Source of the DNA: Sinorhizobium psoraleae
GTDB lineage: Bacteria > Pseudomonadota > Alphaproteobacteria > Rhizobiales > Rhizobiaceae
Assembly (NCBI RefSeq): GCF_013283645.1
Contig: NZ_JABEKV010000003.1
Location: 372,001-436,000 of the forward strand
Direction of reading: 5' to 3'
Length of the DNA stretch: 64,000 nucleotides
Part shown: one piece after another, positions 1 through 64,000 of the stretch
Layout of the letters: every line of letters begins with the position of its first letter
How positions within the stretch are numbered: position 1 is the stretch's first letter
Translations under genes and position numbers: made by a program
Notes under the pieces: model-generated
What the model was told of the DNA's origin: nothing
Databases searched by the model: none
The model's input: only the letters and a program-made list of their open reading frames with translations

Positions 1-132
1 GTCGCGCGCGATCCAGCGGCTCTGTTCCCAGATCGTCTCGCCCGGCGGAGGCGCAACGCCGCCGACGATCACATCGCCCACCTCGCCTTCGGCGTGAGCT
101 GAGATGACATGAATGGTTTTCGTGCTGCGCAT
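1..132 (-). CDS. Proline racemase family enzyme, N-terminal part only (cut by window edge)
   Basis: The first 44 codons are present, beginning [20 protein letters not shown], behind a good ribosome site (AAAGGAG) seven bases from the ATG. The opening '[14 protein letters not shown]' is characteristic of the proline racemase / hydroxyproline epimerase / trans-3-hydroxyproline dehydratase superfamily. It follows the aconitase-X gene by 12 bases and is the distal gene of the hyp operon. Because hypRE is already the 4-hydroxyproline epimerase, a trans-3-hydroxy-L-proline dehydratase role is likely, but the catalytic Cys/Thr positions lie outside the window, so the exact reaction cannot be read. 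Confidence 0.8.
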
Positions 133-144
133 CGCGAACTCCTT

Positions 145-1836
145 TCAGGATAACCAGTCCGGCAGCCGTGCCGGGACGCGTCCGGTCAGAGCCGCGGTGA
201 CGCAGTCGGCGAGGCTGCCGAAGCGCACGGTGCGGCCGGAGAGACCGGGACCGTAATGGGCGTATTTGCCTGAATTGGTGATCAGCGCGCGGGTCTTGGT
301 CGGGAAGACCGGCTCGGAAATCGAGCACCAGCAGAGGTCCGGCAGAACCTGCACGCCGCTCATCTCGAGCCGGGCGAGCGTACCCTCGCTGCGCGCCTCG
401 GCGATGACCTGGTGCGCGGCCGTGACGATCACCGCGACCTCGGGATGCCGCATGCGCCCTGCGAGCGCATCGGCTAGCGCGCGACATTCGCCGAGCGAGG
501 CATGCGGGCTGCCGATCGCGACGAGTTCCACTTGGTCCGGTCCGTCGTTCAAGCTCGACCATGCGGCGGCCATGTCGGCATGGGAGATGTTCGCGTGGTC
601 CGCGTCTTCGGCCGCTGCACCGTCCGCCTCGGGCGTGACGCCCTCCACATGCAGCATCGGCGCGGCGGAGGTGGTGCCGAAAGCGGCGCAGAGCGCCTTG
701 AGGTCGTCGCGCGTGGGCTGCCCCGCGGCGAGCCCGCGCAGGAGCGGTATACGATCCGGCGCCACGCGACCGGCGAGATAACCGACCAGCGGCCAGAATG
801 CATCGTCCACGTCTTCCGGCAGGTCGACGTCGATCACCCGTCGGGCCTTCCTGTGTTCGTCCAGATAGACGCCGGAGCGCGGTGCACGTCCGGTCAGCGC
901 GATGCAAAGGTCGAGAAAATCGGGATGCTTCGCCGTCCGTGCGCCGAGCACGCTATTGGCGAAGATCACGGCATTGGATTCCGCCCAGGCAATGGATTCG
1001 CCGGCGCGCGGTGCACTGTCGAGCAGATAGGGCGAACAGGTGAAGGTCGGACGACAGCCCATGCGGACATAGGCGTCGGCCAATCGCGCCGCCGGGTCGC
1101 CGAAGGCGGCCGGCACCCCCTGCGCCTGCCAATTCGCGCGGTCGACCGAAATGGCGTTCATGGTCGTCGGCACGCGGACCTCAGCCCCCATCTCCGCCAT
1201 CTTCTCGGCGAAAGTCAGGTTGGCGGGGCTCGCATAGATGCAGCCGTCGATATGGCCCTGCACCACGTCCACCAGCCCTTCTGCCCCCTGCTGCGCCGCC
1301 ATGGCGCAGATGATGCGCATGGCCTGCTGGACCGCGACGCCGTCGGTGCCATCCAGCATGGCGCGATCGGCCTCGGAAAGATCGAGCGCAGCCGTGGCCG
1401 GTGGTTCGACCGTGATCGTCAGATCATCCGCCTCGATCGCCGTCTCGCTGATCCGCGCTGTCTTTGCTTGCGAAAGCGTTTCAAAGGCCTTGCGCGAGAT
1501 CCGCAATACCGGCAGCGGCTTGCCGAACATTTCGGCGGCAATCAGCGCGCCGAGGGTCAGGACGTCCTCGGCTTCGCAGAATACCAGCGCGGCCGGGGCG
1601 CGACCCGTCAACGCTAGGTCGAGCAGTACCCCCGAGCCGGTGCAAGAGCCGCGGCTCGACGGCATCAGCAGGATGCCGCCGGTCAGACCGTTGCCGTGCA
1701 GTGGATGGTGCACATCAATTACCCGGCCGGTCGCCGGATCGACCCCGCCCCAGAAGCTCAGCGCCTCCACAGTGGCGACGATCGGGCCACGGGCGGCGCC
1801 GCCCAGAATGCTGCGAGCCGAGATCGATTGGGTCAT
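145..1836 (-). CDS. Aconitase X, probable cis-3-hydroxy-L-proline dehydratase (fused small and large domains)
   Basis: The 563-residue protein begins with the small swivelling domain of aconitase X (about residues 5-135, with a [10 protein letters not shown] loop) and continues into the large DUF521 domain (about 150-560). It is the single-chain form of a protein that is split in archaea. Bacterial single-chain AcnX enzymes are known as cis-3-hydroxy-L-proline dehydratases, giving pyrroline-2-carboxylate and using an Fe-S cofactor. The start ATG overlaps the hypRE stop by four bases, so the two are translationally coupled. The hyp context supports a hydroxyproline role rather than the archaeal mevalonate role. 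The product, pyrroline-2-carboxylate, is the substrate expected for HypS encoded downstream in the window. Confidence 0.85.
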
Positions 1837-2834
1837 TTTACGACAAATCCATGAGCAAAGGGGTCACGGTCGTCGATGAAGATCGTGTTGATGCCGGTCA
1901 TCCGCGCCCATCCGGCGATGGAAGGAATGATGGCATCGCGGTCCGCGACCTTGGTCGCGGCCTCGACACGGCCCTTGAACAGTGAGCCGATGATCGATTC
2001 ATGCACGAACTCGTCGCCGACCTTGAGCTTGCCTTTGGCGGCGAGCTGCGCCATGCGGGCCGAGGTGCCGGTACCGCAGGGCGAACGGTCGATGGCCTTT
2101 TCGCCGTAGAACACGGCGTTGCGCGCATGCGCCTCAGCCTGCGTCGGCTTGCCCGTCCACTGAATATGGCTGAGGCCCCGGATCTCCGGATGCTCGGGGT
2201 GGACGAATTCATATTTGGCGTTCAATGCCGCGCGCAGCTTCGGGCTCCAGCCGACGAGTTCGCCGGCCGTATGATCGGCCATGTCGCGGAAGTTCCTTTG
2301 CGGCTCGACGATGGCATAAAAGTTGCCGCCATAGGCAACGTCGACGACGATTTCACCCAGGCCCTCGACTTCGGCGGTCAATCCCTCGGCATAGAGAAAC
2401 CCGGGCACGTTGGTCAGGCGTACCTCCTCGACGAACCGGCCCTCCTGTCGATAGGTGATGTCCACCTTGCCGGCCGGTGCGTCGATCGACAGCTTGCCGG
2501 GTTCGCGCGGGGTGATCAGCCCGTTCTCGATCGCCATGGTGATGGTGCCGATCGTGCCGTGACCGCACATCGGCAGACAGCCGGAGGTCTCGATGAAGAG
2601 CACCGCGACGTCGCAGTCCGGTCGCGTCGGCGGATAGAGGATCGAGCCCGACATCATGTCGTGCCCGCGCGGCTCGAACATCAGGCCCGTGCGGATCCAG
2701 TCGAACTCCCTGAGGAAGTGGGCGCGCTTCTCCAGCATGTTGGCCCCCTCCAGTCTCGGCCCGCCGCCGGAAACGAGGCGGACCGGATTGCCGCAGGTGT
2801 GGCCGTCGATGCAGGAGAAGGTGTAGGTGGCCAT
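1833..2834 (-). CDS. hypRE: 4-hydroxyproline 2-epimerase
   Basis: A 333-residue proline-racemase-fold enzyme with both catalytic cysteines: Cys90 in [10 protein letters not shown] and Cys253 in [10 protein letters not shown]. It interconverts trans-4-hydroxy-L-proline and cis-4-hydroxy-D-proline, the first step of the bacterial hydroxyproline pathway. The paired-Cys signature separates it from the Cys/Thr dehydratases of the same family. It sits directly downstream of the D-hydroxyproline oxidase gene hypO (13-base gap) and its stop overlaps the AcnX start (ATGA). Length matches the family. Cytoplasmic. Confidence 0.93.
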
Positions 2835-2847
2835 GGTCGGTGCCCTG

Positions 2848-4098
2848 TCAGAATCTTTGTGGCGAGAAGGATTGAATGTCGATGGCCGGCCTCTGGCCGG
2901 TCAAGAGATCGGCGACGAGCCGGGCGGTCCCCGCCGATTGCGTCAATCCGAGGTGACCGTGGCCGAAGGCGTAGATCACATGCGGCGTGGCGCGGGCGCG
3001 GCCGATCGCCGGCAGGCTGTCGGGCAGTGACGGGCGGAAGCCCATCCATTGCACGCCACCTTCGCTTTTCAGCCCCGGCAGGAAGGTCTGCGCCTTCTTC
3101 AGCATGGCTTCCGCGCGACGGAAGTTTGGCGGCAACGTCAAGCCACCGAGTTCCACGGCACCGCCGACCCTGATGCCGGTCGAAAGCCGCGTGACGACGA
3201 AGCCATGGCCGCCGAAGGTGACCTGGGTCCGCAGGTCGAAGGCGTTCGAGGGAAGCGTGGTATTGTAACCGCGCTCGGTCTCGAGCGGAATGCGCTCGCC
3301 AAGGGTGCGGGCGATACGGTGCGAGAAGGCGCCGGCCGCAAGCACCACGTGGCGGGCACGCCGCGTCTTGCCATCCGCCGCAGTCAGTTCGACCCCGCCC
3401 TCGACCGGCCTCAGTGCCACGATCTCGGCGCGTTCGACCGCACCGCCCCGGGCGCCGAAATGGTCCGCGAGCGCCAGCGTGTAGAGCTTCGGATCGGCGA
3501 TCGAATACCAGCCGGGCGTGAAGGTCCCATGGGTGAAGCGCGGTGCAAGGCCGGGCTGGATCTCGCGCATGGCCGAGGCGTCGAGGTGACGGAACTCGAT
3601 GCCGTGCTCCGCCCGCGCCTTCCAGCCGGGCAGCGAAGCCTTCAGTTCGGCCTCGCTTTCATAGACCTGAAGATTGCCTTCCTTGCGCAGCATCGGCAAG
3701 GTTCCGGTCGCCGCGAGGAAGGGCTCCAGCTCCGCCTTCGACAGGTCCATCATCGCCGTTTGTGCTGCCGTCGAATGCGCCACCCGCTTCGGCGAGCAGG
3801 CGCGCCAGAAGCGGAACATCCACGGTGCGATCTGTGCGGCGTAGGCGGGCGGAACGGTCAGCGGCCCGAGCGGGTCGAGCAGCCACTTCGGCGCCTTCTT
3901 GAGGATACCGGGCGAGGCGAGCGGCAGGATGTCGGTGAAGGCGAAAGCCCCGGCATTGCCCGCCGAGGCTCCGGCAGCAGGGCCCTCGCGATCGAGTACG
4001 GTGACCGAAAGCCCCCGTGCCTGGGCCGCGATTGCGGCGGAAAGGCCGACAACGCCGGCGCCGATGACGATGAGGTCAGGCTGAGCTGCATCCTTCAT
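2848..4098 (-). CDS. hypO: FAD-dependent D-hydroxyproline dehydrogenase (D-amino acid dehydrogenase family)
   Basis: The 416-residue flavoprotein has an N-terminal dinucleotide-binding motif (VIGAGVVGLSAA, residues about 10-21) and DAO/DadA architecture to the end. It is expected to oxidise cis-4-hydroxy-D-proline to pyrroline-4-hydroxy-2-carboxylate, passing electrons to the respiratory chain. I chose the ATG giving MKDAAQPDLIVIGAG because the flavin fold starts immediately after it. It lies 7 bases after the ABC ATPase gene and just upstream of hypRE, so transport, oxidation and epimerisation are co-transcribed. Confidence 0.9.
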   Translation of the reverse strand: MKDAAQPDLIVIGAGVVGLSAAIAAQARGLSVTVLDREGPAAGASAGNAGAFAFTDILPLASPGILKKAPKWLLDPLGPLTVPPAYAAQIAPWMFRFWRACSPKRVAHSTAAQTAMMDLSKAELEPFLAATGTLPMLRKEGNLQVYESEAELKASLPGWKARAEHGIEFRHLDASAMREIQPGLAPRFTHGTFTPGWYSIADPKLYTLALADHFGARGGAVERAEIVALRPVEGGVELTAADGKTRRARHVVLAAGAFSHRIARTLGERIPLETERGYNTTLPSNAFDLRTQVTFGGHGFVVTRLSTGIRVGGAVELGGLTLPPNFRRAEAMLKKAQTFLPGLKSEGGVQWMGFRPSLPDSLPAIGRARATPHVIYAFGHGHLGLTQSAGTARLVADLLTGQRPAIDIQSFSPQRF

Positions 4099-4105
4099 GA
4101 TCGCC

Positions 4106-4828
4106 TCAGTGCGTCGCTGCGAGAAACTTCTGCAGTTCGGGATCCTTCGGTGCACCGAAGAGCGCTTCCGGCGGCGCGATTTCCGCCATCACGCCCTTCT
4201 GGAAGAAGGCCACCCGGTCGGACACCTCGCGGGCGAACTTCATCTCGTGCGTGACGCAGATCATCGTCATGCCCTCGGAGGCGAGCATGCGCAGCGTATC
4301 GAGAACTTCGCCGACAAGCTGGGGATCGAGCGCCGAGGTCACTTCGTCGAACAGCATGTATTCCGGCGACATGGCGAGCGCGCGGGCGATTGCCATGCGC
4401 TGCTGCTGGCCGCCCGACATGCGGGCCGGATAGACCGAGAGCTTCTCGCCAAGGCCTACATGGGTGAGCTGCTTGACGGCAATCTCCTCGGCCTTCTCCT
4501 TGGAAAGGCCAAGCACCTTGCGCGGCGCCAGCATGACGTTCTCGAGAACGGTCAGGTGCGGAAAGGCGTTCCACTGCTGAAAGACGATGCCGATCTTGCG
4601 GCGCAGTTTGTTGAGGTCGGTCGTCTTGGCGTGGACCTCGGTACCGTCGACCATGATGCGGCCCGCATCGATCGGCTCGAGGCCGTTGATGCAGGTGAGC
4701 AGCGTCGATTTCCCGGAGCCGGAGCCGCCGATGACCGTCACGACTTCACCCTTCTCGACGGTGAGGTCGATGCCTTTGAGAACCTCCAGCGAGCCGAAGG
4801 ATTTGCGGACGTTCTGGATCTCAATCAT
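4106..4828 (-). CDS. hypQ: Polar amino acid ABC transporter ATPase (hydroxyproline uptake)
   Basis: A 240-residue ATPase of the GlnQ/HisP class. Visible motifs are Walker A GGSGSGKST, signature SGGQQQR and Walker B MLFDEVTSALD followed by the switch histidine in CVTHEM. The start MIEIQNVRKSF overlaps the upstream permease gene by 8 bases. It energises the two permeases encoded upstream with the HypM binding protein. The assignment to hydroxyproline rests on operon position and on the known hypMNPQ system of S. meliloti. Confidence 0.9.
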   Translation of the reverse strand: MIEIQNVRKSFGSLEVLKGIDLTVEKGEVVTVIGGSGSGKSTLLTCINGLEPIDAGRIMVDGTEVHAKTTDLNKLRRKIGIVFQQWNAFPHLTVLENVMLAPRKVLGLSKEKAEEIAVKQLTHVGLGEKLSVYPARMSGGQQQRMAIARALAMSPEYMLFDEVTSALDPQLVGEVLDTLRMLASEGMTMICVTHEMKFAREVSDRVAFFQKGVMAEIAPPEALFGAPKDPELQKFLAATH

Positions 4829-5471
4829 TGGACCACCGTTTTTCAAGATAACCGCCGAGCCGGGCGATTGGGAAGCTGATGAGGAAATAGATGGCACCGC
4901 AGATCATGAGGATGAGCAGCGGTTCCTGCAGGCGGGTGACGAGCACCTGCGAGGCGCGCAGCAGTTCGATCAGCCCAAGCCAGAGCACGAGCGCGGAGTC
5001 CTTCATGACGCCGAGCGTCAGACCGATCCAGGACGGCAGCGAAACGCGGGTGGCGAGCGGCGCCACGATGTAGCGCATGTCCTGCCACCAGGTCATGCCG
5101 AGCGACCGGGCGGAGCGCCGTGTCGTCGGGGGCACCGAGGCGATGCCGCCGCGCACGATCTCGGTGCAATAGGCGGCCGTATAGAGCGACAGCACCACGC
5201 AGGACGTCGTGAACGGAGGCCAGCCGAGCTTGGCGATCGACTGGAAGGCGTTGCCGAGGACGAGCTGGATCAGCAGCGGCACCGAGCGGAAGACGTCGAG
5301 CAGGAAGGTGAGCGGCGCCGACCAGTAAGGGCCGACCTGGTTGCGCACGACGCCGAAGATGACACCGAGCACGGTGCCGGCCGCGACCGAGACGGCCGTG
5401 ACCGCGAGCGTCATCAGAGCACCCTGTGCGAGAAAGCCAAGGTCACTTAGGGTGAGGGCGGTATTGAACAT
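4821..5471 (-). CDS. hypP: Amino acid ABC transporter permease
   Basis: A 216-residue HisM/GlnP-type inner-membrane permease with about five hydrophobic segments and the EAA-loop region around residues 115-135 (RSLGMTWWQ). It pairs with the second permease encoded 12 bases upstream. Its 3' end overlaps the ATPase start. Which of the two permeases corresponds to HypN or HypP is assigned by order only. Confidence 0.85.
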   Translation of the reverse strand: MFNTALTLSDLGFLAQGALMTLAVTAVSVAAGTVLGVIFGVVRNQVGPYWSAPLTFLLDVFRSVPLLIQLVLGNAFQSIAKLGWPPFTTSCVVLSLYTAAYCTEIVRGGIASVPPTTRRSARSLGMTWWQDMRYIVAPLATRVSLPSWIGLTLGVMKDSALVLWLGLIELLRASQVLVTRLQEPLLILMICGAIYFLISFPIARLGGYLEKRWSND

Positions 5472-5483
5472 CTCTCACCTCTC

Positions 5484-6149
5484 TCAGTAGCGGAACAGGC
5501 GCGAGGCGAGCGCACGCGCCGCCAGCGTCACGGCCTTGGCGATGACGTAGTAGATCACGGCGGCAAGGGCGAAGAATTCGAAGGTGCGGAACGACCGCGC
5601 GTTCAGCTCCTGGGTGACGCCAGCGAGATCGGAATTCATGCCGACAGTGACGCCGAGCGACGTCATCAGGATCGCCCAGACCATCTGGTTGGTGGCGGGC
5701 AGGAATGCAACGCGCAGCATCTGCGGCAGGACGATGTAGCGGAAGGCCTGCACTGGGGTCATCCCGAGCGAGCGACCGGCGCGCGTCTGGGTGTCCGGAA
5801 TGGCCTTGAGCGCACCGCGGAAATTCTCCGCAAGGTAGCCGGCATTGTTGAAGGCGATCCCGACGAGCAGCGCCGTATAGGGGCTCAGATGGATGCCGAA
5901 ATTGCCGAGGCCGAAATGGGCCATGTAAATCTGGAACAGTGCCGGGGTGTTGCGGGCGATCTCGACCCAGGTCGCGGCAATGCCACCAAGGACGCGGTTC
6001 CCGGACAGGCGGCAGGCCGTCAACGCGAGCGCGAGTGCGAGGCCGATGACCATCGACAGCAGCGCCACCTGCAAGGTGATCAGCGCTCCGTCGAGCATCT
6101 GCGGCAGGGCCTTCAGCGCCTGATTCCAATGGAAGGTATAACTGAACAT
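5484..6149 (-). CDS. hypN: Amino acid ABC transporter permease
   Basis: A 221-residue HisM/GlnP-type permease with a hydrophobic N-terminal helix and an EAA loop (RAGRSLGMTPVQAFRYIVLP). The ATG giving MFSYTFHW is preferred over a GTG four codons earlier, because that GTG lies within the ribosome site AAGGGGTGAG. It is separated from the binding-protein gene hypM by 174 bases that hold a large palindromic repeat; such a spacer commonly reduces permease expression relative to the binding protein. Confidence 0.85.
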   Translation of the reverse strand: MFSYTFHWNQALKALPQMLDGALITLQVALLSMVIGLALALALTACRLSGNRVLGGIAATWVEIARNTPALFQIYMAHFGLGNFGIHLSPYTALLVGIAFNNAGYLAENFRGALKAIPDTQTRAGRSLGMTPVQAFRYIVLPQMLRVAFLPATNQMVWAILMTSLGVTVGMNSDLAGVTQELNARSFRTFEFFALAAVIYYVIAKAVTLAARALASRLFRY

Positions 6150-6180
6150 TTTTCGTCTCACCCCTTCGGAAACGAATAGC

Positions 6181-6305
6181 GGCGCGAGGCTACAGCGCCG
6201 AGCGTCTTATGAGACGCGCAAAGGACGCTGTAGCACTTTGAATTGCTGCATGTTTCTTCCTTAAATCAGCTACGATTCAAGGAAACATGCAGTAGGCCTC
6301 GCGCC
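6181..6305. repeat. ABC/RIME-type palindromic repeat between hypM and hypN
   Basis: The core runs from TACAGCGCCGAGCGTC through two hairpins (GCGTC...GACGC and GCATGTTTC...GGAAACATGC) to ATGCAGTA. It is bracketed by outer inverted arms GGCGCGAGGC (6181-6190) and GCCTCGCGCC (6296-6305). The same core recurs near 10024, 50301, 53134 and, inverted, 61604. Such elements are known as mosaic intergenic repeats in rhizobia. Confidence 0.85.
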
Positions 6306-6323
6306 GCAAGAGAAGCGGCTTGA

Positions 6324-7130
6324 TCAGCGATAGACGCCGTTGACCGTCAGCTCCGGCACCTCGCCGCCAACCCACTTTTCGTAGAGTTCCTTGTAGCGGC
6401 CGGTGCGAACCTGCTGATTGATGAACAGGTTGAGGTAGTTGATGAGGCCGTATTCTTCGCGGTTGGTGAAGAGCGCCACATAATCGGTGTCGAACGGCGC
6501 CTTGCCAACAACGGAGATACCGGCGAACTTGCCGGTCTTCACATTGGCCTGGGCGACAGTCGAGGTCGACACGGTGGCGTCGATCTGCCCCTGGCTCAGC
6601 GCAAGGAAGACGTCAGCCTGCGTCTGGTAGGGGCGGAACTCACCGGCGCCCCAGGCCTTGACCTGGTTTTCCAGTGCGATCGCTTCGAACGTGCCTGCCG
6701 TTGCGCCGACGACCTTGCCCTTCATGTCTTCGAAGGACTTGATGCCCGTCTTGTCGTTGGCGGTGACGGCCATCTCGAAGGCGAAGTACGGCATCGTCAT
6801 GCCAACGGTCTTGGCGCGCTCCAGCGTGTCCGATGTCGAGGCAACGCCGACATCAACACGGCCCGACATGAGAGCAGGGATGCGCTCCGGGAACGGGGTT
6901 TCCACGATCTCTGCCGTTACGCCGAGTGCCTTGGCAAGGTCATTGCAATAGTCGACGTCGAAGCCGATCGGATTGTTGCTCTCGTCGCGAGAACCCATCG
7001 GTGGGAAGTCGAGCACAACGGCACAGCGCAGCGTGCCAGAGCCAATGATGTCATCAAGTTTGTCGGCATGGGCCGGGCTGGTCAGAGCTGTGGCCGCAAC
7101 GAGGCCGAACGCGAGCACCGAGGTCTTCAT
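6324..7130 (-). CDS. hypM: Periplasmic hydroxyproline-binding protein of the ABC importer
   Basis: A 268-residue family-3 solute-binding protein. The chosen start MKTSVLAFG gives a clear Sec signal peptide ending ...SPAHA before DKLDD (about residue 22), which an upstream start would bury. The mature part has the amino-acid-binding signature GFDVDYCNDLAKALG. It is the first gene of the transporter-hypO-hypRE operon, and its promoter region carries two TTGTATTTT half-sites 11 bases apart. Confidence 0.9.
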   Translation of the reverse strand: MKTSVLAFGLVAATALTSPAHADKLDDIIGSGTLRCAVVLDFPPMGSRDESNNPIGFDVDYCNDLAKALGVTAEIVETPFPERIPALMSGRVDVGVASTSDTLERAKTVGMTMPYFAFEMAVTANDKTGIKSFEDMKGKVVGATAGTFEAIALENQVKAWGAGEFRPYQTQADVFLALSQGQIDATVSTSTVAQANVKTGKFAGISVVGKAPFDTDYVALFTNREEYGLINYLNLFINQQVRTGRYKELYEKWVGGEVPELTVNGVYR

Positions 7131-7207
7131 TATCTCTCTCTCCCTGAAATGGTGTGCCGTCTTACGGCGGCGGACTATTCCGCATTGAAGCGCACAAATC
7201 AATTGCA

Positions 7208-7227
7208 AAAATACAAGAAAAATACAA
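7208..7227 (-). promoter_or_regulatory. Candidate HypR operator before hypM
   Basis: Two copies of TTGTATTTT on the minus strand (7219-7227 and 7208-7216), 11 bases apart, lie 78-97 bases upstream of the hypM ATG. The same element with the same 11-base phase precedes hypD, and a related one lies between hypH and hypS. Binding by HypR is inferred. Confidence 0.6.
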
Positions 7228-7255
7228 AAAGTATATAGCCGTGCTCCCGCACGCA

Positions 7256-7293
7256 ATTAAAGGAAGCTTTCCCTTGTGGAAAAGCTCCTTTTA
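7256..7293 (-). terminator. Probable terminator after hypH
   Basis: An imperfect hairpin with arms AAAGGAAGCTTTCC and GGAAAAGCTCCTTTT lies 21 bases past the hypH stop, upstream of the hypM promoter. The U-tract is short, so efficiency is uncertain. Confidence 0.5.
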
Positions 7294-7313
7294 TTGCTTG
7301 CGTGCCGTTTGGA

Positions 7314-8831
7314 TCAGCCGAGGAAATCCTCCGGCAGCAGGCCCTCCGGCATGTTCTGATAGGCCACCGGACGCAGGAAACGTCGAATCGACAGGGTGCC
7401 GACGCTGGTTGCCCCGAAATTGGTCGAGGCGGGATAGGGTCCGCCATGCACCATGGAATCGACCACTTCAACCCCGGTCGGGAAGCCGTCGACCAGCACC
7501 CGCCCCGCCTTACGCTCAAGTACCGGGCGCAGGCGCCGGGCCGCGTCCAGGTCGGCGGAATCCATGTGGATGGTCGCGGTCAGTTGTCCCTCGAACCCGT
7601 GCGCGAGTTGCTCCATCTCCTCGAGCGAGCCCACCCGGACCACGAGCCCCAGAGGTCCGAAGACCTCCTCGCCGAGCGCATGATCTGAGAGGAACTGCGC
7701 GCCGGTCGTCTCGAAGAGGTTGGGCGAGGCGGTGCGATCGGACGACTGAGTGACGAGCAACGGCTTGACGGCGTTGCGGCTGGCAAAGCGCGCCTGCCCG
7801 TCATGATAGGCTTTGGCGATGCCGTCGGTCAGCATCGTCTGCGGCGCGACCTTGGCGAGCGCCTCGACAGTGGCTGTCGTGAAGCGGTCCGCGGCGGCAC
7901 CACTGACGACCACTGCGATGCCTGGATTGGTGCAGAACTGGCCGGCGCCCATGGTCAGCGAACCGGCCCAGCCTTGGCCGAGCGTCTCCGCGCGGGCATT
8001 CAGGGCTTCCGGCAGCAGGAACATCGGGTTGACCGAGCCGAGTTCGCCGAAGAACGGGATCGGCTCGGGTCGTGCGGCGCAGAGATCGAAGAGCGCACGG
8101 CCACCAGCCAGCGAACCGGTGAAGCCGACGGCCTTGATCAGTGGGTGCTGCACCAGGGCATGGCCGACTTCGCGGCTACCGCCCTGGATCAGCGAGAACA
8201 CGCCGGGGTGGACGCCGGTCTTGCGGATGGCTGCCTCGATCGCCTGGGCGACGATTTCACCGGTGCCTGGATGCGCCGAATGGCCCTTCACGACCACGGG
8301 GCAGCCTGCGGCGAGCGCCGCAGCGGTGTCGCCGCCGGCTGTCGAGAAGGCGAGCGGGAAGTTCGAGGCGCCGAAGACGGCGACCGGACCGATCGGCCGC
8401 TGGATGAGCCGAATCTCCGGGCGCGGCGCCGGCTGGCGGTCCGGCATCGCCGCGTCGAAGCGGCGGTCCAGGTGCTCGCCCTTTTCGATGTGGTCGGCGA
8501 ACAACCGAAGCTGCCCGGTGGTCCGGCCGCGTTCACCCTGCAGACGGGCCTCGGGCAGACCGGTCTCCTGGCTGCCGATCTCGGTGATGGCATCGGCACG
8601 GACTTCGATCTCGTCGGCAATGGCGCGCAGGAAGGCCGCGCGCTCCGCCCGCGAGGAATAGCCAAAGCTCCAGAAGGCTTCCTCGGCCGCCTCGCAGGCC
8701 CGGTTCACCAGTTCGACGGTGCCTATGGCAAAGTGATGCACCGGGCCGTGGGCCGGGGCGGAGCCGAATGTGCCCGCGCCGTCGAGCCATTGGCCGGCGA
8801 CGAGGTGTTTTCCTTTTGGGGTAAAGACCAT
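7314..8831 (-). CDS. hypH: Alpha-ketoglutaric semialdehyde dehydrogenase
   Basis: A 505-residue aldehyde dehydrogenase. Catalytic Cys300 lies in GAGQFCTNPG and the general-base Glu263 in FFGELGS; the NAD(P)-binding glycine motif is FTGSLAGGR. It oxidises 2,5-dioxopentanoate (alpha-ketoglutarate semialdehyde), the product of HypD, to alpha-ketoglutarate, the final step of hydroxyproline catabolism. The start MVFTPKGKHLVAG is set by the N-terminal homology; the longer open frame upstream is antisense to hypS. It is divergent from hypS across 138 bases. Confidence 0.93.
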   Translation of the reverse strand: MVFTPKGKHLVAGQWLDGAGTFGSAPAHGPVHHFAIGTVELVNRACEAAEEAFWSFGYSSRAERAAFLRAIADEIEVRADAITEIGSQETGLPEARLQGERGRTTGQLRLFADHIEKGEHLDRRFDAAMPDRQPAPRPEIRLIQRPIGPVAVFGASNFPLAFSTAGGDTAAALAAGCPVVVKGHSAHPGTGEIVAQAIEAAIRKTGVHPGVFSLIQGGSREVGHALVQHPLIKAVGFTGSLAGGRALFDLCAARPEPIPFFGELGSVNPMFLLPEALNARAETLGQGWAGSLTMGAGQFCTNPGIAVVVSGAAADRFTTATVEALAKVAPQTMLTDGIAKAYHDGQARFASRNAVKPLLVTQSSDRTASPNLFETTGAQFLSDHALGEEVFGPLGLVVRVGSLEEMEQLAHGFEGQLTATIHMDSADLDAARRLRPVLERKAGRVLVDGFPTGVEVVDSMVHGGPYPASTNFGATSVGTLSIRRFLRPVAYQNMPEGLLPEDFLG

Positions 8832-8893
8832 CTGACGTTCCTTTCTCAAAAAATCGGTGCTTCGGCAAAGATCAACCCGCGAACGAATTGCAC

Positions 8894-8924
8894 TTGTCGA
8901 AACTTTGTATACTGTTTGTATGCA
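8894..8924. promoter_or_regulatory. Candidate HypR operator between hypH and hypS
   Basis: Three TTGT(C/A) half-sites start at 8894 (TTGTCGAAA), 8905 (TTGTATACT) and 8916 (TTGTATGCA), each exactly 11 bases from the next, in the divergent hypH-hypS promoter. Confidence 0.6.
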
Positions 8925-8969
8925 CGACATCAACCGTTCCGCCCGCCCGTAGCGACTAGAGGCAATGCC

Positions 8970-10007
8970 ATGAGCGAAACCACAACCCTTCCCATCAGTG
9001 CTCTGCACGAGCGCGTCGAGGCGATCTTCCGCAAGGCGGGGCTCAATAGCGTTCAAGCTGGGGCGCTTGCTCGCGTCATCGTCGCCGGCGAGCGTGACGC
9101 CTGCAAATCGCACGGTATCTATCGCATCGAAGGGGCTCTGCGAACAGTGAAGGCGGGCAAGGTGAAGCCGGACGCCGTGCCGGAACTCCAAAAGCAGGAG
9201 GGGTCGGCCATTATCAAGGTGAACGCCAAGGGCGGCTTCGCCAATCCGGCCTTCGAGCTCGGCCTGCCTGTCCTGACCGAACGTGCCCGGGCGCTCGGCC
9301 TCGCCGCACTCGTCATCAATGATTGCACGCATTTCTCGGCGCTTTGGCCTGAAGTCGAAGGACTGACGGGCGAAGGGCTCGCCGGCCTCGTCATGTGCCC
9401 GAGCTATGCGACCGTGGCGCCGACCGGCGGCAACAAGCCGCTGCTCGGTACCAATCCCTTCGCCTTCGGCTGGCCGCGCGAAGGCAAGCCGCCCTACGTC
9501 TTCGACTTCGCGACCTCGGTCGCGGCGCGCGGCGAGATCGAGTTGCACCGGAGAGCCGGAAAGCCCTTGCCGGAGGGTTGGGCGATTGATGCCGAAGGCA
9601 AGCCGACGACCGATCCTGAAGCGGCGCTCGCCGGCGCAATGTTGCCGTTCGGCGGCCACAAGGGCTCGGCGATTGGAACGATGATCGAGCTTCTCGCGGG
9701 CATCATGATCGGCGACCTGACAAGCCCTGAAGTGCTTGATTACCTCGGCACGACCACCTTGGCGCCGTTCCACGGCGAACTCATCATCGCCTTCTCGCCG
9801 GAGGCCTTCGCGGCCGGACGGCCGGGCAATCCCTTTGCCCGCGCGGAGGTTCTGTTTGAGGCGATCGTCGGTCAGGGGGCCCGCCTTCCCTCGCAGCGGC
9901 GCTTCCTGGCGCGCGCCAGGTCCGAGGCAGAGGGCGTCGTCTTGACACAGGCCGAGATCGACCAGATCGACCGACTGCTCGCCCTGGGGCTGGACGCCGT
10001 CGCGTAA
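8970..10007 (+). CDS. hypS: Delta1-pyrroline-2-carboxylate reductase (Ldh2/malate dehydrogenase family)
   Basis: A 345-residue member of the NAD(P)H-dependent type-2 malate/lactate dehydrogenase family, recognised by GTNPFAFGWPR, the AARGEIELHRRAGKPLPEGW region and the LPFGGHKGSAI motif. In S. meliloti HypS reduces pyrroline-2-carboxylate to L-proline. That suits the 3-hydroxyproline dehydratase(s) at the left edge, which generate this intermediate. It is transcribed alone and is convergent with hypD through a shared terminator. A second family member lies at 18971-19981. Confidence 0.85.
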   Translation: MSETTTLPISALHERVEAIFRKAGLNSVQAGALARVIVAGERDACKSHGIYRIEGALRTVKAGKVKPDAVPELQKQEGSAIIKVNAKGGFANPAFELGLPVLTERARALGLAALVINDCTHFSALWPEVEGLTGEGLAGLVMCPSYATVAPTGGNKPLLGTNPFAFGWPREGKPPYVFDFATSVAARGEIELHRRAGKPLPEGWAIDAEGKPTTDPEAALAGAMLPFGGHKGSAIGTMIELLAGIMIGDLTSPEVLDYLGTTTLAPFHGELIIAFSPEAFAAGRPGNPFARAEVLFEAIVGQGARLPSQRRFLARARSEAEGVVLTQAEIDQIDRLLALGLDAVA

Positions 10008-10023
10008 GATAAGGCGTCTGCAC

Positions 10024-10090
10024 GTCTACTGCGCGGCGCGTCCAATCGGACGCTTTGAATTGCTGCACGATGGTCGATTCGAAATCGAAG
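10024..10090. repeat. Partial ABC-type repeat downstream of hypS
   Basis: It contains CTACTGCGCGGCGCGTCC, the AATCGGACGC palindrome and TTTGAATTGCTGCA, matching the first half of the elements at 6181 and 50301; the second hairpin is altered. Confidence 0.65.
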
Positions 10091-10101
10091 GCACCAACGA
10101 G

Positions 10102-10134
10102 AAAAGGCCCTCCGATCGGAGGGCCTTCTGTTTT
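10102..10134. terminator. Bidirectional terminator between hypS and hypD
   Basis: A perfect 10-bp stem AAGGCCCTCC / GGAGGGCCTT with loop GATC is flanked by A and T runs. It can end both convergent transcripts. Confidence 0.9.
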
Positions 10135-10151
10135 GGGGGCCGATGCGGCGA

Positions 10152-11114
10152 TCAGGCTTTGTACTTCTGTACGGCGCCCGGAAGCTTGCTCCACTCGGCA
10201 TACCAGGTGTTGAAGAGCTTGAATTGCGCTTCGACATAACCGCGCTGGCTTTCCGACAGCACGTCGGTCTCGTTGAAGTGCAGCGTGTATTCCTTGTCGC
10301 CCTTCAGCACCATCATGTACTTGAAGTAGAGAACCAGATCCGGCCCTTCGTCGAATGAGGAAAGCACGGCAAGCGCCTGCTCCAGTTCCAGTGCGCGCTG
10401 GCGTGCATCGACGTCGCCCTCGGCGGCTGCCTGCGACAGGTTGCACATATGGATGACTTCCTTCGGCAGCACGCAGCCGATGCCGGTGATGGCGCCGGTT
10501 GCGCCGCAGTTGACGAAACCGTGGAACACGGCGGTGTCGACGCCGATCATCAATGAGACGCCATCGTCACGGCTGGTAATGTTCTCGGCCGCATAGCGCA
10601 TGTCGGCGGCGCCCCCGAACTCTTTGAAACCGACGAGGTTCGGATGCTCGGCGCGCAGGGCGAAGAACAGGTCGGCGCGGGTGGCGAAACCATAATAGGG
10701 GCTGTTGTAGATGACCGCCGGCAGATCCGGAGCGGCCGAGAGAATGGCCTTGAAGTGGTTCTTCTGGGCGGCGACGACCGAGCCACGCGAAAGCACGCGC
10801 GGGATGACCATCAGGCCCTGGGCACCGACCTTCTGGGCGTGGGCGGCGTGGGCGACAGCGGACGCGGTGTTGACGGCCCCGGTGCCGACAATGACCGGGA
10901 TGCCGGCCTTGACCAGACGCTCGACGCCTTCCATGCGCTGTGCGTCGGTCAGAAGCGGCCAGTCACCCATCGAGCCGCAATAGACGACAGCGGACATGCC
11001 CTGCGCGATCAGCTCCTTGCCCTTCCGCACGAGGGCGTCGAAATCGGGGGTGCGGTCGTCCTTGCAGGGGGTCATCAAGGCGGGGATGACGCCGGAGAAA
11101 ATCTTCGCCTTCAT
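10152..11114 (-). CDS. hypD: Delta1-pyrroline-4-hydroxy-2-carboxylate deaminase (DapA-like aldolase fold)
   Basis: A 320-residue dihydrodipicolinate-synthase-family protein with the Schiff-base Lys164 in VGFKEFGG and Tyr136 in VIYNSPYYG. In this pathway it deaminates pyrroline-4-hydroxy-2-carboxylate to alpha-ketoglutarate semialdehyde and ammonia, between HypO and HypH. The hyp context excludes a lysine-synthesis role. The hypR-hypD intergenic-side promoter carries a TTGTATTTT / TTGTCGACAA pair 84-104 bases before the start. Confidence 0.9.
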   Translation of the reverse strand: MKAKIFSGVIPALMTPCKDDRTPDFDALVRKGKELIAQGMSAVVYCGSMGDWPLLTDAQRMEGVERLVKAGIPVIVGTGAVNTASAVAHAAHAQKVGAQGLMVIPRVLSRGSVVAAQKNHFKAILSAAPDLPAVIYNSPYYGFATRADLFFALRAEHPNLVGFKEFGGAADMRYAAENITSRDDGVSLMIGVDTAVFHGFVNCGATGAITGIGCVLPKEVIHMCNLSQAAAEGDVDARQRALELEQALAVLSSFDEGPDLVLYFKYMMVLKGDKEYTLHFNETDVLSESQRGYVEAQFKLFNTWYAEWSKLPGAVQKYKA

Positions 11115-11197
11115 TTGAAACTCCTCTTGTCTTGTCGCGGGGCCACGGGCGTGCCCTTTGGTGCCGCTTCCGTGCCCTTGAAGCGAACAATAGCGTC

Positions 11198-11218
11198 TTG
11201 TATTTTATTTGTCGACAA
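11198..11218. promoter_or_regulatory. Candidate HypR operator before hypD
   Basis: TTGTATTTT (11198) is followed 11 bases later by the palindrome TTGTCGACAA (11209-11218), in the short gap between hypR and hypD. The phasing matches the other hyp promoters. Confidence 0.65.
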
Positions 11219-11233
11219 GAAAAATACAGGCCG

Positions 11234-11938
11234 CTACAGGTCAATGTCGAGCTTGTTGTTTCGGGTGAACAGTTTCTGCACCTGCTCGACGATCTGCTCG
11301 GCATGCGCCTTGCCGAGACGATCGGCCGCCTCCACATCGCGCGCTTCGATCGCCGCGATGATTTCCGCGTGCTCGTCGACGAAGCGCTGTGGGAACTGTT
11401 CCTCATAGGACTGGTAGTAGAGGCGGAGAATCCGCCGCCCTTCATCGAGCAACCGGCGGAACAGGCCGGTGAAATAGGGGTTGCGGCCGGCCTCGGCGAT
11501 TGCCGCATGAAAAGCTGCATTGGTGGCGATCATGGCCAGTGCGTCGCGCGACTGGACGGCCGCCGCATAATCTTCGTGGAAGCCGCGGATCACCGGCAGG
11601 TCTTCCGGGCGGTGGTTCTGCGCCGCGAGCCGGGTCGTCACCCGGTACATCAGCACCAGTGCCTCGAAGAATGTGTGAAGGTTGAGGAAATCGATGTTCG
11701 ACACCATCGTCGATCGATTCGGCAACGTGTCGATCAGCCCCTCTCCTGCCAGCCGCACCAGTGCCTCACGGATCGGCGTGCGGGAGAGCTTGAAGCGCTC
11801 GGCCAGTTGCACCTCGTCGATTGGGCTGCCGGGCGGCAGGACAAGATCAAGGATCTCGTCGCGAAGAAGGTCGTAGACCATCTTCACGCCGGAGCCCCGC
11901 TTGCGTTCCGGGAGGGAATTGTTGTCGGTGTCGGTCAT
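11234..11938 (-). CDS. hypR: GntR-family (FCD) transcriptional regulator of hydroxyproline catabolism
   Basis: A 234-residue regulator with an N-terminal winged helix (about residues 20-75, with FKLSRTPIREALVRLAGEGL) and a C-terminal all-helical FCD ligand-binding domain. In S. meliloti HypR represses the hyp operons. The ATG giving MTDTDNN is chosen because the ribosome site AGAGGA stands before it. A TTGTCGACAA palindrome lies 15 bases upstream of the ATG, consistent with autoregulation. Confidence 0.9.
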   Translation of the reverse strand: MTDTDNNSLPERKRGSGVKMVYDLLRDEILDLVLPPGSPIDEVQLAERFKLSRTPIREALVRLAGEGLIDTLPNRSTMVSNIDFLNLHTFFEALVLMYRVTTRLAAQNHRPEDLPVIRGFHEDYAAAVQSRDALAMIATNAAFHAAIAEAGRNPYFTGLFRRLLDEGRRILRLYYQSYEEQFPQRFVDEHAEIIAAIEARDVEAADRLGKAHAEQIVEQVQKLFTRNNKLDIDL

Positions 11939-11952
11939 TTGGCAAAATCCTC

Positions 11953-11962
11953 TTGTCGACAA
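11953..11962. promoter_or_regulatory. TTGTCGACAA palindrome before hypR
   Basis: An exact second copy of the 10-bp palindrome found before hypD, placed just upstream of the hypR ribosome site. Confidence 0.6.
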
Positions 11963-12582
11963 AAGGAATACTTTCCCCAGACAACAGGATCAACAATTTC
12001 CGGGCGGTGCATGGCGCAGCTCAACAAGAAGTGGATATCGGGCTTGCTGCCGCGCGCCGACACTGCCACTCGTAAAGAGCGAGTCCTTCGACGCTTATGG
12101 GAGGAGAGGAGCTCTGCAAGCGGCGACTGGCATGACGGGTTGCGGAAGCGTGACTCGACGTGCTCTGGCCATGGCACCGGTGCTGGCGCGACCCGTGCCT
12201 TAGCTTTTCCGTTCGTCCGGCAATATCGCGGCTCCGATCTTGATGGCTTCCTCCATGCGGGCCTGCGATCGGCACGCGTGCGACCAACAGACCACCGCGA
12301 CAGTCGTGTTTTCCGTGAGTTCATGGTGCCGCGCGACAGACCGATGCGCCGCGCCAAGGAAACGATCGGGGCACGAGCATCGCTACCGCGCGGGTGCGAT
12401 CTATGGAGCCGGCCGAGCACGCTCGTACACCGCGTCAACGCTGGGGCCGATTAGATCAACGGGCACATCCAGCACGAATGCGATGCTCGCCCCGGCATGG
12501 AAGAGCAGGGCGGGCCTTTGCGACGCGGTGACGGATCCGCCGGAGGAAGCCGCCGAAGCCGCGCCCCTCCGTTCGCAGACCG
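11963..12582. other. 620-base stretch without a supported gene
   Basis: It holds the hypR promoter side and the 3' flank of the TPR protein gene. Short open frames on both strands have no recognisable domain, no convincing ribosome site and are not conserved-looking. No repeat of the families seen elsewhere was found. Confidence 0.5.
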
Positions 12583-14298
12583 TCAAAGCCGGTCGAGCCG
12601 CAGCATCGACGTGTTGCCGACCCAGGCCTCGCGCCATCGACGCGTCGTTTTTTCAACCAGGGCCTCGTCGCCGCGTGCACGGTAGACCTCGCTCAGGCCG
12701 AACAATGCCCAGCCATTGTTCGGAGCAAGATCGAGGCTCTCGAGAAAGGCCTTCTCCGCGCCATCGAGATCGCCGACGCGGAGCAGCGCCGCCCCGAGCG
12801 ACTGCCCGAGCGGGTAATACCAATGGCGCGGCTCCATATAGGAAAGGCGATCCTCCACTTTCTTGGCATCTGCGAATGCGCGGGCGGCAGCCGGCCAATC
12901 ATCGCCCGCTTGGGCGATACGCGCCGTGAGGACGTGCCCGGTTATTTCCAACACGTCGGCAGCGGGCATTCCGCCGGCCTCCAACTCGCTCCAGTCGGAC
13001 GATCGCGCGATCTCGGCAATCGCCGCCCCTTCGACCCGAGCAGCCCCAAGATCACCACGCGCAGCCTGGGCCACCCCGCGCATATAATGCCAGGCCGCGT
13101 CAACAAACGGGAAGGCGCCAGTGGGACGCGCGACCCCGAGGATCGTTTCAGGATCGCTGAACTGGGCATGCGCGAAGAGGGGCGCGGCCTTGATCGGCTG
13201 AACGAAGGCAGGTGCGGCGCGCGCGAGCTCGTCCGAAATCACCCCGGAGAGCTTCTGCGCCGCCTCGATTGCAGTCGGTCCGTCGCCGGCCATCTGCGCC
13301 GAAACCAGCAGGAAGTGGATATTGTGCGGATAGTAGCCGCCTGCATAGAGCCCCTCGGGCGCCACGGCTTTGAAGAAAGACTCATCCGTCGCGACCGCAC
13401 GGCGGTTGACCGCAAGCGAATCCGCGTAGCGTCCGACGCGGTAGTAGATGTGAGAGGGCATGTGAACGAGATGACCGGCATCGATCTCCATCTTCGCCAG
13501 GCGATCGGCGTGTAGCTCCGCCCGCTCGGGCGTCGTCGAGGCCTCGACAGCATGGATGTAGAGATGGATCGCACCGACATGGTTCGCGTTGCGCGCCAGC
13601 ACCCGTTCAAGCGTCGAGATGATCTCCGCAGTCCTTCCCTTCGGCTTTGCGCCGCCGTCGGTCCAGTAGTCCCAGGGGCTGAGATCCATCAACGCCTCTG
13701 CATAAAGAACGGCAATATCGTCGTCGTTCGGAAACTTACCGGCGACTTCGGCCATGGCATCTGCATAGGCTTGGTCAAGAACTGTACGTTCGGTATCCGG
13801 AGCATAGCGATGGGCCAGGGCGGCGATTAACGCCTGCTCACGCGGAGATGCGTTCGGCGCCAGGGCCGTGGCCTGTGCCACCGCCGCCATTGCCGCAGCA
13901 TTTGCATCGGGATCCATCGGTGCGTTGATGTTCGGACCGAGCACGAGCGCCTCTCCCCAGAAACAGATCGAGCAAGATGGATCAAGTTTCTGTGCTTGCC
14001 TGAAACTGCGTGCAGCTTCGGCATGGTTGAACCCGAAACTCAGCATCATCGCCTGATCGATATAAGCCTGCGCTCCTTCGTTCGCCGTAGAGGCGGAGGA
14101 GCGATGACCGGTCAGATTTGCCCACAGAGGAACTTGGGCACCATCGGCAACCGGCGTCGGAAGCTGGTTGCCGCCGAACTGTTTCAGTTCCGTGTTCTTT
14201 GCCAGGTGGTACTTCGCATCATGGGCAAGTGTCGGGCCGGCGGCGATCAGAATCGCTGCGGACAGGGCGCCGGAGAGAAGGTGCGTTTTCATGGTCAT
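12583..14298 (-). CDS. Secreted TPR-like protein, function unknown
   Basis: A 571-residue protein with a Sec signal peptide (MKTHLLSG...GPTLA before HDAKYH) and helical tetratricopeptide-like repeats throughout. Clear units lie near residues 65-110 (FNHAEAARSFRQAQKLDP) and 490-550 (GDLDGAEKAFLESLDLAP). Unusual for a plain TPR protein are the His-rich motifs HLYIHAVEAS, LVHMPSHIYYRVG and YYPHNIHFL in the middle and a CSICFWG motif near residue 110; they look like metal- or cofactor-binding positions. Start could equally be the ATG two codons later. It is upstream of no obvious partner. Confidence 0.75.
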   Translation of the reverse strand: MTMKTHLLSGALSAAILIAAGPTLAHDAKYHLAKNTELKQFGGNQLPTPVADGAQVPLWANLTGHRSSASTANEGAQAYIDQAMMLSFGFNHAEAARSFRQAQKLDPSCSICFWGEALVLGPNINAPMDPDANAAAMAAVAQATALAPNASPREQALIAALAHRYAPDTERTVLDQAYADAMAEVAGKFPNDDDIAVLYAEALMDLSPWDYWTDGGAKPKGRTAEIISTLERVLARNANHVGAIHLYIHAVEASTTPERAELHADRLAKMEIDAGHLVHMPSHIYYRVGRYADSLAVNRRAVATDESFFKAVAPEGLYAGGYYPHNIHFLLVSAQMAGDGPTAIEAAQKLSGVISDELARAAPAFVQPIKAAPLFAHAQFSDPETILGVARPTGAFPFVDAAWHYMRGVAQAARGDLGAARVEGAAIAEIARSSDWSELEAGGMPAADVLEITGHVLTARIAQAGDDWPAAARAFADAKKVEDRLSYMEPRHWYYPLGQSLGAALLRVGDLDGAEKAFLESLDLAPNNGWALFGLSEVYRARGDEALVEKTTRRWREAWVGNTSMLRLDRL

Positions 14299-14343
14299 TC
14301 TCATCTGCTTTCGATCGGAGGGAGACCGTGGCACTCGGCCGCT

Positions 14344-14589
14344 TCACGCGCCCTTGTGCCAGTTGCTGGCTCGTGCAGAGCCGACGAGGTGTTCAACTTC
14401 GAAACGCGTTACGCCGATGTCCTTGAGGATGTGATCCGGCATCTCATGCAAGGCGCAGCCGCGTGCCCGACTGATCCGCCTCCGACGGCGGATTGTCTCG
14501 GCAATCTGTGCAGCGTGGCTCAAGAAGGCTGGGCTTCGCGCTGCTGCCAGAAGGGCCGATGGATTAATGCTGAAGGAGGTCTTGGACAT
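14344..14589 (-). CDS. DUF1127 small protein
   Basis: An 81-residue Arg-rich protein with the C-terminal DUF1127 signature (MPDHILKDIGVTRFEVEHLV, about residues 49-68). Ribosome site AAGGA seven bases before the ATG. Members are abundant in Rhizobiaceae; some are linked to phosphate/RNA physiology, but no role can be assigned from sequence here. Confidence 0.8.
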   Translation of the reverse strand: MSKTSFSINPSALLAAARSPAFLSHAAQIAETIRRRRRISRARGCALHEMPDHILKDIGVTRFEVEHLVGSARASNWHKGA

Positions 14590-15146
14590 GGTGCTTTCCT
14601 TCTTGATCTGAGTGTCCAGCAGTCAGTTGACACTCGCCAATGCGGCCGTCTGCGACGGGTTCACCGCTTTATCGTTCCTGATGCGATGGCCAGCGTACGT
14701 TCAGCCCGCACGCGCGATCGATCTGTCAGTGGAAATACACCGGCTCTGCCAGTGCGGCAGTTCCGGAAGTAACTGGAAGCAGCCTTTGCGCCGCTTCAGC
14801 ATCACGCGGACACACGCATGCTGCGGTCCGGAATAATCGAATCCGGGCCATGTGGCCCATGATGATGCGCTCGAATGATTCGCGTCGCTCGCCAAGGCGC
14901 GTGGGGCCAACTGGCGACATTCGATCGCAAGCTGTCAGCAACGGCGGTCACAAGGGGCAATTCTGCCTTGCACCTGATCACCACAAACAGGGTGTGAGTT
15001 CACGTCGATACATTATGGGATCCTCTTGGAACGAGAATGCGTTTTTGCCTCGCAACTGGGTGGTTGCGGCAAGGGTGCTCCCGAACCGAGAGCGCAACTA
15101 ATTTCGTCCGATGGTCCTTTGTCTATCCAACACCGCCCACCCCCGC
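14590..15146. other. 557-base stretch without a supported gene
   Basis: It carries the promoter side of the DUF1127 gene and the 3' flank of the DUF763 gene. A 28-codon frame at 15015-15101 is the only ATG frame with mild appeal and lacks a ribosome site. Nothing else was recognised. Confidence 0.45.
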
Positions 15147-16406
15147 CTAGGAGCGTGCTTTCTCGTCGGACTGCTCAGGATATGCCTCCCAGCCAAAGAC
15201 GCTGCGACCGTCCCATTCGGGGGACCGGCGGAACTCCCCGGCGACAATTTCTTTTAGATCTGGGCCTGTAACGTATTTCTCCAGCTGCCTCGCCTGATCG
15301 TCCAAGCGTCTCAGCGCCTGCAGTTCCTCATCGCGACCCAGCCGCGCTTTGGTCACAGCCGATTTCATTACGCGGATCGTCTGATCGTAGATTTTGAGTG
15401 GCACGGGAAGCGGGTGGCGATCCTTGCCGCCGTGCGCAAGGGAGAACCGCGCGGGATCGGCAAAGCGGTAGGGGGCGCCATGCACCACTTCTGCCACCAT
15501 CGCGAGCGCGTTGACCGTCCGCGCACCGACGCCTGGCACGAGCAGGAGCTGTTCGAAATCTTCCGGTCCGCGATCGGCCGCCGCAGCAAGCGTTGCATGC
15601 AACCGCTTCATGTTGATGTTTTCCTCTCGCACCTCATGATGTGCCGGCATTACAAGGTGCGGCAGCAGGGGTTGCGCGAGTTCCTTCGCTTTGACCTCCC
15701 GGTCCATCGCGAATACCTCCCGGACAATTCGATCGGGCCCGTGAGAGGTTAAAAGGTCAAGCTGACTACGTCGCGACGCAGCGGCACGCCTGTCGGCGAG
15801 ATTGACGATTTCACCTTGGCGCCTTCCTTCTATCGCTGCATGGGGAGAATCGACGAAACTGGAAACGCCTTCTGATAGCCAGTGATAGCGCCGAGCCTGT
15901 CGCTTATCGCCATTCATGCCTTGCTGCACGACCACCCATTTGCCGTCGTCGGCCACGATGAAACTGTGCAGGTAAAGGTGGAAACCATCTTGAACCGCCG
16001 CGCTGTCGACCTTTGCGACGAGCCGGCTGGTAGTTGCGAGACCGCCGCCGTCGATGCCGACGCGGTTACCGATGTCTATCAATTCGTCTGGTGTCTGCCT
16101 CGAGTTTCGCCCACGTCCTCCGCAAACATGAATACCCAATTCCCGCGAAAGAGGTGCGAGGCCGCGCTTCAAAGCGCCAATGACACTGGTTGTGATTCCG
16201 GAAGAGTGCCAATCCATCCCCATGACGCAGCCCAAGGACTGAAACCAGAAAGGGTGCGCCAAACGCCGGAGAAACTCGTCGCGGCCATATTCGATCACGA
16301 TCGCCTCAGTGATGACCGCACCAAGCTTCGTCATACGATCGCCCAGCCACCGGGGAACCTTGCCACCATGAAGCGGGAGATCCGCACTGCCTGCTCTTTG
16401 AACCAT
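15147..16406 (-). CDS. DUF763 family protein, SOS-box controlled
   Basis: A 419-residue protein that opens with the family hallmark ADLPLHGGKVPRWL and contains MDWHSSGITTSVIGALK (about residues 63-79). Near residue 283 a helix-hairpin-helix-like segment (LLLVPGVGARTVNALA) resembles DNA-glycosylase or nuclease HhH motifs. The family is common in archaea and sporadic in bacteria and has no established function. The start has a ribosome site AAGGA. A perfect alphaproteobacterial LexA box lies 43 bases upstream, which suggests a DNA-damage role; that is inference. Confidence 0.8.
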   Translation of the reverse strand: MVQRAGSADLPLHGGKVPRWLGDRMTKLGAVITEAIVIEYGRDEFLRRLAHPFWFQSLGCVMGMDWHSSGITTSVIGALKRGLAPLSRELGIHVCGGRGRNSRQTPDELIDIGNRVGIDGGGLATTSRLVAKVDSAAVQDGFHLYLHSFIVADDGKWVVVQQGMNGDKRQARRYHWLSEGVSSFVDSPHAAIEGRRQGEIVNLADRRAAASRRSQLDLLTSHGPDRIVREVFAMDREVKAKELAQPLLPHLVMPAHHEVREENINMKRLHATLAAAADRGPEDFEQLLLVPGVGARTVNALAMVAEVVHGAPYRFADPARFSLAHGGKDRHPLPVPLKIYDQTIRVMKSAVTKARLGRDEELQALRRLDDQARQLEKYVTGPDLKEIVAGEFRRSPEWDGRSVFGWEAYPEQSDEKARS

Positions 16407-16448
16407 CCGTTCCTTATAAACCGGCAGTCGGAGTTATGACAGGGAGAA

Positions 16449-16463
16449 GTTCTCCAAATGTTC
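16449..16463 (-). promoter_or_regulatory. LexA (SOS) box before the DUF763 gene
   Basis: Minus strand reads GAAC-ATTTGGA-GAAC, an exact match to the alphaproteobacterial LexA motif GAAC-N7-GAAC (GTTC-N7-GTTC on the other strand). Confidence 0.8.
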
Positions 16464-16695
16464 TCTTTTGCGCGGATTTGTTAGGGGCGAAACATCCAAG
16501 TACACGCGTTGGGCAAAGGCGAACCATTATCGACGTATTGCGCGACGATCAGGCCTCTGCGTTTCCTACGAGTCGAACCGCTTGACAGGACCGGGCAAAG
16601 AGCGGAAAACACCGCGCATGGGGGTTGCGATCACCCCACGAGGCGACAGCCGAAGCATCGCGTCCAATCAACCGCTCACACGGAGGACGCGTCAT

Positions 16696-17517
16696 ATGTC
16701 GTCACTGCTTGAAATTTCCCCCGAGAAACTTGCCCGCCTGATCGGCACCCCCAGGTGCCCCGCGCTCATCGATATCCGGATCGACGAGGATTTCGGCGCT
16801 GATCCGCGTTTGGTGCCCGGCTCCATGCGGCGCGATTATCGCAATGTACAGGAGTGGGTTGCGGAGCTCGATCGCGACTCAGCGGTGATCATCTGTCATC
16901 GCGGCAAGAAACTCAGCTACGGTGTCGCTGCCTGGCTTCGCCACTATGGCATTGCCGCCGACGTGCTCGAAGGCGGCTTCGAAGCCTGGGCTGAGCTTGG
17001 CTATCCGGCCGTACCCGCTTCCGCGATACCGGAGCGGGATACGAGCGGACGCACCGTCTGGGTGACAAGGGCGCGGCCGAAGATCGACCGCATCGCCTGC
17101 CCTTGGCTGATCCGCCGCTTCGTCGATCCGCAGGCAGTCTTCCTGTTCGTGTCGCCTGCCGAGGTCGAGGTGGTCGGCGAGCGCTTCGCCGCGACGCCCT
17201 TCGACATAGATGCCCCGATCCGCTGGAGCCACAAGGGCGAGCTTTGCACCTTCGACGTCATGGTCGAGGAATTCGGTCTTTCCACCGAACCGTTGCAGCG
17301 GCTCGCCATGATCGTGCGCGGCGCGGACACCGCCCGCCTCGATCTCGCTCCGGAAGCGCCCGGTCTTTTGGCGGCATCACTCGGTCTGTCGCGTATGTAT
17401 GCCGACGATCTTGAGCAACTGGAGGCCGGGATGCTGCTCTACGACGCCTTTTACCGCTGGTGCCGGGATGCTACCGACGAAACGCATAACTGGCCATCGC
17501 CGAAAAAGGATTCGTAA
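16696..17517 (+). CDS. Rhodanese-chromate resistance (ChrB C-terminal) fusion protein
   Basis: The 273-residue protein has an N-terminal rhodanese domain (about 1-105, active-site loop CHRGKK) joined to a ChrB C-terminal 'chromate resistance exported' domain (about 118-260, starting VWVTRARPKIDRIACPWLIRRF). ChrB proteins sense or handle chromate and accompany ChrA. I chose the ATG behind GGAGG. Its stop abuts the chrA ATG without a gap, so the pair is an operon. The rhodanese module replaces the usual ChrB N-terminal domain. Confidence 0.85.
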   Translation: MSSLLEISPEKLARLIGTPRCPALIDIRIDEDFGADPRLVPGSMRRDYRNVQEWVAELDRDSAVIICHRGKKLSYGVAAWLRHYGIAADVLEGGFEAWAELGYPAVPASAIPERDTSGRTVWVTRARPKIDRIACPWLIRRFVDPQAVFLFVSPAEVEVVGERFAATPFDIDAPIRWSHKGELCTFDVMVEEFGLSTEPLQRLAMIVRGADTARLDLAPEAPGLLAASLGLSRMYADDLEQLEAGMLLYDAFYRWCRDATDETHNWPSPKKDS

Positions 17518-18933
17518 ATGACCGAAACTGCAAACAGGGCCGCGCCGGGAGCGGCGCGGCAGGAATACGCCCACGGGATTCCGTTCGGCGAGGCCGTACG
17601 GGTCTGGGCAAGAATTGCGGCTTTGAGTTTCGGCGGTCCTGCCGGCCAGATTGCGGTGATGCATCGCATCCTCGTCGACGAAAAACGCTGGATCGGCGAG
17701 CACCGTTTTCTGCATGCCCTGAACTACTGCATGCTGCTGCCGGGACCGGAGGCGCAGCAGCTTGCGGTCTACATCGGCTGGCTCCTGCACCGTACCGCCG
17801 GCGGCCTCGTTGCCGGCACGCTGTTCGTGCTGCCGGGTTTCCTCTCCATTCTCGGCTTGAGCTATATCTACGCAGCCTTTGGCAATGTCACCGTCGTCGA
17901 AGGGCTGTTCTTCGGCCTGAAGGCGGCTGTGCTCGCCGTTGTCATTCATGCCGTATTCCGGATCGGTGCCAGGGCACTCAAGAACCGACTGATGATCGGC
18001 ATCGCGGCGGCCGCTTTCGTCGCCATTTTCTTCTTCCGCGTCCCATTCCCGCTGATCATCCTGGCCGCGGGTATATTCGGCTATGTCGGCGGCCGGTCCG
18101 GTTCGCCGCTCTTCCGGATTGGCGGCGGTCACAAGGCGGGATCCGGTCCTGTCCTGAAGGACGAAGATTCGCTGCTCGGAGAGGAAACTCCGGCCCATGC
18201 CCGTCCGAACCTTTCCTGGTCGCTGCGTGTCTCGGCGGCGTTCTTCGCGCTCTGGCTCGTTCCGTTGATGCTGCTTACCGCCTTCCTCGGCGTGGACAAT
18301 ATCTTTACCCAGATCGGGCTGTTCTTCAGCCAGATGGCCGTCGTCACCTTCGGCGGAGCTTATGCCGTGCTCGCCTATGTCGCCCAGGAAGCGGTTCAGC
18401 ACTACGGCTGGCTGAAGCCCGGCGAGATGCTCGACGGCCTCGGAATGGCCGAAACGACGCCTGGCCCTTTGATCATGGTTGTCCAGTTCGTCGGCTTCAT
18501 GGGGGCCTACCGTGATCCGGGCTCGCTGAACCCGATGACGGCGGCGACGCTTGCGGCTATCCTGACGACCTGGGTGACCTTCGTTCCCTGCTTCCTTTGG
18601 ATTTTCCTCGGAGCGCCTTTCATCGAGCGCCTTCGCAACAACGTGGCGCTGACCGGCGCAATGTCGGCAATCACCGCCGCGGTCGTCGGGGTGATCCTCA
18701 ACCTCGCCGTCTGGTTCGGGCTGCACACGCTGTTTGCAGAGGTGGTGACGTGGAGGCTCGGTTGGTTCGCGCTCGATGTCCCCGATCTATCCTCACTGGT
18801 GCTGCCATCGCTCGTGCTCACAGCGGCGGCCGCCATCGCAATCTTCCGTTTCCAAGCTTCGATCATCGCGACGCTGCTTGCCTGCGCCGTCGCCGGACTC
18901 GTTTGGACAGTCGGAGCAAATGCCTTGATCTAG
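17518..18933 (+). CDS. chrA: Chromate transporter, long-chain CHR family
   Basis: A 471-residue inner-membrane protein with two homologous CHR halves. The first opens with VRVWARIAALSFGGPAGQIAVMHR and the second repeats the motif as FFSQMAVVTFGGAYAVLAYV; each is followed by LLPGPEAQ or TTPGP motifs. About ten to twelve membrane segments. It effluxes chromate (with sulfate as likely mimic) and starts directly after the rhodanese-ChrB stop. Classified by the duplicated architecture typical of LCHR proteins. Confidence 0.92.
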   Translation: MTETANRAAPGAARQEYAHGIPFGEAVRVWARIAALSFGGPAGQIAVMHRILVDEKRWIGEHRFLHALNYCMLLPGPEAQQLAVYIGWLLHRTAGGLVAGTLFVLPGFLSILGLSYIYAAFGNVTVVEGLFFGLKAAVLAVVIHAVFRIGARALKNRLMIGIAAAAFVAIFFFRVPFPLIILAAGIFGYVGGRSGSPLFRIGGGHKAGSGPVLKDEDSLLGEETPAHARPNLSWSLRVSAAFFALWLVPLMLLTAFLGVDNIFTQIGLFFSQMAVVTFGGAYAVLAYVAQEAVQHYGWLKPGEMLDGLGMAETTPGPLIMVVQFVGFMGAYRDPGSLNPMTAATLAAILTTWVTFVPCFLWIFLGAPFIERLRNNVALTGAMSAITAAVVGVILNLAVWFGLHTLFAEVVTWRLGWFALDVPDLSSLVLPSLVLTAAAAIAIFRFQASIIATLLACAVAGLVWTVGANALI

Positions 18934-18970
18934 GTTGGGCGTCATTCGACGATTGACGTCGCTGTGTTGT

Positions 18971-19981
18971 TCAGTTCGATTGAGACTCCTGGGCGCCTTC
19001 CGGTTTTGAAAGCCGCAAGGCCGTCTGCCAAAGATCGGCATCGACGCATACCGCCCGCTTTCGTCCGGAGTGTCCGGGAAGCCTTACGCCGGCGGCTTCA
19101 TGGGATGCGGTCAAACCGTTGACGGCATCGCAAAAGTGCCCGGCGGAGAAATGGCCGGGATCGATGGCAATCAGGAATTGCCCGACGCGCGGCGGGCCGC
19201 CCTCGTCGTTTCCAAAGGCGCTCGCCTCTGTGCTCAGCGCCGAACCGGTCAGGGCGGCGGCAAGGATTTCCACGAGAAGGGCGATATTGGCACCCTTGTG
19301 CCCGCCAGCCGGCAGAAGGGAACCTTCCAGGCCGGTGGCCGCGTCGGTCGTCGGCTTCCCATGCTTGTCCTGTGCCCAGCCGGTCGGGATCGCCTCTCCG
19401 CGATTGCGGCGCAGGATCATCTCCGTCTTGGTGACGGCGCTCATGCTCTGGTCGACGACAATGGGAGGAGCCCCTTCTGTCGAAGGTATGGCGAAGGCAA
19501 GCGGATTCGTGCCGAAGAGCGCCTCCGTCGCGCCGGGCGGCGCGACGGAGGCGGGCGCATTCGACAGGCAGATGCCGATCAGGCCGGCATCGGCGAGCGG
19601 GAGGACGTGATGGCCGAGCGCGAGGCAATTGTACGAGTTGCGCACTGCCATGGCCGCGACGCCGGCGCCTCGTGCGGCGCCGATCAGGGCCGGCATGCCG
19701 GCGGCAATGGCAGGATGCGCGAAGCCGTACCGTGCGTCGACCGCGACCGTGGCACCGCGTGTCGTCACGTCTGGAACGGCTTCTCCATCGACCTTGCCGA
19801 CCGTCAAATGCCTGCAGAAAATCGGCAGATAGTAGAGGCCGCAGACGCGATTGCCGTCCGCCTCCGCCCTGGCGATCGCCTGCGCCACGGGCAGCGCATT
19901 ATCGACAGTCGCGCCATGGCCTGTCAGCACCGACAGGCAAACCGCCTCGATCGTCTCCCGGGATGTTTCGACCGTGGTCAT
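18971..19981 (-). CDS. Ldh2-family NAD(P)H-dependent oxidoreductase
   Basis: A 336-residue malate/lactate/ureidoglycolate/pyrroline-carboxylate reductase family protein with LFGTNPLAFAIPS, the EAIPTGWAQDKHGKPTTD segment and LLPAGGHKGANIALLVEIL. It is a distant paralogue of HypS at 8970-10007. It is the last gene of the ten-gene quaternary-amine-like operon and its ATG overlaps the stop of the enolase-superfamily gene. Reduction of a cyclic imine or 2-oxo acid is likely; substrate unknown. Confidence 0.85.
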   Translation of the reverse strand: MTTVETSRETIEAVCLSVLTGHGATVDNALPVAQAIARAEADGNRVCGLYYLPIFCRHLTVGKVDGEAVPDVTTRGATVAVDARYGFAHPAIAAGMPALIGAARGAGVAAMAVRNSYNCLALGHHVLPLADAGLIGICLSNAPASVAPPGATEALFGTNPLAFAIPSTEGAPPIVVDQSMSAVTKTEMILRRNRGEAIPTGWAQDKHGKPTTDAATGLEGSLLPAGGHKGANIALLVEILAAALTGSALSTEASAFGNDEGGPPRVGQFLIAIDPGHFSAGHFCDAVNGLTASHEAAGVRLPGHSGRKRAVCVDADLWQTALRLSKPEGAQESQSN

Positions 19982-21102
19982 CGGCTTGCCGTGTAGCGTC
20001 TTTCACCTTTGGCGACGAGGTCGTCGGCAAGTTGGAAACCGAGACCCTGTTTCGTGAAGGCATCGAGCCAGCCGTTCCTGGGCGCCAGGTCAGGCGAGGA
20101 GACGATATCCTTCTGGACGAGCTGCCACATGATCTGGTTGCCATCGTCGAGATTGGGGATGGCTAGCCCGATGTGGTGCTCGGCGCAGGTGGTAATCCCG
20201 GTGGTGAAGGAAGAATGGATGCAGATTTTCAGCCCGGCGGATTCCGCTACAGCGGCCGCCTTCATCATCGGCTGTATTCCGCCGATCTCGCGCGGGCCGA
20301 TGCAAATCATGTCGGCGGCCCGCTGGCGGCAGATCTCGTACACATCGTAGAGTGTGAAGGCGGCCTGATCCGCAACGATCGGAATGCCGACCTTCTCACG
20401 CACATGCGCCATGGCGGGAATGCTCCAGCTCACCGTCGGCTGCTCGATGAACTCGATGTCGTACTTCTCGAGCTTGCGGCACATGTTGATCGCCTCGTGC
20501 ACGCTCCAGCCTTCGTTTGCGTCGAGGCGCAGGCGCGCGTCGCCGATCTCGCGGCGAACCGCCGCGGTGATCTCCAGATCGAGCTTCTCGCCGCGGCCAA
20601 CCTTGAGATAAAAGACACGCTCGCCCTGGGCATGACCGACGGCGGCATCACGTGCAAGCTCTTCGGCGGTCTCGCCCTGAAGGAAATAAAAGTAGCCGAC
20701 CGCCTTCCGGTGCGCCCCGCCAAGCAGTTGGTGCACTGGCAGGCCGGCGAGCTTGCCTTGAAGGTCCCACATAGCCATGTCGATGCCTGAGAACATCTGG
20801 TTGGCCGCCCGCATGATATTCGCGCCGTGCCCGAGATATTCCTGATGGAAGATGCGCGCGATGAGCGGCGCCACGTCATGGGGCGAATGGCCGACAAGAT
20901 GGTTGGCCAGGCGGTGAAGGATGGCCGCGGTTCCGGTCTGATCCGGCGCAACCGTGCACTCGCCGATACCGACCGTGCCGTCATCCGCCTCGACCTCGAT
21001 GAGATTGACAGCAAATGCTTCGCGAATGCCGTAGGACCAGTGGTAGGGCTGCTTCAGCGGCAGGACGAGCGGGCGGACGCGGACGCTTGATATCTTGACC
21101 AT
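19978..21102 (-). CDS. Enolase-superfamily (mandelate racemase/muconate lactonizing) enzyme
   Basis: A 374-residue protein with an N-terminal capping domain and a TIM barrel carrying the three metal ligands: Asp in LRLDANEGWS, Glu in IEFIEQP and Asp in IVADQAAF. The second-strand motif is FYLKVG, keeping only the second lysine of KxK; the sixth-strand region reads CIGPREIGG, without an obvious catalytic lysine. An IHSS motif follows. A role as racemase, epimerase or dehydratase of the imported substrate is plausible; the exact reaction is unknown. Confidence 0.85.
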   Translation of the reverse strand: MVKISSVRVRPLVLPLKQPYHWSYGIREAFAVNLIEVEADDGTVGIGECTVAPDQTGTAAILHRLANHLVGHSPHDVAPLIARIFHQEYLGHGANIMRAANQMFSGIDMAMWDLQGKLAGLPVHQLLGGAHRKAVGYFYFLQGETAEELARDAAVGHAQGERVFYLKVGRGEKLDLEITAAVRREIGDARLRLDANEGWSVHEAINMCRKLEKYDIEFIEQPTVSWSIPAMAHVREKVGIPIVADQAAFTLYDVYEICRQRAADMICIGPREIGGIQPMMKAAAVAESAGLKICIHSSFTTGITTCAEHHIGLAIPNLDDGNQIMWQLVQKDIVSSPDLAPRNGWLDAFTKQGLGFQLADDLVAKGERRYTASR

Positions 21103-21244
21103 TCTCGGGGTTCCTCAAAAAGGTGGCCGGCATTGGCCGAGCCATGCATTTGGCGCCCGGCTTTCCGGCACGCACCTTCCCCTCCCGCCTGCGGGAGAAC
21201 CTGCAGGCGGGCGAGACATTCGATAGGACGCGAAGAGCTTGGCC

Positions 21245-22135
21245 TTACATGCCGAGCGACTTCAGGTAGTCGGCGGCCACGGTTTCGATGGTTTTCTTCT
21301 CGACATCGACCTCGCTGTTCAAACGCTGCATCGTTGCATCGTCGAGCTTCGTCGAGACCGCTTCGAGCGTACCCTTAAGATCCGGATTCTCGTCGAGGAC
21401 TTCCTTGCGCACGACGGGGGTCAGCGCATAGTTCGGGAAGAAGCCTTTGTCGTCCTTCAGCGTCTTCAGGCCGAGTGCTGCGATCTGGCCGTCGGTCGCC
21501 TGGGCGGCGATCGTGTCGAGATCACCATTGGCGAGCGCGTTGTAGGCAAGACCAAGGTCCATCGGCCGCACATTGGCGCGCCCGGCCTCGAAACCGTAGA
21601 CCTCCTGCAAGCCGATCAGGCCGTCGGGGCGCTTGGGATATTCGGCCGTCGTCCCCATGAGAATTTCCTTGCCGTCGTTATACGCCTTGGCGAGGTCGGA
21701 GATCGTCTCCATGCCTTCCGTCTTGGCGTTGCCCGGCTTGATGACATAGGCGTAGGTGTTGTTCGCCGCGGACGGCGCCAGCCAGACGAGGCCTTTTTCG
21801 CCATCCAGTTTCTTGACGCGGTTGTAAGTCTCCTCCGGCGAAAGCCGTTCCGTCACCTTGTTGAAGGTGATGAGTGACGTCCCGGTATATTCCCAATAAA
21901 GATCGACCTCTCCGTTCTCCAGTGCGGCGCGGACGATCTTGGTGCCCATGCCGTCCTTCTTGTCGACGGTGTAGCCCTTGCTCTCGAGGAGCTGCTTGGT
22001 GATCTCTGCTATGATCAGCTGCTCGGTGAAGTTTTTCCCGCCGACGGTAAGCGTCGCTGCCCAGGCGGAGGTTGCGACGAGCGCGATGGCCGCCGCTGAT
22101 AGAAGGGTTTTGGCAAGTTTCGGTGCGAAGTTCAT
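21245..22135 (-). CDS. Glycine-betaine/osmoprotectant-type periplasmic binding protein (OpuC/OsmX-like)
   Basis: A 296-residue OpuAC-type solute-binding protein with signal peptide ending ATSAWA before ATLTVGGKNFTEQ. The motif VGGKNFTEQLIIAEI and ...LYWEYTGTSL are typical of OpuCC/OsmF/YehZ proteins that bind betaines, choline or related quaternary compounds. It is encoded after both permeases and the ATPase, and its presence indicates the operon imports a positively charged methylated solute. Confidence 0.9.
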   Translation of the reverse strand: MNFAPKLAKTLLSAAAIALVATSAWAATLTVGGKNFTEQLIIAEITKQLLESKGYTVDKKDGMGTKIVRAALENGEVDLYWEYTGTSLITFNKVTERLSPEETYNRVKKLDGEKGLVWLAPSAANNTYAYVIKPGNAKTEGMETISDLAKAYNDGKEILMGTTAEYPKRPDGLIGLQEVYGFEAGRANVRPMDLGLAYNALANGDLDTIAAQATDGQIAALGLKTLKDDKGFFPNYALTPVVRKEVLDENPDLKGTLEAVSTKLDDATMQRLNSEVDVEKKTIETVAADYLKSLGM

Positions 22136-22158
22136 TTCAGTTCCTCTCTCTCATTTTG

Positions 22159-22914
22159 TTATCGCAACGGATTGATGCCTCGTGGGACGAGGTAGTACTG
22201 GACCTGGCCGAATACGAAATCGACCAGGACCGCGATCATTGCCGTGGGAATGGCCCCGGCCATCATCATCGGGAGTTCGTCCAGCGAGATCCCGGTGAAG
22301 ATCAGTTCGCCAAGTCCGCCCGCGCCGATCAGAAAGACCAGCGGCGCGGATCCGACGCAGATCGCGAGCGCCGTGCGGATGCCGCCGAAGATCACGAAGA
22401 GGGCGTTTGGAAGTTCGACGCGCCACAAAACCTGCCGCGGCGTCATGCCCATGCCCGTTGCGGCTTCCACCAGGTGGGGCGGCACCGCGCGCAAGCCAGC
22501 ATAGGTGTTGCGCACGATCGGAAGGAGGGTCGCCGCCCAGAGCCCGAAGACCGCGGGCACCGTACCGATACCGAGCAGCGTCATGGAGAGCGCCAGGATC
22601 GCAAGGGTCGGCACGGTGCTGCCGATATTGAAAATCTGCATCACCGCCTCCGAAATGAAGCGGAAGGCAGGCCGTGAAAGCACGATGCCGACCGGCACGG
22701 CCACAAGGATGGCAAGGCCTCCAGCCCAAGCGACCAGTTCCAGGTGCTGAACGGCGAGATAGGAGATGTCATCGGAATAGGCGAGGATCTCCTCGGCCAT
22801 GCCGCTCCACCAAAGCCAGACGACAGTTCCGGCCAGAACGATGAGTACGATCATCGGTGCGATTTCGACCCGGCGGCGTTGCTGCGGTTCGGCCTGGTCG
22901 ACAAGAGCGCTCAT
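22159..22914 (-). CDS. Osmoprotectant-type ABC permease
   Basis: A 251-residue ProW/OpuCB-type inner-membrane protein with about five or six helices and the EAA-like segment PPHLVEAATGMGMTPRQVLW. Its start overlaps the ATPase stop (ATGA). It pairs with the second permease at 24023-24685 to form the heteromeric channel of an OpuC-type importer. Confidence 0.9.
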   Translation of the reverse strand: MSALVDQAEPQQRRRVEIAPMIVLIVLAGTVVWLWWSGMAEEILAYSDDISYLAVQHLELVAWAGGLAILVAVPVGIVLSRPAFRFISEAVMQIFNIGSTVPTLAILALSMTLLGIGTVPAVFGLWAATLLPIVRNTYAGLRAVPPHLVEAATGMGMTPRQVLWRVELPNALFVIFGGIRTALAICVGSAPLVFLIGAGGLGELIFTGISLDELPMMMAGAIPTAMIAVLVDFVFGQVQYYLVPRGINPLR

Positions 22915-24026
22915 GCCTTCCCTCCGTGGCCTAGGTTATGCACGATGGACCGGTAGCTCATAACGCCCGCCATCCGCCCGGCCTCGTCGACGCAGGGCAG
23001 TAGCGGCATGTCGTGCGCGAACATCAGCGACACGGCTTGCCGCAGATCACCGGTGGTCGGAACAGCAGACTTTACCGGTTCGGCATGATCGCCCACGGTA
23101 CCGGAGCGCACCTCTGCCGCCTGCTCGCTCAGAAGAGATTCCGGCACGCCATCGGCGTTAAGGACGAAGGCTGCAGCGCTGCGCGACGAACGCATGCGCT
23201 CAAGGGCATGCTCCAGCGAATCCGAGCGCCGAACCGTGATGAAGTCCGTCTCCATGGCGTCGCGCACCGAGACAAGCCTCAGCCGCTTGAGCGCCCGGTC
23301 CGAGCCCAGAAAGTCCTCGATGAAGCTGTTCGCGGGCCGGGCGAGCAACTCGTCTGGCGCGGCATACTGTTCGAGCTTGCCGCTACGGAAGATCGCGATC
23401 TTGTCCGCCATCTTCACCGCTTCGTCGAGATCGTGCGAGACGAAGATGATCGTCTTGCGGATTTCCCGCTGCATCTTCAGGAACTCCTCCTGGATGGCTT
23501 CGCGGTTGATGGGGTCGATCGCCCCGAACGGCTCGTCCATCAGCATGACCGGCGGATCGGCCGCAAGCGCACGCAGGACGCCGACGCGCTGCTGCTGGCC
23601 GCCTGAAAGTTCGTTCGGATAGCGCTTGAGGAAGAGGTCGGGCTGAAGCCCCACAAGCTCGAGGAGCTCTTTCGCTCGGGCGCGCGACTTGCGGCGGTCC
23701 CAGCCGAGCAGATCTGGCACCACACAGATGTTTTCCTCGATCGTCTTGTTTGGGAACAGGCCGATCTGCTGGATCACATAGCCGATGGACCGCCGGAGTT
23801 CGATTGGATCGACGGTGCTGGTGTCCTTGCCGTTGATGAAGACCTTGCCGCTGGTCGGCTGGATCAGCCGGTTGATCATCTTCATCGTCGTCGTCTTGCC
23901 GCAGCCCGACGGGCCAAGCAACACGCAGATCTCGCCGGTGGGGAGGTCGAAGCTTACGTTGTCGACCGCAACGAGAGGATCATGCGCCGGACCGTAGTGT
24001 TTCGTCAGGTTCTCGAGCCGGATCAT
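22911..24026 (-). CDS. Osmoprotectant-type ABC ATPase with CBS domains
   Basis: A 371-residue ATPase of the ProV/OpuCA class: Walker A LLGPSGCGKTTT, signature LSGGQQQR, Walker B VMLMDEPFGAID, H-loop FVSHDLDEA. After about residue 245 come two CBS motifs; in this class CBS modules sense ionic strength or nucleotides. The ATG giving MIRLENLTKHYG overlaps the stop of the upstream permease by four bases. Confidence 0.92.
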   Translation of the reverse strand: MIRLENLTKHYGPAHDPLVAVDNVSFDLPTGEICVLLGPSGCGKTTTMKMINRLIQPTSGKVFINGKDTSTVDPIELRRSIGYVIQQIGLFPNKTIEENICVVPDLLGWDRRKSRARAKELLELVGLQPDLFLKRYPNELSGGQQQRVGVLRALAADPPVMLMDEPFGAIDPINREAIQEEFLKMQREIRKTIIFVSHDLDEAVKMADKIAIFRSGKLEQYAAPDELLARPANSFIEDFLGSDRALKRLRLVSVRDAMETDFITVRRSDSLEHALERMRSSRSAAAFVLNADGVPESLLSEQAAEVRSGTVGDHAEPVKSAVPTTGDLRQAVSLMFAHDMPLLPCVDEAGRMAGVMSYRSIVHNLGHGGKA

Positions 24027-24685
24027 GGCGTGACCTCCCACCGGATGCCGCGTGATGTGAGAAGGCGCTGCACGAGCGCGAGGAAAAGGTCGGCTGCGAT
24101 GGCAAGCAGTGAGACCGCAAGTGCGCCGGTCACCAACTGACGGGGATCGGATTGGCTGATCCCGCGCGAGATGAAGGTGCCGAGACCGCCTGCCCCGATA
24201 TAGGCGGCAATCGCCGTCACGCCGATGTTCATGACGACGGCTGTCCGCACGCCGGCCATGATAACCGGGATGGCGAGCGGGATTTCGACCTGCCGCAGAC
24301 GCTGCCAGGTGCTCATGCCCATCCCTTTCGCGGCCTCGCGAAGAGCGGGATCGACATTGGTGATGGCGGTGTAGGTGTTTCGGATGATGGGGAGCTGGGA
24401 ATAGAGAATGACGGCTACCACCGCCGGGACATAGCCGATGCCGTGCCCGATCGGTGAGAGCAGCGGTATCATCAGGCCGAACAGCGCGATCGACGGAACG
24501 GTTATCATCATCGATGCAAGATAGAGAACGGTGTCGGCCGTGCTCTTCGACTGCGTGATGACAATCCCGATCGGTACCGCCGTCGCGATCGCAATCCCTA
24601 CCGCCAGGAAGACGATCGAGATGTGCTCGAGCGCCCGCGTGCCTATGATGTCCAGATTGTCGATGATGAACCGGACGATTTCCAT
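24023..24685 (-). CDS. Osmoprotectant-type ABC permease
   Basis: A 220-residue ProW/OpuCD-like permease with an EAA-type loop (DPALREAAKGMGMSTWQRLR) and about five or six membrane helices. Translation is coupled to the downstream ATPase gene. It is the first transporter gene of the operon and follows the cysteine hydrolase gene by 24 bases. Confidence 0.9.
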   Translation of the reverse strand: MEIVRFIIDNLDIIGTRALEHISIVFLAVGIAIATAVPIGIVITQSKSTADTVLYLASMMITVPSIALFGLMIPLLSPIGHGIGYVPAVVAVILYSQLPIIRNTYTAITNVDPALREAAKGMGMSTWQRLRQVEIPLAIPVIMAGVRTAVVMNIGVTAIAAYIGAGGLGTFISRGISQSDPRQLVTGALAVSLLAIAADLFLALVQRLLTSRGIRWEVTP

Positions 24686-24709
24686 TCGTTACGGCCAGCC
24701 TTTCATTGC

Positions 24710-25390
24710 CTAGAGTTCCCTGTAAAGTTCGGCAGCATTCTCGAAGGTGAAGCGCAGGGGCACGGATCCTTCGATCTGCCACGCGTCGACAGTGCTGCCC
24801 TCCAGCAGGGCGCACGCGGCTTGCGTGTCGACCACCGCGCCGCCATAGAGGCGGTTTGCAAGATTCAGTATACCCGCTTGGTGCATCGCAAGACCGCCGC
24901 TGCCGCAGGCGTCCTTGACGAGCAGGACATGCAGGCCGAAGTTGATCGCATCCTTGACCGTCGCGTCGACGCAGGCTTCGGTCCAGACACCGGCGATCAC
25001 CAGCCATTGCACGCCTGCGTCGCGCAATTCGCCAATCAGTGGACTTTTCCCGAAGGCGCTTGCTTCGTTCTTCACAAGCAGTCGCTCCGACGCGCGCGGA
25101 GCGACTTCGGGACAGATCGCCGTCAGCGGGTCGTCCTTGTCACTGAACGCAGAGCGCCCGTCCGGCCCGATTGGATGGAACGGGCGGACATGGTCGGCCA
25201 GGTCGACGATGTAGGCGCAGTGGAAGACGGGAATGCCGTTGCGGCGCGCCGAATCCTGAAGGCGGGCGGCATTGCGAAGAACCGCGTCGTAGCCCTCGAC
25301 GAGATAACGCTCGTCGTGGCGATGCTCCTCCTGGAGATCGATGACAAGGGCGGCAACCTTCTGACGCTCAATCCGCAACGGCTTCTTCAT
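24710..25390 (-). CDS. Isochorismatase-like cysteine hydrolase
   Basis: A 226-residue protein with the catalytic triad of the family: Asp in ALVIDLQEEHR, Lys in LLVKNEASAF and Cys in GVWTEACVDATV. Members hydrolyse C-N bonds (N-carbamoylsarcosine, nicotinamide, ureidoacrylate) or enol ethers. The ATG overlaps the M24 stop (TGATG); a TTG one codon earlier is less likely. In this operon it could deamidate or decarbamoylate an N-methylated intermediate, but the substrate is not readable from sequence. Confidence 0.85.
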   Translation of the reverse strand: MKKPLRIERQKVAALVIDLQEEHRHDERYLVEGYDAVLRNAARLQDSARRNGIPVFHCAYIVDLADHVRPFHPIGPDGRSAFSDKDDPLTAICPEVAPRASERLLVKNEASAFGKSPLIGELRDAGVQWLVIAGVWTEACVDATVKDAINFGLHVLLVKDACGSGGLAMHQAGILNLANRLYGGAVVDTQAACALLEGSTVDAWQIEGSVPLRFTFENAAELYREL

Positions 25391-26694
25391 CAAATCTCCC
25401 CGCTCAGGAATTCATCCTCATAAGGGAAGCGCGACAACAGTTCCGTGCCGGTTTCCGTGATGAGGATTTCGTCTTCGAGTTTCACGCCCTCGCGACCGCC
25501 CTTCTCGCCGATATAGCTCTCGACGGAGACGACCATTCCGGGCACGAGGTGCCCATCGCGACCATAGGTCTCGTAGTCCATTGCATGCGCGATGAACGGG
25601 GTCTCGCCATGCATGCCGACGCCGTGCATCACCGACGTGTAACGCTGATCGACGAAGCGGTCGGGTATCTTCCAGGCCTTTTCGGCGATCTCGCGGAAGG
25701 CCATGCCCGGCTTAACGATATCGATATTGTGCTGAACCTGCTCATAGGCCATCCGGTAGAGCGACTTCTGGTAAGGCGTCGGCTTGCCGGGACCGCAGCG
25801 GAAGGTGCGCGAGAAATCGGAGTAATAGCCGTAGCAGCCGATCGTGTCGGTATCGAGGGCAACGAGTTCCCCCGGCCTGATCTTCCGGCCGCTCGCCTCG
25901 TTGAACCAGGGGTTGGTTCGCTGGCCGGAACTCAGCAGGCGGGTCTCGATGAACTCGCCGCCCTGCCGGATGACTTCGTGATACATGATCGCGAAGAGCT
26001 CGTTTTCGGAAACGCCCGGCTTGATCGCTTCACGCACGGCGGCCACCGCGGCTTCGGCGCCGGCCATGGAAACCTGAAGGCACTTGATTTCTTCGGGGGT
26101 CTTGACTGCCCGGACGGCAAGAATTTCGCCCTGACAGTCCTTTACCTCGCAACCGCGCTTTTCGAGCGCCACGGCCTGCAGGTGGCTGCAGCGATCCATG
26201 CCGAGCTTCATCGATCCGCCGCCATGCTGCTTGAGCAAGTCGGTGATCTCGTCCGCGAACGGCCCGGCGGTCTCGTCGTCCTTACCGGAGACGGAGGACC
26301 AGACAAGCTTCGAGGGGCGAGCCTCATCGACCGTGTCGAGGACCATCGAGACATGATAGCTCTGCGGATATTCGAAGAGAACGATCGGGCCTTCGGCGGG
26401 AATGAAGAAATAGCGGGTGGAGTTGCGGAGGAAGTACCCGAACATGTTTCGGGAACCCGTCGCATAGCGCTGGTTATAAGGATCGAAAAGGACCACCGCG
26501 CCGTAGCCGGCCGCGCGCATCCAGTCGCGTAGCTTCTTCAGCCGTCCCTTGCGCAAGGCGTCGGCGTCGATGAAGGACGGCTCCGTGTCCGAAAGCCACA
26601 TGCCGCCGGCCGGATCGGCTGCCTCCGGATGGCGCATCCGGTCCTTGAAGTCCACATCGTCCACGCTGTCGGGGTCGAATACAACAATGCTCAT
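25390..26694 (-). CDS. M24 (creatinase/Xaa-Pro peptidase fold) enzyme resembling DMSP lyase DddP
   Basis: A 434-residue pita-bread protein. Metal-ligand positions are present: both Asp of LVALDTDTIG, Asp of YYSDFSRTF, His of VMHGVGMHG, Glu of VVSVESYIG and Glu of VKLEDEILITETG. By eye it resembles DddP in IETRLLSSGQRTNPWF, in FDPYNQRYAT and in a Tyr five residues before the metal His. DddP cleaves DMSP to acrylate and DMS; creatinase or a related C-N hydrolase remain alternatives. It lies between the GlxA regulator and the cysteine hydrolase. The MSIVVFDPDS start is taken as annotated by the frame; function beyond the fold is inference. Confidence 0.8.
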   Translation of the reverse strand: MSIVVFDPDSVDDVDFKDRMRHPEAADPAGGMWLSDTEPSFIDADALRKGRLKKLRDWMRAAGYGAVVLFDPYNQRYATGSRNMFGYFLRNSTRYFFIPAEGPIVLFEYPQSYHVSMVLDTVDEARPSKLVWSSVSGKDDETAGPFADEITDLLKQHGGGSMKLGMDRCSHLQAVALEKRGCEVKDCQGEILAVRAVKTPEEIKCLQVSMAGAEAAVAAVREAIKPGVSENELFAIMYHEVIRQGGEFIETRLLSSGQRTNPWFNEASGRKIRPGELVALDTDTIGCYGYYSDFSRTFRCGPGKPTPYQKSLYRMAYEQVQHNIDIVKPGMAFREIAEKAWKIPDRFVDQRYTSVMHGVGMHGETPFIAHAMDYETYGRDGHLVPGMVVSVESYIGEKGGREGVKLEDEILITETGTELLSRFPYEDEFLSGEI

Positions 26695-26785
26695 GACAAT
26701 CTCCTTTTCCAGCAGGATGGAGAAGAGTCGGAGCGCGCAATTGCGCGGATTCCGCAGTGTCTATGCTGGAATCCGCAGAGTTTCA

Positions 26786-27778
26786 TTATTTCAGCCCCGC
26801 GACTGCACGGGGCGCCTCGCCCGCCCGCGAGACGCGGCGGCGAACGCTGTGCGGCACGTATCCGAACTGCTGCTTGAAGGCGCGGGAGAAGTTTGCGGCA
26901 TTTCCAAAGCCGCAGGCGACGGCGACTTCATTCACCTTGAGACTGGAATGCGTCAGCATGTCTGCGGCATGACCCAGCCTCAGATTGCGATAATAGGCGT
27001 TGGGCGATACGCCCACTTCGGCCTTGAAGGCGCGTTCGAGTTTGTCGGATGAGACGTTAAGCCGGCTGGCCAGATCCTCGATGCGCAATACGTCCTCGAT
27101 AGCATCTTCCATCATCGCCACTGCGGAAAGGACGAGGTCGTCGACGATGCCGCTCCGGATACGCAATGTCAGCTTTCGCCGGTCCGCATCCGGGCGCAAT
27201 GGGCTGTGCATGTACCAGCCGGCGACACCGTCGGCGAGTTCGGCGCCATAATCCCGTCCGATCATGTCCAGCATCATGTCGAGGCTGCCGATGCCGCCGA
27301 CGGAGGTGAAGCGGCGGCGGTCGATCACATAAAGGTCCGAGCGCATGTCGAGATGCGGGAATGCTTCCTTGAAGGCAGGCTGGCTCGTCCAGTGCAGCGT
27401 GCAGGCGTGACCATCGAGCAATCCTTTGCGCGCGAGGAAGAAGGCCGCGTCCGCCACCGCGCCAAGCTGCGCACCGGAGCGGAGATTCTTGCGGATCCAC
27501 GCCATCTCCTCGTCCGCGACGAGGTGCTCCGCGTCCCCGCCGGAACACACGATGATCCTGTCGACCTCGGGTGCGTTGCGCACATGAAAGTCCGGTTCGA
27601 TCCCGATGCCGTTCGACGCCTTGATTTTCTCGCCGGCCGCGACCGTGATCCAGGAATAACAGCGCCTGCCGGAAAGCGTGTTGGCTGCGCGCAGCGGCTC
27701 GATGATCGAACTGAAGGCCATCAGCGGAAAGTTTGGAAACATCAAAACCGCAAGGCGGATTTCCTGCGTATCCTTCAT
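26786..27778 (-). CDS. GlxA/AraC-family transcriptional regulator (DJ-1/PfpI-type sensor domain)
   Basis: A 330-residue protein with an N-terminal class-I glutamine-amidotransferase-like domain (about 5-190, CSGGDAEH at the nucleophile elbow) and a C-terminal AraC DNA-binding domain (about 220-320, IEDLASRLNVSSDKLERAF and a second helix-turn-helix VNEVAVACGFGNAANFSRAF). This architecture is shared with GbdR, CdhR and SouR, which control glycine betaine, carnitine and sarcosine catabolism. It is second in the operon, 8 bases after the MttB-like gene. Confidence 0.9.
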   Translation of the reverse strand: MKDTQEIRLAVLMFPNFPLMAFSSIIEPLRAANTLSGRRCYSWITVAAGEKIKASNGIGIEPDFHVRNAPEVDRIIVCSGGDAEHLVADEEMAWIRKNLRSGAQLGAVADAAFFLARKGLLDGHACTLHWTSQPAFKEAFPHLDMRSDLYVIDRRRFTSVGGIGSLDMMLDMIGRDYGAELADGVAGWYMHSPLRPDADRRKLTLRIRSGIVDDLVLSAVAMMEDAIEDVLRIEDLASRLNVSSDKLERAFKAEVGVSPNAYYRNLRLGHAADMLTHSSLKVNEVAVACGFGNAANFSRAFKQQFGYVPHSVRRRVSRAGEAPRAVAGLK

Positions 27779-27786
27779 CGGCCCCC

Positions 27787-29322
27787 TCAAGGTTCGCCCG
27801 CCCCGATCTCCGCGCGCCGCTTGATCATGTAGGCATCGAGCTCTTCTCGGATTGCCGGGTCGAGTGCCGGCTCCTCGTATTCACGCAAGGCCTGCTGCCA
27901 GATGTCGGTCGCGCGCTCCAGCGCATCGCGCCCACCCGCCTCCTGCCAGCTGCCGTAGTTCTGCCAGTTGGACAGCATCGGCTGGTAGAAGGCCGTCTCG
28001 TACCGCGCCATCGTGTGTTCTGAACCGAAAAAGTGTCCGCCGGCGGGTACCGCCTTGATGGCTTCGAAACCGAGATCGTCCTCGGAGAAGGGCATGGGCG
28101 CGAGAAAGCCCATCATGTTCTGCAGGATCTCCACGTCGAGCACGAGCTTCTCATAGGACGCCGTCAATCCGCCTTCGAGCCATCCCGCAGCGTGATAGAT
28201 GAGGTTGGCGCCGCCAAGCACCGCACCCCAGGTCGCCATCTCCGTCTCATACGCCGCCTGGAGGTCGACAACGTTCGAGGCGTTGGCGTTCGATGTGCGA
28301 TAGGGCAGCTTGTAGCGCCGCGCGAGCTGGCCCGCGATGACGTTCGCCTTGGCGTTCTCCGGCGTTCCGAAGGCTGGCGCGCCGGAGCGCATGTCCACGT
28401 TGGACGTGAACGCGCCGTACATGACCGGCGTCCCCGGATTGACCAGCTGCGCGAGCGTGACGCCGAACAGCGCCTCGGCATTCTGCTGGCAGAGCGCCGC
28501 CGCCAGCGTCACCGGCGTCATGGCGCCCATGAGCGTGAAGGGCGTGATGGTCACCGGCTGCCCGTGCTCGGCCATGGCGATCAGTCCGTCAGCCATCGCA
28601 TCGTCGAAAAGCCGCGGCGAGTTCACAGAGATGATGGTGATGACACCGGGGGATTGGCGCATCTCCTCGACGCTGATGCCGCGCGCGATTGCCATCATGT
28701 TGATGCCGTCGACGGCGCGCCCGCGGCCGATAGCGGTACAGTGGAAGCAGAGATCGCTGAGTGTAAGATTTGCGTTGTAGGTATCGAGGTGCCGCGAATT
28801 GGCCGGCAGCTCGATCGGTGCGCACACCTGGTTTCCAAGAATATGGATCGCGTTGAAGTAATGGGCCAGCCGCGTGAAGTTCTGGTAATCGGTCAGATTG
28901 CCCTGCCGCCGGCCGTTGATCCGGTCGTGCACGTTCGGCGGGCCCGCCACGAGACCGAAAGCCATCGTATTGCCGCCGACCGTCAGCCGCTTCGCCGGGT
29001 TGCGGCTGGTGAGCGTGAAGGAGGACGGTGCGGTGGCCAGTGCGGCGTCGACAATGGATTCGTCGACTCGGACCGTCAGGTTCGCGCGGTCGACGATGGC
29101 GCCCGCCTTCTCGAACAGCGTCATCGCCTTTTCGCTCATGACGCGGATGCCGATTTCCGAGAGAATGCGTATCGAATTGCGATGAAGCGCCTCTATACGC
29201 TCCTCATCGACAAGCTTCATCGGGGTATAGGTATTGACGACCTCCTGCCATGGTAGCTGTGAGATGCCGCCGCCGCCCCGGGTTGCCCGCGATCGCCGTC
29301 CGCCGCCGCGTCTATCACTCAT
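27787..29322 (-). CDS. MttB/trimethylamine methyltransferase family protein (non-pyrrolysine)
   Basis: A 511-residue COG5598 protein. The homology begins PWQEVVNTYTPMKLVDEERIEAL and runs to the end. There is no in-frame amber codon, so it is the pyrrolysine-free type whose characterised members demethylate glycine betaine, proline betaine or carnitine onto a corrinoid protein. The chosen ATG gives an Arg/Gly-rich leader (MSDRRGGGRRSR). It heads the operon; no corrinoid protein or reactivase gene is visible in the window. Confidence 0.87.
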   Translation of the reverse strand: MSDRRGGGRRSRATRGGGGISQLPWQEVVNTYTPMKLVDEERIEALHRNSIRILSEIGIRVMSEKAMTLFEKAGAIVDRANLTVRVDESIVDAALATAPSSFTLTSRNPAKRLTVGGNTMAFGLVAGPPNVHDRINGRRQGNLTDYQNFTRLAHYFNAIHILGNQVCAPIELPANSRHLDTYNANLTLSDLCFHCTAIGRGRAVDGINMMAIARGISVEEMRQSPGVITIISVNSPRLFDDAMADGLIAMAEHGQPVTITPFTLMGAMTPVTLAAALCQQNAEALFGVTLAQLVNPGTPVMYGAFTSNVDMRSGAPAFGTPENAKANVIAGQLARRYKLPYRTSNANASNVVDLQAAYETEMATWGAVLGGANLIYHAAGWLEGGLTASYEKLVLDVEILQNMMGFLAPMPFSEDDLGFEAIKAVPAGGHFFGSEHTMARYETAFYQPMLSNWQNYGSWQEAGGRDALERATDIWQQALREYEEPALDPAIREELDAYMIKRRAEIGAGEP

Positions 29323-29550
29323 CGAGAACTGCCTTTCATGCAATGCATCCACCCACCGGGGGCAATAAGAAGCCCGGTCGTGGATACTTGCGCTTTTGTG
29401 TTCCGCCTCACTGAAACTATGGCCAATCATGCACCGGTCTTCACATGATAAGTTCGGCGGCAATGGCCAAAAAAAACCATGTCATGACGCGCTTGCGACT
29501 TGCAAGTGCGGAAGCGGCCGGGCTAGCGTCGTGCAAAAAGGGAACTTCAG

Positions 29551-30438
29551 ATGAAGCCGCCACCGCCATTGAACTACATCCGGTCCTTCGAGTGCTCCGC
29601 CCGGCATCTAAGCTTCACTGAGGCGGCCAACGAACTGGGCTATACGCAGGCCGCCATCAGCAATCACGTGCGCGCGCTCGAACAATATCTCGGGCGCCAG
29701 CTCTTTATTCGCTATCCGCGGAGCCTCAAGCTGACCGAGATGGGGGAGGCCTTTCTTCCCACCCTGCGCCAGGCACTCACCCAGATCGATTTCGCCACGG
29801 AAGCCGTCCTGGCTTCAGCGCGCAACAAAACTGTGGTCATCTCCTGCCCGACGAGCCTTGCCGAAAATTGGCTGGCAAAGTGCGTCGCCGGTTTCAGCAG
29901 GAAACATCCTGACGTCGAAATCCTTCTGCATGGCACGATCTGGGAGGATTCGACCGAGCAGATCGCCGATATCCTCATTTCGATCCGTCGCTTCGACAAT
30001 ATGCCGGCAAACGGCATGCAATTGTGGAACGACAGGCTCGTGCTTCTGTGCGCGCCGCAACTCGTCCACGGCCAGAATTCCATCAAGACGCCGGGGGACC
30101 TTCTGAGATCGAACTGGATCGCCGTGCACGGACGGCAGGAGTTCTGGCAGGACATGGCCGACGCGCTCGGCATCGATGCATCCGCAAACGACAAGCGGCT
30201 TTCCACGAACTCCACAAACATCGCGCTGGAGATGGCGGCGAGCGGCGCCGGCTGCATCGTGACCACCCAGTCGCTTGCGCGGACCTACATCGACCGTGGC
30301 CTGCTCGTCGAGCCGTTCCAGACCCGGACCAAGAGCGCGTGGAACTACTACCTCGCCGAGGGCCAGGCGTCAAAAAGCACGACTGTCGCCAAGGTGCGCG
30401 AGTGGATTGTCGCCGAGGCCCAGAAGGTGATCGGCTGA
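29551..30438 (+). CDS. LysR-family transcriptional regulator (GcvA-like)
   Basis: A 295-residue regulator with an N-terminal winged helix (LSFTEAANELGYTQAAISNHV, about residues 20-40) and a periplasmic-binding-like effector domain. The similarity is to GcvA-type regulators. It is divergent from the MttB-like operon and 223 bases upstream of the dimethylglycine-dehydrogenase-like gene on the same strand, so it may control one or both. Confidence 0.9.
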   Translation: MKPPPPLNYIRSFECSARHLSFTEAANELGYTQAAISNHVRALEQYLGRQLFIRYPRSLKLTEMGEAFLPTLRQALTQIDFATEAVLASARNKTVVISCPTSLAENWLAKCVAGFSRKHPDVEILLHGTIWEDSTEQIADILISIRRFDNMPANGMQLWNDRLVLLCAPQLVHGQNSIKTPGDLLRSNWIAVHGRQEFWQDMADALGIDASANDKRLSTNSTNIALEMAASGAGCIVTTQSLARTYIDRGLLVEPFQTRTKSAWNYYLAEGQASKSTTVAKVREWIVAEAQKVIG

Positions 30439-30661
30439 CCGCCTAAAACACAGAAAGAGCCGACTTCAGACTAGCCGAACCCCATCCGGCAACAAGCGAA
30501 AATTGCGGGATCAATGACCCCGTTTTATTTGTCCATCTGACACCGAAAGGGGCCGATTTCACGCTCTCGCCGCCTTTTGGAAGAAACCGCCCGCCCCTAA
30601 ACTGAGGTCCGCCGGCACAGGCCCGCCGGCAGCAGACGTCATCAGTTCAAGGTTGGAATCT

Positions 30662-33082
30662 ATGCGCTCCCACGCTCAAGCGGTCGTCATCGGCGGCGGT
30701 CTCATCGGTTGTTCCATTCTCTACCATCTCACCAAGCTCGGCTGGTCCGACGTCGTACTTTTGGAGCGCAGCGAACTGACGTCGGGTTCGACCTGGCATG
30801 CGGCGGCCAATATCCACGGCCTGCACGACTCCACCAATATCAGCCTGCTCCAGCACTATACCATGACGCTTTACAAGGAACTGGAAGTGGAGACCGGGCA
30901 AGGCTGCGGCGTCTTCCAGCCAGGCTCCCTCTATCTCGCGCAGACCGAGGCGCGCGAGCATCAGCTCAGGCTGCAGGAGGCCAAGGCGCGCCGATACAAG
31001 ATGAACTTCTACGAGATCGGTCGTGACGAGGCGGAGCGCCTGCATCCGCTCGTCAATTTCGACGGCATCCGCTGCATCATGTACGAGCCCGAGGGCGGTA
31101 ATGTCGACCCCTCCGGCGTCACGATGGCCTATGCCGCCGGCGCGCGCCGGCGGGGTGCGGAAATCCACCGTTTCACACCAGTGATCGGCACCGAGGCGCA
31201 ACCGGACGGCAGCTGGATCGTGCGCACGCCCAAAGGCGACATCCGCACCCAATGGGTCGTCAACGCGGCCGGGTTGTGGGGCCGTGAAGTCGCCGCCATG
31301 GCGGGGCTCGAACTTCCGTTGATCCCGACGGAACACCAGTATTTCGTGACCGAGACGATCCCGGAAATCGCCGCGCTCGACCGGCGGCTTCCCTCCGTGG
31401 CGGACCGCGACGGCGAATATTACCTCCGGCAGGAAGGCCTCGGCCTTTTGATCGGCGCCTATGAACGCGACATGCGCTTCTGGGCAGAGGAAGGCACGCC
31501 GCTCGGCTTCGGCCACGAGCTCTTCCCCGACGATCTCGAACGCATCGAGGACAACATGATGCGCGCCATCGACCGTGTGCCGGTCGTCGGAATGGCGGGC
31601 ATCAAGCGCGTGATCAACGGGCCGATGATCTGGTCGCCGGACAGCGCGGTCCTCTTCGGCCCCGTGCCGGAGCTGACGAACTACTTCTGCTGCAACGGCA
31701 TCATCCCCGGCTTCTCGCAGTCGGGCGGCATGGGCAAACTTGCGGCGGAGTGGATGATAGAGGGTGAACCGTCGCTCGACATGTTCGGCTGGGACATGGC
31801 GCGTTTCGGCAACTGGGCGAACAAGGCCTTCACCAAGGCGCGCGTGCAGGACCAGTACAGCCACCGCTTCAAGATCCACTTCCCCAACGAGGAGCGGGCG
31901 GCCGGCCGACCCGTTCGCACCCGGCCGGCCTATGAGAAACAGAAGGCTATGGGCGCGGTCTTCGGCCTCAATTTCGGCTGGGAACATCCGCTCTGGTTCT
32001 CCGCCGATGGCGAGCCGAAGGAAGAGACAATCGGCTTTATCCGCCAGAACTGGTGGGCGCCCGTCGGCCGCGAGGCCCGCATGCTGCGCGAGAATGCCGG
32101 CATCATCGACATATCCAACTTCGCCAAATATGCGGTGAAGGGGCCCGGCGCCGCCGAGTGGCTTGACGCGCTCTTCGCCAACCGCATGCCGACTGAGATC
32201 GGCCGCTCGTGCCTGACGCCGCTCATCGGCAAGCGCGGCGGCATCGCGGGAGATTTCACCGTGACGAAGCTCGGCGAGCACGAGTTCATGATTTTCGGCT
32301 CCGGCATGGCGGAGCGCTACCACCAGCGGTTCTTCAAGGCGGTTCCGCTGCCAGAAGGCACCACCTTCACGTCGATGACGGAGCGCCTCTGCGCCTTCAA
32401 CATCGCCGGTCCGAAATCCCGCGAATTGCTCATGCGGCTGACGAACGAAGACCTTTCCAACGAGAGCTTCCCGTTCATGCGGTCGCGCAGGATGAGTGTC
32501 GCGGGCGTCGATGTCGTCGCGCTGCGCGTCTCCTTCACCGGTGATCTCGGCTGGGAGCTCTACTGCGACGCCGACCAGCAGGTCGCGCTCTACGACGCCT
32601 TGCTCGAGGCCGGCAAGGACCTCGGCGCAGGCCCGGTCGGCTCACGCGCGCTCGCCTCGCTGCGCATAGAAAAGGGCTACGGCAGCTGGAGCCGCGAGTA
32701 CTCGCCGGAATATTGGCCGCAGGAAAGTGGTCTCGGCCGCTTGATCAAGATCGACAAGGGCGCCTTCCTGAACAGGGACGCCTATCAGAAGATTGCCGGG
32801 GAGCACCCGAGGCAGAAGCTCGCCATGGTATCAATCGACGCCAGGGATGCGGATGCCACCGGCGGCGAGCCGATCTTTCTTCATGACGGCACCCCGATCG
32901 GCCAGGTCTCGTCCGGCGCGTATGGCTATAGCGTCGGCATGTCGCTCGCCCTCTGCTACATCAAGGCCGATATGGCGAAGCCGGGGGACAAGGTCAGCGT
33001 CGCGATCCTCGGCCGTCCCCATGATGCAATAGTCCTGGAACGGCCGCCGTTCGACCCGGAAGGGGAAAGGCTGAGATCGTGA
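30662..33082 (+). CDS. Dimethylglycine/sarcosine dehydrogenase-like flavoprotein with GcvT domain
   Basis: An 806-residue three-part protein. An N-terminal FAD domain (VVIGGGLIGCSILYHL, about 9-24) carries the STWHAA motif where family members bind FAD covalently through His. A middle FAO_M domain and a C-terminal GcvT/aminomethyltransferase domain (about 420-800) follow. Such enzymes oxidatively N-demethylate methylated amines and hand the one-carbon unit to tetrahydrofolate. The ATG giving MRSHAQAVV is chosen over a TTG three codons upstream. It is followed by a strong terminator. Confidence 0.88.
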   Translation: MRSHAQAVVIGGGLIGCSILYHLTKLGWSDVVLLERSELTSGSTWHAAANIHGLHDSTNISLLQHYTMTLYKELEVETGQGCGVFQPGSLYLAQTEAREHQLRLQEAKARRYKMNFYEIGRDEAERLHPLVNFDGIRCIMYEPEGGNVDPSGVTMAYAAGARRRGAEIHRFTPVIGTEAQPDGSWIVRTPKGDIRTQWVVNAAGLWGREVAAMAGLELPLIPTEHQYFVTETIPEIAALDRRLPSVADRDGEYYLRQEGLGLLIGAYERDMRFWAEEGTPLGFGHELFPDDLERIEDNMMRAIDRVPVVGMAGIKRVINGPMIWSPDSAVLFGPVPELTNYFCCNGIIPGFSQSGGMGKLAAEWMIEGEPSLDMFGWDMARFGNWANKAFTKARVQDQYSHRFKIHFPNEERAAGRPVRTRPAYEKQKAMGAVFGLNFGWEHPLWFSADGEPKEETIGFIRQNWWAPVGREARMLRENAGIIDISNFAKYAVKGPGAAEWLDALFANRMPTEIGRSCLTPLIGKRGGIAGDFTVTKLGEHEFMIFGSGMAERYHQRFFKAVPLPEGTTFTSMTERLCAFNIAGPKSRELLMRLTNEDLSNESFPFMRSRRMSVAGVDVVALRVSFTGDLGWELYCDADQQVALYDALLEAGKDLGAGPVGSRALASLRIEKGYGSWSREYSPEYWPQESGLGRLIKIDKGAFLNRDAYQKIAGEHPRQKLAMVSIDARDADATGGEPIFLHDGTPIGQVSSGAYGYSVGMSLALCYIKADMAKPGDKVSVAILGRPHDAIVLERPPFDPEGERLRS

Positions 33083-33224
33083 CAGCCGTGCGGCGCGTCT
33101 GATCGGCAGATTAGGCGGTCGGAATCCTGCCGCATTACCTCTTGCCGCTGGCGGCCGCCTGCTTCGCGCTGACATTTTGTCGAGGCGACGAGATCTGACG
33201 AGGACGATTTCATCCCGCAATGGA

Positions 33225-33264
33225 TGCCTGGACGCGGCCAAGAGCCGCGTCCAGGCAGGTTTTT
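33225..33264 (+). terminator. Rho-independent terminator after the dimethylglycine-dehydrogenase-like gene
   Basis: A 14-bp perfect stem (TGCCTGGACGCGGC / GCCGCGTCCAGGCA) with a five-base loop, then GGTTTTT on the plus strand. It sits four bases before the convergent katG stop. Confidence 0.85.
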
Positions 33265-33268
33265 CCGA

Positions 33269-35467
<2,199 letters not shown>

Positions 35468-35582
35468 TCATATGTCTGCCATTCAAAAGGGGGCATTGTC
35501 TGTCGGAGCCTTCGATCAGTGCGCCATTTCAGCGTGGCCCCTCCGGTTTGAGCCGGAGACACAGGTCGATGCGCATCCTCCA

Positions 35583-35892
35583 CTGATACAGCATCGTTAT
35601 TTCGAAGCTTTGACACGACATGGTCGCTTCCGGCTCGCGGCTGACGCCTGTGCAATCTCTCAGCCAGCATTATCAATGCAAATCAAAGAACTCGAAGAAG
35701 AATTGGGCAACGACCTCTTTGAACGTAGCGCGCGTGAAGTGAGACTGACCGTGTTCGATCAACGTTCGCGCTGCGCGTCCGCGACATCTTTCGTGCCGTG
35801 GATGAACTGGGAGAGTTCCAACGATTGCACCCTACCTGTTACCGGCCATCATAAACGATCTGAACAGAACGTTCGACGGTATTCAAATATAG
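35583..35892 (+). pseudogene. oxyR: Remnant of oxyR (LysR-type peroxide sensor)
   Basis: In one frame from 35583 the sequence reads LIQHRYFEALTRHGRFRLAA, then ISQPALSMQIKELEEELGND and LFERSAREVRLT, the OxyR DNA-binding domain. It then slips frame (RDIFRAVDELGE), loses about 20 expected codons, and resumes as IAPYLLPAIINDLNRTFD before a stop at 35890. The conventional start is also missing, and the effector domain is gone. It lies divergent from katG, the normal rhizobial arrangement. Confidence 0.85.
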
Positions 35893-36105
35893 GTGCATGA
35901 GACGCAAACGGCGAAGTTTCCCCGGCTCTCGCGTATGATAGGAATGATCCGGCGCAATTCGACGCCATTGGTCAAACAGCTCCTGCAGATTTCCGACGTG
36001 GTCCGCCGGTCGGCCTACGCCATGCGCGAACAGCACTTTTCGACAACCGCTGGCGACCGAACCGGAAAGGCGCACGACTCGAACATCTAGGGAAGGAGTA
36101 GCAGG

Positions 36106-36459
36106 ATGACCGTACAGCGCATCGTCGCGAATATCGCAGCAGAAACTGTCCCGGACGTTCGGAAGTTTTATTCCGATCTTTTCGGGCTTGATGTCGTCAT
36201 GGATCTCGGGTGGATTGCCACGCTGGCGTCGCGCGAAACGACCTTTCCCCAGATCAGCATCCTCAGCGAGGGCGGCTCAGGCGCGCCTGTGCCCGATCTG
36301 TCGATCGAAGTCGACAATGTGGACGAGGTGTACCGTCGCGCGAAAGAGATCGGATGCAAGGTCGTTCACGATCTGACCGACGAACCCTGGGGCGTAAGAC
36401 GCTTCTTCATCGCCGACCCGACAGGCAAGCTGCTCAACGTGCTCTCGCATCTTCGTTAG
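36106..36459 (+). CDS. VOC (glyoxalase/bleomycin-resistance fold) family protein
   Basis: A 117-residue single-domain protein with paired beta-alpha-beta modules (VPDVRKFYSDLFGLDVVMDL and VDEVYRRAKEIGCKV...ADPTGKLLNVLSH). Strong ribosome site (AAGGAG). VOC proteins include glyoxalases, dioxygenases and antibiotic-binding proteins; the few candidate metal ligands do not identify a reaction. Monocistronic. Confidence 0.85.
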   Translation: MTVQRIVANIAAETVPDVRKFYSDLFGLDVVMDLGWIATLASRETTFPQISILSEGGSGAPVPDLSIEVDNVDEVYRRAKEIGCKVVHDLTDEPWGVRRFFIADPTGKLLNVLSHLR

Positions 36460-36672
36460 AGCGTTTCCTCTCGGGGATACGACCCCTTGCTGGTGATCTG
36501 GATGGTCGTTGCAGGGGGTTCTTGCGGCCGAGAGCTGCCGGTCGGTGACAGTGCTATTGGAGCCGTCACCGCTCGTCGAGGGCGGGAGAGTTCGACCTGT
36601 AGCTTCGCCTTGGCGCCGATCACATTGTGGTGGCCGGAAAGCCGCCAACCCGTCCTTGTCCAGACCAGGTCC

Positions 36673-37074
36673 TCACTTTTCCCCAATCAGGCCCTTGATT
36701 TCCGCCAGCTTCTTCATGCAGCCCTGCTCATCATTGGCTTCGGCCATTTTGCGCGCTTCCGCTAACAGCTGGCTTGGCTTGTCGGCACTTTCCCCGGTCC
36801 GTGTCCCGGTTACCTGCTCCTGATGGGGCGAAACCGCTTCAGTCTGGGTACCGGTCGATCCTGTCGTTTCGGTTCCAACGCCCTGCTTCTGTTTACCGGG
36901 CATCACTTCTTCCTGGTGCTCCGTAACGGGCACGCCGGACGTGCTGCCGCTTGCACCCGTTTCCGCGGCAACCATAGCTTGCTCGAGTTTCGCAAGTTCC
37001 TGACTGCAGTTCGCAAATGCCGGCGCAGCCAACAGAAGGGGAAGGGCGGTAGCTGCTATGAGACGTATCAACAT
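36673..37074 (-). CDS. Small secreted or periplasmic protein, function unknown
   Basis: A 133-residue protein with a strong signal peptide (MLIRLIAATALPLLLAAPAF before ANCSQEL). The mature part has two cysteines, one near each end (NCSQEL and EQGCMKK), bracketing a Gly/Thr/Gln-rich linker with the twice-occurring motif HQE(E/Q)V followed by G-T-E/R-T. Short amphipathic helices lie at both ends. The ATG after GAAGAGA is chosen since it begins the signal peptide. No family recognised. Confidence 0.75.
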   Translation of the reverse strand: MLIRLIAATALPLLLAAPAFANCSQELAKLEQAMVAAETGASGSTSGVPVTEHQEEVMPGKQKQGVGTETTGSTGTQTEAVSPHQEQVTGTRTGESADKPSQLLAEARKMAEANDEQGCMKKLAEIKGLIGEK

Positions 37075-37552
37075 TTTTCTCTTCGCTCGCTGTTTAGGGA
37101 CGCAATGCATCCGTTACACTGTGGAGCAAACTAAGCTCTGCGCGAAGAGTTCCCTGCAGACAGCTGAGTTTCTTTCAAATTCAGCCGCGAGCATTTTCCA
37201 ACAGATTGCACGTCATATACTATGCGCGGGACAATGCCGTCTCGTGAAACCTTTGGCTGTTGAGCAGGATTTCTTTCACCACGCGGTTGCTGTTGCGTCA
37301 CCCGCAGTTGTGATCGTTCCTGTGGTGGTCCGAATGCGCATTCCCCTGCCGTTCAGCACGGTCTCCGCTTCCCGCCGGCCGTTCGTGGAGACCGGAGGCC
37401 GCGGCTACGCGCCGCCGCGCGCGGACGCTCGATGGAGGACGAGGCGCGCAACATCCTGCGCACGGCACACTGAAGCCGGCGCAAAGCCTCGCCGTTCCAA
37501 ACAGTCGACCATCGGCCCGGTCGTTTCACCACGGCGCGGCAAAGGGCAGGTC
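37075..37552. other. 478-base stretch without a supported gene
   Basis: It holds the promoter side of the secreted-protein gene and the 3' flank of the Rrf2 regulator. No conserved frame or known repeat was recognised. Confidence 0.45.
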
Positions 37553-38008
37553 TCAGCCGGCTCCGCTGCGAAACGGCGCCACGAGGTCTTCGTTCTCGCT
37601 GGCCGCGAACTGTTCGAGCGTCATATTGTCGAGGATCCCTGCGATGGCGTCGCGCACGACCACCATCGAGCGCCGCACGTGACAGCGCTCCGGATCGCGA
37701 CAGTCGTCGCAGGCCTCGAAGGCGGTGCGGCTGGCACAGCGGATCGGCGCAAGCGGGCCGTCGAGCGTGCGGATCACCTGGCCGACGCGGATCTCGGCCG
37801 CCGGGCGCGCGAGCGAATAGCCGCCGCCGGGGCCCTTCTTCGAGCGAAGGAAGCCGGCGTTGCGGAGTTCCAGCATGATCGTGTCGAGAAATTTCTTCGG
37901 CAAATTGTTACGGACGGCGATATCGGTGATGAAGGCCGTTTCGCCCGGCTGAAGCTGGGCAAGGTCAACCATGGCCTTCAGCCCGTATTTTCCCTTTTTT
38001 GTCAGCAT
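37553..38008 (-). CDS. Rrf2-family transcriptional regulator (probable Fe-S sensor)
   Basis: A 151-residue Rrf2 protein with an N-terminal winged helix (MLTKKGKYGLKAMVDLA) and the wing RSKKGPGGGYSLARP. Candidate Fe-S ligands are the cysteines in RCAS and in ACDDCRDPERC. Rrf2 regulators include IscR, NsrR and RirA; the N-terminus differs from RirA and NsrR as I know them, so no symbol is given. The ATG starting MLTKKGK is chosen on homology. It lies near an iron uptake operon and a denitrification island, so iron or NO sensing is plausible. Confidence 0.87.
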   Translation of the reverse strand: MLTKKGKYGLKAMVDLAQLQPGETAFITDIAVRNNLPKKFLDTIMLELRNAGFLRSKKGPGGGYSLARPAAEIRVGQVIRTLDGPLAPIRCASRTAFEACDDCRDPERCHVRRSMVVVRDAIAGILDNMTLEQFAASENEDLVAPFRSGAG

Positions 38009-38512
38009 GAGACACAGCTTTCGAGAAAGACTTTTGCCAGTGGCCGCCCACCACACCGGGCGTCGCGCCGGCTCATACATTCATGGGGCATCTTAGATAT
38101 ATGTTATATAGATCAACCCCATTCCGGCGGCAAGAAATCAATTCAGTTCCCAGATAGATTTACTGTGAAGCTGTTGTCGATCGTGCCGTCGAAACGCGAT
38201 CGCAGCTCGCCTTTGGAACAGCAGCGGTCGCGGACCTTCACGATGAAACCGGGGCCGACGCTCTCACCCTGCCCCCCAAGGCAAGATCACTTGACCCGGC
38301 TCGCCCCTTGCTCGCCAACAGCATCGAAGAACGGGAAAATCGCGTCGCCTGACGCGGCTTGCGGACAAGTACGCTAATCACCCGTCCGGCGGCCGCGAAC
38401 GCCCATCTGATGTTGCTCGGTACGATTTCGAAGCATTGCGCATGGCTTCGACGGCGAGTCACGTCAATCGCGCCCGCGGGAACGAACCCTTTACCGGCGG
38501 GTGCGCGGCCTA
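38009..38512. other. Upstream region of the Rrf2 gene without a supported gene
   Basis: An AT-rich patch at 38093-38118 (TTAGATATATGTTATATAG, containing overlapping dyads) is a likely promoter or operator of the Rrf2 gene. Nothing else coding was recognised up to the repeat at 38513. Confidence 0.45.
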
Positions 38513-38609
38513 GATCATTTCATTGTTTCATTGAACCAATGCCATGATCTAACTCTTCGAACCAACCCAATTCCAGACGGAAACCGTTACACACTTTTCC
38601 TGGAATTGC
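38513..38609. repeat. RIME-type mosaic repeat
   Basis: Two palindromes in series: GATCAT...ATGATC (38513-38549) and CCAATTCCAG...TGGAATTGC (38567-38609), the latter containing ACACTTTTCC. A related copy lies at 61926-62036. It abuts the stop codon of the ABC ATPase gene and probably ends that transcript. Confidence 0.8.
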
Positions 38610-38610
38610 T

Positions 38611-39363
38611 CTATAGGGAATCGTCGACGATAACGACGGGGCGGCCCAGAGAACATGCCTCGACGCGGGCTTCGACGCGATAGACGGATTTCAGCATCTC
38701 GGCGGTGATCACCTCGGATGTCGGGCCGCTGGCGATCACCGATCCATTGCTGATGACGATCGTATCGTCGCAATAGCGCAGCGCGTGGTTCAAGTCGTGC
38801 AAGGCGATCAGCACTGCCATCCCGGATTGCGCCGACAACCGCTTCATGAAGCCGAGCACCTCGATCTGGCGGAAGAGGTCGAGCGCCGACGTCGGCTCGT
38901 CCATCAACAGGACTTCCGGCTTGCGCACCAGCGCCTGCGCGATCGAGACGAGCTGGCGCTGACCGCCGGAAAGCTCGCCGAGACCGCGGAACGCCAGGTC
39001 ATCGATCCGGAGCGCCGAAAGCACCCGGTCGATTTCCGCAAGCTCTTCATCCTTGACCTTCCAGCCGGAGCCCTGCTTGGCCGAAAGCAGCACCGACTCA
39101 TAGACGGTCAGCACCGCATTCGCTCCGGTATCCTGCGGCATGTAACAGATCGCTTCCGGTCCCTTGGCGGTGTCGGAGAGCTGGACGAGGCCAGGGCCGG
39201 CCGCAAGCCCGGCGATGCGCTTGAAGAGCGTCGACTTTCCGGCGGCATTCGGACCGATGACGGCGGTCAGACCGCCACCCCGCAACATGCCCGTACTGAC
39301 GTCGGACAGCACCACGCGCCGGCCGTATGTCGCGCCAACCTTTTCCAGCGTCAGGGCTACCAT
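38611..39363 (-). CDS. Iron-chelate ABC transporter ATPase (FecE/FhuC class)
   Basis: A 250-residue ATPase with Walker A GPNAAGKST, signature ELSGGQRQ, Walker B VLLMDEPTSALD and the H-loop IALHDLNHA. Start MVALTLEKVG overlaps the permease stop by seven bases. It powers import by the adjacent FecCD permease and two binding proteins. The promoter motifs at 42799-42840 point to iron chelates as the substrate. Confidence 0.9.
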   Translation of the reverse strand: MVALTLEKVGATYGRRVVLSDVSTGMLRGGGLTAVIGPNAAGKSTLFKRIAGLAAGPGLVQLSDTAKGPEAICYMPQDTGANAVLTVYESVLLSAKQGSGWKVKDEELAEIDRVLSALRIDDLAFRGLGELSGGQRQLVSIAQALVRKPEVLLMDEPTSALDLFRQIEVLGFMKRLSAQSGMAVLIALHDLNHALRYCDDTIVISNGSVIASGPTSEVITAEMLKSVYRVEARVEACSLGRPVVIVDDSL

Positions 39364-40424
39364 GACCGTCTCCTGTTGGTGAAAATCAGCGCGAAGAAGA
39401 AGGGGACGCCGACCAGCGCCGTGATGATGCCGATCGGCAGCACCGCGCCGGGAATGAGCATCTTGCTGACGACGGACGTCACCGAGAGCAGAAGCGCGCC
39501 GCAAAGAACGGAAGCGGGCAGGAAGAAGCGCTGATCCTCGCCGACGAGCATCCGGGCGATATGCGGCCCCACGAGGCCAACGAAGCCGATGGTGCCGACG
39601 AACGAGACCGGGATAGCCGCAAGCAAACTGACCGTCAGCATCGTCTCCAGCCGCAGGCGGCGCACATTGATGCCGAAGCTTGCCGCCTTGTCGTCGCCGA
39701 GCCTCAGCGCCGTGAGCGCCCAGGCATGGCGCGCAAAGAGCGGGACCGCGACGACGAGTACGGCGCCGGTGATCCAGACCTTCGGCCAGGTCGCCTTGGT
39801 GAGGCTCCCCATGGTCCAGAACACGACGGCGGCGAGCGCCTGTTCTGAGGCAAGATATTCAAGCAGCGACAGGGCCGCATTGAAGGTGAAGACGAGGGCG
39901 ATGCCGATGAGCACGATCGTCTCGACGGTCACGCCGCGCATGGTCGAGGCGAAATGGATGAAGAGCGCCGCCACCATCGCCATCAGGAAGGCGTTGATCG
40001 GCACCATGTAGTGAACCGCGACGGGAAAGATCGCCACGCCTGCAACGAGGCCAAGTGCCGCGCCGAAACCGGCGGCGGCGGAAATGCCGAGCGTGAAGGG
40101 GCTTGCCAGCGGATTGGCGAGGATCGTCTGCATCTGCGCGCCTGCGACCGAAAGCGACGCACCGACGGTGACAGCCATCAGCGCGATCGGCATACGGATG
40201 TCCCAGATGACCACGCGAAGCTGGTCGCCGACGGTCTCCGGCTGGAACAGGGCCGCCAGTACATCGGAGAGCGGATAATTTGCAGGCCCCAGCGCCATGT
40301 CGACCGCCACCGACACGAAGAGCGCCGTGACGAGACCGGAGATCAGCAGCAACCGGCGCAGCACGAGGGCGCGGTAACGCCCGCGCCCCTCAATACCGGC
40401 GAATTCTCCCACCGCCGCAACCAT
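39357..40424 (-). CDS. Iron-chelate ABC transporter permease (FecCD family)
   Basis: A 355-residue polytopic permease with about ten helices and the FecCD/BtuC motifs (IWDIRMPIALMAVTVGASLSV and VGTIGFVGLVGPHIARMLVG). A single permease gene suggests a homodimeric channel as in BtuC/HmuU. Its ATG overlaps the upstream stop by one base (TAATG). Confidence 0.92.
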   Translation of the reverse strand: MVAAVGEFAGIEGRGRYRALVLRRLLLISGLVTALFVSVAVDMALGPANYPLSDVLAALFQPETVGDQLRVVIWDIRMPIALMAVTVGASLSVAGAQMQTILANPLASPFTLGISAAAGFGAALGLVAGVAIFPVAVHYMVPINAFLMAMVAALFIHFASTMRGVTVETIVLIGIALVFTFNAALSLLEYLASEQALAAVVFWTMGSLTKATWPKVWITGAVLVVAVPLFARHAWALTALRLGDDKAASFGINVRRLRLETMLTVSLLAAIPVSFVGTIGFVGLVGPHIARMLVGEDQRFFLPASVLCGALLLSVTSVVSKMLIPGAVLPIGIITALVGVPFFFALIFTNRRRSW

Positions 40425-41563
40425 TATTCACCCCCTTGCGGAAGCGAGACGAAATAACCCGGCCGATAGGCGACGGGCAGGAATTTCTCGTGGAATTCGC
40501 GGAACGTCCGGTCCGGATCGATGTCGGCAAAAAGCTCCGGGTGGAACCACTTGGCAAATTGCTGGATCGGCACGAACTCGTAGGGTGCACCGTAGAACTG
40601 GTGCCAGACGGCATGCACCCTGCCCTCTTTCACCGCCTTGAGCGTGGTGAAGCCCGGGCGCTGCATCAGGGCCGCCAGCCTTTCCCGGGCCGCCGCCGGA
40701 TCGGCACCGCGGCCGACATTCACGAACTGATTGAGGTCGGACTCGGCCGCCCAGTTGCTGCCGGTCACGATCACATGGTCCGGATCGGCGACGACGAGTT
40801 GTTCAGGGTTGAGATCAACGAAGGTTGTTGTGGCCACATCCGAGCCGATATTATGGCCGCCCGCCTTTTCCACCATTTCGCCGAAATTGGCAGGCCCAAA
40901 CGTCCTGCAGCAGGCGGTTTCACCGGTGATGCCGGGCGAGCGTTCGATGAAGACCTTGGGACGCGCGATCGCGCCGGCCGCCGCCAGGCGATCGGTCACC
41001 AGCGCGATCTGGGCCTGACGCCAGGCGATGAACTCCTTGGCCCGCGCCTCTGCGCCAAAAAGCGCGCCGAGGATTTCGACGGATTTTACGCTGTTCTTCG
41101 CCGGATCGACGCGGAAGTCGAGAAAGACGACGGCGATACCGGCGGCGGCAGCCTTTTCGATGAAGCCGGATTCCTCGACTGCCTGCTGCGCCTCGAGGTT
41201 CAGCGTCAGTACATCCGGCTTCAGGGCGATCGCCGCTTCAAGGCTGAAATCGCCGCTCGGGATGTAGCCGAACAGCGGCAGGTCCGCGATCGCCGGAAAA
41301 CGCTCGCGATAGGCCGTGTAGGAATCCGGGTCCTTCTTGATCAGGTCATCGCGCCAGCCGACGATCGTGTCGAAGACGTGCTCGCCCTTCAGTGCCGCCG
41401 CCACATGAATCTGCCGCGCCTCGCCAAGCAGCACCCGCTTGGCCGGGAGATCGAGCTCGACCCGGCGACCGGTGACATCGGTGATTTCCGCGGCCATGGC
41501 CGGTACAGCGATGAACACCGCCACGGCGACCAGCGCCGGGAAAAGTCTCTTGAACAGCGACAT
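40424..41563 (-). CDS. Periplasmic iron-chelate binding protein (second of tandem pair)
   Basis: A 379-residue class-III (FepB/BtuF-like) binding protein with signal peptide MSLFKRLFPALVAVAVFIAV...MAA. It begins ITDVTGRRVELDLPAKRVLLGE and includes a GETACCRTFG Cys pair. It is clearly paralogous to the protein at 41622-42755 along the whole length, including the HAVWHQFYGAPYEFVPIQQ block. The ATG behind AGAGG is chosen. It is longer than FepB-type proteins, suggesting a distinct ligand class. Confidence 0.9.
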   Translation of the reverse strand: MSLFKRLFPALVAVAVFIAVPAMAAEITDVTGRRVELDLPAKRVLLGEARQIHVAAALKGEHVFDTIVGWRDDLIKKDPDSYTAYRERFPAIADLPLFGYIPSGDFSLEAAIALKPDVLTLNLEAQQAVEESGFIEKAAAAGIAVVFLDFRVDPAKNSVKSVEILGALFGAEARAKEFIAWRQAQIALVTDRLAAAGAIARPKVFIERSPGITGETACCRTFGPANFGEMVEKAGGHNIGSDVATTTFVDLNPEQLVVADPDHVIVTGSNWAAESDLNQFVNVGRGADPAAARERLAALMQRPGFTTLKAVKEGRVHAVWHQFYGAPYEFVPIQQFAKWFHPELFADIDPDRTFREFHEKFLPVAYRPGYFVSLPQGGE

Positions 41564-41621
41564 ATGCAAACCTCTTGATGGGAGCGCCGGGGAGCCTCCC
41601 TTCCCTCCGGCGCCCGACCCG

Positions 41622-42755
41622 TTATTGACCGACATTCAGCGAGACGAAGTAGCCGCCCTTGTAGGGAAGCGGCAGGAAGCGCTCGTGCAGTTCCTTGAAC
41701 GTCGCCTCGGGATCGAGATCCTTGAAGAGGTCCGGATGCAGCCATTTGGCGATCTGCTGGACGGCGACGAACTGATAGGGATTATTGTAGAACTGGTGCC
41801 AGATGGCGTGCACGTTGCCGTCCTTGACCGCCTTGACGCCAGTAAAGGCGGCACGCTTGGTCAGGTTGTCGAGCTTCCGGCGCGCTTCCGTCTCGTCGGC
41901 GCCATAGCCGACGCCGACCCAGTCCCCGCCGGGCACGTAACCCTGCCAGTTGCCACCGGTGATGATGATCTGATCCGGGTTCGCGGCGATGATCTGCTCC
42001 GGATTGACCGTACCGAACGTGCCCGGAATGATGTCCTTCGCCATGTTCACGCCGCCGGCGAGTTCGACCATCTTGCCGAAATTCTCATTGCCGAAGGACA
42101 TACAGCAATCGTCGGAATAGCCGCCGGCGCGTTCGACGAAGACGAGCGGCTTTTTCGCGTCGGCCTTGGCGAGCACGTCGGTCACCTTGGCGATATTGTC
42201 GGCGCGGAACTTGATGAACTCCTCGGCCTTTTCCTCCTTGCCGATGAGCTTGCCCATGATGCGCATGCTCGGTTCGGTGTTCTCCATCGGCTTCTCACGG
42301 AAATCGACATAGACGAGCGGAATGCCGACCTTGCCGAGCTTTTCGATGTAGCCGGCTTCCTCCGTCGCCGTCTTGGCGTCGACATTCATCAGGATGACAT
42401 CCGGCTTCAGCGCCACGGCCTGCTCAATGTCGAAGGTTCCGTCCTTCATGCCGCCGAAAGCCGGCAGCTTGGCAATGTCGGGATATTTGGCGAGATAGGC
42501 GGCATAGCTTTCGGGGTCGGCCTTGGCCAGGTCGTCGCGCCAGCCGACGACGCGTTTGAAAGGCTCTTCCCTGTCGAGCGCGGCGAGGAAATAGATCTGG
42601 CGCCCTTCGCCGAGAATCACGTGCTCGACTGGCACCTCGACCTCGACGTCACGGCCCGTGACGTCTTTGACGGTGACCGTTTCAGCCCAGGCCGGGGCCG
42701 AAAAAAGGACGCAAAAACCCATGGCGGCGCTGGCCACCGTGTTGAAAAGCCTCAT
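41622..42755 (-). CDS. Periplasmic iron-chelate binding protein (first of tandem pair)
   Basis: A 377-residue class-III binding protein with signal peptide (MRLFNTVASAAM...PAWA). Mature part ETVTVKDVTGRDVEVEVPVE; Cys pair in YSDDCCMSFG; HAIWHQFYNNPYQFVAVQQ block shared with its neighbour. It is the first gene of the operon and starts 69 bases from an Irr-like box. The two proteins may present related chelates to the same permease. Confidence 0.9.
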   Translation of the reverse strand: MRLFNTVASAAMGFCVLFSAPAWAETVTVKDVTGRDVEVEVPVEHVILGEGRQIYFLAALDREEPFKRVVGWRDDLAKADPESYAAYLAKYPDIAKLPAFGGMKDGTFDIEQAVALKPDVILMNVDAKTATEEAGYIEKLGKVGIPLVYVDFREKPMENTEPSMRIMGKLIGKEEKAEEFIKFRADNIAKVTDVLAKADAKKPLVFVERAGGYSDDCCMSFGNENFGKMVELAGGVNMAKDIIPGTFGTVNPEQIIAANPDQIIITGGNWQGYVPGGDWVGVGYGADETEARRKLDNLTKRAAFTGVKAVKDGNVHAIWHQFYNNPYQFVAVQQIAKWLHPDLFKDLDPEATFKELHERFLPLPYKGGYFVSLNVGQ

Positions 42756-42798
42756 TGTTCTTCGCTCCGCTAAAAAATTGGGGCGATCTAATATTTCA

Positions 42799-42813
42799 TG
42801 ACTTTATCAGTCA
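42799..42813. promoter_or_regulatory. Candidate RirA iron-responsive operator (IRO box)
   Basis: TGACTTTATCAGTCA fits TGA-N9-TCA, the motif described for RirA-controlled rhizobial iron genes. It lies 44 bases upstream of the first binding-protein ATG in the divergent promoter. Confidence 0.6.
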
Positions 42814-42823
42814 ACATATATCT

Positions 42824-42840
42824 TTTAGAACGCTTCCAAA
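42824..42840. promoter_or_regulatory. Candidate Irr iron control element (ICE box)
   Basis: TTTAGAACGCTTCCAAA matches TTTAGAA-N3-TTCTAAA at 13 of 14 defined positions. It is 11 bases from the IRO-like motif and 21 bases before the methyltransferase ATG. Confidence 0.6.
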
Positions 42841-42860
42841 GCGGGTGGGACGAGAGCGAT

Positions 42861-43670
42861 ATGAGCGACGTGGCAGAGCAGCGGAACTATAATCTTCGCG
42901 ACGAAATCAAGGCCTATTGGTCGGAGCGCGCGGCAACCTTCGATCTTTCCCCCGGGCACGAGATTTTCTCCGAGGAGGAGCGCGCAGCATGGCACCGACT
43001 GATCCGGCGCCATCTCGGCGAGGGCGCCGGTCGCACAGCCCTGGATCTTGCGAGCGGCACGGGTGTCGTCTCGCAGCTGCTCGACGATCTCGGCTTCCGG
43101 GTAACGGGCCTCGACTGGGCCGAACCGATGCTCGAGCGGGCGCGCAACAAGGCGCGCGAGCGCCGGCGCAAGATTTCGTTCCGCTTGGGCGACGCCGAAA
43201 ATACGATGGAGCCGGACGATCACTACGACGCGGTCGTTAACCGGCATCTCGTCTGGACGCTGGTCGATCCGGCCGCCGCCTTTGCGGAATGGCTGCGGGT
43301 GCTGAAACCGGGCGGCATGCTGCTGATCGTCGACGGCGACTTCGTCAACACGAATGCGCTGGAGCGGCTCTTCTCCAAGCTCGGCGCCTGGGGCCAGCGC
43401 GCCGGGCTTCTCAAGGCCGACACGCCGTCCGGATCGCGCGAAATGATGGAGACCCACAGGAGCATTCTCTCCCGCGTCCACTTTTCACGCGGCGCGCGCG
43501 CCGAGGACGTGGCCGACCTTCTGCGCAAGACCGGATTCGTCGACATCCAGATCGATACCGATCTCAACGAAATTCATCGGACGCAGGCGAAGAACTGGAA
43601 CGTCTTCAAGGCGCTCGCGCGCAAAAGCCAGCACCGCTACGCGATCCGGGCAAGCAAGCCGTCGAACTGA
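42861..43670 (+). CDS. Class I SAM-dependent methyltransferase
   Basis: A 269-residue enzyme with the SAM-binding motif I LDLASGTGVVSQLL (about residues 60-73), acidic motif VTGLDWAEPML and the LRVLKPGGMLLIVDG post-II block. The ATG giving MSDVAEQ is preferred; an upstream in-frame ATG at 42798 would place the leader over the operator motifs. It is divergent from and shares an iron-type promoter with the ABC importer, so it may modify an imported or secreted chelator. Substrate unknown. Confidence 0.85.
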   Translation: MSDVAEQRNYNLRDEIKAYWSERAATFDLSPGHEIFSEEERAAWHRLIRRHLGEGAGRTALDLASGTGVVSQLLDDLGFRVTGLDWAEPMLERARNKARERRRKISFRLGDAENTMEPDDHYDAVVNRHLVWTLVDPAAAFAEWLRVLKPGGMLLIVDGDFVNTNALERLFSKLGAWGQRAGLLKADTPSGSREMMETHRSILSRVHFSRGARAEDVADLLRKTGFVDIQIDTDLNEIHRTQAKNWNVFKALARKSQHRYAIRASKPSN

Positions 43671-43743
43671 GACAGGGCCGGCGATCGCCAGCGTGCCTGA
43701 TCGAGAAACGGCCCGGCTGCGATCCGGCGCGAGGACGAGACGG

Positions 43744-44445
43744 CTACCGCTCTTCAGCCTGCTCGGCCAGGCGCTTGAGGCCGGGGATGTCGCACAGGAC
43801 GAGCTTCTGCCTGCCGCCCTGAACAAGGCCCCGCCCCTCCCAGGCGCTGAGGATCCGCGAGACGGTGTGCAGCGTCGTGCCGGTCATTTCGGCGATGTCC
43901 TGACGGGAGATCGGGAAGTCGATGCGGACACCGCTCTCTTCCCGGCGACCGGCCTTTTCGGCAAGCCGCAGCACCGCATGCGCGACGCGTCTTTCGACTT
44001 CCTCGGTCGACATTTCGCGGATTCGCGTATGCGCCTCGTCAAGCCGCTGGCCGATCGTGTGCATGGCGTTGACGGCGAGATGCGGGTTCATTTCGACGAA
44101 GACGTTCCAGAGCTCCGTCGGCCAGGCAAGCACCAGGCTCTCCGTTGCGGACGTTGCGGTACCCGGATAGTCATTGCGCTGAAGGGCGCGGGCAAAGCCG
44201 AAGAGGTCGCCCGGATTGACGACGCGAACGATGATCTGCTGCCCGTCGCGCGTGACCTGGGTCACCTTCAGGCGTCCATGCAGCAAGAGGTAGAAGAAAT
44301 CAGCCGTCGCTCCCTGCTCGAACACCGCCTCGTTTTGTGGGACGCGCCGGACGGTCGCATGCGCCAGCAACTGATCGAGTTCCTGGTCGCTCATCTTCTG
44401 AAACAATGGGAGCGATTTGACGAGTGTTCGGTCGAGCGCGGCCAC
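43744..44445 (-). CDS. nnrR: Crp/Fnr-family nitric-oxide-responsive regulator NnrR
   Basis: A 233-residue regulator with an N-terminal cyclic-nucleotide-like beta-roll (about 20-130) and a C-terminal helix-turn-helix (ISRQDIAEMTGTTLHTVSRILSAWE). It lacks the N-terminal cysteine cluster of FNR, as expected for NnrR. In rhizobia NnrR responds to NO and activates nir and nor genes at TTG-N8-CAA sites, seven of which occur downstream. The start is GTG behind AAGGA. Confidence 0.9.
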   Translation of the reverse strand: MAALDRTLVKSLPLFQKMSDQELDQLLAHATVRRVPQNEAVFEQGATADFFYLLLHGRLKVTQVTRDGQQIIVRVVNPGDLFGFARALQRNDYPGTATSATESLVLAWPTELWNVFVEMNPHLAVNAMHTIGQRLDEAHTRIREMSTEEVERRVAHAVLRLAEKAGRREESGVRIDFPISRQDIAEMTGTTLHTVSRILSAWEGRGLVQGGRQKLVLCDIPGLKRLAEQAEER

Positions 44446-44577
44446 GTCGTTCCTTGTCTTCTGCCGTTCCGATATGGCGGCTCCTATACCATACCGGACC
44501 AGGGCAAGAAAGGACCGTCCCCCGCCCTTTGCGGCCGCGCAGGCGCTGAACAGACGGCCCAGGCCGCACGTGCGCTG

Positions 44578-45492
44578 TCATACCGCACCCCCGCGCCGCC
44601 GTTCGAAGGCATAGAGCAAACGGGCATACCAGCGATCGTCGCGCACGAGGCGGAAGCCGAGATTGTCTGGCGGCACCCCGACGGCACAGCCGCCGCTCTT
44701 CGGCTCGCGTATGAAGAAGCTCATGGAAGCGCGGTGCTTGCCATCGACCACGTAGATACCGCAGGCCGGCTGTTCCTTCAGCACCTTGCCGCCATCGTCG
44801 ATCGTCACTCGGCGATGGCAGGTCCTGGTCCATTCCCAGACATTGCCGCCGAGATCGGCCACGCCATATTCGTTCTCGCCGAAGGTACCGCGAGGCCGTG
44901 GCTGCGGATCGGGTGACTTCTGGCGGCCTGCCTCGCGCTCGTAATCGGCGAGCCAGCGCAGCGCCGGATTATCGCTTTCGGCATCGATCCCCAGTGCATC
45001 GTCGGGGAATTTGCTGCCGGCTGCGAAGGCCCATTGCTCGTCGGTCGGAAGCCGCCAGACCTCTCCTGTCTGCGCGGTAAGCCATTTGGCGTAGTTCTCT
45101 GCGTCCCTGTAGTTGACGCCCGTGACCGGAACGTCCTCACCGCCGTCCCCGGCCTCCGGTGCCTCGCAGGCGCCATCCTCGACGCAGCGGTAATATTCAC
45201 CGCGGCTCACCTGGTACTTGGTGATCGCGAACGGCGCCCTGAGAGCCGCATCGACCAGAGGCGCATCGACGGCCAGACCCCGTTTCAGAAAGTGCCCTTC
45301 GGCGCGATAACGCATCTGTCTTGGCTCGATGACGACGGTCTCCGGCCCTTTGATCGCAAGGCCGGAGACCGGCCCCACCGGATCGAAGAGGCCGAGTTTC
45401 GCCGACAGTGTGACGCCGAGCGCGACGAGCAGAGCCGCCGGCACAGTCAGCGAGAGTATTGACGGCGAGTTTTCCCGGTTCTTCTTGCTCAT
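44578..45492 (-). CDS. nirV: NirV, formylglycine-generating-enzyme-like protein
   Basis: A 304-residue protein with an N-terminal membrane anchor (about 12-35) and a periplasmic FGE/SUMF domain: EYYRCVEDG, PVTGVNYRDAENYAKWL, WRLPTDEQWAFAAG, VWEWTRTCHR and the C-terminal GFRLVRDD. It sits immediately downstream of nirK, as in many nirK loci. Its precise function in nitrite reduction is unknown. An 85-base gap separates the genes. Confidence 0.92.
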   Translation of the reverse strand: MSKKNRENSPSILSLTVPAALLVALGVTLSAKLGLFDPVGPVSGLAIKGPETVVIEPRQMRYRAEGHFLKRGLAVDAPLVDAALRAPFAITKYQVSRGEYYRCVEDGACEAPEAGDGGEDVPVTGVNYRDAENYAKWLTAQTGEVWRLPTDEQWAFAAGSKFPDDALGIDAESDNPALRWLADYEREAGRQKSPDPQPRPRGTFGENEYGVADLGGNVWEWTRTCHRRVTIDDGGKVLKEQPACGIYVVDGKHRASMSFFIREPKSGGCAVGVPPDNLGFRLVRDDRWYARLLYAFERRRGGAV

Positions 45493-45577
45493 GGCTTCGT
45501 TTCCGGATGGGACATTTGTCGCGGCCGACGCGGGGCGGATTCATGGTGCCCCGCGCCGGCAATTCGTAAGTATCAAC

Positions 45578-46711
45578 TTACATCGATGCCGGCTTTGTCA
45601 CCGATGTCATCAGGTCGTCGTTCCACTCGCCGGTGACCTTGAAATGGCCGGCCGCGCCGAGCTCGAACGCTTCGATCAGGTTGTGGTTGACGTAGGCGTA
45701 GATGCCGGGTTGCCGGAATGTGTAGAAGGCAGCGCCCGCCGTGCCACCGGGGATGAGCCATGTCTCCTGATCCAGCTCCGGCGGATTGCGGAACTTGCCG
45801 GTCGCCCAGACATAGTCACCATGGCCGCCGATCAGGTGTGGCCGCGTGTCGCGGTTGGCCTGCGAATGGATGATCAGCACCCGCTCGCCGACTGCCGCCG
45901 TCAACGCCTTCTCGCCCGTGAGCGCGCCGACCGCGCCGTTGAAGACGACGTGGGTCGGGGTCAGCGTGCGCATGGCCTTGACCGTATCCTCGTAGGCTTC
46001 GCCGGGCGTCTCGTATTTCTTGTAATTGCCGGCTTCGTCACGCGGCACGTAGAAATCCTGCTCGCCGACATAATAGACGCGGTCATAGGTGAGCGGCTGG
46101 CCCTTTTCGTCCTTCAGGCCGTCGCGCGGCAGCACCATGATTGCGCCGTTCATGCCCGACGTGACGTGCCAGGGCACCATCCCCTCAGGCGCGCAATGAT
46201 AGACGAACACGCCCGGCTTGGTCGCCTTGAAGCGAAGCGTCGTCTCCTCACCGGGATTGACCTGCGTCAGGCCGCCGCCGCCGAGCGCACCGGTCGCGGC
46301 GTGAAAGTCGATGTTGTGCAGGAGCGTGTTGGTGTCCGGGTTGATCAGCCTGAGTTCCACATAATCGCCCTCGTGCACAACCATCAGCGGTCCCGGCGCC
46401 GAGCCGTTGAAGGTCATGGCGTGGATTTCGGTTCCGTCGCCGTCGATCACCAGCTTCTTTTCCTGAATGGTCATCGTGAATTCGACGATGCGGGGGCCGG
46501 TCTTGGCCACCTGGTCATGGGCATGGACGAACGGCGGCGCAACGAGGTCCACCTTCACGCGCGGCAAGGTCGAGATGTCGACCGGCGGCGTGGCCGCCGC
46601 GGCCGCGGGCGCCGCCTGCGCCGTCGCCGTCTGCAACAGTGGCGTCAAGGCGCCTGCGAAAGCCGCGCCGGCGAGAACCGTCCTGCGAGTCATCTGAAGC
46701 TGTTCACTCAT
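45578..46711 (-). CDS. nirK: Copper-containing nitrite reductase
   Basis: A 377-residue two-cupredoxin enzyme exported folded by Tat ([12 protein letters not shown]). Type-1 copper ligands are His132, Cys173, His182 and Met187 ([17 protein letters not shown]); type-2 ligands include His137 and His172; catalytic Asp135 lies in HNIDFH and the active-site His is in IIHSQANRD. It reduces nitrite to NO in the periplasm. The second of two tandem ATGs has the better spacing from AAGGAG. A TTG-N8-CAA box lies 169 bases upstream. Confidence 0.97.
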
Positions 46712-46879
46712 CATCGCTCTCCTTGGGCGCGATCGCGACGCCGGGATTGGCTGTCGAAAGATCACGCCGATATTCAACGTGTTACGGTTGCCGTTGCCCT
46801 CTCGGCCGGCTCACCGTTGCTTTGACCGCTGCTTCTTCAGCGTTCGTATTTCAAGTAAAGCCAGGTCCCATTGGCATCT

Positions 46880-46893
46880 TTGTCTTGGAACAA
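46880..46893 (-). promoter_or_regulatory. NnrR/FNR-type box, nirK side
   Basis: TTGTCTTGGAACAA, a TTG-N8-CAA dyad in the nirK-nnrS intergenic region and the one nearest nirK. Confidence 0.65.
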
Positions 46894-46960
46894 ACGTTTC
46901 CTTCCGCTTTGCCGATTTTGGAAAATTCACGTGCGCACTTTGTCGCACCCTCGCCAATAC

Positions 46961-46974
46961 TTGCGTTTTAGCAA
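46961..46974 (+). promoter_or_regulatory. NnrR/FNR-type box 1, nnrS side
   Basis: TTGCGTTTTAGCAA, TTG-N8-CAA with one mismatch from a perfect palindrome. Confidence 0.65.
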
Positions 46975-46988
46975 AGCTCGCCAATTAC

Positions 46989-47002
46989 TTGCGTTTTCGC
47001 AA
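46989..47002 (+). promoter_or_regulatory. NnrR/FNR-type box 2, nnrS side
   Basis: TTGCGTTTTCGCAA, a perfect palindrome with the TTGCG-N4-CGCAA form, 28 bases (centre to centre) from box 1 and about 73 bases from the nnrS start. Confidence 0.75.
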
Positions 47003-47074
47003 AGAATGGACCTCCCCTCATGGTACTCGGTGCCATCTCGATATCGGTCGGGATCCCGCAGACAGGATCGGACA

Positions 47075-48298
47075 ATGTTTCATATGCGCAGCAAATTGCC
47101 GCCCCGCGGCGGCGTACCGCGCGGGCTTGCCACCACCGGGCCCGTCCTTTTCTCCTATGGCTTCAGGCCGTTCTTTCTCGGCGCCGGTCTCTGGGCCATC
47201 GGCGCGATGGCCGCATGGATCGCGGCACTGAGTACGGGCATCGATATCGCGGGGAGCTATGGCGCCGCCCACTGGCATGCCCATGAAATGTTGTTCGGCT
47301 TCTCGTCCGCCGTGCTTGCGGGCTTTCTTCTGACTGCAGTGCCCAACTGGACCGGCAGGCTTCCCGTGTCCGGCCTGCCGCTTGCCGGGCTCTTCGGTCT
47401 CTGGCTTGCGGGCCGGTTGGCGCTGCTCGCAACGGATCTGCTCGGCCTGACGCCGGCGGCAGCGATCGAAGCACTATTTCTTCCGACGCTACTGGCGATC
47501 TGCGCCCGTGAAGTGATCGCGGGACGGAAATGGAAGGACCTGAAGGTGATCGGCGGATTGGTGCTGCTTTCCTGCGCCAACGTGCACTTCCACCTCGCGG
47601 TGCTCGAAGGCGCTGACGTCGATACCGCTGCAAGGCTTGCGATCGGAGCCTATGTCATGCTGATCATGATCGTCGGGGGACGAATTCTCCCGAGCTTTAC
47701 GCGCAACTGGCTCAACAAGCTCGGGCGCACTGATTTTCCGGCGCCCTATAATCGCTTCGACACGGGAGCGATTCTGACGGGCATCGCCGCGCTCGCTTCC
47801 TGGGCGCTGGCGCCGGAGCATGTCCTGACCGCGGCAATCAACATGGTCGCCTCCCTGCTTCACATTACCCGCCTGCTTCGCTGGCGCGGCTGGACGACCC
47901 ATCCCGAAAAGCTGCTCGTCGTGCTGCACGTCGCCTATGCCTTCGTGCCCCTGGGATTCGCCGGGATTGCCGCCGGCGCGCTCGGCCTGCTCGGGGAGTA
48001 TCCGGTGATGCATATTCTGACCGTGGGCGTCATTGCCTGCATGATGCTGGCGGTGATGACCCGCGCGAGCCGGGGGCACACCGGTCGGCCGCTGACGGCG
48101 TCGCCCGTCACCAACGCATCTTACGTGGCGATCATCTGCGCTGCGCTGGTGCGGCCCTTCGCGGAAATCGTGCCGTCCCACTACCATGTACTGGCGGCCG
48201 CATCGGGCGCCTTGTGGATATGCGCATTCGCGCTGTTCTGCCTCGAATACGGACCGATGCTGGTACGTAACCGCCGCTCGCCGCGCGGCGCCGCCTGA
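47075..48298 (+). CDS. nnrS: NnrS, heme-copper membrane protein of NO metabolism
   Basis: A 407-residue protein of about twelve membrane helices with the family motifs LFSYGFRPFFLGAGLWA near the start, HWHAHEMLFGFSSAVLAGFL (residues about 69-88) and NWLNKLGRTDFPAPY. NnrS is linked to nitrite reduction and resistance to NO-derived stress. The ATG giving MFHMRSK has AGGA eight bases before it; three codons later is an alternative. Two strong NnrR boxes precede it and it is divergent from nirK. Confidence 0.92.
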   Translation: MFHMRSKLPPRGGVPRGLATTGPVLFSYGFRPFFLGAGLWAIGAMAAWIAALSTGIDIAGSYGAAHWHAHEMLFGFSSAVLAGFLLTAVPNWTGRLPVSGLPLAGLFGLWLAGRLALLATDLLGLTPAAAIEALFLPTLLAICAREVIAGRKWKDLKVIGGLVLLSCANVHFHLAVLEGADVDTAARLAIGAYVMLIMIVGGRILPSFTRNWLNKLGRTDFPAPYNRFDTGAILTGIAALASWALAPEHVLTAAINMVASLLHITRLLRWRGWTTHPEKLLVVLHVAYAFVPLGFAGIAAGALGLLGEYPVMHILTVGVIACMMLAVMTRASRGHTGRPLTASPVTNASYVAIICAALVRPFAEIVPSHYHVLAAASGALWICAFALFCLEYGPMLVRNRRSPRGAA

Positions 48299-48315
48299 AA
48301 TCGGTTGGTCAAACC

Positions 48316-48348
48316 AGAAGCCTGCCGGTGGTCTGCCGACAGGCTTCT
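48316..48348. terminator. Convergent terminator between nnrS and the small TPR-like gene
   Basis: AGAAGCCTG / CAGGCTTCT stem (9 bp) overlapping the stop of the minus-strand gene. The tail is not T-rich. Confidence 0.55.
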
Positions 48349-48604
48349 ACTGCTTCAGTCGCAACAGGGCCCGTCGCGCTTCGTCAGCCAAGGCATGGTC
48401 CGGGTGACGCCGAATGAAGCGTTCGTAGGCCTCGACCGTGTTCTTCGCCTTCACGCGCTCGAACTCGGACCTGACGGCGGTGTCGGGATCCGGAGGTTCC
48501 TGCATCTGCACCTCACCTGCGTTCGTTGCGCTTGGCACGGAGGTCGACAAACCCATCGCCAAGACGGCCAGGCCAACCGATGTCAATAATCCGCGGAACG
48601 CCAC
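48347..48604 (-). CDS. Small exported protein with a TPR-like motif
   Basis: An 85-residue protein read from a GTG that is well spaced from GGAGA. It gives a signal peptide (MAFRGLLTSVGLAVLAMG to ATNAGEV) and a mature part with one repeat-like segment (TVEAYERFIRRHPDHALADE, ARRALLRL). A longer start at 48670 would hide the signal. It resembles one tetratricopeptide unit; function unknown. It is convergent with nnrS. Confidence 0.7.
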   Translation of the reverse strand: MAFRGLLTSVGLAVLAMGLSTSVPSATNAGEVQMQEPPDPDTAVRSEFERVKAKNTVEAYERFIRRHPDHALADEARRALLRLKQ

Positions 48605-48720
48605 AAAAATGTCTCCAATTTTAACGATCGGCTTACGAGAATCGTATCTCGTGAAGGCATATCGTCCCAATCGCGAGCTTCCTGGCGCAAGGCGCCGCTA
48701 CTCAAGATCGGGAAATTTGC

Positions 48721-50229
48721 ATGAGCGGAACGGGTAAATCCATCAAAATTGTGAAGGCAACCGGGAACGGCCTGATCGATGGGGTTCTCTCGAATGTGGC
48801 CTGGAACGGCACTATCACCTATGCCATTCCAACATCGGCCGGCAGCTACAGCTACAGCGGGGAAAAGAACAGCGGTTTTGCCGCCATATCGGCCGCACAG
48901 AAAAATGCGGCGCTCTTCGCGATGGAGCAATCGTTCGGTTCCGCCGCCAATGACGGTTTCTCCGTCGAAGGCTTCACCAACGCCAGTTTCGCGCTCGGCA
49001 GCGCCAGCACCGCGACAGTTCGTTTGGCGCAGTCGAACATGCCGAAGACGGCCTACGCCTATTATCCCGGCACCAACTCTGAAGCTGGCGACGTCTGGTT
49101 CGGCACGGCCTATGCCGGCACCGTCAACGACTATCGCACGCCCGTAGCCGGAAATTACGCCTGGCATACGCTGCTGCACGAGCTCGGACATGCACTCGGG
49201 CTTTCGCACGGGCATGAGGCCGACGACTACGGTGCGCTGCCCGCGCAATACAATTCGGTCGAATATTCGATCATGACCTACAGCGGCTTCGTCGGTTCCG
49301 GCAATACCTATTGGTACGAGCGCTTCGGCGCTCCGCAAACCTTCATGATGGCCGACATCGCGGCGCTACAGGAAATGTACGGCGCCGATTTCTCGACCAA
49401 CAGCGGCAACACCGTCTACAAATGGACGCCCGGCAGCGGCGCCACGCTGGTAAACGGCGCAACGGCCATCGCCCCGGGAGCCAACCGCATTTTCGCGACA
49501 GTCTGGGATGGCGGCGGCACCGACACCTACGACCTTTCGGCCTACAGGACCGGGCTCAAGGTCGACTTGCGGCCGGGCCAAGCCTCGACCTTCAGCGAGG
49601 ATCAGCTCGCCTATCTGGGCGGCGGCCCGAACGGCGGCTTCGCACGCGGCAATGTCTTCAACGCCTTGCTCTACCACGGTGATACGCGCTCGCTGATCGA
49701 AAGCGTCCTGGGCGGATCGGCCAGCGATTCGATCACCGGTAACCTGGCCGCCAATACGCTGCGCGGCAATGCCGGCAACGACACGTTGAACGGCGACAGC
49801 GGCAACGACTGGCTCGACGGCGGCATCGGCAATGACGGCCTCTCGGGCGGGGCGGGTGCCGACGTGCTCTATGGTGGCGCCGGAGCAGACAGGCTGACGG
49901 GCGGGACCGCCGCCGACAGGTTTCTCTTCAGGACGCTCACGGACACGACAGTCACGACGACCGGCCGCGACACGATTTACGATTTCGTCGCCTCGCAATC
50001 GGACAGGATCGACCTTTCGGCGATCGACGCCAATTCGGCCGCGACCGGCAACCAGGCGTTTGTCTTCGTCGGAACAGCCGCGTTCGCTGGCGGCAAGGGC
50101 GAATTGCGATACGTCCAAGGGGCGTCCGACACTTATATCTACGGCGACATTAACGGCGACCGGAAGGCGGACTTCGCCATTCACCTCGATGATGCCGTTA
50201 CCCTGCAGAAGGGCTATTTCGTTCTCTGA
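48721..50229 (+). CDS. Serralysin-like M10 metalloprotease with RTX repeats
   Basis: A 502-residue secreted-protease-type protein. The zinc site HELGHALGLSH lies at about residues 156-166, followed by the Met-turn SIMTYSG. From about residue 335 there are RTX calcium-binding nonapeptides (GNAGNDTLNG, GIGNDGLSGG, GAGADVLYGG), and the end (KGYFVL) is the type-I secretion tail. There is no N-terminal signal, as expected. No ABC exporter/MFP genes lie nearby. Its location inside the denitrification island is unexpected and no NnrR box was found before it. Confidence 0.92.
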   Translation: MSGTGKSIKIVKATGNGLIDGVLSNVAWNGTITYAIPTSAGSYSYSGEKNSGFAAISAAQKNAALFAMEQSFGSAANDGFSVEGFTNASFALGSASTATVRLAQSNMPKTAYAYYPGTNSEAGDVWFGTAYAGTVNDYRTPVAGNYAWHTLLHELGHALGLSHGHEADDYGALPAQYNSVEYSIMTYSGFVGSGNTYWYERFGAPQTFMMADIAALQEMYGADFSTNSGNTVYKWTPGSGATLVNGATAIAPGANRIFATVWDGGGTDTYDLSAYRTGLKVDLRPGQASTFSEDQLAYLGGGPNGGFARGNVFNALLYHGDTRSLIESVLGGSASDSITGNLAANTLRGNAGNDTLNGDSGNDWLDGGIGNDGLSGGAGADVLYGGAGADRLTGGTAADRFLFRTLTDTTVTTTGRDTIYDFVASQSDRIDLSAIDANSAATGNQAFVFVGTAAFAGGKGELRYVQGASDTYIYGDINGDRKADFAIHLDDAVTLQKGYFVL

Positions 50230-50300
50230 GCGGAGGTGCGCCCTGCGAGAAGGGTTGGCGGCCGGGATTTCACGTCGCCTCTCATCGTCCGTATGGCTCT

Positions 50301-50393
50301 CTACAGCGCCGCGCGTCCAATCGGACGCGCGAAGTCGCTGTAGCATTTGGAATTGGTGCATGATTTCGATTCCGATTTGAGGAATCATGCAGT
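50301..50393. repeat. ABC/RIME-type palindromic repeat overlapping a gene end
   Basis: CTACAGCGCCGCGCGTCCAA to ATGCAGT, same family as 6181 and 53134. Its right hairpin (GCATGATTTC...GAATCATGC) supplies the final codon and TGA stop of the DUF59 gene (stop at 50385-50387). Confidence 0.85.
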
Positions 50394-50687
50394 GGCCGCG
50401 GTCATCCTGTCCGGTGTCCAGGGCGGCTCATAGGTCAGCCGCACCTCGGCATATTCGACGCCGGGGACATACCAGACGCAGTTCTGTACCGCCTCTTTCA
50501 GGAAGCCGGTCGCCGGGCAGCCCTTCACGGTGGTCGTCATGGTGACGCGCACGACGCCTCCCTCCAGCGCCTCGACGTCATAGATCAGGCCGAGATCGAC
50601 GACGTTCGATCCCAGTTCCGGATCGATGATGATCCGAAGCGCGTCGCGGATCCGCTCGACCAAGTCCCCGGTATCAGGCGCCGACAT
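50385..50687 (-). CDS. DUF59 (MIP18/PaaD-like) iron-sulfur assembly domain protein
   Basis: A 100-residue MIP18-family protein (LRIIIDPELGSNVVDLGLIY, then VTMTTTVKGCPATGFLKEAV with a conserved Cys). Such proteins act in Fe-S or di-iron cofactor maturation. The ATG giving MSAPDTG overlaps the preceding DUF2249 gene by 14 bases. The stop codon lies inside the adjacent repeat, so the last residues are probably recently altered. Confidence 0.88.
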   Translation of the reverse strand: MSAPDTGDLVERIRDALRIIIDPELGSNVVDLGLIYDVEALEGGVVRVTMTTTVKGCPATGFLKEAVQNCVWYVPGVEYAEVRLTYEPPWTPDRMTAATA

Positions 50688-51204
50688 GGTGCACCGGCCT
50701 TCCGACGCGGATGAGGATTCGATAGACCTCGCCGCTCGCATCGAAATTTCCGGCCCAGCGATGGCCGCGTTTCGCCAGTTCGGGATAGAGAAAGAGCGGT
50801 TCGCGCGAAAGCAAGGCGAAGAGCACCTCGCCGACTTCCATCTTCTCGACCGCGGCGAGAATGCGCACCATCGGCTCCGGCGGATCGAGCTCGGTCAGAT
50901 CGAGCTGGCGCACCGGATCCGGCCATCCGTCCAGATCCATGTCTCCAGCCGACATGCGGACATCGTCGATCTCGCCCTCAGGGGTGAACAGCACGAGCCA
51001 ATCGCCGCCGCCGAGGGCCTCTTCCTGGTGTGAGAATCCGCGCCCGGCCATGACGCTGAAAAGCGGCACCGGCCTGAACGAGGCGAAGAGCTTCAGGCCC
51101 TGTCCAGGGGCCAGGTTGTCGACGGCATTCATGATCACCTGGAAGGGATCACCGCCGCCGCGCAAGATCGGCCGGACATCGAGTTCATGCGGTTCGGGGG
51201 TCAT
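50674..51204 (-). CDS. DUF2249 domain protein (two copies)
   Basis: A 176-residue protein with two DUF2249 units: ELDVRPILRGGGDPFQVIMN to about residue 75 and LDLTELDPPEPMVRILAAVE to the end. DUF2249 is sometimes linked to hemerythrins and NO or nitrite stress, but its activity is unknown. The ATG overlaps the stop of the membrane-protein gene (ATGA). It is co-transcribed with the DUF59 gene. Confidence 0.88.
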   Translation of the reverse strand: MTPEPHELDVRPILRGGGDPFQVIMNAVDNLAPGQGLKLFASFRPVPLFSVMAGRGFSHQEEALGGGDWLVLFTPEGEIDDVRMSAGDMDLDGWPDPVRQLDLTELDPPEPMVRILAAVEKMEVGEVLFALLSREPLFLYPELAKRGHRWAGNFDASGEVYRILIRVGRPVHHVGA

Positions 51205-52565
51205 GGCAGTCTCCATAACTGATGGGATGGCAGGAAAAGATGCGGACGGACCGCACCCGTCGGCAAGCGAAGGCTCGCCGGTACGTTCGAGAGCCGGCGC
51301 GCCCGGGTGAACTCCAGGACAAGCGCGAGGATCGCAACCAGTTGGCAAAGACTGGCAAGCCGGAAGAGCGGCACCGCGCCGACCGAGAGGCTGAGGGTGG
51401 CAATCAGGACGGACGCGTAAAACGCTCGAAACCAGCCGAGCGCCCGCCTTTCGACGACCAGATCCTGGACCCGCGGTGTCGGGGTTCGGCCGAGCGCGGG
51501 GCCGTAGCATTCAAGCCAGGTCATGAAAGGAATGATCTTGTAGAGTTGCGCAAGGCCCATGCCCGTCAGCCAGCCGAAAGCCACAAGATAAACGAGCGAG
51601 CCAATACCGTGTTCCATGCGACCGGTCACCAGCAGCCCTACGAGAAGAACGGCGGCGGCGATGAGGGCGCCAAAGGCGCCGATGCTGGCGCGGGTGTTAA
51701 GCTCGATTTCCCGCCTCCTTCGCTCCCGGTAAATCCTGAACATGTCGCCGGCATAGACCACGACGGCAAGCACACCAAGGCAGGCGGCAACGAGCAGCCC
51801 GCCAAGACGGCCAGGCACATCCGTCAAAACAAGCGGGATCATGCCAGCGACAAGGCCAAGCGCGCCGCTGCCGGACAGCCAGACGATCCTGCTGCTGCGA
51901 CGCTCCGCATCCGGCGACAGCATGAACATGGTCAAGAGCCGATAGCTGACGCCCATCGTTGTGAAGGTCAGCCAGCCGCCAAGGCCGAGCGCGGCATGCG
52001 GCGAAACTCCTTCCAAGGTGAGCGCGATCGCAGCTTCGGAAGCGTCCGCCCCGCCAAGAACGAAAGCATAGGTCCCGCCAAGCAGGATAGTCACCGCCAG
52101 TGCGGCGAGACCAACGACGACGAAACGCGCGGTCAGCGGCAGCGGACGTGCGCGCCACAGCGTCACGGCAAACGCGACCCCGAAACAGGCAAAGCCGGCT
52201 ATCGTCACGACCGCCGCCGCCGGCAGCACGATCGGCGGCAGATCGATACTGCCGGCAAGACCCACAAAACCTATGATCAGGCCAGCGATACCGACGACGA
52301 GAAGCACCAGCGCGGGAAAGGCGAGATGGGCGCAGCAAAGCGGCCGGCCGACAAGGACCGGCACGAACTGCAGCAGCGCACCCGCCATCAGCAGGCTCAA
52401 CCAGCCGAGCGCGATCGTGTGAACCAGCGCCAGGGTCTCAGGAGCCTCGATCGCAGCGGCCGGATATCCGTAGCCGAGGACCATCATCGCCTCGCCGATC
52501 AGGAGAAAGGCGAGCGCGGCCGCAAAATAGGACATGGTCCAGCGGGAAAGCGTGGCGCCGAACAT
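51201..52565 (-). CDS. Polytopic membrane protein, NnrS/heme-copper-oxidase-like
   Basis: A 454-residue protein of about twelve predicted helices. Conserved-looking histidines lie in LVHTIALGWLSLL (helix 2) and VSPHAALGLGGWLTF (helix 6), reminiscent of heme-binding helices of heme-copper oxidase subunit I and NnrS. It is expected in the inner membrane. It lies in an operon of DUF2249, this protein, DUF2249 and DUF59, whose first gene has an NnrR box. No formal name is recognised. Confidence 0.75.
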   Translation of the reverse strand: MFGATLSRWTMSYFAAALAFLLIGEAMMVLGYGYPAAAIEAPETLALVHTIALGWLSLLMAGALLQFVPVLVGRPLCCAHLAFPALVLLVVGIAGLIIGFVGLAGSIDLPPIVLPAAAVVTIAGFACFGVAFAVTLWRARPLPLTARFVVVGLAALAVTILLGGTYAFVLGGADASEAAIALTLEGVSPHAALGLGGWLTFTTMGVSYRLLTMFMLSPDAERRSSRIVWLSGSGALGLVAGMIPLVLTDVPGRLGGLLVAACLGVLAVVVYAGDMFRIYRERRRREIELNTRASIGAFGALIAAAVLLVGLLVTGRMEHGIGSLVYLVAFGWLTGMGLAQLYKIIPFMTWLECYGPALGRTPTPRVQDLVVERRALGWFRAFYASVLIATLSLSVGAVPLFRLASLCQLVAILALVLEFTRARRLSNVPASLRLPTGAVRPHLFLPSHQLWRLP

Positions 52566-52587
52566 CTCTATTCACCTGGTTGACCGG

Positions 52588-52681
52588 ATCACGTGAAGCA
52601 ATCGAGGTCACGTGATCGATTCTAATAGGTCAGAGCGGGATGCGGGCGGAGAACCGCGCACACTTTTCCTCATCCCGCTCT
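52588..52681. repeat. RIME-type mosaic repeat (inverted orientation to 61323)
   Basis: Two palindromes: GATCACGTGA...TCACGTGATC (52588-52617) and AGAGCGGGATG...CATCCCGCTCT (52632-52681), the latter with CACTTTTCCTCATC. The same two modules recur in the opposite order at 61323-61435. It separates the first DUF2249 gene from the rest of its operon. Confidence 0.85.
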
Positions 52682-52710
52682 GATAGGAAGGAGCTGAGCG
52701 CGGGCGCCGC

Positions 52711-53016
52711 TCAATGGCTACCACAGCAGCATTCGCAACCGGAGGCCTCCTGGCGGCCGATCTCGACGCGCCATACGTCGGGTCCCTGCTCCAGATACTC
52801 CCAGAAGAATTCGCCCGGATATCGCGCTTCGAGCTGGTAGTGGAGCGGTCGTGGGTCGTGGTCATTGACGATGATGAAGGAACCACCGGCGGCGAGGGCA
52901 TTAAGCATGCCGAAAATCTTCGGATGGCGCTCCACCGGGGGAATGGTGCGGACGTCGATGGAGGGCTTTGATTCCGTTTCTGCAGTTGTCATGAGGGATC
53001 CGTTCGCCACCGACAT
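52711..53016 (-). CDS. DUF2249 domain protein with Cys-rich tail
   Basis: A 101-residue protein with the DUF2249 core (SIDVRTIPPVERHPKIFGML through FFWEYLEQGPDVWRVEIGR) and a C-terminal CECCCGSH tail that could bind a metal. The ATG after GGAGAG is chosen. It is the first gene of a putative four-gene operon and is preceded by a TTG-N8-CAA box 76 bases upstream. Confidence 0.85.
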   Translation of the reverse strand: MSVANGSLMTTAETESKPSIDVRTIPPVERHPKIFGMLNALAAGGSFIIVNDHDPRPLHYQLEARYPGEFFWEYLEQGPDVWRVEIGRQEASGCECCCGSH

Positions 53017-53091
53017 TGTTGAGCTCTCCGGGGCAAGGCGGCGCGGTCGCCTCGGATTTGAGAAAACTAGTCGGCGCGGCAACGCGACATT

Positions 53092-53105
53092 TTGTCGAAG
53101 CGCAA
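53092..53105 (-). promoter_or_regulatory. NnrR/FNR-type box before the DUF2249 operon
   Basis: TTGTCGAAGCGCAA, TTG-N8-CAA, in the divergent region between the DUF2249 gene and hemN. Confidence 0.65.
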
Positions 53106-53133
53106 ACAAATTCCGGATCGAGCAACGCGTCTA

Positions 53134-53239
53134 CTACAGCGCCGCGCGTCTTATCAGACGCACAAAGGACACTGCAGCATTTTGGAGTGCTGCATGTGTT
53201 TGTCCTTAGGTCGGCGACGAATTAAGGAAACACGCAGTA
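53134..53239. repeat. ABC/RIME-type palindromic repeat in the DUF2249-hemN divergent region
   Basis: CTACAGCGCCGCGCGTCTTA to CACGCAGTAA, clear match to the copies at 6181 and 50301. It sits directly between two NnrR boxes. Confidence 0.85.
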
Positions 53240-53240
53240 A

Positions 53241-53254
53241 TTGGCATTTCGCAA
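53241..53254 (+). promoter_or_regulatory. NnrR/FNR-type box before hemN
   Basis: TTGGCATTTCGCAA, TTG-N8-CAA, 65 bases upstream of the hemN start. Confidence 0.65.
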
Positions 53255-53318
53255 AGAACCGTCCTGCATCGCGCCCTACTGTCGGCTCATGAATTCCGAC
53301 ATGACCACAGGAGCCGCC

Positions 53319-54671
53319 ATGCACGCCTCAATCCTTCAGAAGTACGGCGAAATGCGCCTGCCGCGTTACACAAGCTATCCGACCGCGCCGCGTTTTGCGG
53401 ACACGATCGATCACCAAACCTATTCCGAATGGTTGGCGGCGATACCGCGCGCGCAAGACGTATCGCTCTATCTGCATATCCCCTTCTGCCGTTCGATGTG
53501 CTGGTATTGCGGCTGTCACACGACGATCACCCGGCAGGACGAGCCGATCCTCGACTATCTCGCGGTCTTGAAAGACGAGATCCGGATGGTGGCGGGCCGC
53601 ACGCGCCAACCTCTTCCAATCGGCGAAGTGCATTTCGGCGGCGGCACGCCGACGATCATCGAGCCGGAGGAATTCCTTGCGCTGATGAATCTGTTGCGCG
53701 AGCAATTCTCCTTCGCCGGCTCAACCGGCATCGCGGTCGAGATCGATCCGCGCCGGCTGACGGTCGAGATGGCGGAAGCGCTCGGCGCCGGCGGCGTCAC
53801 CCGTGCCAGTCTCGGCGTGCAAAGCTTTGATCCGGTCGTCCAGAAGGCCATCAATCGCATCCAGAGCGAGGCCCAGACGGCAGACGCCGTCCATCATCTC
53901 CGCCGCTCCGGCGTCGACAACATCAATTTCGACCTCATCTACGGCCTGCCGCATCAGACCGTCGGCTCCTGCATCGCGACGGCGAGGGCGGCCCTGGCGA
54001 TGCGGCCGGAGCGCTTTGCCGTCTTCGGCTACGCGCACATCCCCTCCTTCAAGAAGCACCAGCGCATGATCGACGAGAACGCGTTGCCGGACGGTGCCGC
54101 ACGCAATGCCCAGGCGATGGCGATCAGCGAGACCCTCGTTGCCGCCGGCTATCGGCAGATCGGCCTCGACCACTTCGCCCTGCCGCACGACGACCTCGTG
54201 AAGGCTCAAGAAGCGGGAAAGCTGCGGCGCAATTTTCAGGGCTACACGACCGACAATTGCGAAACGCTCATCGGTTTCGGCGCGTCTTCCATCGGCCGTT
54301 CGCAGGAAGGTTATGCGCAAAACGAAGTGGCGCCCGGCCTCTACGCCCGCCACATCGCGTCCGGCCGGCTGGCGACGGCAAAGGGTTATCGTCTTACCGG
54401 CGAGGACCGCATGCGGGCTGAGATCATCGAAAGGCTGATGTGCGACTTCAGCGCCGACATTGCTGCGATCGCCGCGGCCCACGGTTTCGACGCGCATCCG
54501 CTGCTCGACCAGGACGCCAAGCTCGCCGCACTCGCCGAAGACGGCGTGCTGGACGTTGCCGGCGGCGTCATCCAGGTACGGCAGGATCACCGCTTCGTCG
54601 TTCGCGCCGTCGCCGCCGCCTTCGACGCCTATCTCGAGCAGTCGCAGAGAACGCACAGCAAGGCTGCGTGA
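53319..54671 (+). CDS. hemN: Oxygen-independent coproporphyrinogen III oxidase
   Basis: A 450-residue radical-SAM enzyme with the 4Fe-4S motif Cys57-x3-Cys61-x2-Cys64 (CRSMCWYC), plus HFGGGTPTII. It decarboxylates coproporphyrinogen III without oxygen, supplying heme for denitrification. The ATG with AGGAG six bases upstream is chosen over earlier ATGs. An NnrR box precedes it. Rhizobial nor/nir regions commonly carry this gene. Confidence 0.95.
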   Translation: MHASILQKYGEMRLPRYTSYPTAPRFADTIDHQTYSEWLAAIPRAQDVSLYLHIPFCRSMCWYCGCHTTITRQDEPILDYLAVLKDEIRMVAGRTRQPLPIGEVHFGGGTPTIIEPEEFLALMNLLREQFSFAGSTGIAVEIDPRRLTVEMAEALGAGGVTRASLGVQSFDPVVQKAINRIQSEAQTADAVHHLRRSGVDNINFDLIYGLPHQTVGSCIATARAALAMRPERFAVFGYAHIPSFKKHQRMIDENALPDGAARNAQAMAISETLVAAGYRQIGLDHFALPHDDLVKAQEAGKLRRNFQGYTTDNCETLIGFGASSIGRSQEGYAQNEVAPGLYARHIASGRLATAKGYRLTGEDRMRAEIIERLMCDFSADIAAIAAAHGFDAHPLLDQDAKLAALAEDGVLDVAGGVIQVRQDHRFVVRAVAAAFDAYLEQSQRTHSKAA

Positions 54672-54702
54672 AGGGAATGAGTGCGGTAGACGAAGCGCCC
54701 GG

Positions 54703-55341
54703 CTATCCTTTGCCGCCTGCAAATGCGATCAGGTTGCCGTCGGGATCTCGCACGATGAAGGTGCGAGTTCCCCACGGCTCTGCCCTCAAGCTCTGGTGGA
54801 ATGTGACGCCTTCGCTCTGATATTCCAGAAATAGCGATTTGGGATCGTCGAGGGTGAGTGTTGCGGAAAGCGCATCACGTTCTCTCTCGCGAAAGCCGCT
54901 GTCAAAAACAGGGCCGCCGACTTTTCGCAGGTTCAAGCGGCCGCCGTCGCGAAACACCTGAGCATAGAACGGCGGCTCCCCGTAAGAGAACGCGATCTTG
55001 AAGCCGAGCTTCTCAACATAGAATCGGCACGCTATCTCGATGTCCGAAACGAAGAGCTGCGGCTCTGCCGCCGTGATGACAGACGTGTTATTGATGGCTG
55101 CTGGTCCTGTCATGGTGTCCATCCCTTTGATCAATGCAGCCCAATTCTCGAAACCGTGTTTTCTGGCGACCAGCTCCTGCGCGTCACTGAGCCTGAACTC
55201 GGCCTCCAGCACCTCCGCATCGCTTAAGTCACGGAATTTGGCCAGAGCTGACCTGATCTGCTCCGCCACAGGATAGTACCGTTCACGGTGCCATCGCAGG
55301 TATCGTTTGGCTTGCTTTCTGAGGTTTTCGCTTTTTGGCAT
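54703..55341 (-). CDS. VOC family protein with N-terminal helical domain
   Basis: A 212-residue protein. Residues 1-70 form a helical segment (LRKQAKRYLRWHRE, LSDAQELVARKHGFENW) of a type found also at the start of ankyrin-like proteins; residues about 90-210 form a VOC fold (QLFVSDIEIACRFYVEKLGF, TFIVRDPDGNLIAFAG). It resembles bleomycin-resistance or glyoxalase proteins. Convergent with hemN. Substrate unknown. Confidence 0.85.
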   Translation of the reverse strand: MPKSENLRKQAKRYLRWHRERYYPVAEQIRSALAKFRDLSDAEVLEAEFRLSDAQELVARKHGFENWAALIKGMDTMTGPAAINNTSVITAAEPQLFVSDIEIACRFYVEKLGFKIAFSYGEPPFYAQVFRDGGRLNLRKVGGPVFDSGFRERERDALSATLTLDDPKSLFLEYQSEGVTFHQSLRAEPWGTRTFIVRDPDGNLIAFAGGKG

Positions 55342-55578
55342 GGGCGCGCGCGCTACGTTTGACTTTGTTGTAGGCGGGCAATGCCCCTCCGGCCCGCGAG
55401 CCGACGCGCCCTACAGCAGCATGATTGATGCTAGCCCAGTGGAGCAACTGCTTCAAGGGGAGCGGCCCGGTGAGGCTCGACGAGGGGCCGGCGCGGCACC
55501 GCCGAATGAGAGTTCAACGCCCTCATGCGGTCGGTGCCGAGCTTCACTCTTGGGCTTCTCCCCGAACTCTGAGCTGCC

Positions 55579-57480
55579 TCACCCGGCAAGCCCGCGATAG
55601 ATGGCGGGAAGTGCGGCGGGTAGCCGGGCAATGTTGCCGACCATGGCATAGCCGTTCTGGCCGAACATCGTCGGCACGTAGGATCGCGCCTCGCGATCGA
55701 CGGTGACGGCAAAGGTACTGATCCCGCTTCGTCGCGCCTCCGACACGGCACGCCGGCTGTCTTCCAGCGCGAAGCGCCCCTCGTAGTGGTCGACGTCGTT
55801 CGGCTTGCCGTCGGTCAGCACAAGAAGCAGTTTCTTGCGGTTCGGCTGCTTGCGGAGCTCGGCCGAGGCGTGCCGGATCGCCGCGCCGATGCGAGTGTAA
55901 TAACCGGGCTTGAGTGCGGCGATCCGCGCTTCGACGAGACCGCTCATCGGCTCATCGAAAGCCTTGACCGTTTCCACTCGCACCCAGTCGCGCCGGCGCG
56001 ACGTGAAGGTCAGGATCGAATGGTTGTCGCCGCAAGCGGCCAAGCCATGCGCCAGGATCGTCAACGCCTCCTTCTCGACATCGAGAACGCGGTGGTTATC
56101 CGACCAGGAATCGGTCGACAGGGAAACGTCGACAAGGATGGTCACGGCGAGATCATGCGCCTGCGGCCGGCTCATCAGATGAATGCGGTCGCTTCCCTGG
56201 CCGCCGGCCGCAAGATCGGTGCGCGCGCGAACCACGGCGTCGAGATCAAGGTCGGCACCGTCAATCTGCGCGCGCAGGATCTCGTGGCGCGGTCGCAGCA
56301 CCTCGAACTGGCGCCGCACCCGACGGATGAGGCTTTGCGTCTCCGAGGTCAGTTCGGCGCGGTCGCCGAGTGCGGAAGCGGGGGAAGCCAGTACGCGGCA
56401 ATGGTCCTTGAGATAGGTGCCTGTACGGTAGTTCCACTCCGGATAAGTATGTTCGGCCGTCAACGGTGTGACGTCGACCGCCTCGGGCGGCAGGTCCAGA
56501 TCGAACCGGAAGCGTGCGGACGGGCGCCCCTTGCGTTCGCCGAGCGTCATCTCGTCCAGCTCTTCCGCAGCCTTCGCGTCATGATCGTCGCTGTCGTCGG
56601 CCGGCCGGTCGACATTGACCATCTCCGCCATCGCAAGGATCTTCTCGAAGCGGTTTAGAATGAAGGGGCTGCGGTCGCCCTTGCGGTTCTCGGGGTTCTC
56701 GCGGGTCGCAACATGACGCTCGGTCTCGACGGCGGGCGACCCCGCCCTACCCTGCGCGGGCTCATCGTCCTCGCGCCGAGTTTCCGTCTCGGAGCGCACC
56801 AATGCATCCGGCCAGAGCGGCAGAGGCAACATCGGCAAATAGCCGGGCGGCGCCCGATGCGGGAAGATGACCGGCAAAGTATTGTCCAGTTCCCCGGCGG
56901 CCCTCCGCAACATGCCGAGGATACGGTTTTCGACATGCTGCTCCACCGATGGCAGCGCGCCTCGGGTCCGCTCTGCAAGGACGGCTGCGGCGAGCCGGCG
57001 GTAACGCGCGCGCATGCCCGGAAACGTGCCCAGCAAGGCCGCGACCGTTACTTCCGCACAGGCGAGTGCGGCTAGATCGCGGCGGAGCAGATCGGCATCC
57101 GCCAGCGGCTCCAGCGACATCGTCGCCATATAGGCGACAAGCCAGAAATAAAGGTCGCGGTTGAGGTCCTTGTCCGGGAAAAGATCGATTTCCGCCGGTA
57201 GCATCAGCGATGCGTGATCGCGTCCGGGCTGCGTGAGCTTCTCTTCCCCGAGGCCCACTCTCTGGCGCCATTTGAGCCTGTGGGCCGAGGTGCGCCCGCG
57301 TGCCGGGGCGATCTGCACCGCGCTCTCGCCGCCGTGCCCGCGAAAGGAGATCGCAAGCACCGGCAAGAGATCGGCGAGCCGCACCGCGTGCTCCGGATAG
57401 CGCCGCCACGTGCGCGTATTGCCGATGAAGCGGTGCCAGGCACGGCCGACCGTTTCTTCCAGTTCGAGGAAATCGAGCAT
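55579..57480 (-). CDS. norD: NorD, VWA-domain activator of nitric oxide reductase
   Basis: A 633-residue protein with a C-terminal von Willebrand A domain whose MIDAS motif is DVSLSTDSW. The N-terminal half is helical and charged. NorD pairs with the AAA+ protein NorQ to insert the non-heme iron or activate NorBC. It starts 10 bases after norQ, completing the norCBQD order on the minus strand. Confidence 0.95.
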   Translation of the reverse strand: MLDFLELEETVGRAWHRFIGNTRTWRRYPEHAVRLADLLPVLAISFRGHGGESAVQIAPARGRTSAHRLKWRQRVGLGEEKLTQPGRDHASLMLPAEIDLFPDKDLNRDLYFWLVAYMATMSLEPLADADLLRRDLAALACAEVTVAALLGTFPGMRARYRRLAAAVLAERTRGALPSVEQHVENRILGMLRRAAGELDNTLPVIFPHRAPPGYLPMLPLPLWPDALVRSETETRREDDEPAQGRAGSPAVETERHVATRENPENRKGDRSPFILNRFEKILAMAEMVNVDRPADDSDDHDAKAAEELDEMTLGERKGRPSARFRFDLDLPPEAVDVTPLTAEHTYPEWNYRTGTYLKDHCRVLASPASALGDRAELTSETQSLIRRVRRQFEVLRPRHEILRAQIDGADLDLDAVVRARTDLAAGGQGSDRIHLMSRPQAHDLAVTILVDVSLSTDSWSDNHRVLDVEKEALTILAHGLAACGDNHSILTFTSRRRDWVRVETVKAFDEPMSGLVEARIAALKPGYYTRIGAAIRHASAELRKQPNRKKLLLVLTDGKPNDVDHYEGRFALEDSRRAVSEARRSGISTFAVTVDREARSYVPTMFGQNGYAMVGNIARLPAALPAIYRGLAG

Positions 57481-57490
57481 CGCCAGGACC

Positions 57491-58303
57491 TCAGGCTATC
57501 AGGGAATCGGCCACTTCCAGCAAGGCGGCCCTGACGTCGGGCTCGTCGGTCAGGGGCTCAATCATGGCGGCTCGAACAGCTTCCTTCGCCGGCATCCCGG
57601 CGTCGATCAGGCTGGCGCAGTAGACGAGCAGGCGGGTCGAAACGCCCTCTTCGAGATCGTGGCCCTTGAGCGCCCTGAGACGCGCGGCGAGATCGACGAG
57701 CCGTGCGACCTGCGCCTCCGCAAGACCGCTTTCCGCCGAGACGACGGCGATTTCCTGCGCCTTCGGCAGGAAGTCGAACTCGATCGCCACGAAACGTTGC
57801 CGCGTGCTGGGCTTCAGGCTCTTGAGAAGGTTCTGGTAGCCGGGATTGTAGGAGACGACCAGCATGAAACCGGGCGGCGCCTCGAGCATCTCGCCGGTGC
57901 GCTCCAGCGGCAGCATGCGGCGATCGTCGGTCAGCGGATGCAAGACGACGGCGACGTCCTTGCGCGCCTCGACGATCTCGTCGAGATAGCACACGCCGCC
58001 CTCGCGCACCGCGCGCGTCAGCGGCCCGTCAACCCAGACGGTGTCGCCGCCCTTCAACAGGTAACGGCCGGTGAGATCCGCGGCGGCGAGATCGTCATGG
58101 CAGGAAACGGTCGAAAGCGGCAGGCCGAGTCTTGCCGCCATATGGCTGACAAAGCGCGTCTTGCCGCAGCCGGTCGGGCCTTTCAGCAACAGCGGCAATT
58201 GCCTGACCCAGGCGGTTTCGAACAGCGCGCATTCGTTGCCGAGCGGACTGTAGTGCGGAATGTCGGCGGTCGGGCGGGTTGCGTTCGGCAGGACGAAATT
58301 CAT
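57491..58303 (-). CDS. norQ: NorQ, MoxR-type AAA+ ATPase
   Basis: A 270-residue AAA+ ATPase with Walker A KGPTGCGKTRF and Walker B VCYLDEIVEA and a sensor segment VVSYNPGYQN. It works with NorD to mature nitric oxide reductase. The ATG giving MNFVLPN is preceded by GGAGA. It lies 76 bases downstream of norB. Confidence 0.95.
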   Translation of the reverse strand: MNFVLPNATRPTADIPHYSPLGNECALFETAWVRQLPLLLKGPTGCGKTRFVSHMAARLGLPLSTVSCHDDLAAADLTGRYLLKGGDTVWVDGPLTRAVREGGVCYLDEIVEARKDVAVVLHPLTDDRRMLPLERTGEMLEAPPGFMLVVSYNPGYQNLLKSLKPSTRQRFVAIEFDFLPKAQEIAVVSAESGLAEAQVARLVDLAARLRALKGHDLEEGVSTRLLVYCASLIDAGMPAKEAVRAAMIEPLTDEPDVRAALLEVADSLIA

Positions 58304-58379
58304 TTTGGTCTCCGTGACAAACAGTCGAAGCAAGCGGAAGGACCGACCCCGACGCGGCCGTCGGGGTCGGTCGGGGCGA

Positions 58380-59726
58380 TCATTCGGCGGGCTGGATCGA
58401 AGGGCTAAGCCGTGCGTTGCGCTCGCGGCCTGGAACCAGCACGGCCCAGATGAACATCAGCGCCGAGACGAGAACGACCGCACCGGAGCCGAGGCGGACC
58501 CAGTAAAACAGCGCCAGCTGGTCCTGCACGTCCATGTAGCTTTCGCCGAGGACGCGCTGAAGGTGTACCTGAAGGACGCCTGCGAAGGTGAGCGCGAAGG
58601 TCATTACCGACATGGCGGTGCACATGGCCCAGAAGCTGACGATCGAGAGCCACTGGTTGTAGGGCTGGCGGCCGCGGATTTCCGGGATCGCATAGGCCAT
58701 CACGGCCAGGTTCAGCATCACATAGGCGCCGAAGAAGGCGAGGTGGCCGTGGGCCGCGGTGACCTGCGTGCCGTGGGTGTAGTAGTTCACCGAAGACAGC
58801 GTGTGCAGGAAGCCCCAGACACCGGCACCGAAGAAGGCCATGACCGAGCAGCCGATCGACCAGAGAAGGGCTGCACGGTTCGGATGCTTGCGCCCGGCCT
58901 TCCACGTCATCACGAAGGTGAAGATCACCATGGTGAAGAAGGGCGCGACTTCGAGCGTCGAGAAGAGCGAGCCGATCCACTGCCAGTAACCCGGAGCACC
59001 GATCCAGTAGTAGTGGTGACCGGTGCCGAGGATGCCGGAGAAGAGCGCCAGGCCGACGATGACATAGAGCCACTTTTCGACGACCTCGCGGTCGATGCCG
59101 TTGAGCTTGATCATCAGGAAGGCGAGCACCGAGGCCATGATCAACTCCCAGACACCCTCCACCCACAGGTGGACGACGTACCACCAGTACATCTTGTCGA
59201 GCGCCAGGTTCATCGGATTGTAGAAGGCGAACAGGAAGAAGATCGCGACACCCCACAGACCGAAGATCAGGATGTTGGTCACCGTGGTCTTGCGGCCTTT
59301 AAGAACGGTAAGCGTGATGTTGTAGAGGAACATCAGCGCCACCACCACGATGCCGACCTTGATCGCGAAGGGCTGCTCGAGAAACTCGCGGCCCTCATGA
59401 ATGTGGAGAAGGTATCCGACCACCGCGACGGCCGCGGCGATCAGGAAAATCCAGAACTGGGCCACGGCGATCCTGGTGCTGTAAAGCTCCGTTTCCGCTT
59501 CTTCCGGCAGGAGATAGTAGGTCGCGCCCATGAAGCCCATCAGCAGCCAGACGATCAGCGCATTGGTATGCACCATGCGCACGATGTTGAACGGCAGGAG
59601 CTCGGAGAGCGTGTTGGGCAGGACGTAGATGGTGCCGGCGAGAACACCGAACAGCACCTGGGCGAGAAACAGGCCGAGTGCGCCATAAAAATAGAGCATC
59701 GCGACCTTCTGGGTCTGGTATTTCAT
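58380..59726 (-). CDS. norB: Nitric oxide reductase large subunit (cytochrome b)
   Basis: A 448-residue heme-copper-superfamily subunit with about twelve helices. The catalytic region is seen in YWWYVVHLWVEGVWELIM (FeB His and the conserved Glu residues), GTGHHYYWIGAPGYW (FeB histidines) and HGHLAFFGAYVMLNL (heme histidines). It reduces NO to N2O with NorC. Ribosome site GGAG ten bases before the ATG. Confidence 0.97.
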   Translation of the reverse strand: MKYQTQKVAMLYFYGALGLFLAQVLFGVLAGTIYVLPNTLSELLPFNIVRMVHTNALIVWLLMGFMGATYYLLPEEAETELYSTRIAVAQFWIFLIAAAVAVVGYLLHIHEGREFLEQPFAIKVGIVVVALMFLYNITLTVLKGRKTTVTNILIFGLWGVAIFFLFAFYNPMNLALDKMYWWYVVHLWVEGVWELIMASVLAFLMIKLNGIDREVVEKWLYVIVGLALFSGILGTGHHYYWIGAPGYWQWIGSLFSTLEVAPFFTMVIFTFVMTWKAGRKHPNRAALLWSIGCSVMAFFGAGVWGFLHTLSSVNYYTHGTQVTAAHGHLAFFGAYVMLNLAVMAYAIPEIRGRQPYNQWLSIVSFWAMCTAMSVMTFALTFAGVLQVHLQRVLGESYMDVQDQLALFYWVRLGSGAVVLVSALMFIWAVLVPGRERNARLSPSIQPAE

Positions 59727-59750
59727 GGTTCTTTACTCCAATCGCAACGC

Positions 59751-60203
59751 TTAGCCGGCTTCGTTCGGTGGCCAGTTCTGGGTCTTGATGCGGCTCGTCC
59801 ACTCCAGGAAGTCGGCGAGATCGTTGAGCTCCTGTTCGGTGAGATTGAATTGCGGCATCTGCCGGCGCCCTTCGACGCCGGAGGGTTGCGCCGCCATCCA
59901 CGCCTTCAGCGTTTCGCGCGCGCCTTCCGGATCCTTGTCGCCGCCCCAGCGCTTCCAGACATTGCCGAGCTCGGGGGCGAAATAGGCGCCTTCGCCGAGA
60001 AGCGTGTGGCAGTTGATACAGGAGTTCTTTTCCCAGACGTGCTTGCCGCGGCCGACGGAGTCCGTCAGCGTCGTCTCGTCGGTCGAGGTCGTCTTCATGT
60101 AATAGTGACTGTGGGCCGTCAGCCCGACGAATATTGCAAAGAAGAAGAAGGACCCGCCGTAGAAGACGTTTCGGGCCCCGGTCTTGGTGAGGCGTTCTGC
60201 CAT
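59751..60203 (-). CDS. norC: Nitric oxide reductase small subunit (cytochrome c)
   Basis: A 150-residue membrane-anchored c-type cytochrome: N-terminal helix (YGGSFFFFAIFVGLTAHSHY) and heme site CINCH with axial Met in RRQMPQFN. It passes electrons to NorB. The ATG is preferred over a GTG one codon earlier. The NnrR box at 60344-60357 stands 141 bases upstream. Confidence 0.96.
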   Translation of the reverse strand: MAERLTKTGARNVFYGGSFFFFAIFVGLTAHSHYYMKTTSTDETTLTDSVGRGKHVWEKNSCINCHTLLGEGAYFAPELGNVWKRWGGDKDPEGARETLKAWMAAQPSGVEGRRQMPQFNLTEQELNDLADFLEWTSRIKTQNWPPNEAG

Positions 60204-60343
60204 CACGTGGTCCTTTCGATTTCAGATGGCCGCGAATGCGTGGCCGGCTTGATCTGATCCCCTCCCCGTTTGACGCCGCCTGCAGCAACGCCGACGAATG
60301 TCCGGGGCACGATCCATGTCTATGGATTTCCCGCGCGCGTTCT

Positions 60344-60357
60344 TTGCGTTTCGGCAA
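60344..60357 (-). promoter_or_regulatory. NnrR/FNR-type box before norC
   Basis: TTGCGTTTCGGCAA, TTG-N8-CAA in the promoter of norCBQD, immediately after the norF stop. Confidence 0.7.
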
Positions 60358-60372
60358 ACAAGGAAAGCGGTT

Positions 60373-60648
60373 TCAAACGGATGGCATGCCGGTGGCGAAG
60401 AGCTTCGCCGCTGCCAGCAGCGCAAGGATCAGCGGCCAGACCAAAAGCCCGCGCCGCATGGCGGCTGGACCGGAGCGCAGGCCCATGAAATCCAGGATGA
60501 TCAGCCTGGCTTTGATGAGCGCCAGGAGGGCGGCGAAGACGACGATAGAGGCGCGGCCTTGAAAGGCGACCGCCGACATGCCCGCAAGGACGATGGCAAC
60601 AAGCACGATCCAGGTTCGGCCAAGTTCGTTTCGAGTGCGGTCCGTCAT
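60373..60648 (-). CDS. norF: NorF, small membrane subunit (cytochrome oxidase IV-like)
   Basis: A 91-residue protein with two or three membrane helices (TWIVLVAIVLAGMSAVAFQG, IVVFAALLALIKARLIILDF). It matches NorF, an accessory protein needed for full NO reductase activity, and is encoded four bases after norE. Confidence 0.9.
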   Translation of the reverse strand: MTDRTRNELGRTWIVLVAIVLAGMSAVAFQGRASIVVFAALLALIKARLIILDFMGLRSGPAAMRRGLLVWPLILALLAAAKLFATGMPSV

Positions 60649-60652
60649 GACG

Positions 60653-61210
60653 TCATACCAGATAGATGATCGGGAACATCACGATCCAGATGAGATCGAT
60701 GACATGCCAGAGGGTTGTTATCAGGGTTACGTTGTCGGGCGTCTGGCGCCAGGCGACGAGAAGCAGGATCAGGCCGCCGAACACCACATGCATGAGGTGG
60801 AAACCGGTGATCAGGAAATAGAGCTCGAAGAAGGCACCGAACCGGGCAATGTCCCCGCTTGCGAGTTCGCCGCTGTATTCCGCGAGTTTGACGGCGACGA
60901 AGACGAAGCCGAGCAAGGCCGCCATGACGAGGGCACGCCGGCGCTCCCCGGGCAGAGCGGAGCTGCGCGCGGCGAGCGCCGCCTGCCAGCCGCTCGTCAA
61001 GAGCACCAGCGTGTTGATGCCAGCGAGCAGGGGGTTGAGTTCGTTTCGCCCGGCGGCAAATGCGTCGGCCTGCAGGAAGCCGGTGATGAGAAAGGCCGCA
61101 AGCAGGATACCGAAGGCCGCAAGCTCGCTCCAGACGAGAACCCAGAGCAGAAGCTCATCCGTCGGTGCTTCTTCTTTCGCCTCGATTTCAGTCGTCGCCC
61201 GTGCATCCAT
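60653..61210 (-). CDS. norE: NorE, cytochrome c oxidase subunit III-like protein
   Basis: A 185-residue membrane protein of the subunit-III family with about five helices (WVLVWSELAAFGILLAAFLI, LYFLITGFHLMHVVFGGLIL, and the TLWHVIDLIWIVMF end). It is the accessory NorE of the NO reductase operon. The ATG giving MDARATT has GGGAG before it. An NnrR box lies 59 bases upstream. Confidence 0.93.
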   Translation of the reverse strand: MDARATTEIEAKEEAPTDELLLWVLVWSELAAFGILLAAFLITGFLQADAFAAGRNELNPLLAGINTLVLLTSGWQAALAARSSALPGERRRALVMAALLGFVFVAVKLAEYSGELASGDIARFGAFFELYFLITGFHLMHVVFGGLILLLVAWRQTPDNVTLITTLWHVIDLIWIVMFPIIYLV

Positions 61211-61268
61211 GCCCCATCTCCCTTGATCGGAAACGATCGGCACTTAGGCGAGCCGGCGAGGCGATGTC

Positions 61269-61282
61269 TTTGACATTGCGCA
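61269..61282 (-). promoter_or_regulatory. NnrR/FNR-type box before norEF
   Basis: Minus strand TTGCGCAATGTCAA, TTG-N8-CAA. Confidence 0.7.
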
Positions 61283-61322
61283 AGGAAGTCGGCGCAAAAA
61301 CCCGATATCGGCAATGGCAACC

Positions 61323-61435
61323 AGAGCGGGATGAGGAAAAGTGTGCGCGGTTTTCCGCCCGCATCCCCGCTCTAAAGCATTGAAATTGATCACGTTTATG
61401 ATTTTGGGTCGATTCGACCCAAAATCATCGTGATC
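61323..61435. repeat. RIME-type mosaic repeat
   Basis: Two palindromes: AGAGCGGGATG...GCTCT (61323-61372) and GATCACG...CGTGATC (61388-61435), the latter with a perfect inner arm GATTTTGGGTCGA. It matches 52588-52681 in reverse. It ends five bases before the ribosome site of the next gene. Confidence 0.85.
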
Positions 61436-61448
61436 CAGGAGTTCTTCG

Positions 61449-61604
61449 ATGACAGACGCACAGATCGGCCTTTCGGTCGCAACCCCCATCATCATCGTTT
61501 TCGCCCTAGTCCTCCACCGCATGGGCGTGTTGCAGCGCGCTGGCACGGTCTCGGCTGTTCTATTTTCGATCGCGATCGCCGTGGTGCTCTTTCTCGACCG
61601 CTAA
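61449..61604 (+). CDS. Small membrane protein, 51 residues
   Basis: ATG follows AGGAG by seven bases and the frame gives MTDAQIGLSVATPIIIVFAL, then VLHRMGVLQRAG and a second helix VSAVLFSIAIAVVLFLDR before TAA. Two membrane helices separated by a short basic loop. It lies between divergent norE and the hemerythrin/nnrU pair. No family is recognised; good ribosome site and regular hydrophobicity support it being real. Confidence 0.6.
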   Translation: MTDAQIGLSVATPIIIVFALVLHRMGVLQRAGTVSAVLFSIAIAVVLFLDR

Positions 61605-61688
61605 TGCATGTGTCCTAGGCCGCAGCCGATTTAAGGCTAAAACATGCAGCAATTCGACGCGCCACAGCATTCTTCGCGCGTCTGATCA
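61604..61688. repeat. ABC/RIME-type repeat (inverted copy)
   Basis: GCATGTGTCCT...ACATGCAGCAATTC then ACGCGCCACAGC and CGCGCGTC, the reverse of the family at 6181/53134, degraded. Confidence 0.7.
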
Positions 61689-61721
61689 CCATACGCGACC
61701 GCAGCGTGGTTTTCTTCGCCG

Positions 61722-61833
61722 TCATCCCTGCGCTTGTCACAGGGATCCAGCAGCGCCGCGTCTGCGGCGCGGAAGAGTCTTTTCAGCCCAAGGACTTGGG
61801 CTGGCTGGATTCCTGTGACAAGCACAGGAATGA
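61722..61833. repeat. Large inverted repeat element
   Basis: Left arm (61722-61751) and right arm (61804-61833), each 30 bases, are near-perfect inverse complements around GGATCCAGC / GCTGGATTCC and CTTGTCACAGG / CCTGTGACAAG. A second small stem (CAGCCCAAGGAC...TTGGGCTG) lies in the loop. Confidence 0.8.
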
Positions 61834-61925
61834 GGTCGGGACGGAAGCCGTGCCGTGCCGCAATCGGCGAGAGGCAGTACGCTGCTGTCCTGCACCGGGG
61901 CGTTCGATAAGACGGGCTGCGCTGC

Positions 61926-62036
61926 AGAGCAATCCGGGAAAATGCGTAACGGCTTTCCGTCCGGAGTGCGTCTTATCAATCCGGACTTGCGATATGTCAA
62001 AGAGACGAGCCGATTCGCCGGCTAGACGATTGCTCT
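61926..62036. repeat. RIME-type mosaic repeat related to 38513
   Basis: AGAGCAATCCGGGAAAATGC at the left and GATTGCTCT at the right, with AATGCGTAACGGCTTTCCG matching GTGTGTAACGGTTTCCG of the copy at 38513. Confidence 0.7.
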
Positions 62037-62079
62037 AAGTGCAATAAACCGGAGTCCGGCCGATGGCTGGAAAAAAAAG

Positions 62080-62514
62080 ATGCAACGAAGCCGCATGCTG
62101 GAGAAGGGCTCTGACGCGCTGTTGGAATTATGTGATCGGCTGGAGGCAATCGCCGACGCCTTGCCCAACGCAATCAATGTAACGCGCTACGAGCAGATCG
62201 CGGATACGCTTGTGCCGACGCTTGGCAGCCTGCACGAGCTGGAGGAACAAGTCCTCTTTTCTCAACTTCTCGCGCGAACGGATGGCCGAGACGTGACGGC
62301 GCTGATCGAACGTCTTCGCGAAGAGCATCAGCACGACGAGAGAGCTGCGGCCGATGTCGCTGAAGTGCTCCGCGAGCTCCTTCACGGTCGCTGCCGGCTT
62401 AGCTGGGACGCGATCGGCTATATGCTGCGCGCGCTCTTCGAGAGCCTCCGCCGCCACGTCGCGACCGAGCGCCTGCTGCTTTCCGAGAGCCGTCAGGGTG
62501 CCTGCCATGCGTGA
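62080..62514 (+). CDS. Hemerythrin-like (HHE) domain protein
   Basis: A 144-residue helical protein with HHE-type His/Glu spacing: LHELEEQVLFSQLL, REEHQHDERAA and RRHVATERLLL. Such proteins bind a di-iron centre and handle oxygen, NO or iron repair. It overlaps the nnrU start by eight bases, so the two are coupled. The start is doubtful: a well-placed ATG at 62063 with GGAG is out of frame by one base across an A8 run. Confidence 0.8.
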   Translation: MQRSRMLEKGSDALLELCDRLEAIADALPNAINVTRYEQIADTLVPTLGSLHELEEQVLFSQLLARTDGRDVTALIERLREEHQHDERAAADVAEVLRELLHGRCRLSWDAIGYMLRALFESLRRHVATERLLLSESRQGACHA

Positions 62515-63199
62515 ATTTTTGCTGGCCTTCGCGGTCTTTCTTGCGCTGCACATGGTGCCCGCCATGCCGAAACTTCGCGAGCGGCTCATTCAGCGGCTGG
62601 GCCGAAAGAGTTATTTCGCCGGCTATTCGCTGCTGTCGATCGTAGCGCTCGTCTGGGTCTTCCACGCAGCTCTTACATTGGATTTCATACCGCTCTGGGA
62701 CCCGGGGCCGTGGCAGGCCTGGGTCACGTTCGTGCTCGCACCCGTCGGCATCTTCCTCGTTCTTGCGGGCCTCTTCAGCGAGAACCCGCTTTCGATTTCG
62801 ATCTTTCAGGGTACCGGCGGGACGGGCGCCATCGTCGGCATCACCCGCCATCCGGTGCTCTGGGGGTTCCTCCTCTGGGCGGCTGGACACGTCGTTCCGA
62901 ACGGCGATCTTCGCTCGCTCGTGCTCTTCGGCGGCTTCGCGCTTTTTGCAGCGGGCGGTTTCCTGATGGTCGAGCGGCGCGCGCGCCGCCGCATTGGCGA
63001 TGAATGGCCGAAGGTTGCCGCCGGCACATCGATCTTGCCCTTCGCCGCCATTCTCGGCGGCCGCGCCCGCTTCCGCCTGGATCCGGTCCTGGTGCTCTCG
63101 GCCTTTGCCACGGGCGCAATCACGCTCTGGCTGCTTGCCGGCGGCCACTACGCAATCTTCGGTGCCGATCCGCTGCTGCAAGCCTTCCTGTTGCTTTGA
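62507..63199 (+). CDS. nnrU: NnrU, membrane protein of NO/nitrite metabolism
   Basis: A 230-residue protein with about six membrane helices: FLLAFAVFLALHMVPAMPKL at the start, YSLLSIVALVWVFHAA, the TGGTGAIVGITRHPVLWGFL motif typical of NnrU and a phosphatidylethanolamine-methyltransferase-like loop. NnrU is needed for nir/nor expression or function in rhizobia and Rhodobacter. Translation is coupled to the hemerythrin-like gene. Confidence 0.93.
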   Translation: MREFLLAFAVFLALHMVPAMPKLRERLIQRLGRKSYFAGYSLLSIVALVWVFHAALTLDFIPLWDPGPWQAWVTFVLAPVGIFLVLAGLFSENPLSISIFQGTGGTGAIVGITRHPVLWGFLLWAAGHVVPNGDLRSLVLFGGFALFAAGGFLMVERRARRRIGDEWPKVAAGTSILPFAAILGGRARFRLDPVLVLSAFATGAITLWLLAGGHYAIFGADPLLQAFLLL

Positions 63200-63232
63200 A
63201 CCTGCCGCCGGGACGTTTTTCCTGACCCGGCT

Positions 63233-63808
63233 TTACCCCTGCCAGGCTTCTGCCATCGGCGCGATCGGCAGCGCCAAGAGATCGATGGCGCGCGCGGCGA
63301 GATGGTCGACGATCGCCTCGACGCTTGCCGGACGATGGTAAAATCCCGGCACCGGCGGCATGACGATCGCGCCCATTTCGGTAACGGCACACATGTTGCG
63401 CAGATGCCCAAGATGGAGCGGCGTTTCGCGCGTCATCAATACGAGCCGCCGGCGCTCCTTCAGATGCACATCGGCGGCTCTGACCAGAAGATTGTCGGCA
63501 AGTCCATTGGCGATCGCCGCGAGCGTGCGCATCGAACACGGTGAGACGATCATGCCGGCAGTTGGGAAGGATCCGCTGGCGATCGCCGCGCCGATGTCGT
63601 CGTGCTCGTAGATGCGGTCGGCCTTTTCGAACAAGCGCAACAGTGCGTCCGGTCCAACTTCGTGGCTCAATGTCCTGTGCGCCGCCGGCGACATGACCAG
63701 ATGCATCTCGACTTCGTCGATCCACGCAAGCCGCTCGGCGATGCGCAGCGGGATCGCGGCTCCGGAAGCGCCGGTTACACCAACAACTATCCTCAACCTT
63801 CCAGTCAT
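63233..63808 (-). CDS. ubiX: Flavin prenyltransferase UbiX
   Basis: A 191-residue flavoprotein-fold protein ([20 protein letters not shown] at the N-terminus; [40 protein letters not shown]). It makes prenylated FMN for UbiD-type decarboxylases. The ATG overlaps the stop of ubiD (ATGA). In ubiquinone biosynthesis. Confidence 0.95.
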
Positions 63809-64000
63809 CGGCTGTCTCCCAGACCCAGCTCGGCCCACATCCGATCGACATCGGCCATCACCTCTGGTGACATGTCGAGCACCCTCCCCCATTCGCGGTC
63901 GGTCTCCGCGCCGATCTTGTTGGTCGCATCGAGCCCGAGCTTGCCACCGAGGCCGGAGCGCGGTGACGCGAAATCGAGATAGTCGATCGGCGTGTCGGCG
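63805..64000 (-). CDS. ubiD: UbiD, 4-hydroxy-3-polyprenylbenzoate decarboxylase (C-terminal part)
   Basis: The last 65 codons are present: [34 protein letters not shown] and a short tail [20 protein letters not shown]. This is the conserved C-terminus of UbiD. It continues beyond the right edge and overlaps ubiX, confirming the ubiD-ubiX pair. Confidence 0.92.

Follow-up and report, generated by a model that had tools for sequence, protein, structure and literature searches.

Closest described systems and layout of the operon

The hydroxyproline-betaine and proline-betaine pathway of the hpb genes, reportedly described by Zhao in 2013 and Kumar in 2014, is said to use Rieske demethylases. The locus analysed here, in a window of 64,000 nucleotides from Sinorhizobium psoraleae, has in common with it a betaine importer, an enolase-superfamily enzyme predicted to act at the alpha-carbon and a predicted stepwise N-demethylation, whereas it differs in carrying an MttB protein with a DMGDH-type enzyme, an M24 enzyme and an isochorismatase-fold hydrolase, and in the YxK that replaces KxK in its enolase-superfamily enzyme. 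For glycine betaine demethylation by MtgBCDE, the available part of PMC12478193 describes the S. meliloti mtg locus and several MttB-type proteins sharing one MtgC, and predicts further MttB substrates. The operon resembles that system in having an MttB-superfamily protein in an aerobic alphaproteobacterium and a presumed shared MtgC, but the operon places a dedicated importer and regulator alongside MttB, and a search for a corrinoid gene nearby found none. In the accessible text of PMC5144071, the cis-3-hydroxyproline dehydratase/epimerase LhpJ is coupled to a Pyr2C reductase; the operon likewise couples an enolase-superfamily enzyme to a candidate imine reductase, but this enzyme scores below the NF043002 cut-off and N-demethylases are present.

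Ten genes were located on the minus strand at 18971–29322, as the original prediction had it, and form a predicted operon. The repeated four-base overlaps that it noted occur three times (permease 1/ATPase, ATPase/permease 2 and enolase/Ldh2), and a 1-bp overlap joins the M24 and isochorismatase genes; the gaps are 8 bp between MttB and the GbdR-type regulator, 91 bp between this regulator and M24, 142 bp between receptor and enolase, and 24 bp and 23 bp at two further places. Two divergent plus-strand genes belong with the operon though absent from the ten-gene list: a LysR regulator (29551–30438), kept beside the operon in loci L018–L022, L096 and L097, and an 806-aa flavoenzyme (30662–33082).

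Read from gene families, synteny, co-occurrence, active-site residues and site conservation, the operon would be inducible and would serve to import a betaine-type amino-acid derivative and remove its N-methyl groups one after another, the substrate most likely belonging to the plant proline-betaine, hydroxyproline-betaine or pipecolate-betaine class. To this reading we give a probability of about 0.5. Of the quaternary-amine or DMSP-type catabolic system originally proposed, the betaine half is thus retained on the strength of the importer, MttB, the GbdR-like regulator and recurring demethylases, while the DMSP half is disfavoured by the M24 enzyme, as set out below.

Importer, regulation and proposed N-demethylation

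The OpuC/ProU-type onium importer set is complete, in agreement with what had been predicted, and would bring the onium compound into the cell. It consists of two permeases (permease 1, 24023–24685; permease 2, 22159–22914, with PF00528; the two are 39% identical), a ProV/OpuCA-type ATPase with a CBS domain (22911–24026; PF00571), which passes the proV cut-off of TIGR01186 (346.8 against 326.6 bits, scored within the longer frame 22911–25007), and an OpuAC/OsmF-type receptor (21245–22135) with 222.7 bits for PF04069 (cut-off 21.2) and 185.6 for NF049931 (cut-off 400).

The AraC-family regulator of GbdR/GlxA type (26786–27778, minus strand) has the DJ-1/PfpI plus HTH_18 architecture and reaches 282.4 against the equivalog cut-off of 480 for GbdR (NF052371). 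Between it and the M24 gene lies an operator-like site on the minus strand, CGGA-N5-GCAYAG-N4-YGCGG (26752–26775; alignment and pattern and matrix scans), which together with the preceding G forms a 21-bp-spaced direct repeat of GCGG. The repeat is present in 13/13 loci that include the M24 gene start, its exact match occurs once in the 7.43-Mb genome, and two genomes show weaker likenesses ahead of the enolase block; as judged from these comparisons, this operator-like repeat before M24 is new here. It would be bound by the GbdR-type regulator, and it suggests a further, putative promoter in the 91-bp gap. In the window, the matrix matches only at the site before M24, and an operator before MttB was therefore rejected; the intergenic region between MttB and LysR has other conserved blocks. 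When two mismatches are allowed, the 24-base pattern gives 2 matches in the window against 1.62 expected, which is not special, and the site is not fully recognisable in L057, though the neighbour set there equals that of L041. Unexplained matrix matches of similar strength were seen at L030:561 (16.0), L044/L045:4448 (15.5) and L018:3275 (15.5).

The 511-aa methyltransferase (27787–29322, minus strand) is a member of the MttB superfamily (PF06253, 690.6 against a cut-off of 25 bits), and its solved relatives include the glycine betaine methyltransferase 9YCE. It reaches 308.6 bits against the cut-off of 525 for the pyrrolysine-type trimethylamine methyltransferase (TIGR02369), and its frame contains no internal stop and thus no in-frame UAG, so it is of the non-pyrrolysine type. 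The window yielded no corrinoid gene, and the contig of the operon (C23) no B12-binding_2 match; the sole short stand-alone corrinoid protein gene lies on contig C34, beside another MttB to which the operon MttB is 38–39% identical. The operon MttB would remove one methyl group, and the likely acceptor is a corrinoid protein whose gene lies elsewhere, probably the MtgC-type protein on C34. The next methyl group would go to tetrahydrofolate through the divergent flavoenzyme, whose architecture (DAO, FAO_M, GCV_T and GCV_T_C) is that of the dimethylglycine/sarcosine dehydrogenase family and which is 85–98% identical in L018 and L019 (both cut), L022, L096 and L097, and 69–80% identical in L028, L035, L036, L051 and L052.

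Active sites and alternative substrates

The enolase-superfamily enzyme (19978–21102, minus strand) has YxK...H, without KxK, in 55/55 aligned rows (52 distinct), and Gly269 occupies the position of the Lys near beta-6 when aligned to 3CT2 and 3JVA. Muconate cycloisomerases carry KxK on beta-2 and a Lys near beta-6. The window protein is an orthologue of PDB 2PGW, deposited as 'muconate cycloisomerase', at about 95% identity; it reaches 138.7 against the cut-off of 334.95 bits for that family (TIGR02534), and the deposited name is unsupported by the active site as aligned. The 2PGW protein is the copy on pSymA of S. meliloti 1021, since the visible differences from the window protein, the first residue aside, match the 18 of that copy. 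Many of the best 60 PDB matches carry generic names only, and the betaine 2-epimerase HpbD is not distinguishable among them. The YxK...H enzyme would act at the alpha-carbon beside the carboxylate, by 2-epimerisation or dehydration, and the Ldh2-family NAD(P)-linked reductase (18971–19981, minus strand; PF02615, 270 bits) would reduce the cyclic imine or 2-oxo acid produced.

The same pair of enzymes is central to the best-surviving alternative, an N-methylated beta-hydroxy amino acid or 3-hydroxyproline-type substrate, on which the enolase would be a dehydratase or epimerase and Ldh2 an imine reductase, as in 3-hydroxyproline catabolism. The best PDB match of Ldh2 is the delta1-piperideine-2-carboxylate reductase 1WTJ, the enolase gene is followed by Ldh2 (40–66% identity) in L022, L046, L049 and L053, and in P. 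seriniphilus the enolase stands with sarcosine oxidase and the threonine-degradation genes for threonine dehydrogenase and glycine C-acetyltransferase, a pairing that would favour an N-methylated beta-hydroxy amino acid over a betaine of the preferred class; 2-epimerisation/dehydration of this kind is ascribed to LhpJ in the accessible text of PMC5144071. However, the enolase gives 118 against the cut-off of 500 bits for cis-3-hydroxyproline dehydratase (NF043002), and M24 and the isochorismatase are left without explanation, which makes such a substrate unlikely, although it is the leading competitor.

Somewhat less probable still is an accessory operon for glycine betaine (or choline-derived) catabolism, in which MttB, the DMGDH-type enzyme and sarcosine oxidase would take glycine betaine down to glycine and the other genes would be peripheral. 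The OpuC importer, the GbdR-like regulator, MttB and the DMGDH-type enzyme all suit it, as does the sarcosine oxidase that adjoins the operon in Shinella and Root482. Against it, in 32/32 genus genomes with a stand-alone corrinoid protein another MttB already lies no more than about 2.1 kb from it (hand count), which fits the S. meliloti mtg locus as given in PMC12478193, and glycine, having no alpha-stereocentre, offers an epimerase nothing to act on. Moreover, M24 and the enolase are under strong constraint, as judged from alignments, and are hence hardly peripheral: in comparison with Labrys, Pseudaminobacter and Mesorhizobium, amino-acid identity is 93–94% for M24, 87–91% for the enolase and 84–89% for MttB, against 64–69% for the isochorismatase and Ldh2, although all operon genes are similarly diverged at four-fold sites (40–58%). 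Recent transfer behind the near-identical M24 proteins was rejected because the four-fold divergence of M24 about equals that of the other genes.

The M24 metalloenzyme (25390–26694, minus strand) has DddP as its best named family, with 320.7 against a cut-off of 600 (NF043017), and shares with the DMSP lyase DddP the M24 family, Tyr366 and six metal ligands (D281, D283, D293, H357, E392 and E407). It differs at Asp377, presumably the catalytic residue of DddP, where the window protein has Gly363 and 9/9 aligned operon copies have Gly; among four distant relatives, three have Asp and that of P. aminophilus has Gly. The DddP-type structure 4S01, a D377N variant, agrees in having Asn at this position. 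An AlphaFold model of M24 alone, made without an alignment, had a mean pLDDT of 36.9 and was not used as evidence. In R. leguminosarum, a distant M24 relative adjoins genes annotated as a ring-hydroxylating (Rieske-type) oxygenase, a 4-hydroxyproline epimerase and a betaine ABC importer. The isochorismatase-fold cysteine hydrolase (24710–25390, minus strand; PF00857) has D19, K108 and C141, numbered in the 227-aa frame 24710–25393, invariant in 18 aligned rows.

A creatine or N-carbamoyl-type pathway, with M24 likened to creatinase, the isochorismatase to N-carbamoylsarcosine amidase and sarcosine dehydrogenase acting last, would account for the combination of M24, isochorismatase and sarcosine-oxidase/dehydrogenase genes, and both enzymes have weak PDB matches of the expected kind (creatinase and N-carbamoylsarcosine amidohydrolase). 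Creatinase is an M24 fold without the metal site. The operon M24 keeps all six ligands and reaches 250 bits against 4S01 but only 43 bits against creatinase, and MttB and the onium importer would have no place, so that this pathway is improbable. DMSP cleavage or another DddP-type beta-elimination is very improbable, despite the family resemblance, the metal ligands and Tyr366, given the score below the DddP cut-off and the loss of Asp377 in every aligned operon copy.

Under the preferred reading, the uptake and N-demethylation of a proline-type betaine, M24 and the isochorismatase-fold hydrolase would together cut a C–N bond, with no assigned place in the order of steps. This part is unexplained, since no characterised pathway is known to us in which such a pair acts on a proline-type betaine. 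A bolder and more tentative extension, to which we give somewhat less than even odds, is a B12-linked route, widespread but undescribed, for a single betaine of plant or algal origin, in which the YxK...H enolase clade would act on the alpha-carbons of N-methylated amino acids, a DddP-like M24 without the DMSP-lyase base would cut the C–N bond of a betaine intermediate, and both blocks would be co-induced by the GbdR-type regulator via the 21-bp repeat. Solving the operon would give a function to the misnamed structure 2PGW and to an enolase clade with unusual catalytic residues, and likewise to a branch of DddP-like proteins in which the DMSP-lyase base is missing; it would also test the prediction, in the available part of PMC12478193, that several MttB proteins share one corrinoid partner in aerobic bacteria.

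Distribution and gene neighbourhoods

The pathway was originally called new, which holds in that no description of the ten-gene set was found in the open-access literature searched, but S. meliloti 1021 carries the same operon, about 89% identical, on its symbiotic megaplasmid pSymA, which makes it available in an organism open to genetic work. Its tags there presumably lie near SMa1462–SMa1470, a guess from map position that makes SMa1462 a candidate member. SMa1462 is listed as a betaine-type transporter gene in the available part of PMC3596328; no open-access paper was found naming two of the prefixes SMa145, SMa146, SMa147 and SMa148, and the accessible portion of PMC11337228 yielded nothing on the proposed route. 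According to the part of PMC12239276 available, Medicago seeds release the betaine stachydrine, and its use helps S. meliloti on roots.

In the survey of 33 genus genomes, the source genome included, orthologues of the enolase, M24 and MttB (93–100%) co-occur in the same 5, which argues for a grouping beyond chance; the best matches in the remaining 28 are 48% for MttB, 47% for M24 and about 32% for the enolase. A hydroxyproline cluster also lies in the window (145–11962), but it was rejected as proof of a hydroxyproline-betaine substrate, as LhpI is present in 25/33 genus genomes and the cluster is on another contig than the operon in 4/4 other operon-bearing genomes. Outside the genus, the gene set recurs in Rhizobium, Shinella, Pseudaminobacter, Mesorhizobium and Labrys, in some of these with a changed arrangement or with genes missing; none of the three Labrys loci examined yielded Ldh2.

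The YxK...H clade extends from Rhizobiales to Rhodobacterales and beyond (60 of 78 loci fetched). Genes in relatives were called with a home-made codon-score caller, which gave few or none in L034, L035, L037 and L069; longest ORFs replaced called genes for L028, L035, L037, L043, L051, L052 and L063. In 27 of the 51 more distant enolase loci, no tested partner was found within the available flanking DNA. A DHDPS-type protein beside the L063 enolase gave no BLAST match to the DHDPS-type protein of the window at E 1e-5. Demethylase genes recur beside the operon or enolase relatives, namely DMGDH-type, heterotetrameric sarcosine oxidase, FMN-type, Rieske and dimethylamine monooxygenase genes: Rieske and DMGDH in L035, DMGDH with a TRAP importer in L028, MttB with FMN-oxidoreductase, Ldh2 and CN_hydrolase in L043, sarcosine oxidase with Ldh2 in L063/L073, and dimethylamine monooxygenase in Agrobacterium T29. 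Annotated neighbours also include 3-hydroxyacyl-CoA dehydrogenase and thiolase in S. meliloti ml28 and mmsB in Shinella.

Operon organisation and distribution

As in the original prediction, ten minus-strand genes at window positions 18971–29322 encode MttB, a GbdR-type regulator, a DddP-like M24 metalloenzyme, an isochorismatase, a four-gene importer, an enolase-superfamily enzyme and Ldh2. Genes overlap by 4 bp three times and by 1 bp once, while gaps of 91 bp before the M24 gene (25390–26694) and 142 bp before the enolase gene (19978–21102) leave space for internal signals. A GC-rich inverted repeat gcctgcagg...cccgcaggcggg at 21103–21244, between the receptor and enolase genes and similar in Rhizobiaceae copies, is possibly an mRNA-stabilising or attenuating hairpin. 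In profile searches, the ATPase scored above the threshold for proV and the receptor above that for OpuAC; the regulator has the DJ-1/PfpI-AraC architecture and scores below the GbdR equivalog level. A LysR gene (29551–30438) and a gene for an 806-aa DAO/FAO_M/GCV_T flavoenzyme of DMGDH type (30662–33082) lie divergent from the operon and belong to the same system, since both adjoin it in Shinella, Root482, Pseudaminobacter and S. meliloti.

Operon DNA matched 90 plasmid records; at least 80% of the query is covered in 65, and records named Sinorhizobium make up 64 of the 90. Identity was 89.1–89.3% among the 40 matches listed, and the S. meliloti 1021 copy is on pSymA. Orthologues of enolase (94–100%), M24 (97–100%) and MttB (93–100%) occur in the same 5 of 33 genus genomes, own included; the best matches in the others reach about 32%, 47% and 48%, respectively. 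An enolase scan of genome contigs gave at least 78 distinct loci, at least 60 of which contain a relative of 38% or higher. Nine of the 60 listed combine M24, isochorismatase and receptor of the operon type; MttB and GbdR are present as well in eight of these, and L023, the remaining one, is truncated at that edge. The Pseudaminobacter locus (L022) is rearranged into MttB-GbdR, enolase-Ldh2 and M24-isochorismatase-importer blocks. Ldh2 was not found in any of the three Labrys loci examined, where FMN-type oxidoreductases adjoin the enolase. No description of the gene set was found in the open-access literature searched and, as far as that literature shows, it is undescribed.

Constraint, enolase and candidate corrinoid partner

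The operon genes were compared with those of Pseudaminobacter, Mesorhizobium and Labrys at four-fold degenerate sites and in protein identity, without MttB and GbdR in L023 and without Ldh2 in L024. Agreement at four-fold sites is only 40–58% in every gene measured, so no gene looks recently arrived. Protein identity varies sharply between genes: it is high for M24 (93–94%), enolase (87–91%), MttB (84–89%) and permease 1 (84–90%), followed by the DMGDH-type enzyme (85%, L022 only) and permease 2 (77–81%), and is lower for the ATPase and receptor (67–76%), regulators (66–74%), and isochorismatase and Ldh2 (64–69%). These identities suggest that M24, enolase and MttB form the core that determines the substrate; permease 1 and the DMGDH-type enzyme follow closely.

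An alignment of 55 enolase rows (52 distinct), which takes in the window and near copies, shows Y165-x-K167 at the KxK position in every row, with D194, E220, D245-Q246, G269, E272, H296 and D319-D320 also invariant. Compared with the muconate cycloisomerase 3CT2 and with the dipeptide epimerase 3JVA, the enolase has Tyr for the first KxK Lys and Gly for the beta-6 Lys. By spacing, H296 is presumably the counterpart of the mandelate racemase catalytic His; K167 would abstract the alpha-proton, with H296 on the opposite side. PDB entry 2PGW corresponds to the pSymA copy of S. meliloti; its deposited name, muconate cycloisomerase, is not supported.

Genus genomes hold 3–6 MttB matches each (33 genomes, fragments counted). 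By hand count, a single B12-binding_2 match falls in a short frame (241–294 aa) in 32 of these genomes, in each case no more than about 2.1 kb away from an MttB; the remaining genome, G015, gave no short-frame match at E 0.001. The own-genome short frame is on another contig (C34), beside another MttB and about 5 kb from an MTHFR-type gene; the other own-genome matches are a 1277-aa frame of MetH-like size and, weakly, a 705-aa frame. The operon would be a concrete case of MttB proteins sharing one MtgC, the corrinoid protein of glycine betaine demethylation; the idea itself is not new, as a published article already states that one MtgC may serve several MttB proteins (PMC12478193). Other MttB paralogues of the own genome (L118, 5609–9250; L119, 2389–9020), which stand next to an FMN-type oxidoreductase and next to two DMGDH-type genes, are probably further betaine systems.

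A conserved operator-like site

Little is conserved across genera before M24 besides GCGGA-N5-GCAYAG-N4-YGCGG, which has two GCGG half-sites 21 bp apart (ACGGA in L021). In its exact form, the 24-base pattern CGGA...GCGG has a single match in the own genome; allowing up to one mismatch gives 13 there, versus 6 for the reversed pattern. Among 119 loci examined, the exact pattern occurs in 13, always just before an operon-type M24; these are all the loci containing that gene's start, window copy included, and include several close relatives, the distinct lineages being Rhizobiaceae, Labrys, Mesorhizobium and Pseudaminobacter. No full site was found in locus L057. A weighted matrix from 11 sites was scanned over 1.40 Mb (reversed control peak 13.3); its best other match, L022:7246 (18.8), precedes an SBP5-hydrolase-enolase-Ldh2 block, and the next, L041:8226 (16.9), lies between Ldh2 and SBP5-enolase, while matches of 16.0 and 15.5 in L030, L044/L045 and L018 have no explanation. 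The operon's AraC-family regulator may bind the site.

Substrate class and neighbouring clusters

The original prediction of a quaternary-amine or DMSP-type system is partly supported: a betaine-type system is upheld, and the DMSP-type part is disfavoured. The M24 enzyme retains the six metal ligands and Tyr366 of the DMSP lyase DddP, but Gly stands at the DddP Asp377 position in each of the nine aligned operon copies. Four distant M24 relatives have Asp in three cases and Gly in one (Paracoccus aminophilus). By annotation, the R. leguminosarum relative adjoins a ring-hydroxylating oxygenase, 4-hydroxyproline epimerase and betaine ABC importer; that of Mesorhizobium has MttB and GlxA-type regulators nearby, that of M382 has oxygenase genes nearby, and that of P. 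aminophilus adjoins an aldehyde dehydrogenase as well as an ABC importer encoded by five genes. For the betaine-type system, proline-type betaines are the leading candidate substrates, closely followed by N-methylated beta-hydroxy amino acids.

In the comparison of 51 more distant enolase loci (DEMETHYLASES), some short and a few duplicates, at least one tested partner lies within the available DNA in 24 and none in 27. Partners are Ldh2 (10), isochorismatase (8), DHDPS-type (7), DMGDH-type (5), MttB, GbdR, SBP5 and SoxA (2 each) and FMN-type (1); M24 and the OpuAC receptor were found in 0 of 51. At L035, where no MttB was seen, a Rieske gene stands next to those for DMGDH and enolase; L043 has CN_hydrolase with no isochorismatase seen; an Agrobacterium T29 locus has dimethylamine monooxygenase, and a P. 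seriniphilus locus has sarcosine oxidase and threonine-degradation genes. These single-locus partner swaps are chemically sensible and speak for a family of pathways acting on N-methyl amino acids rather than for one substrate.

The window also holds an L-hydroxyproline catabolism cluster (145–11962), whose nearness to the operon is not conserved. It includes cis-3-hydroxyproline dehydratase LhpI and 4-hydroxyproline epimerase, both above their cut-offs, together with a D-amino-acid dehydrogenase-like gene, an amino-acid-type ABC importer, Ldh2-type and DHDPS-type genes and a GntR regulator. In a 734-aa open frame at 7803–10007, only the C-terminal half carries an Ldh2 domain; the first 397 residues gave no Pfam match at E 0.001, and this N-terminal part may be a non-coding extension. 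A ChrB-like gene and chromate transporter (16468–18933) adjoin the operon end, and a catalase-peroxidase gene (HPI, above cut-off; 33269–35449) lies beyond the DMGDH-type gene.
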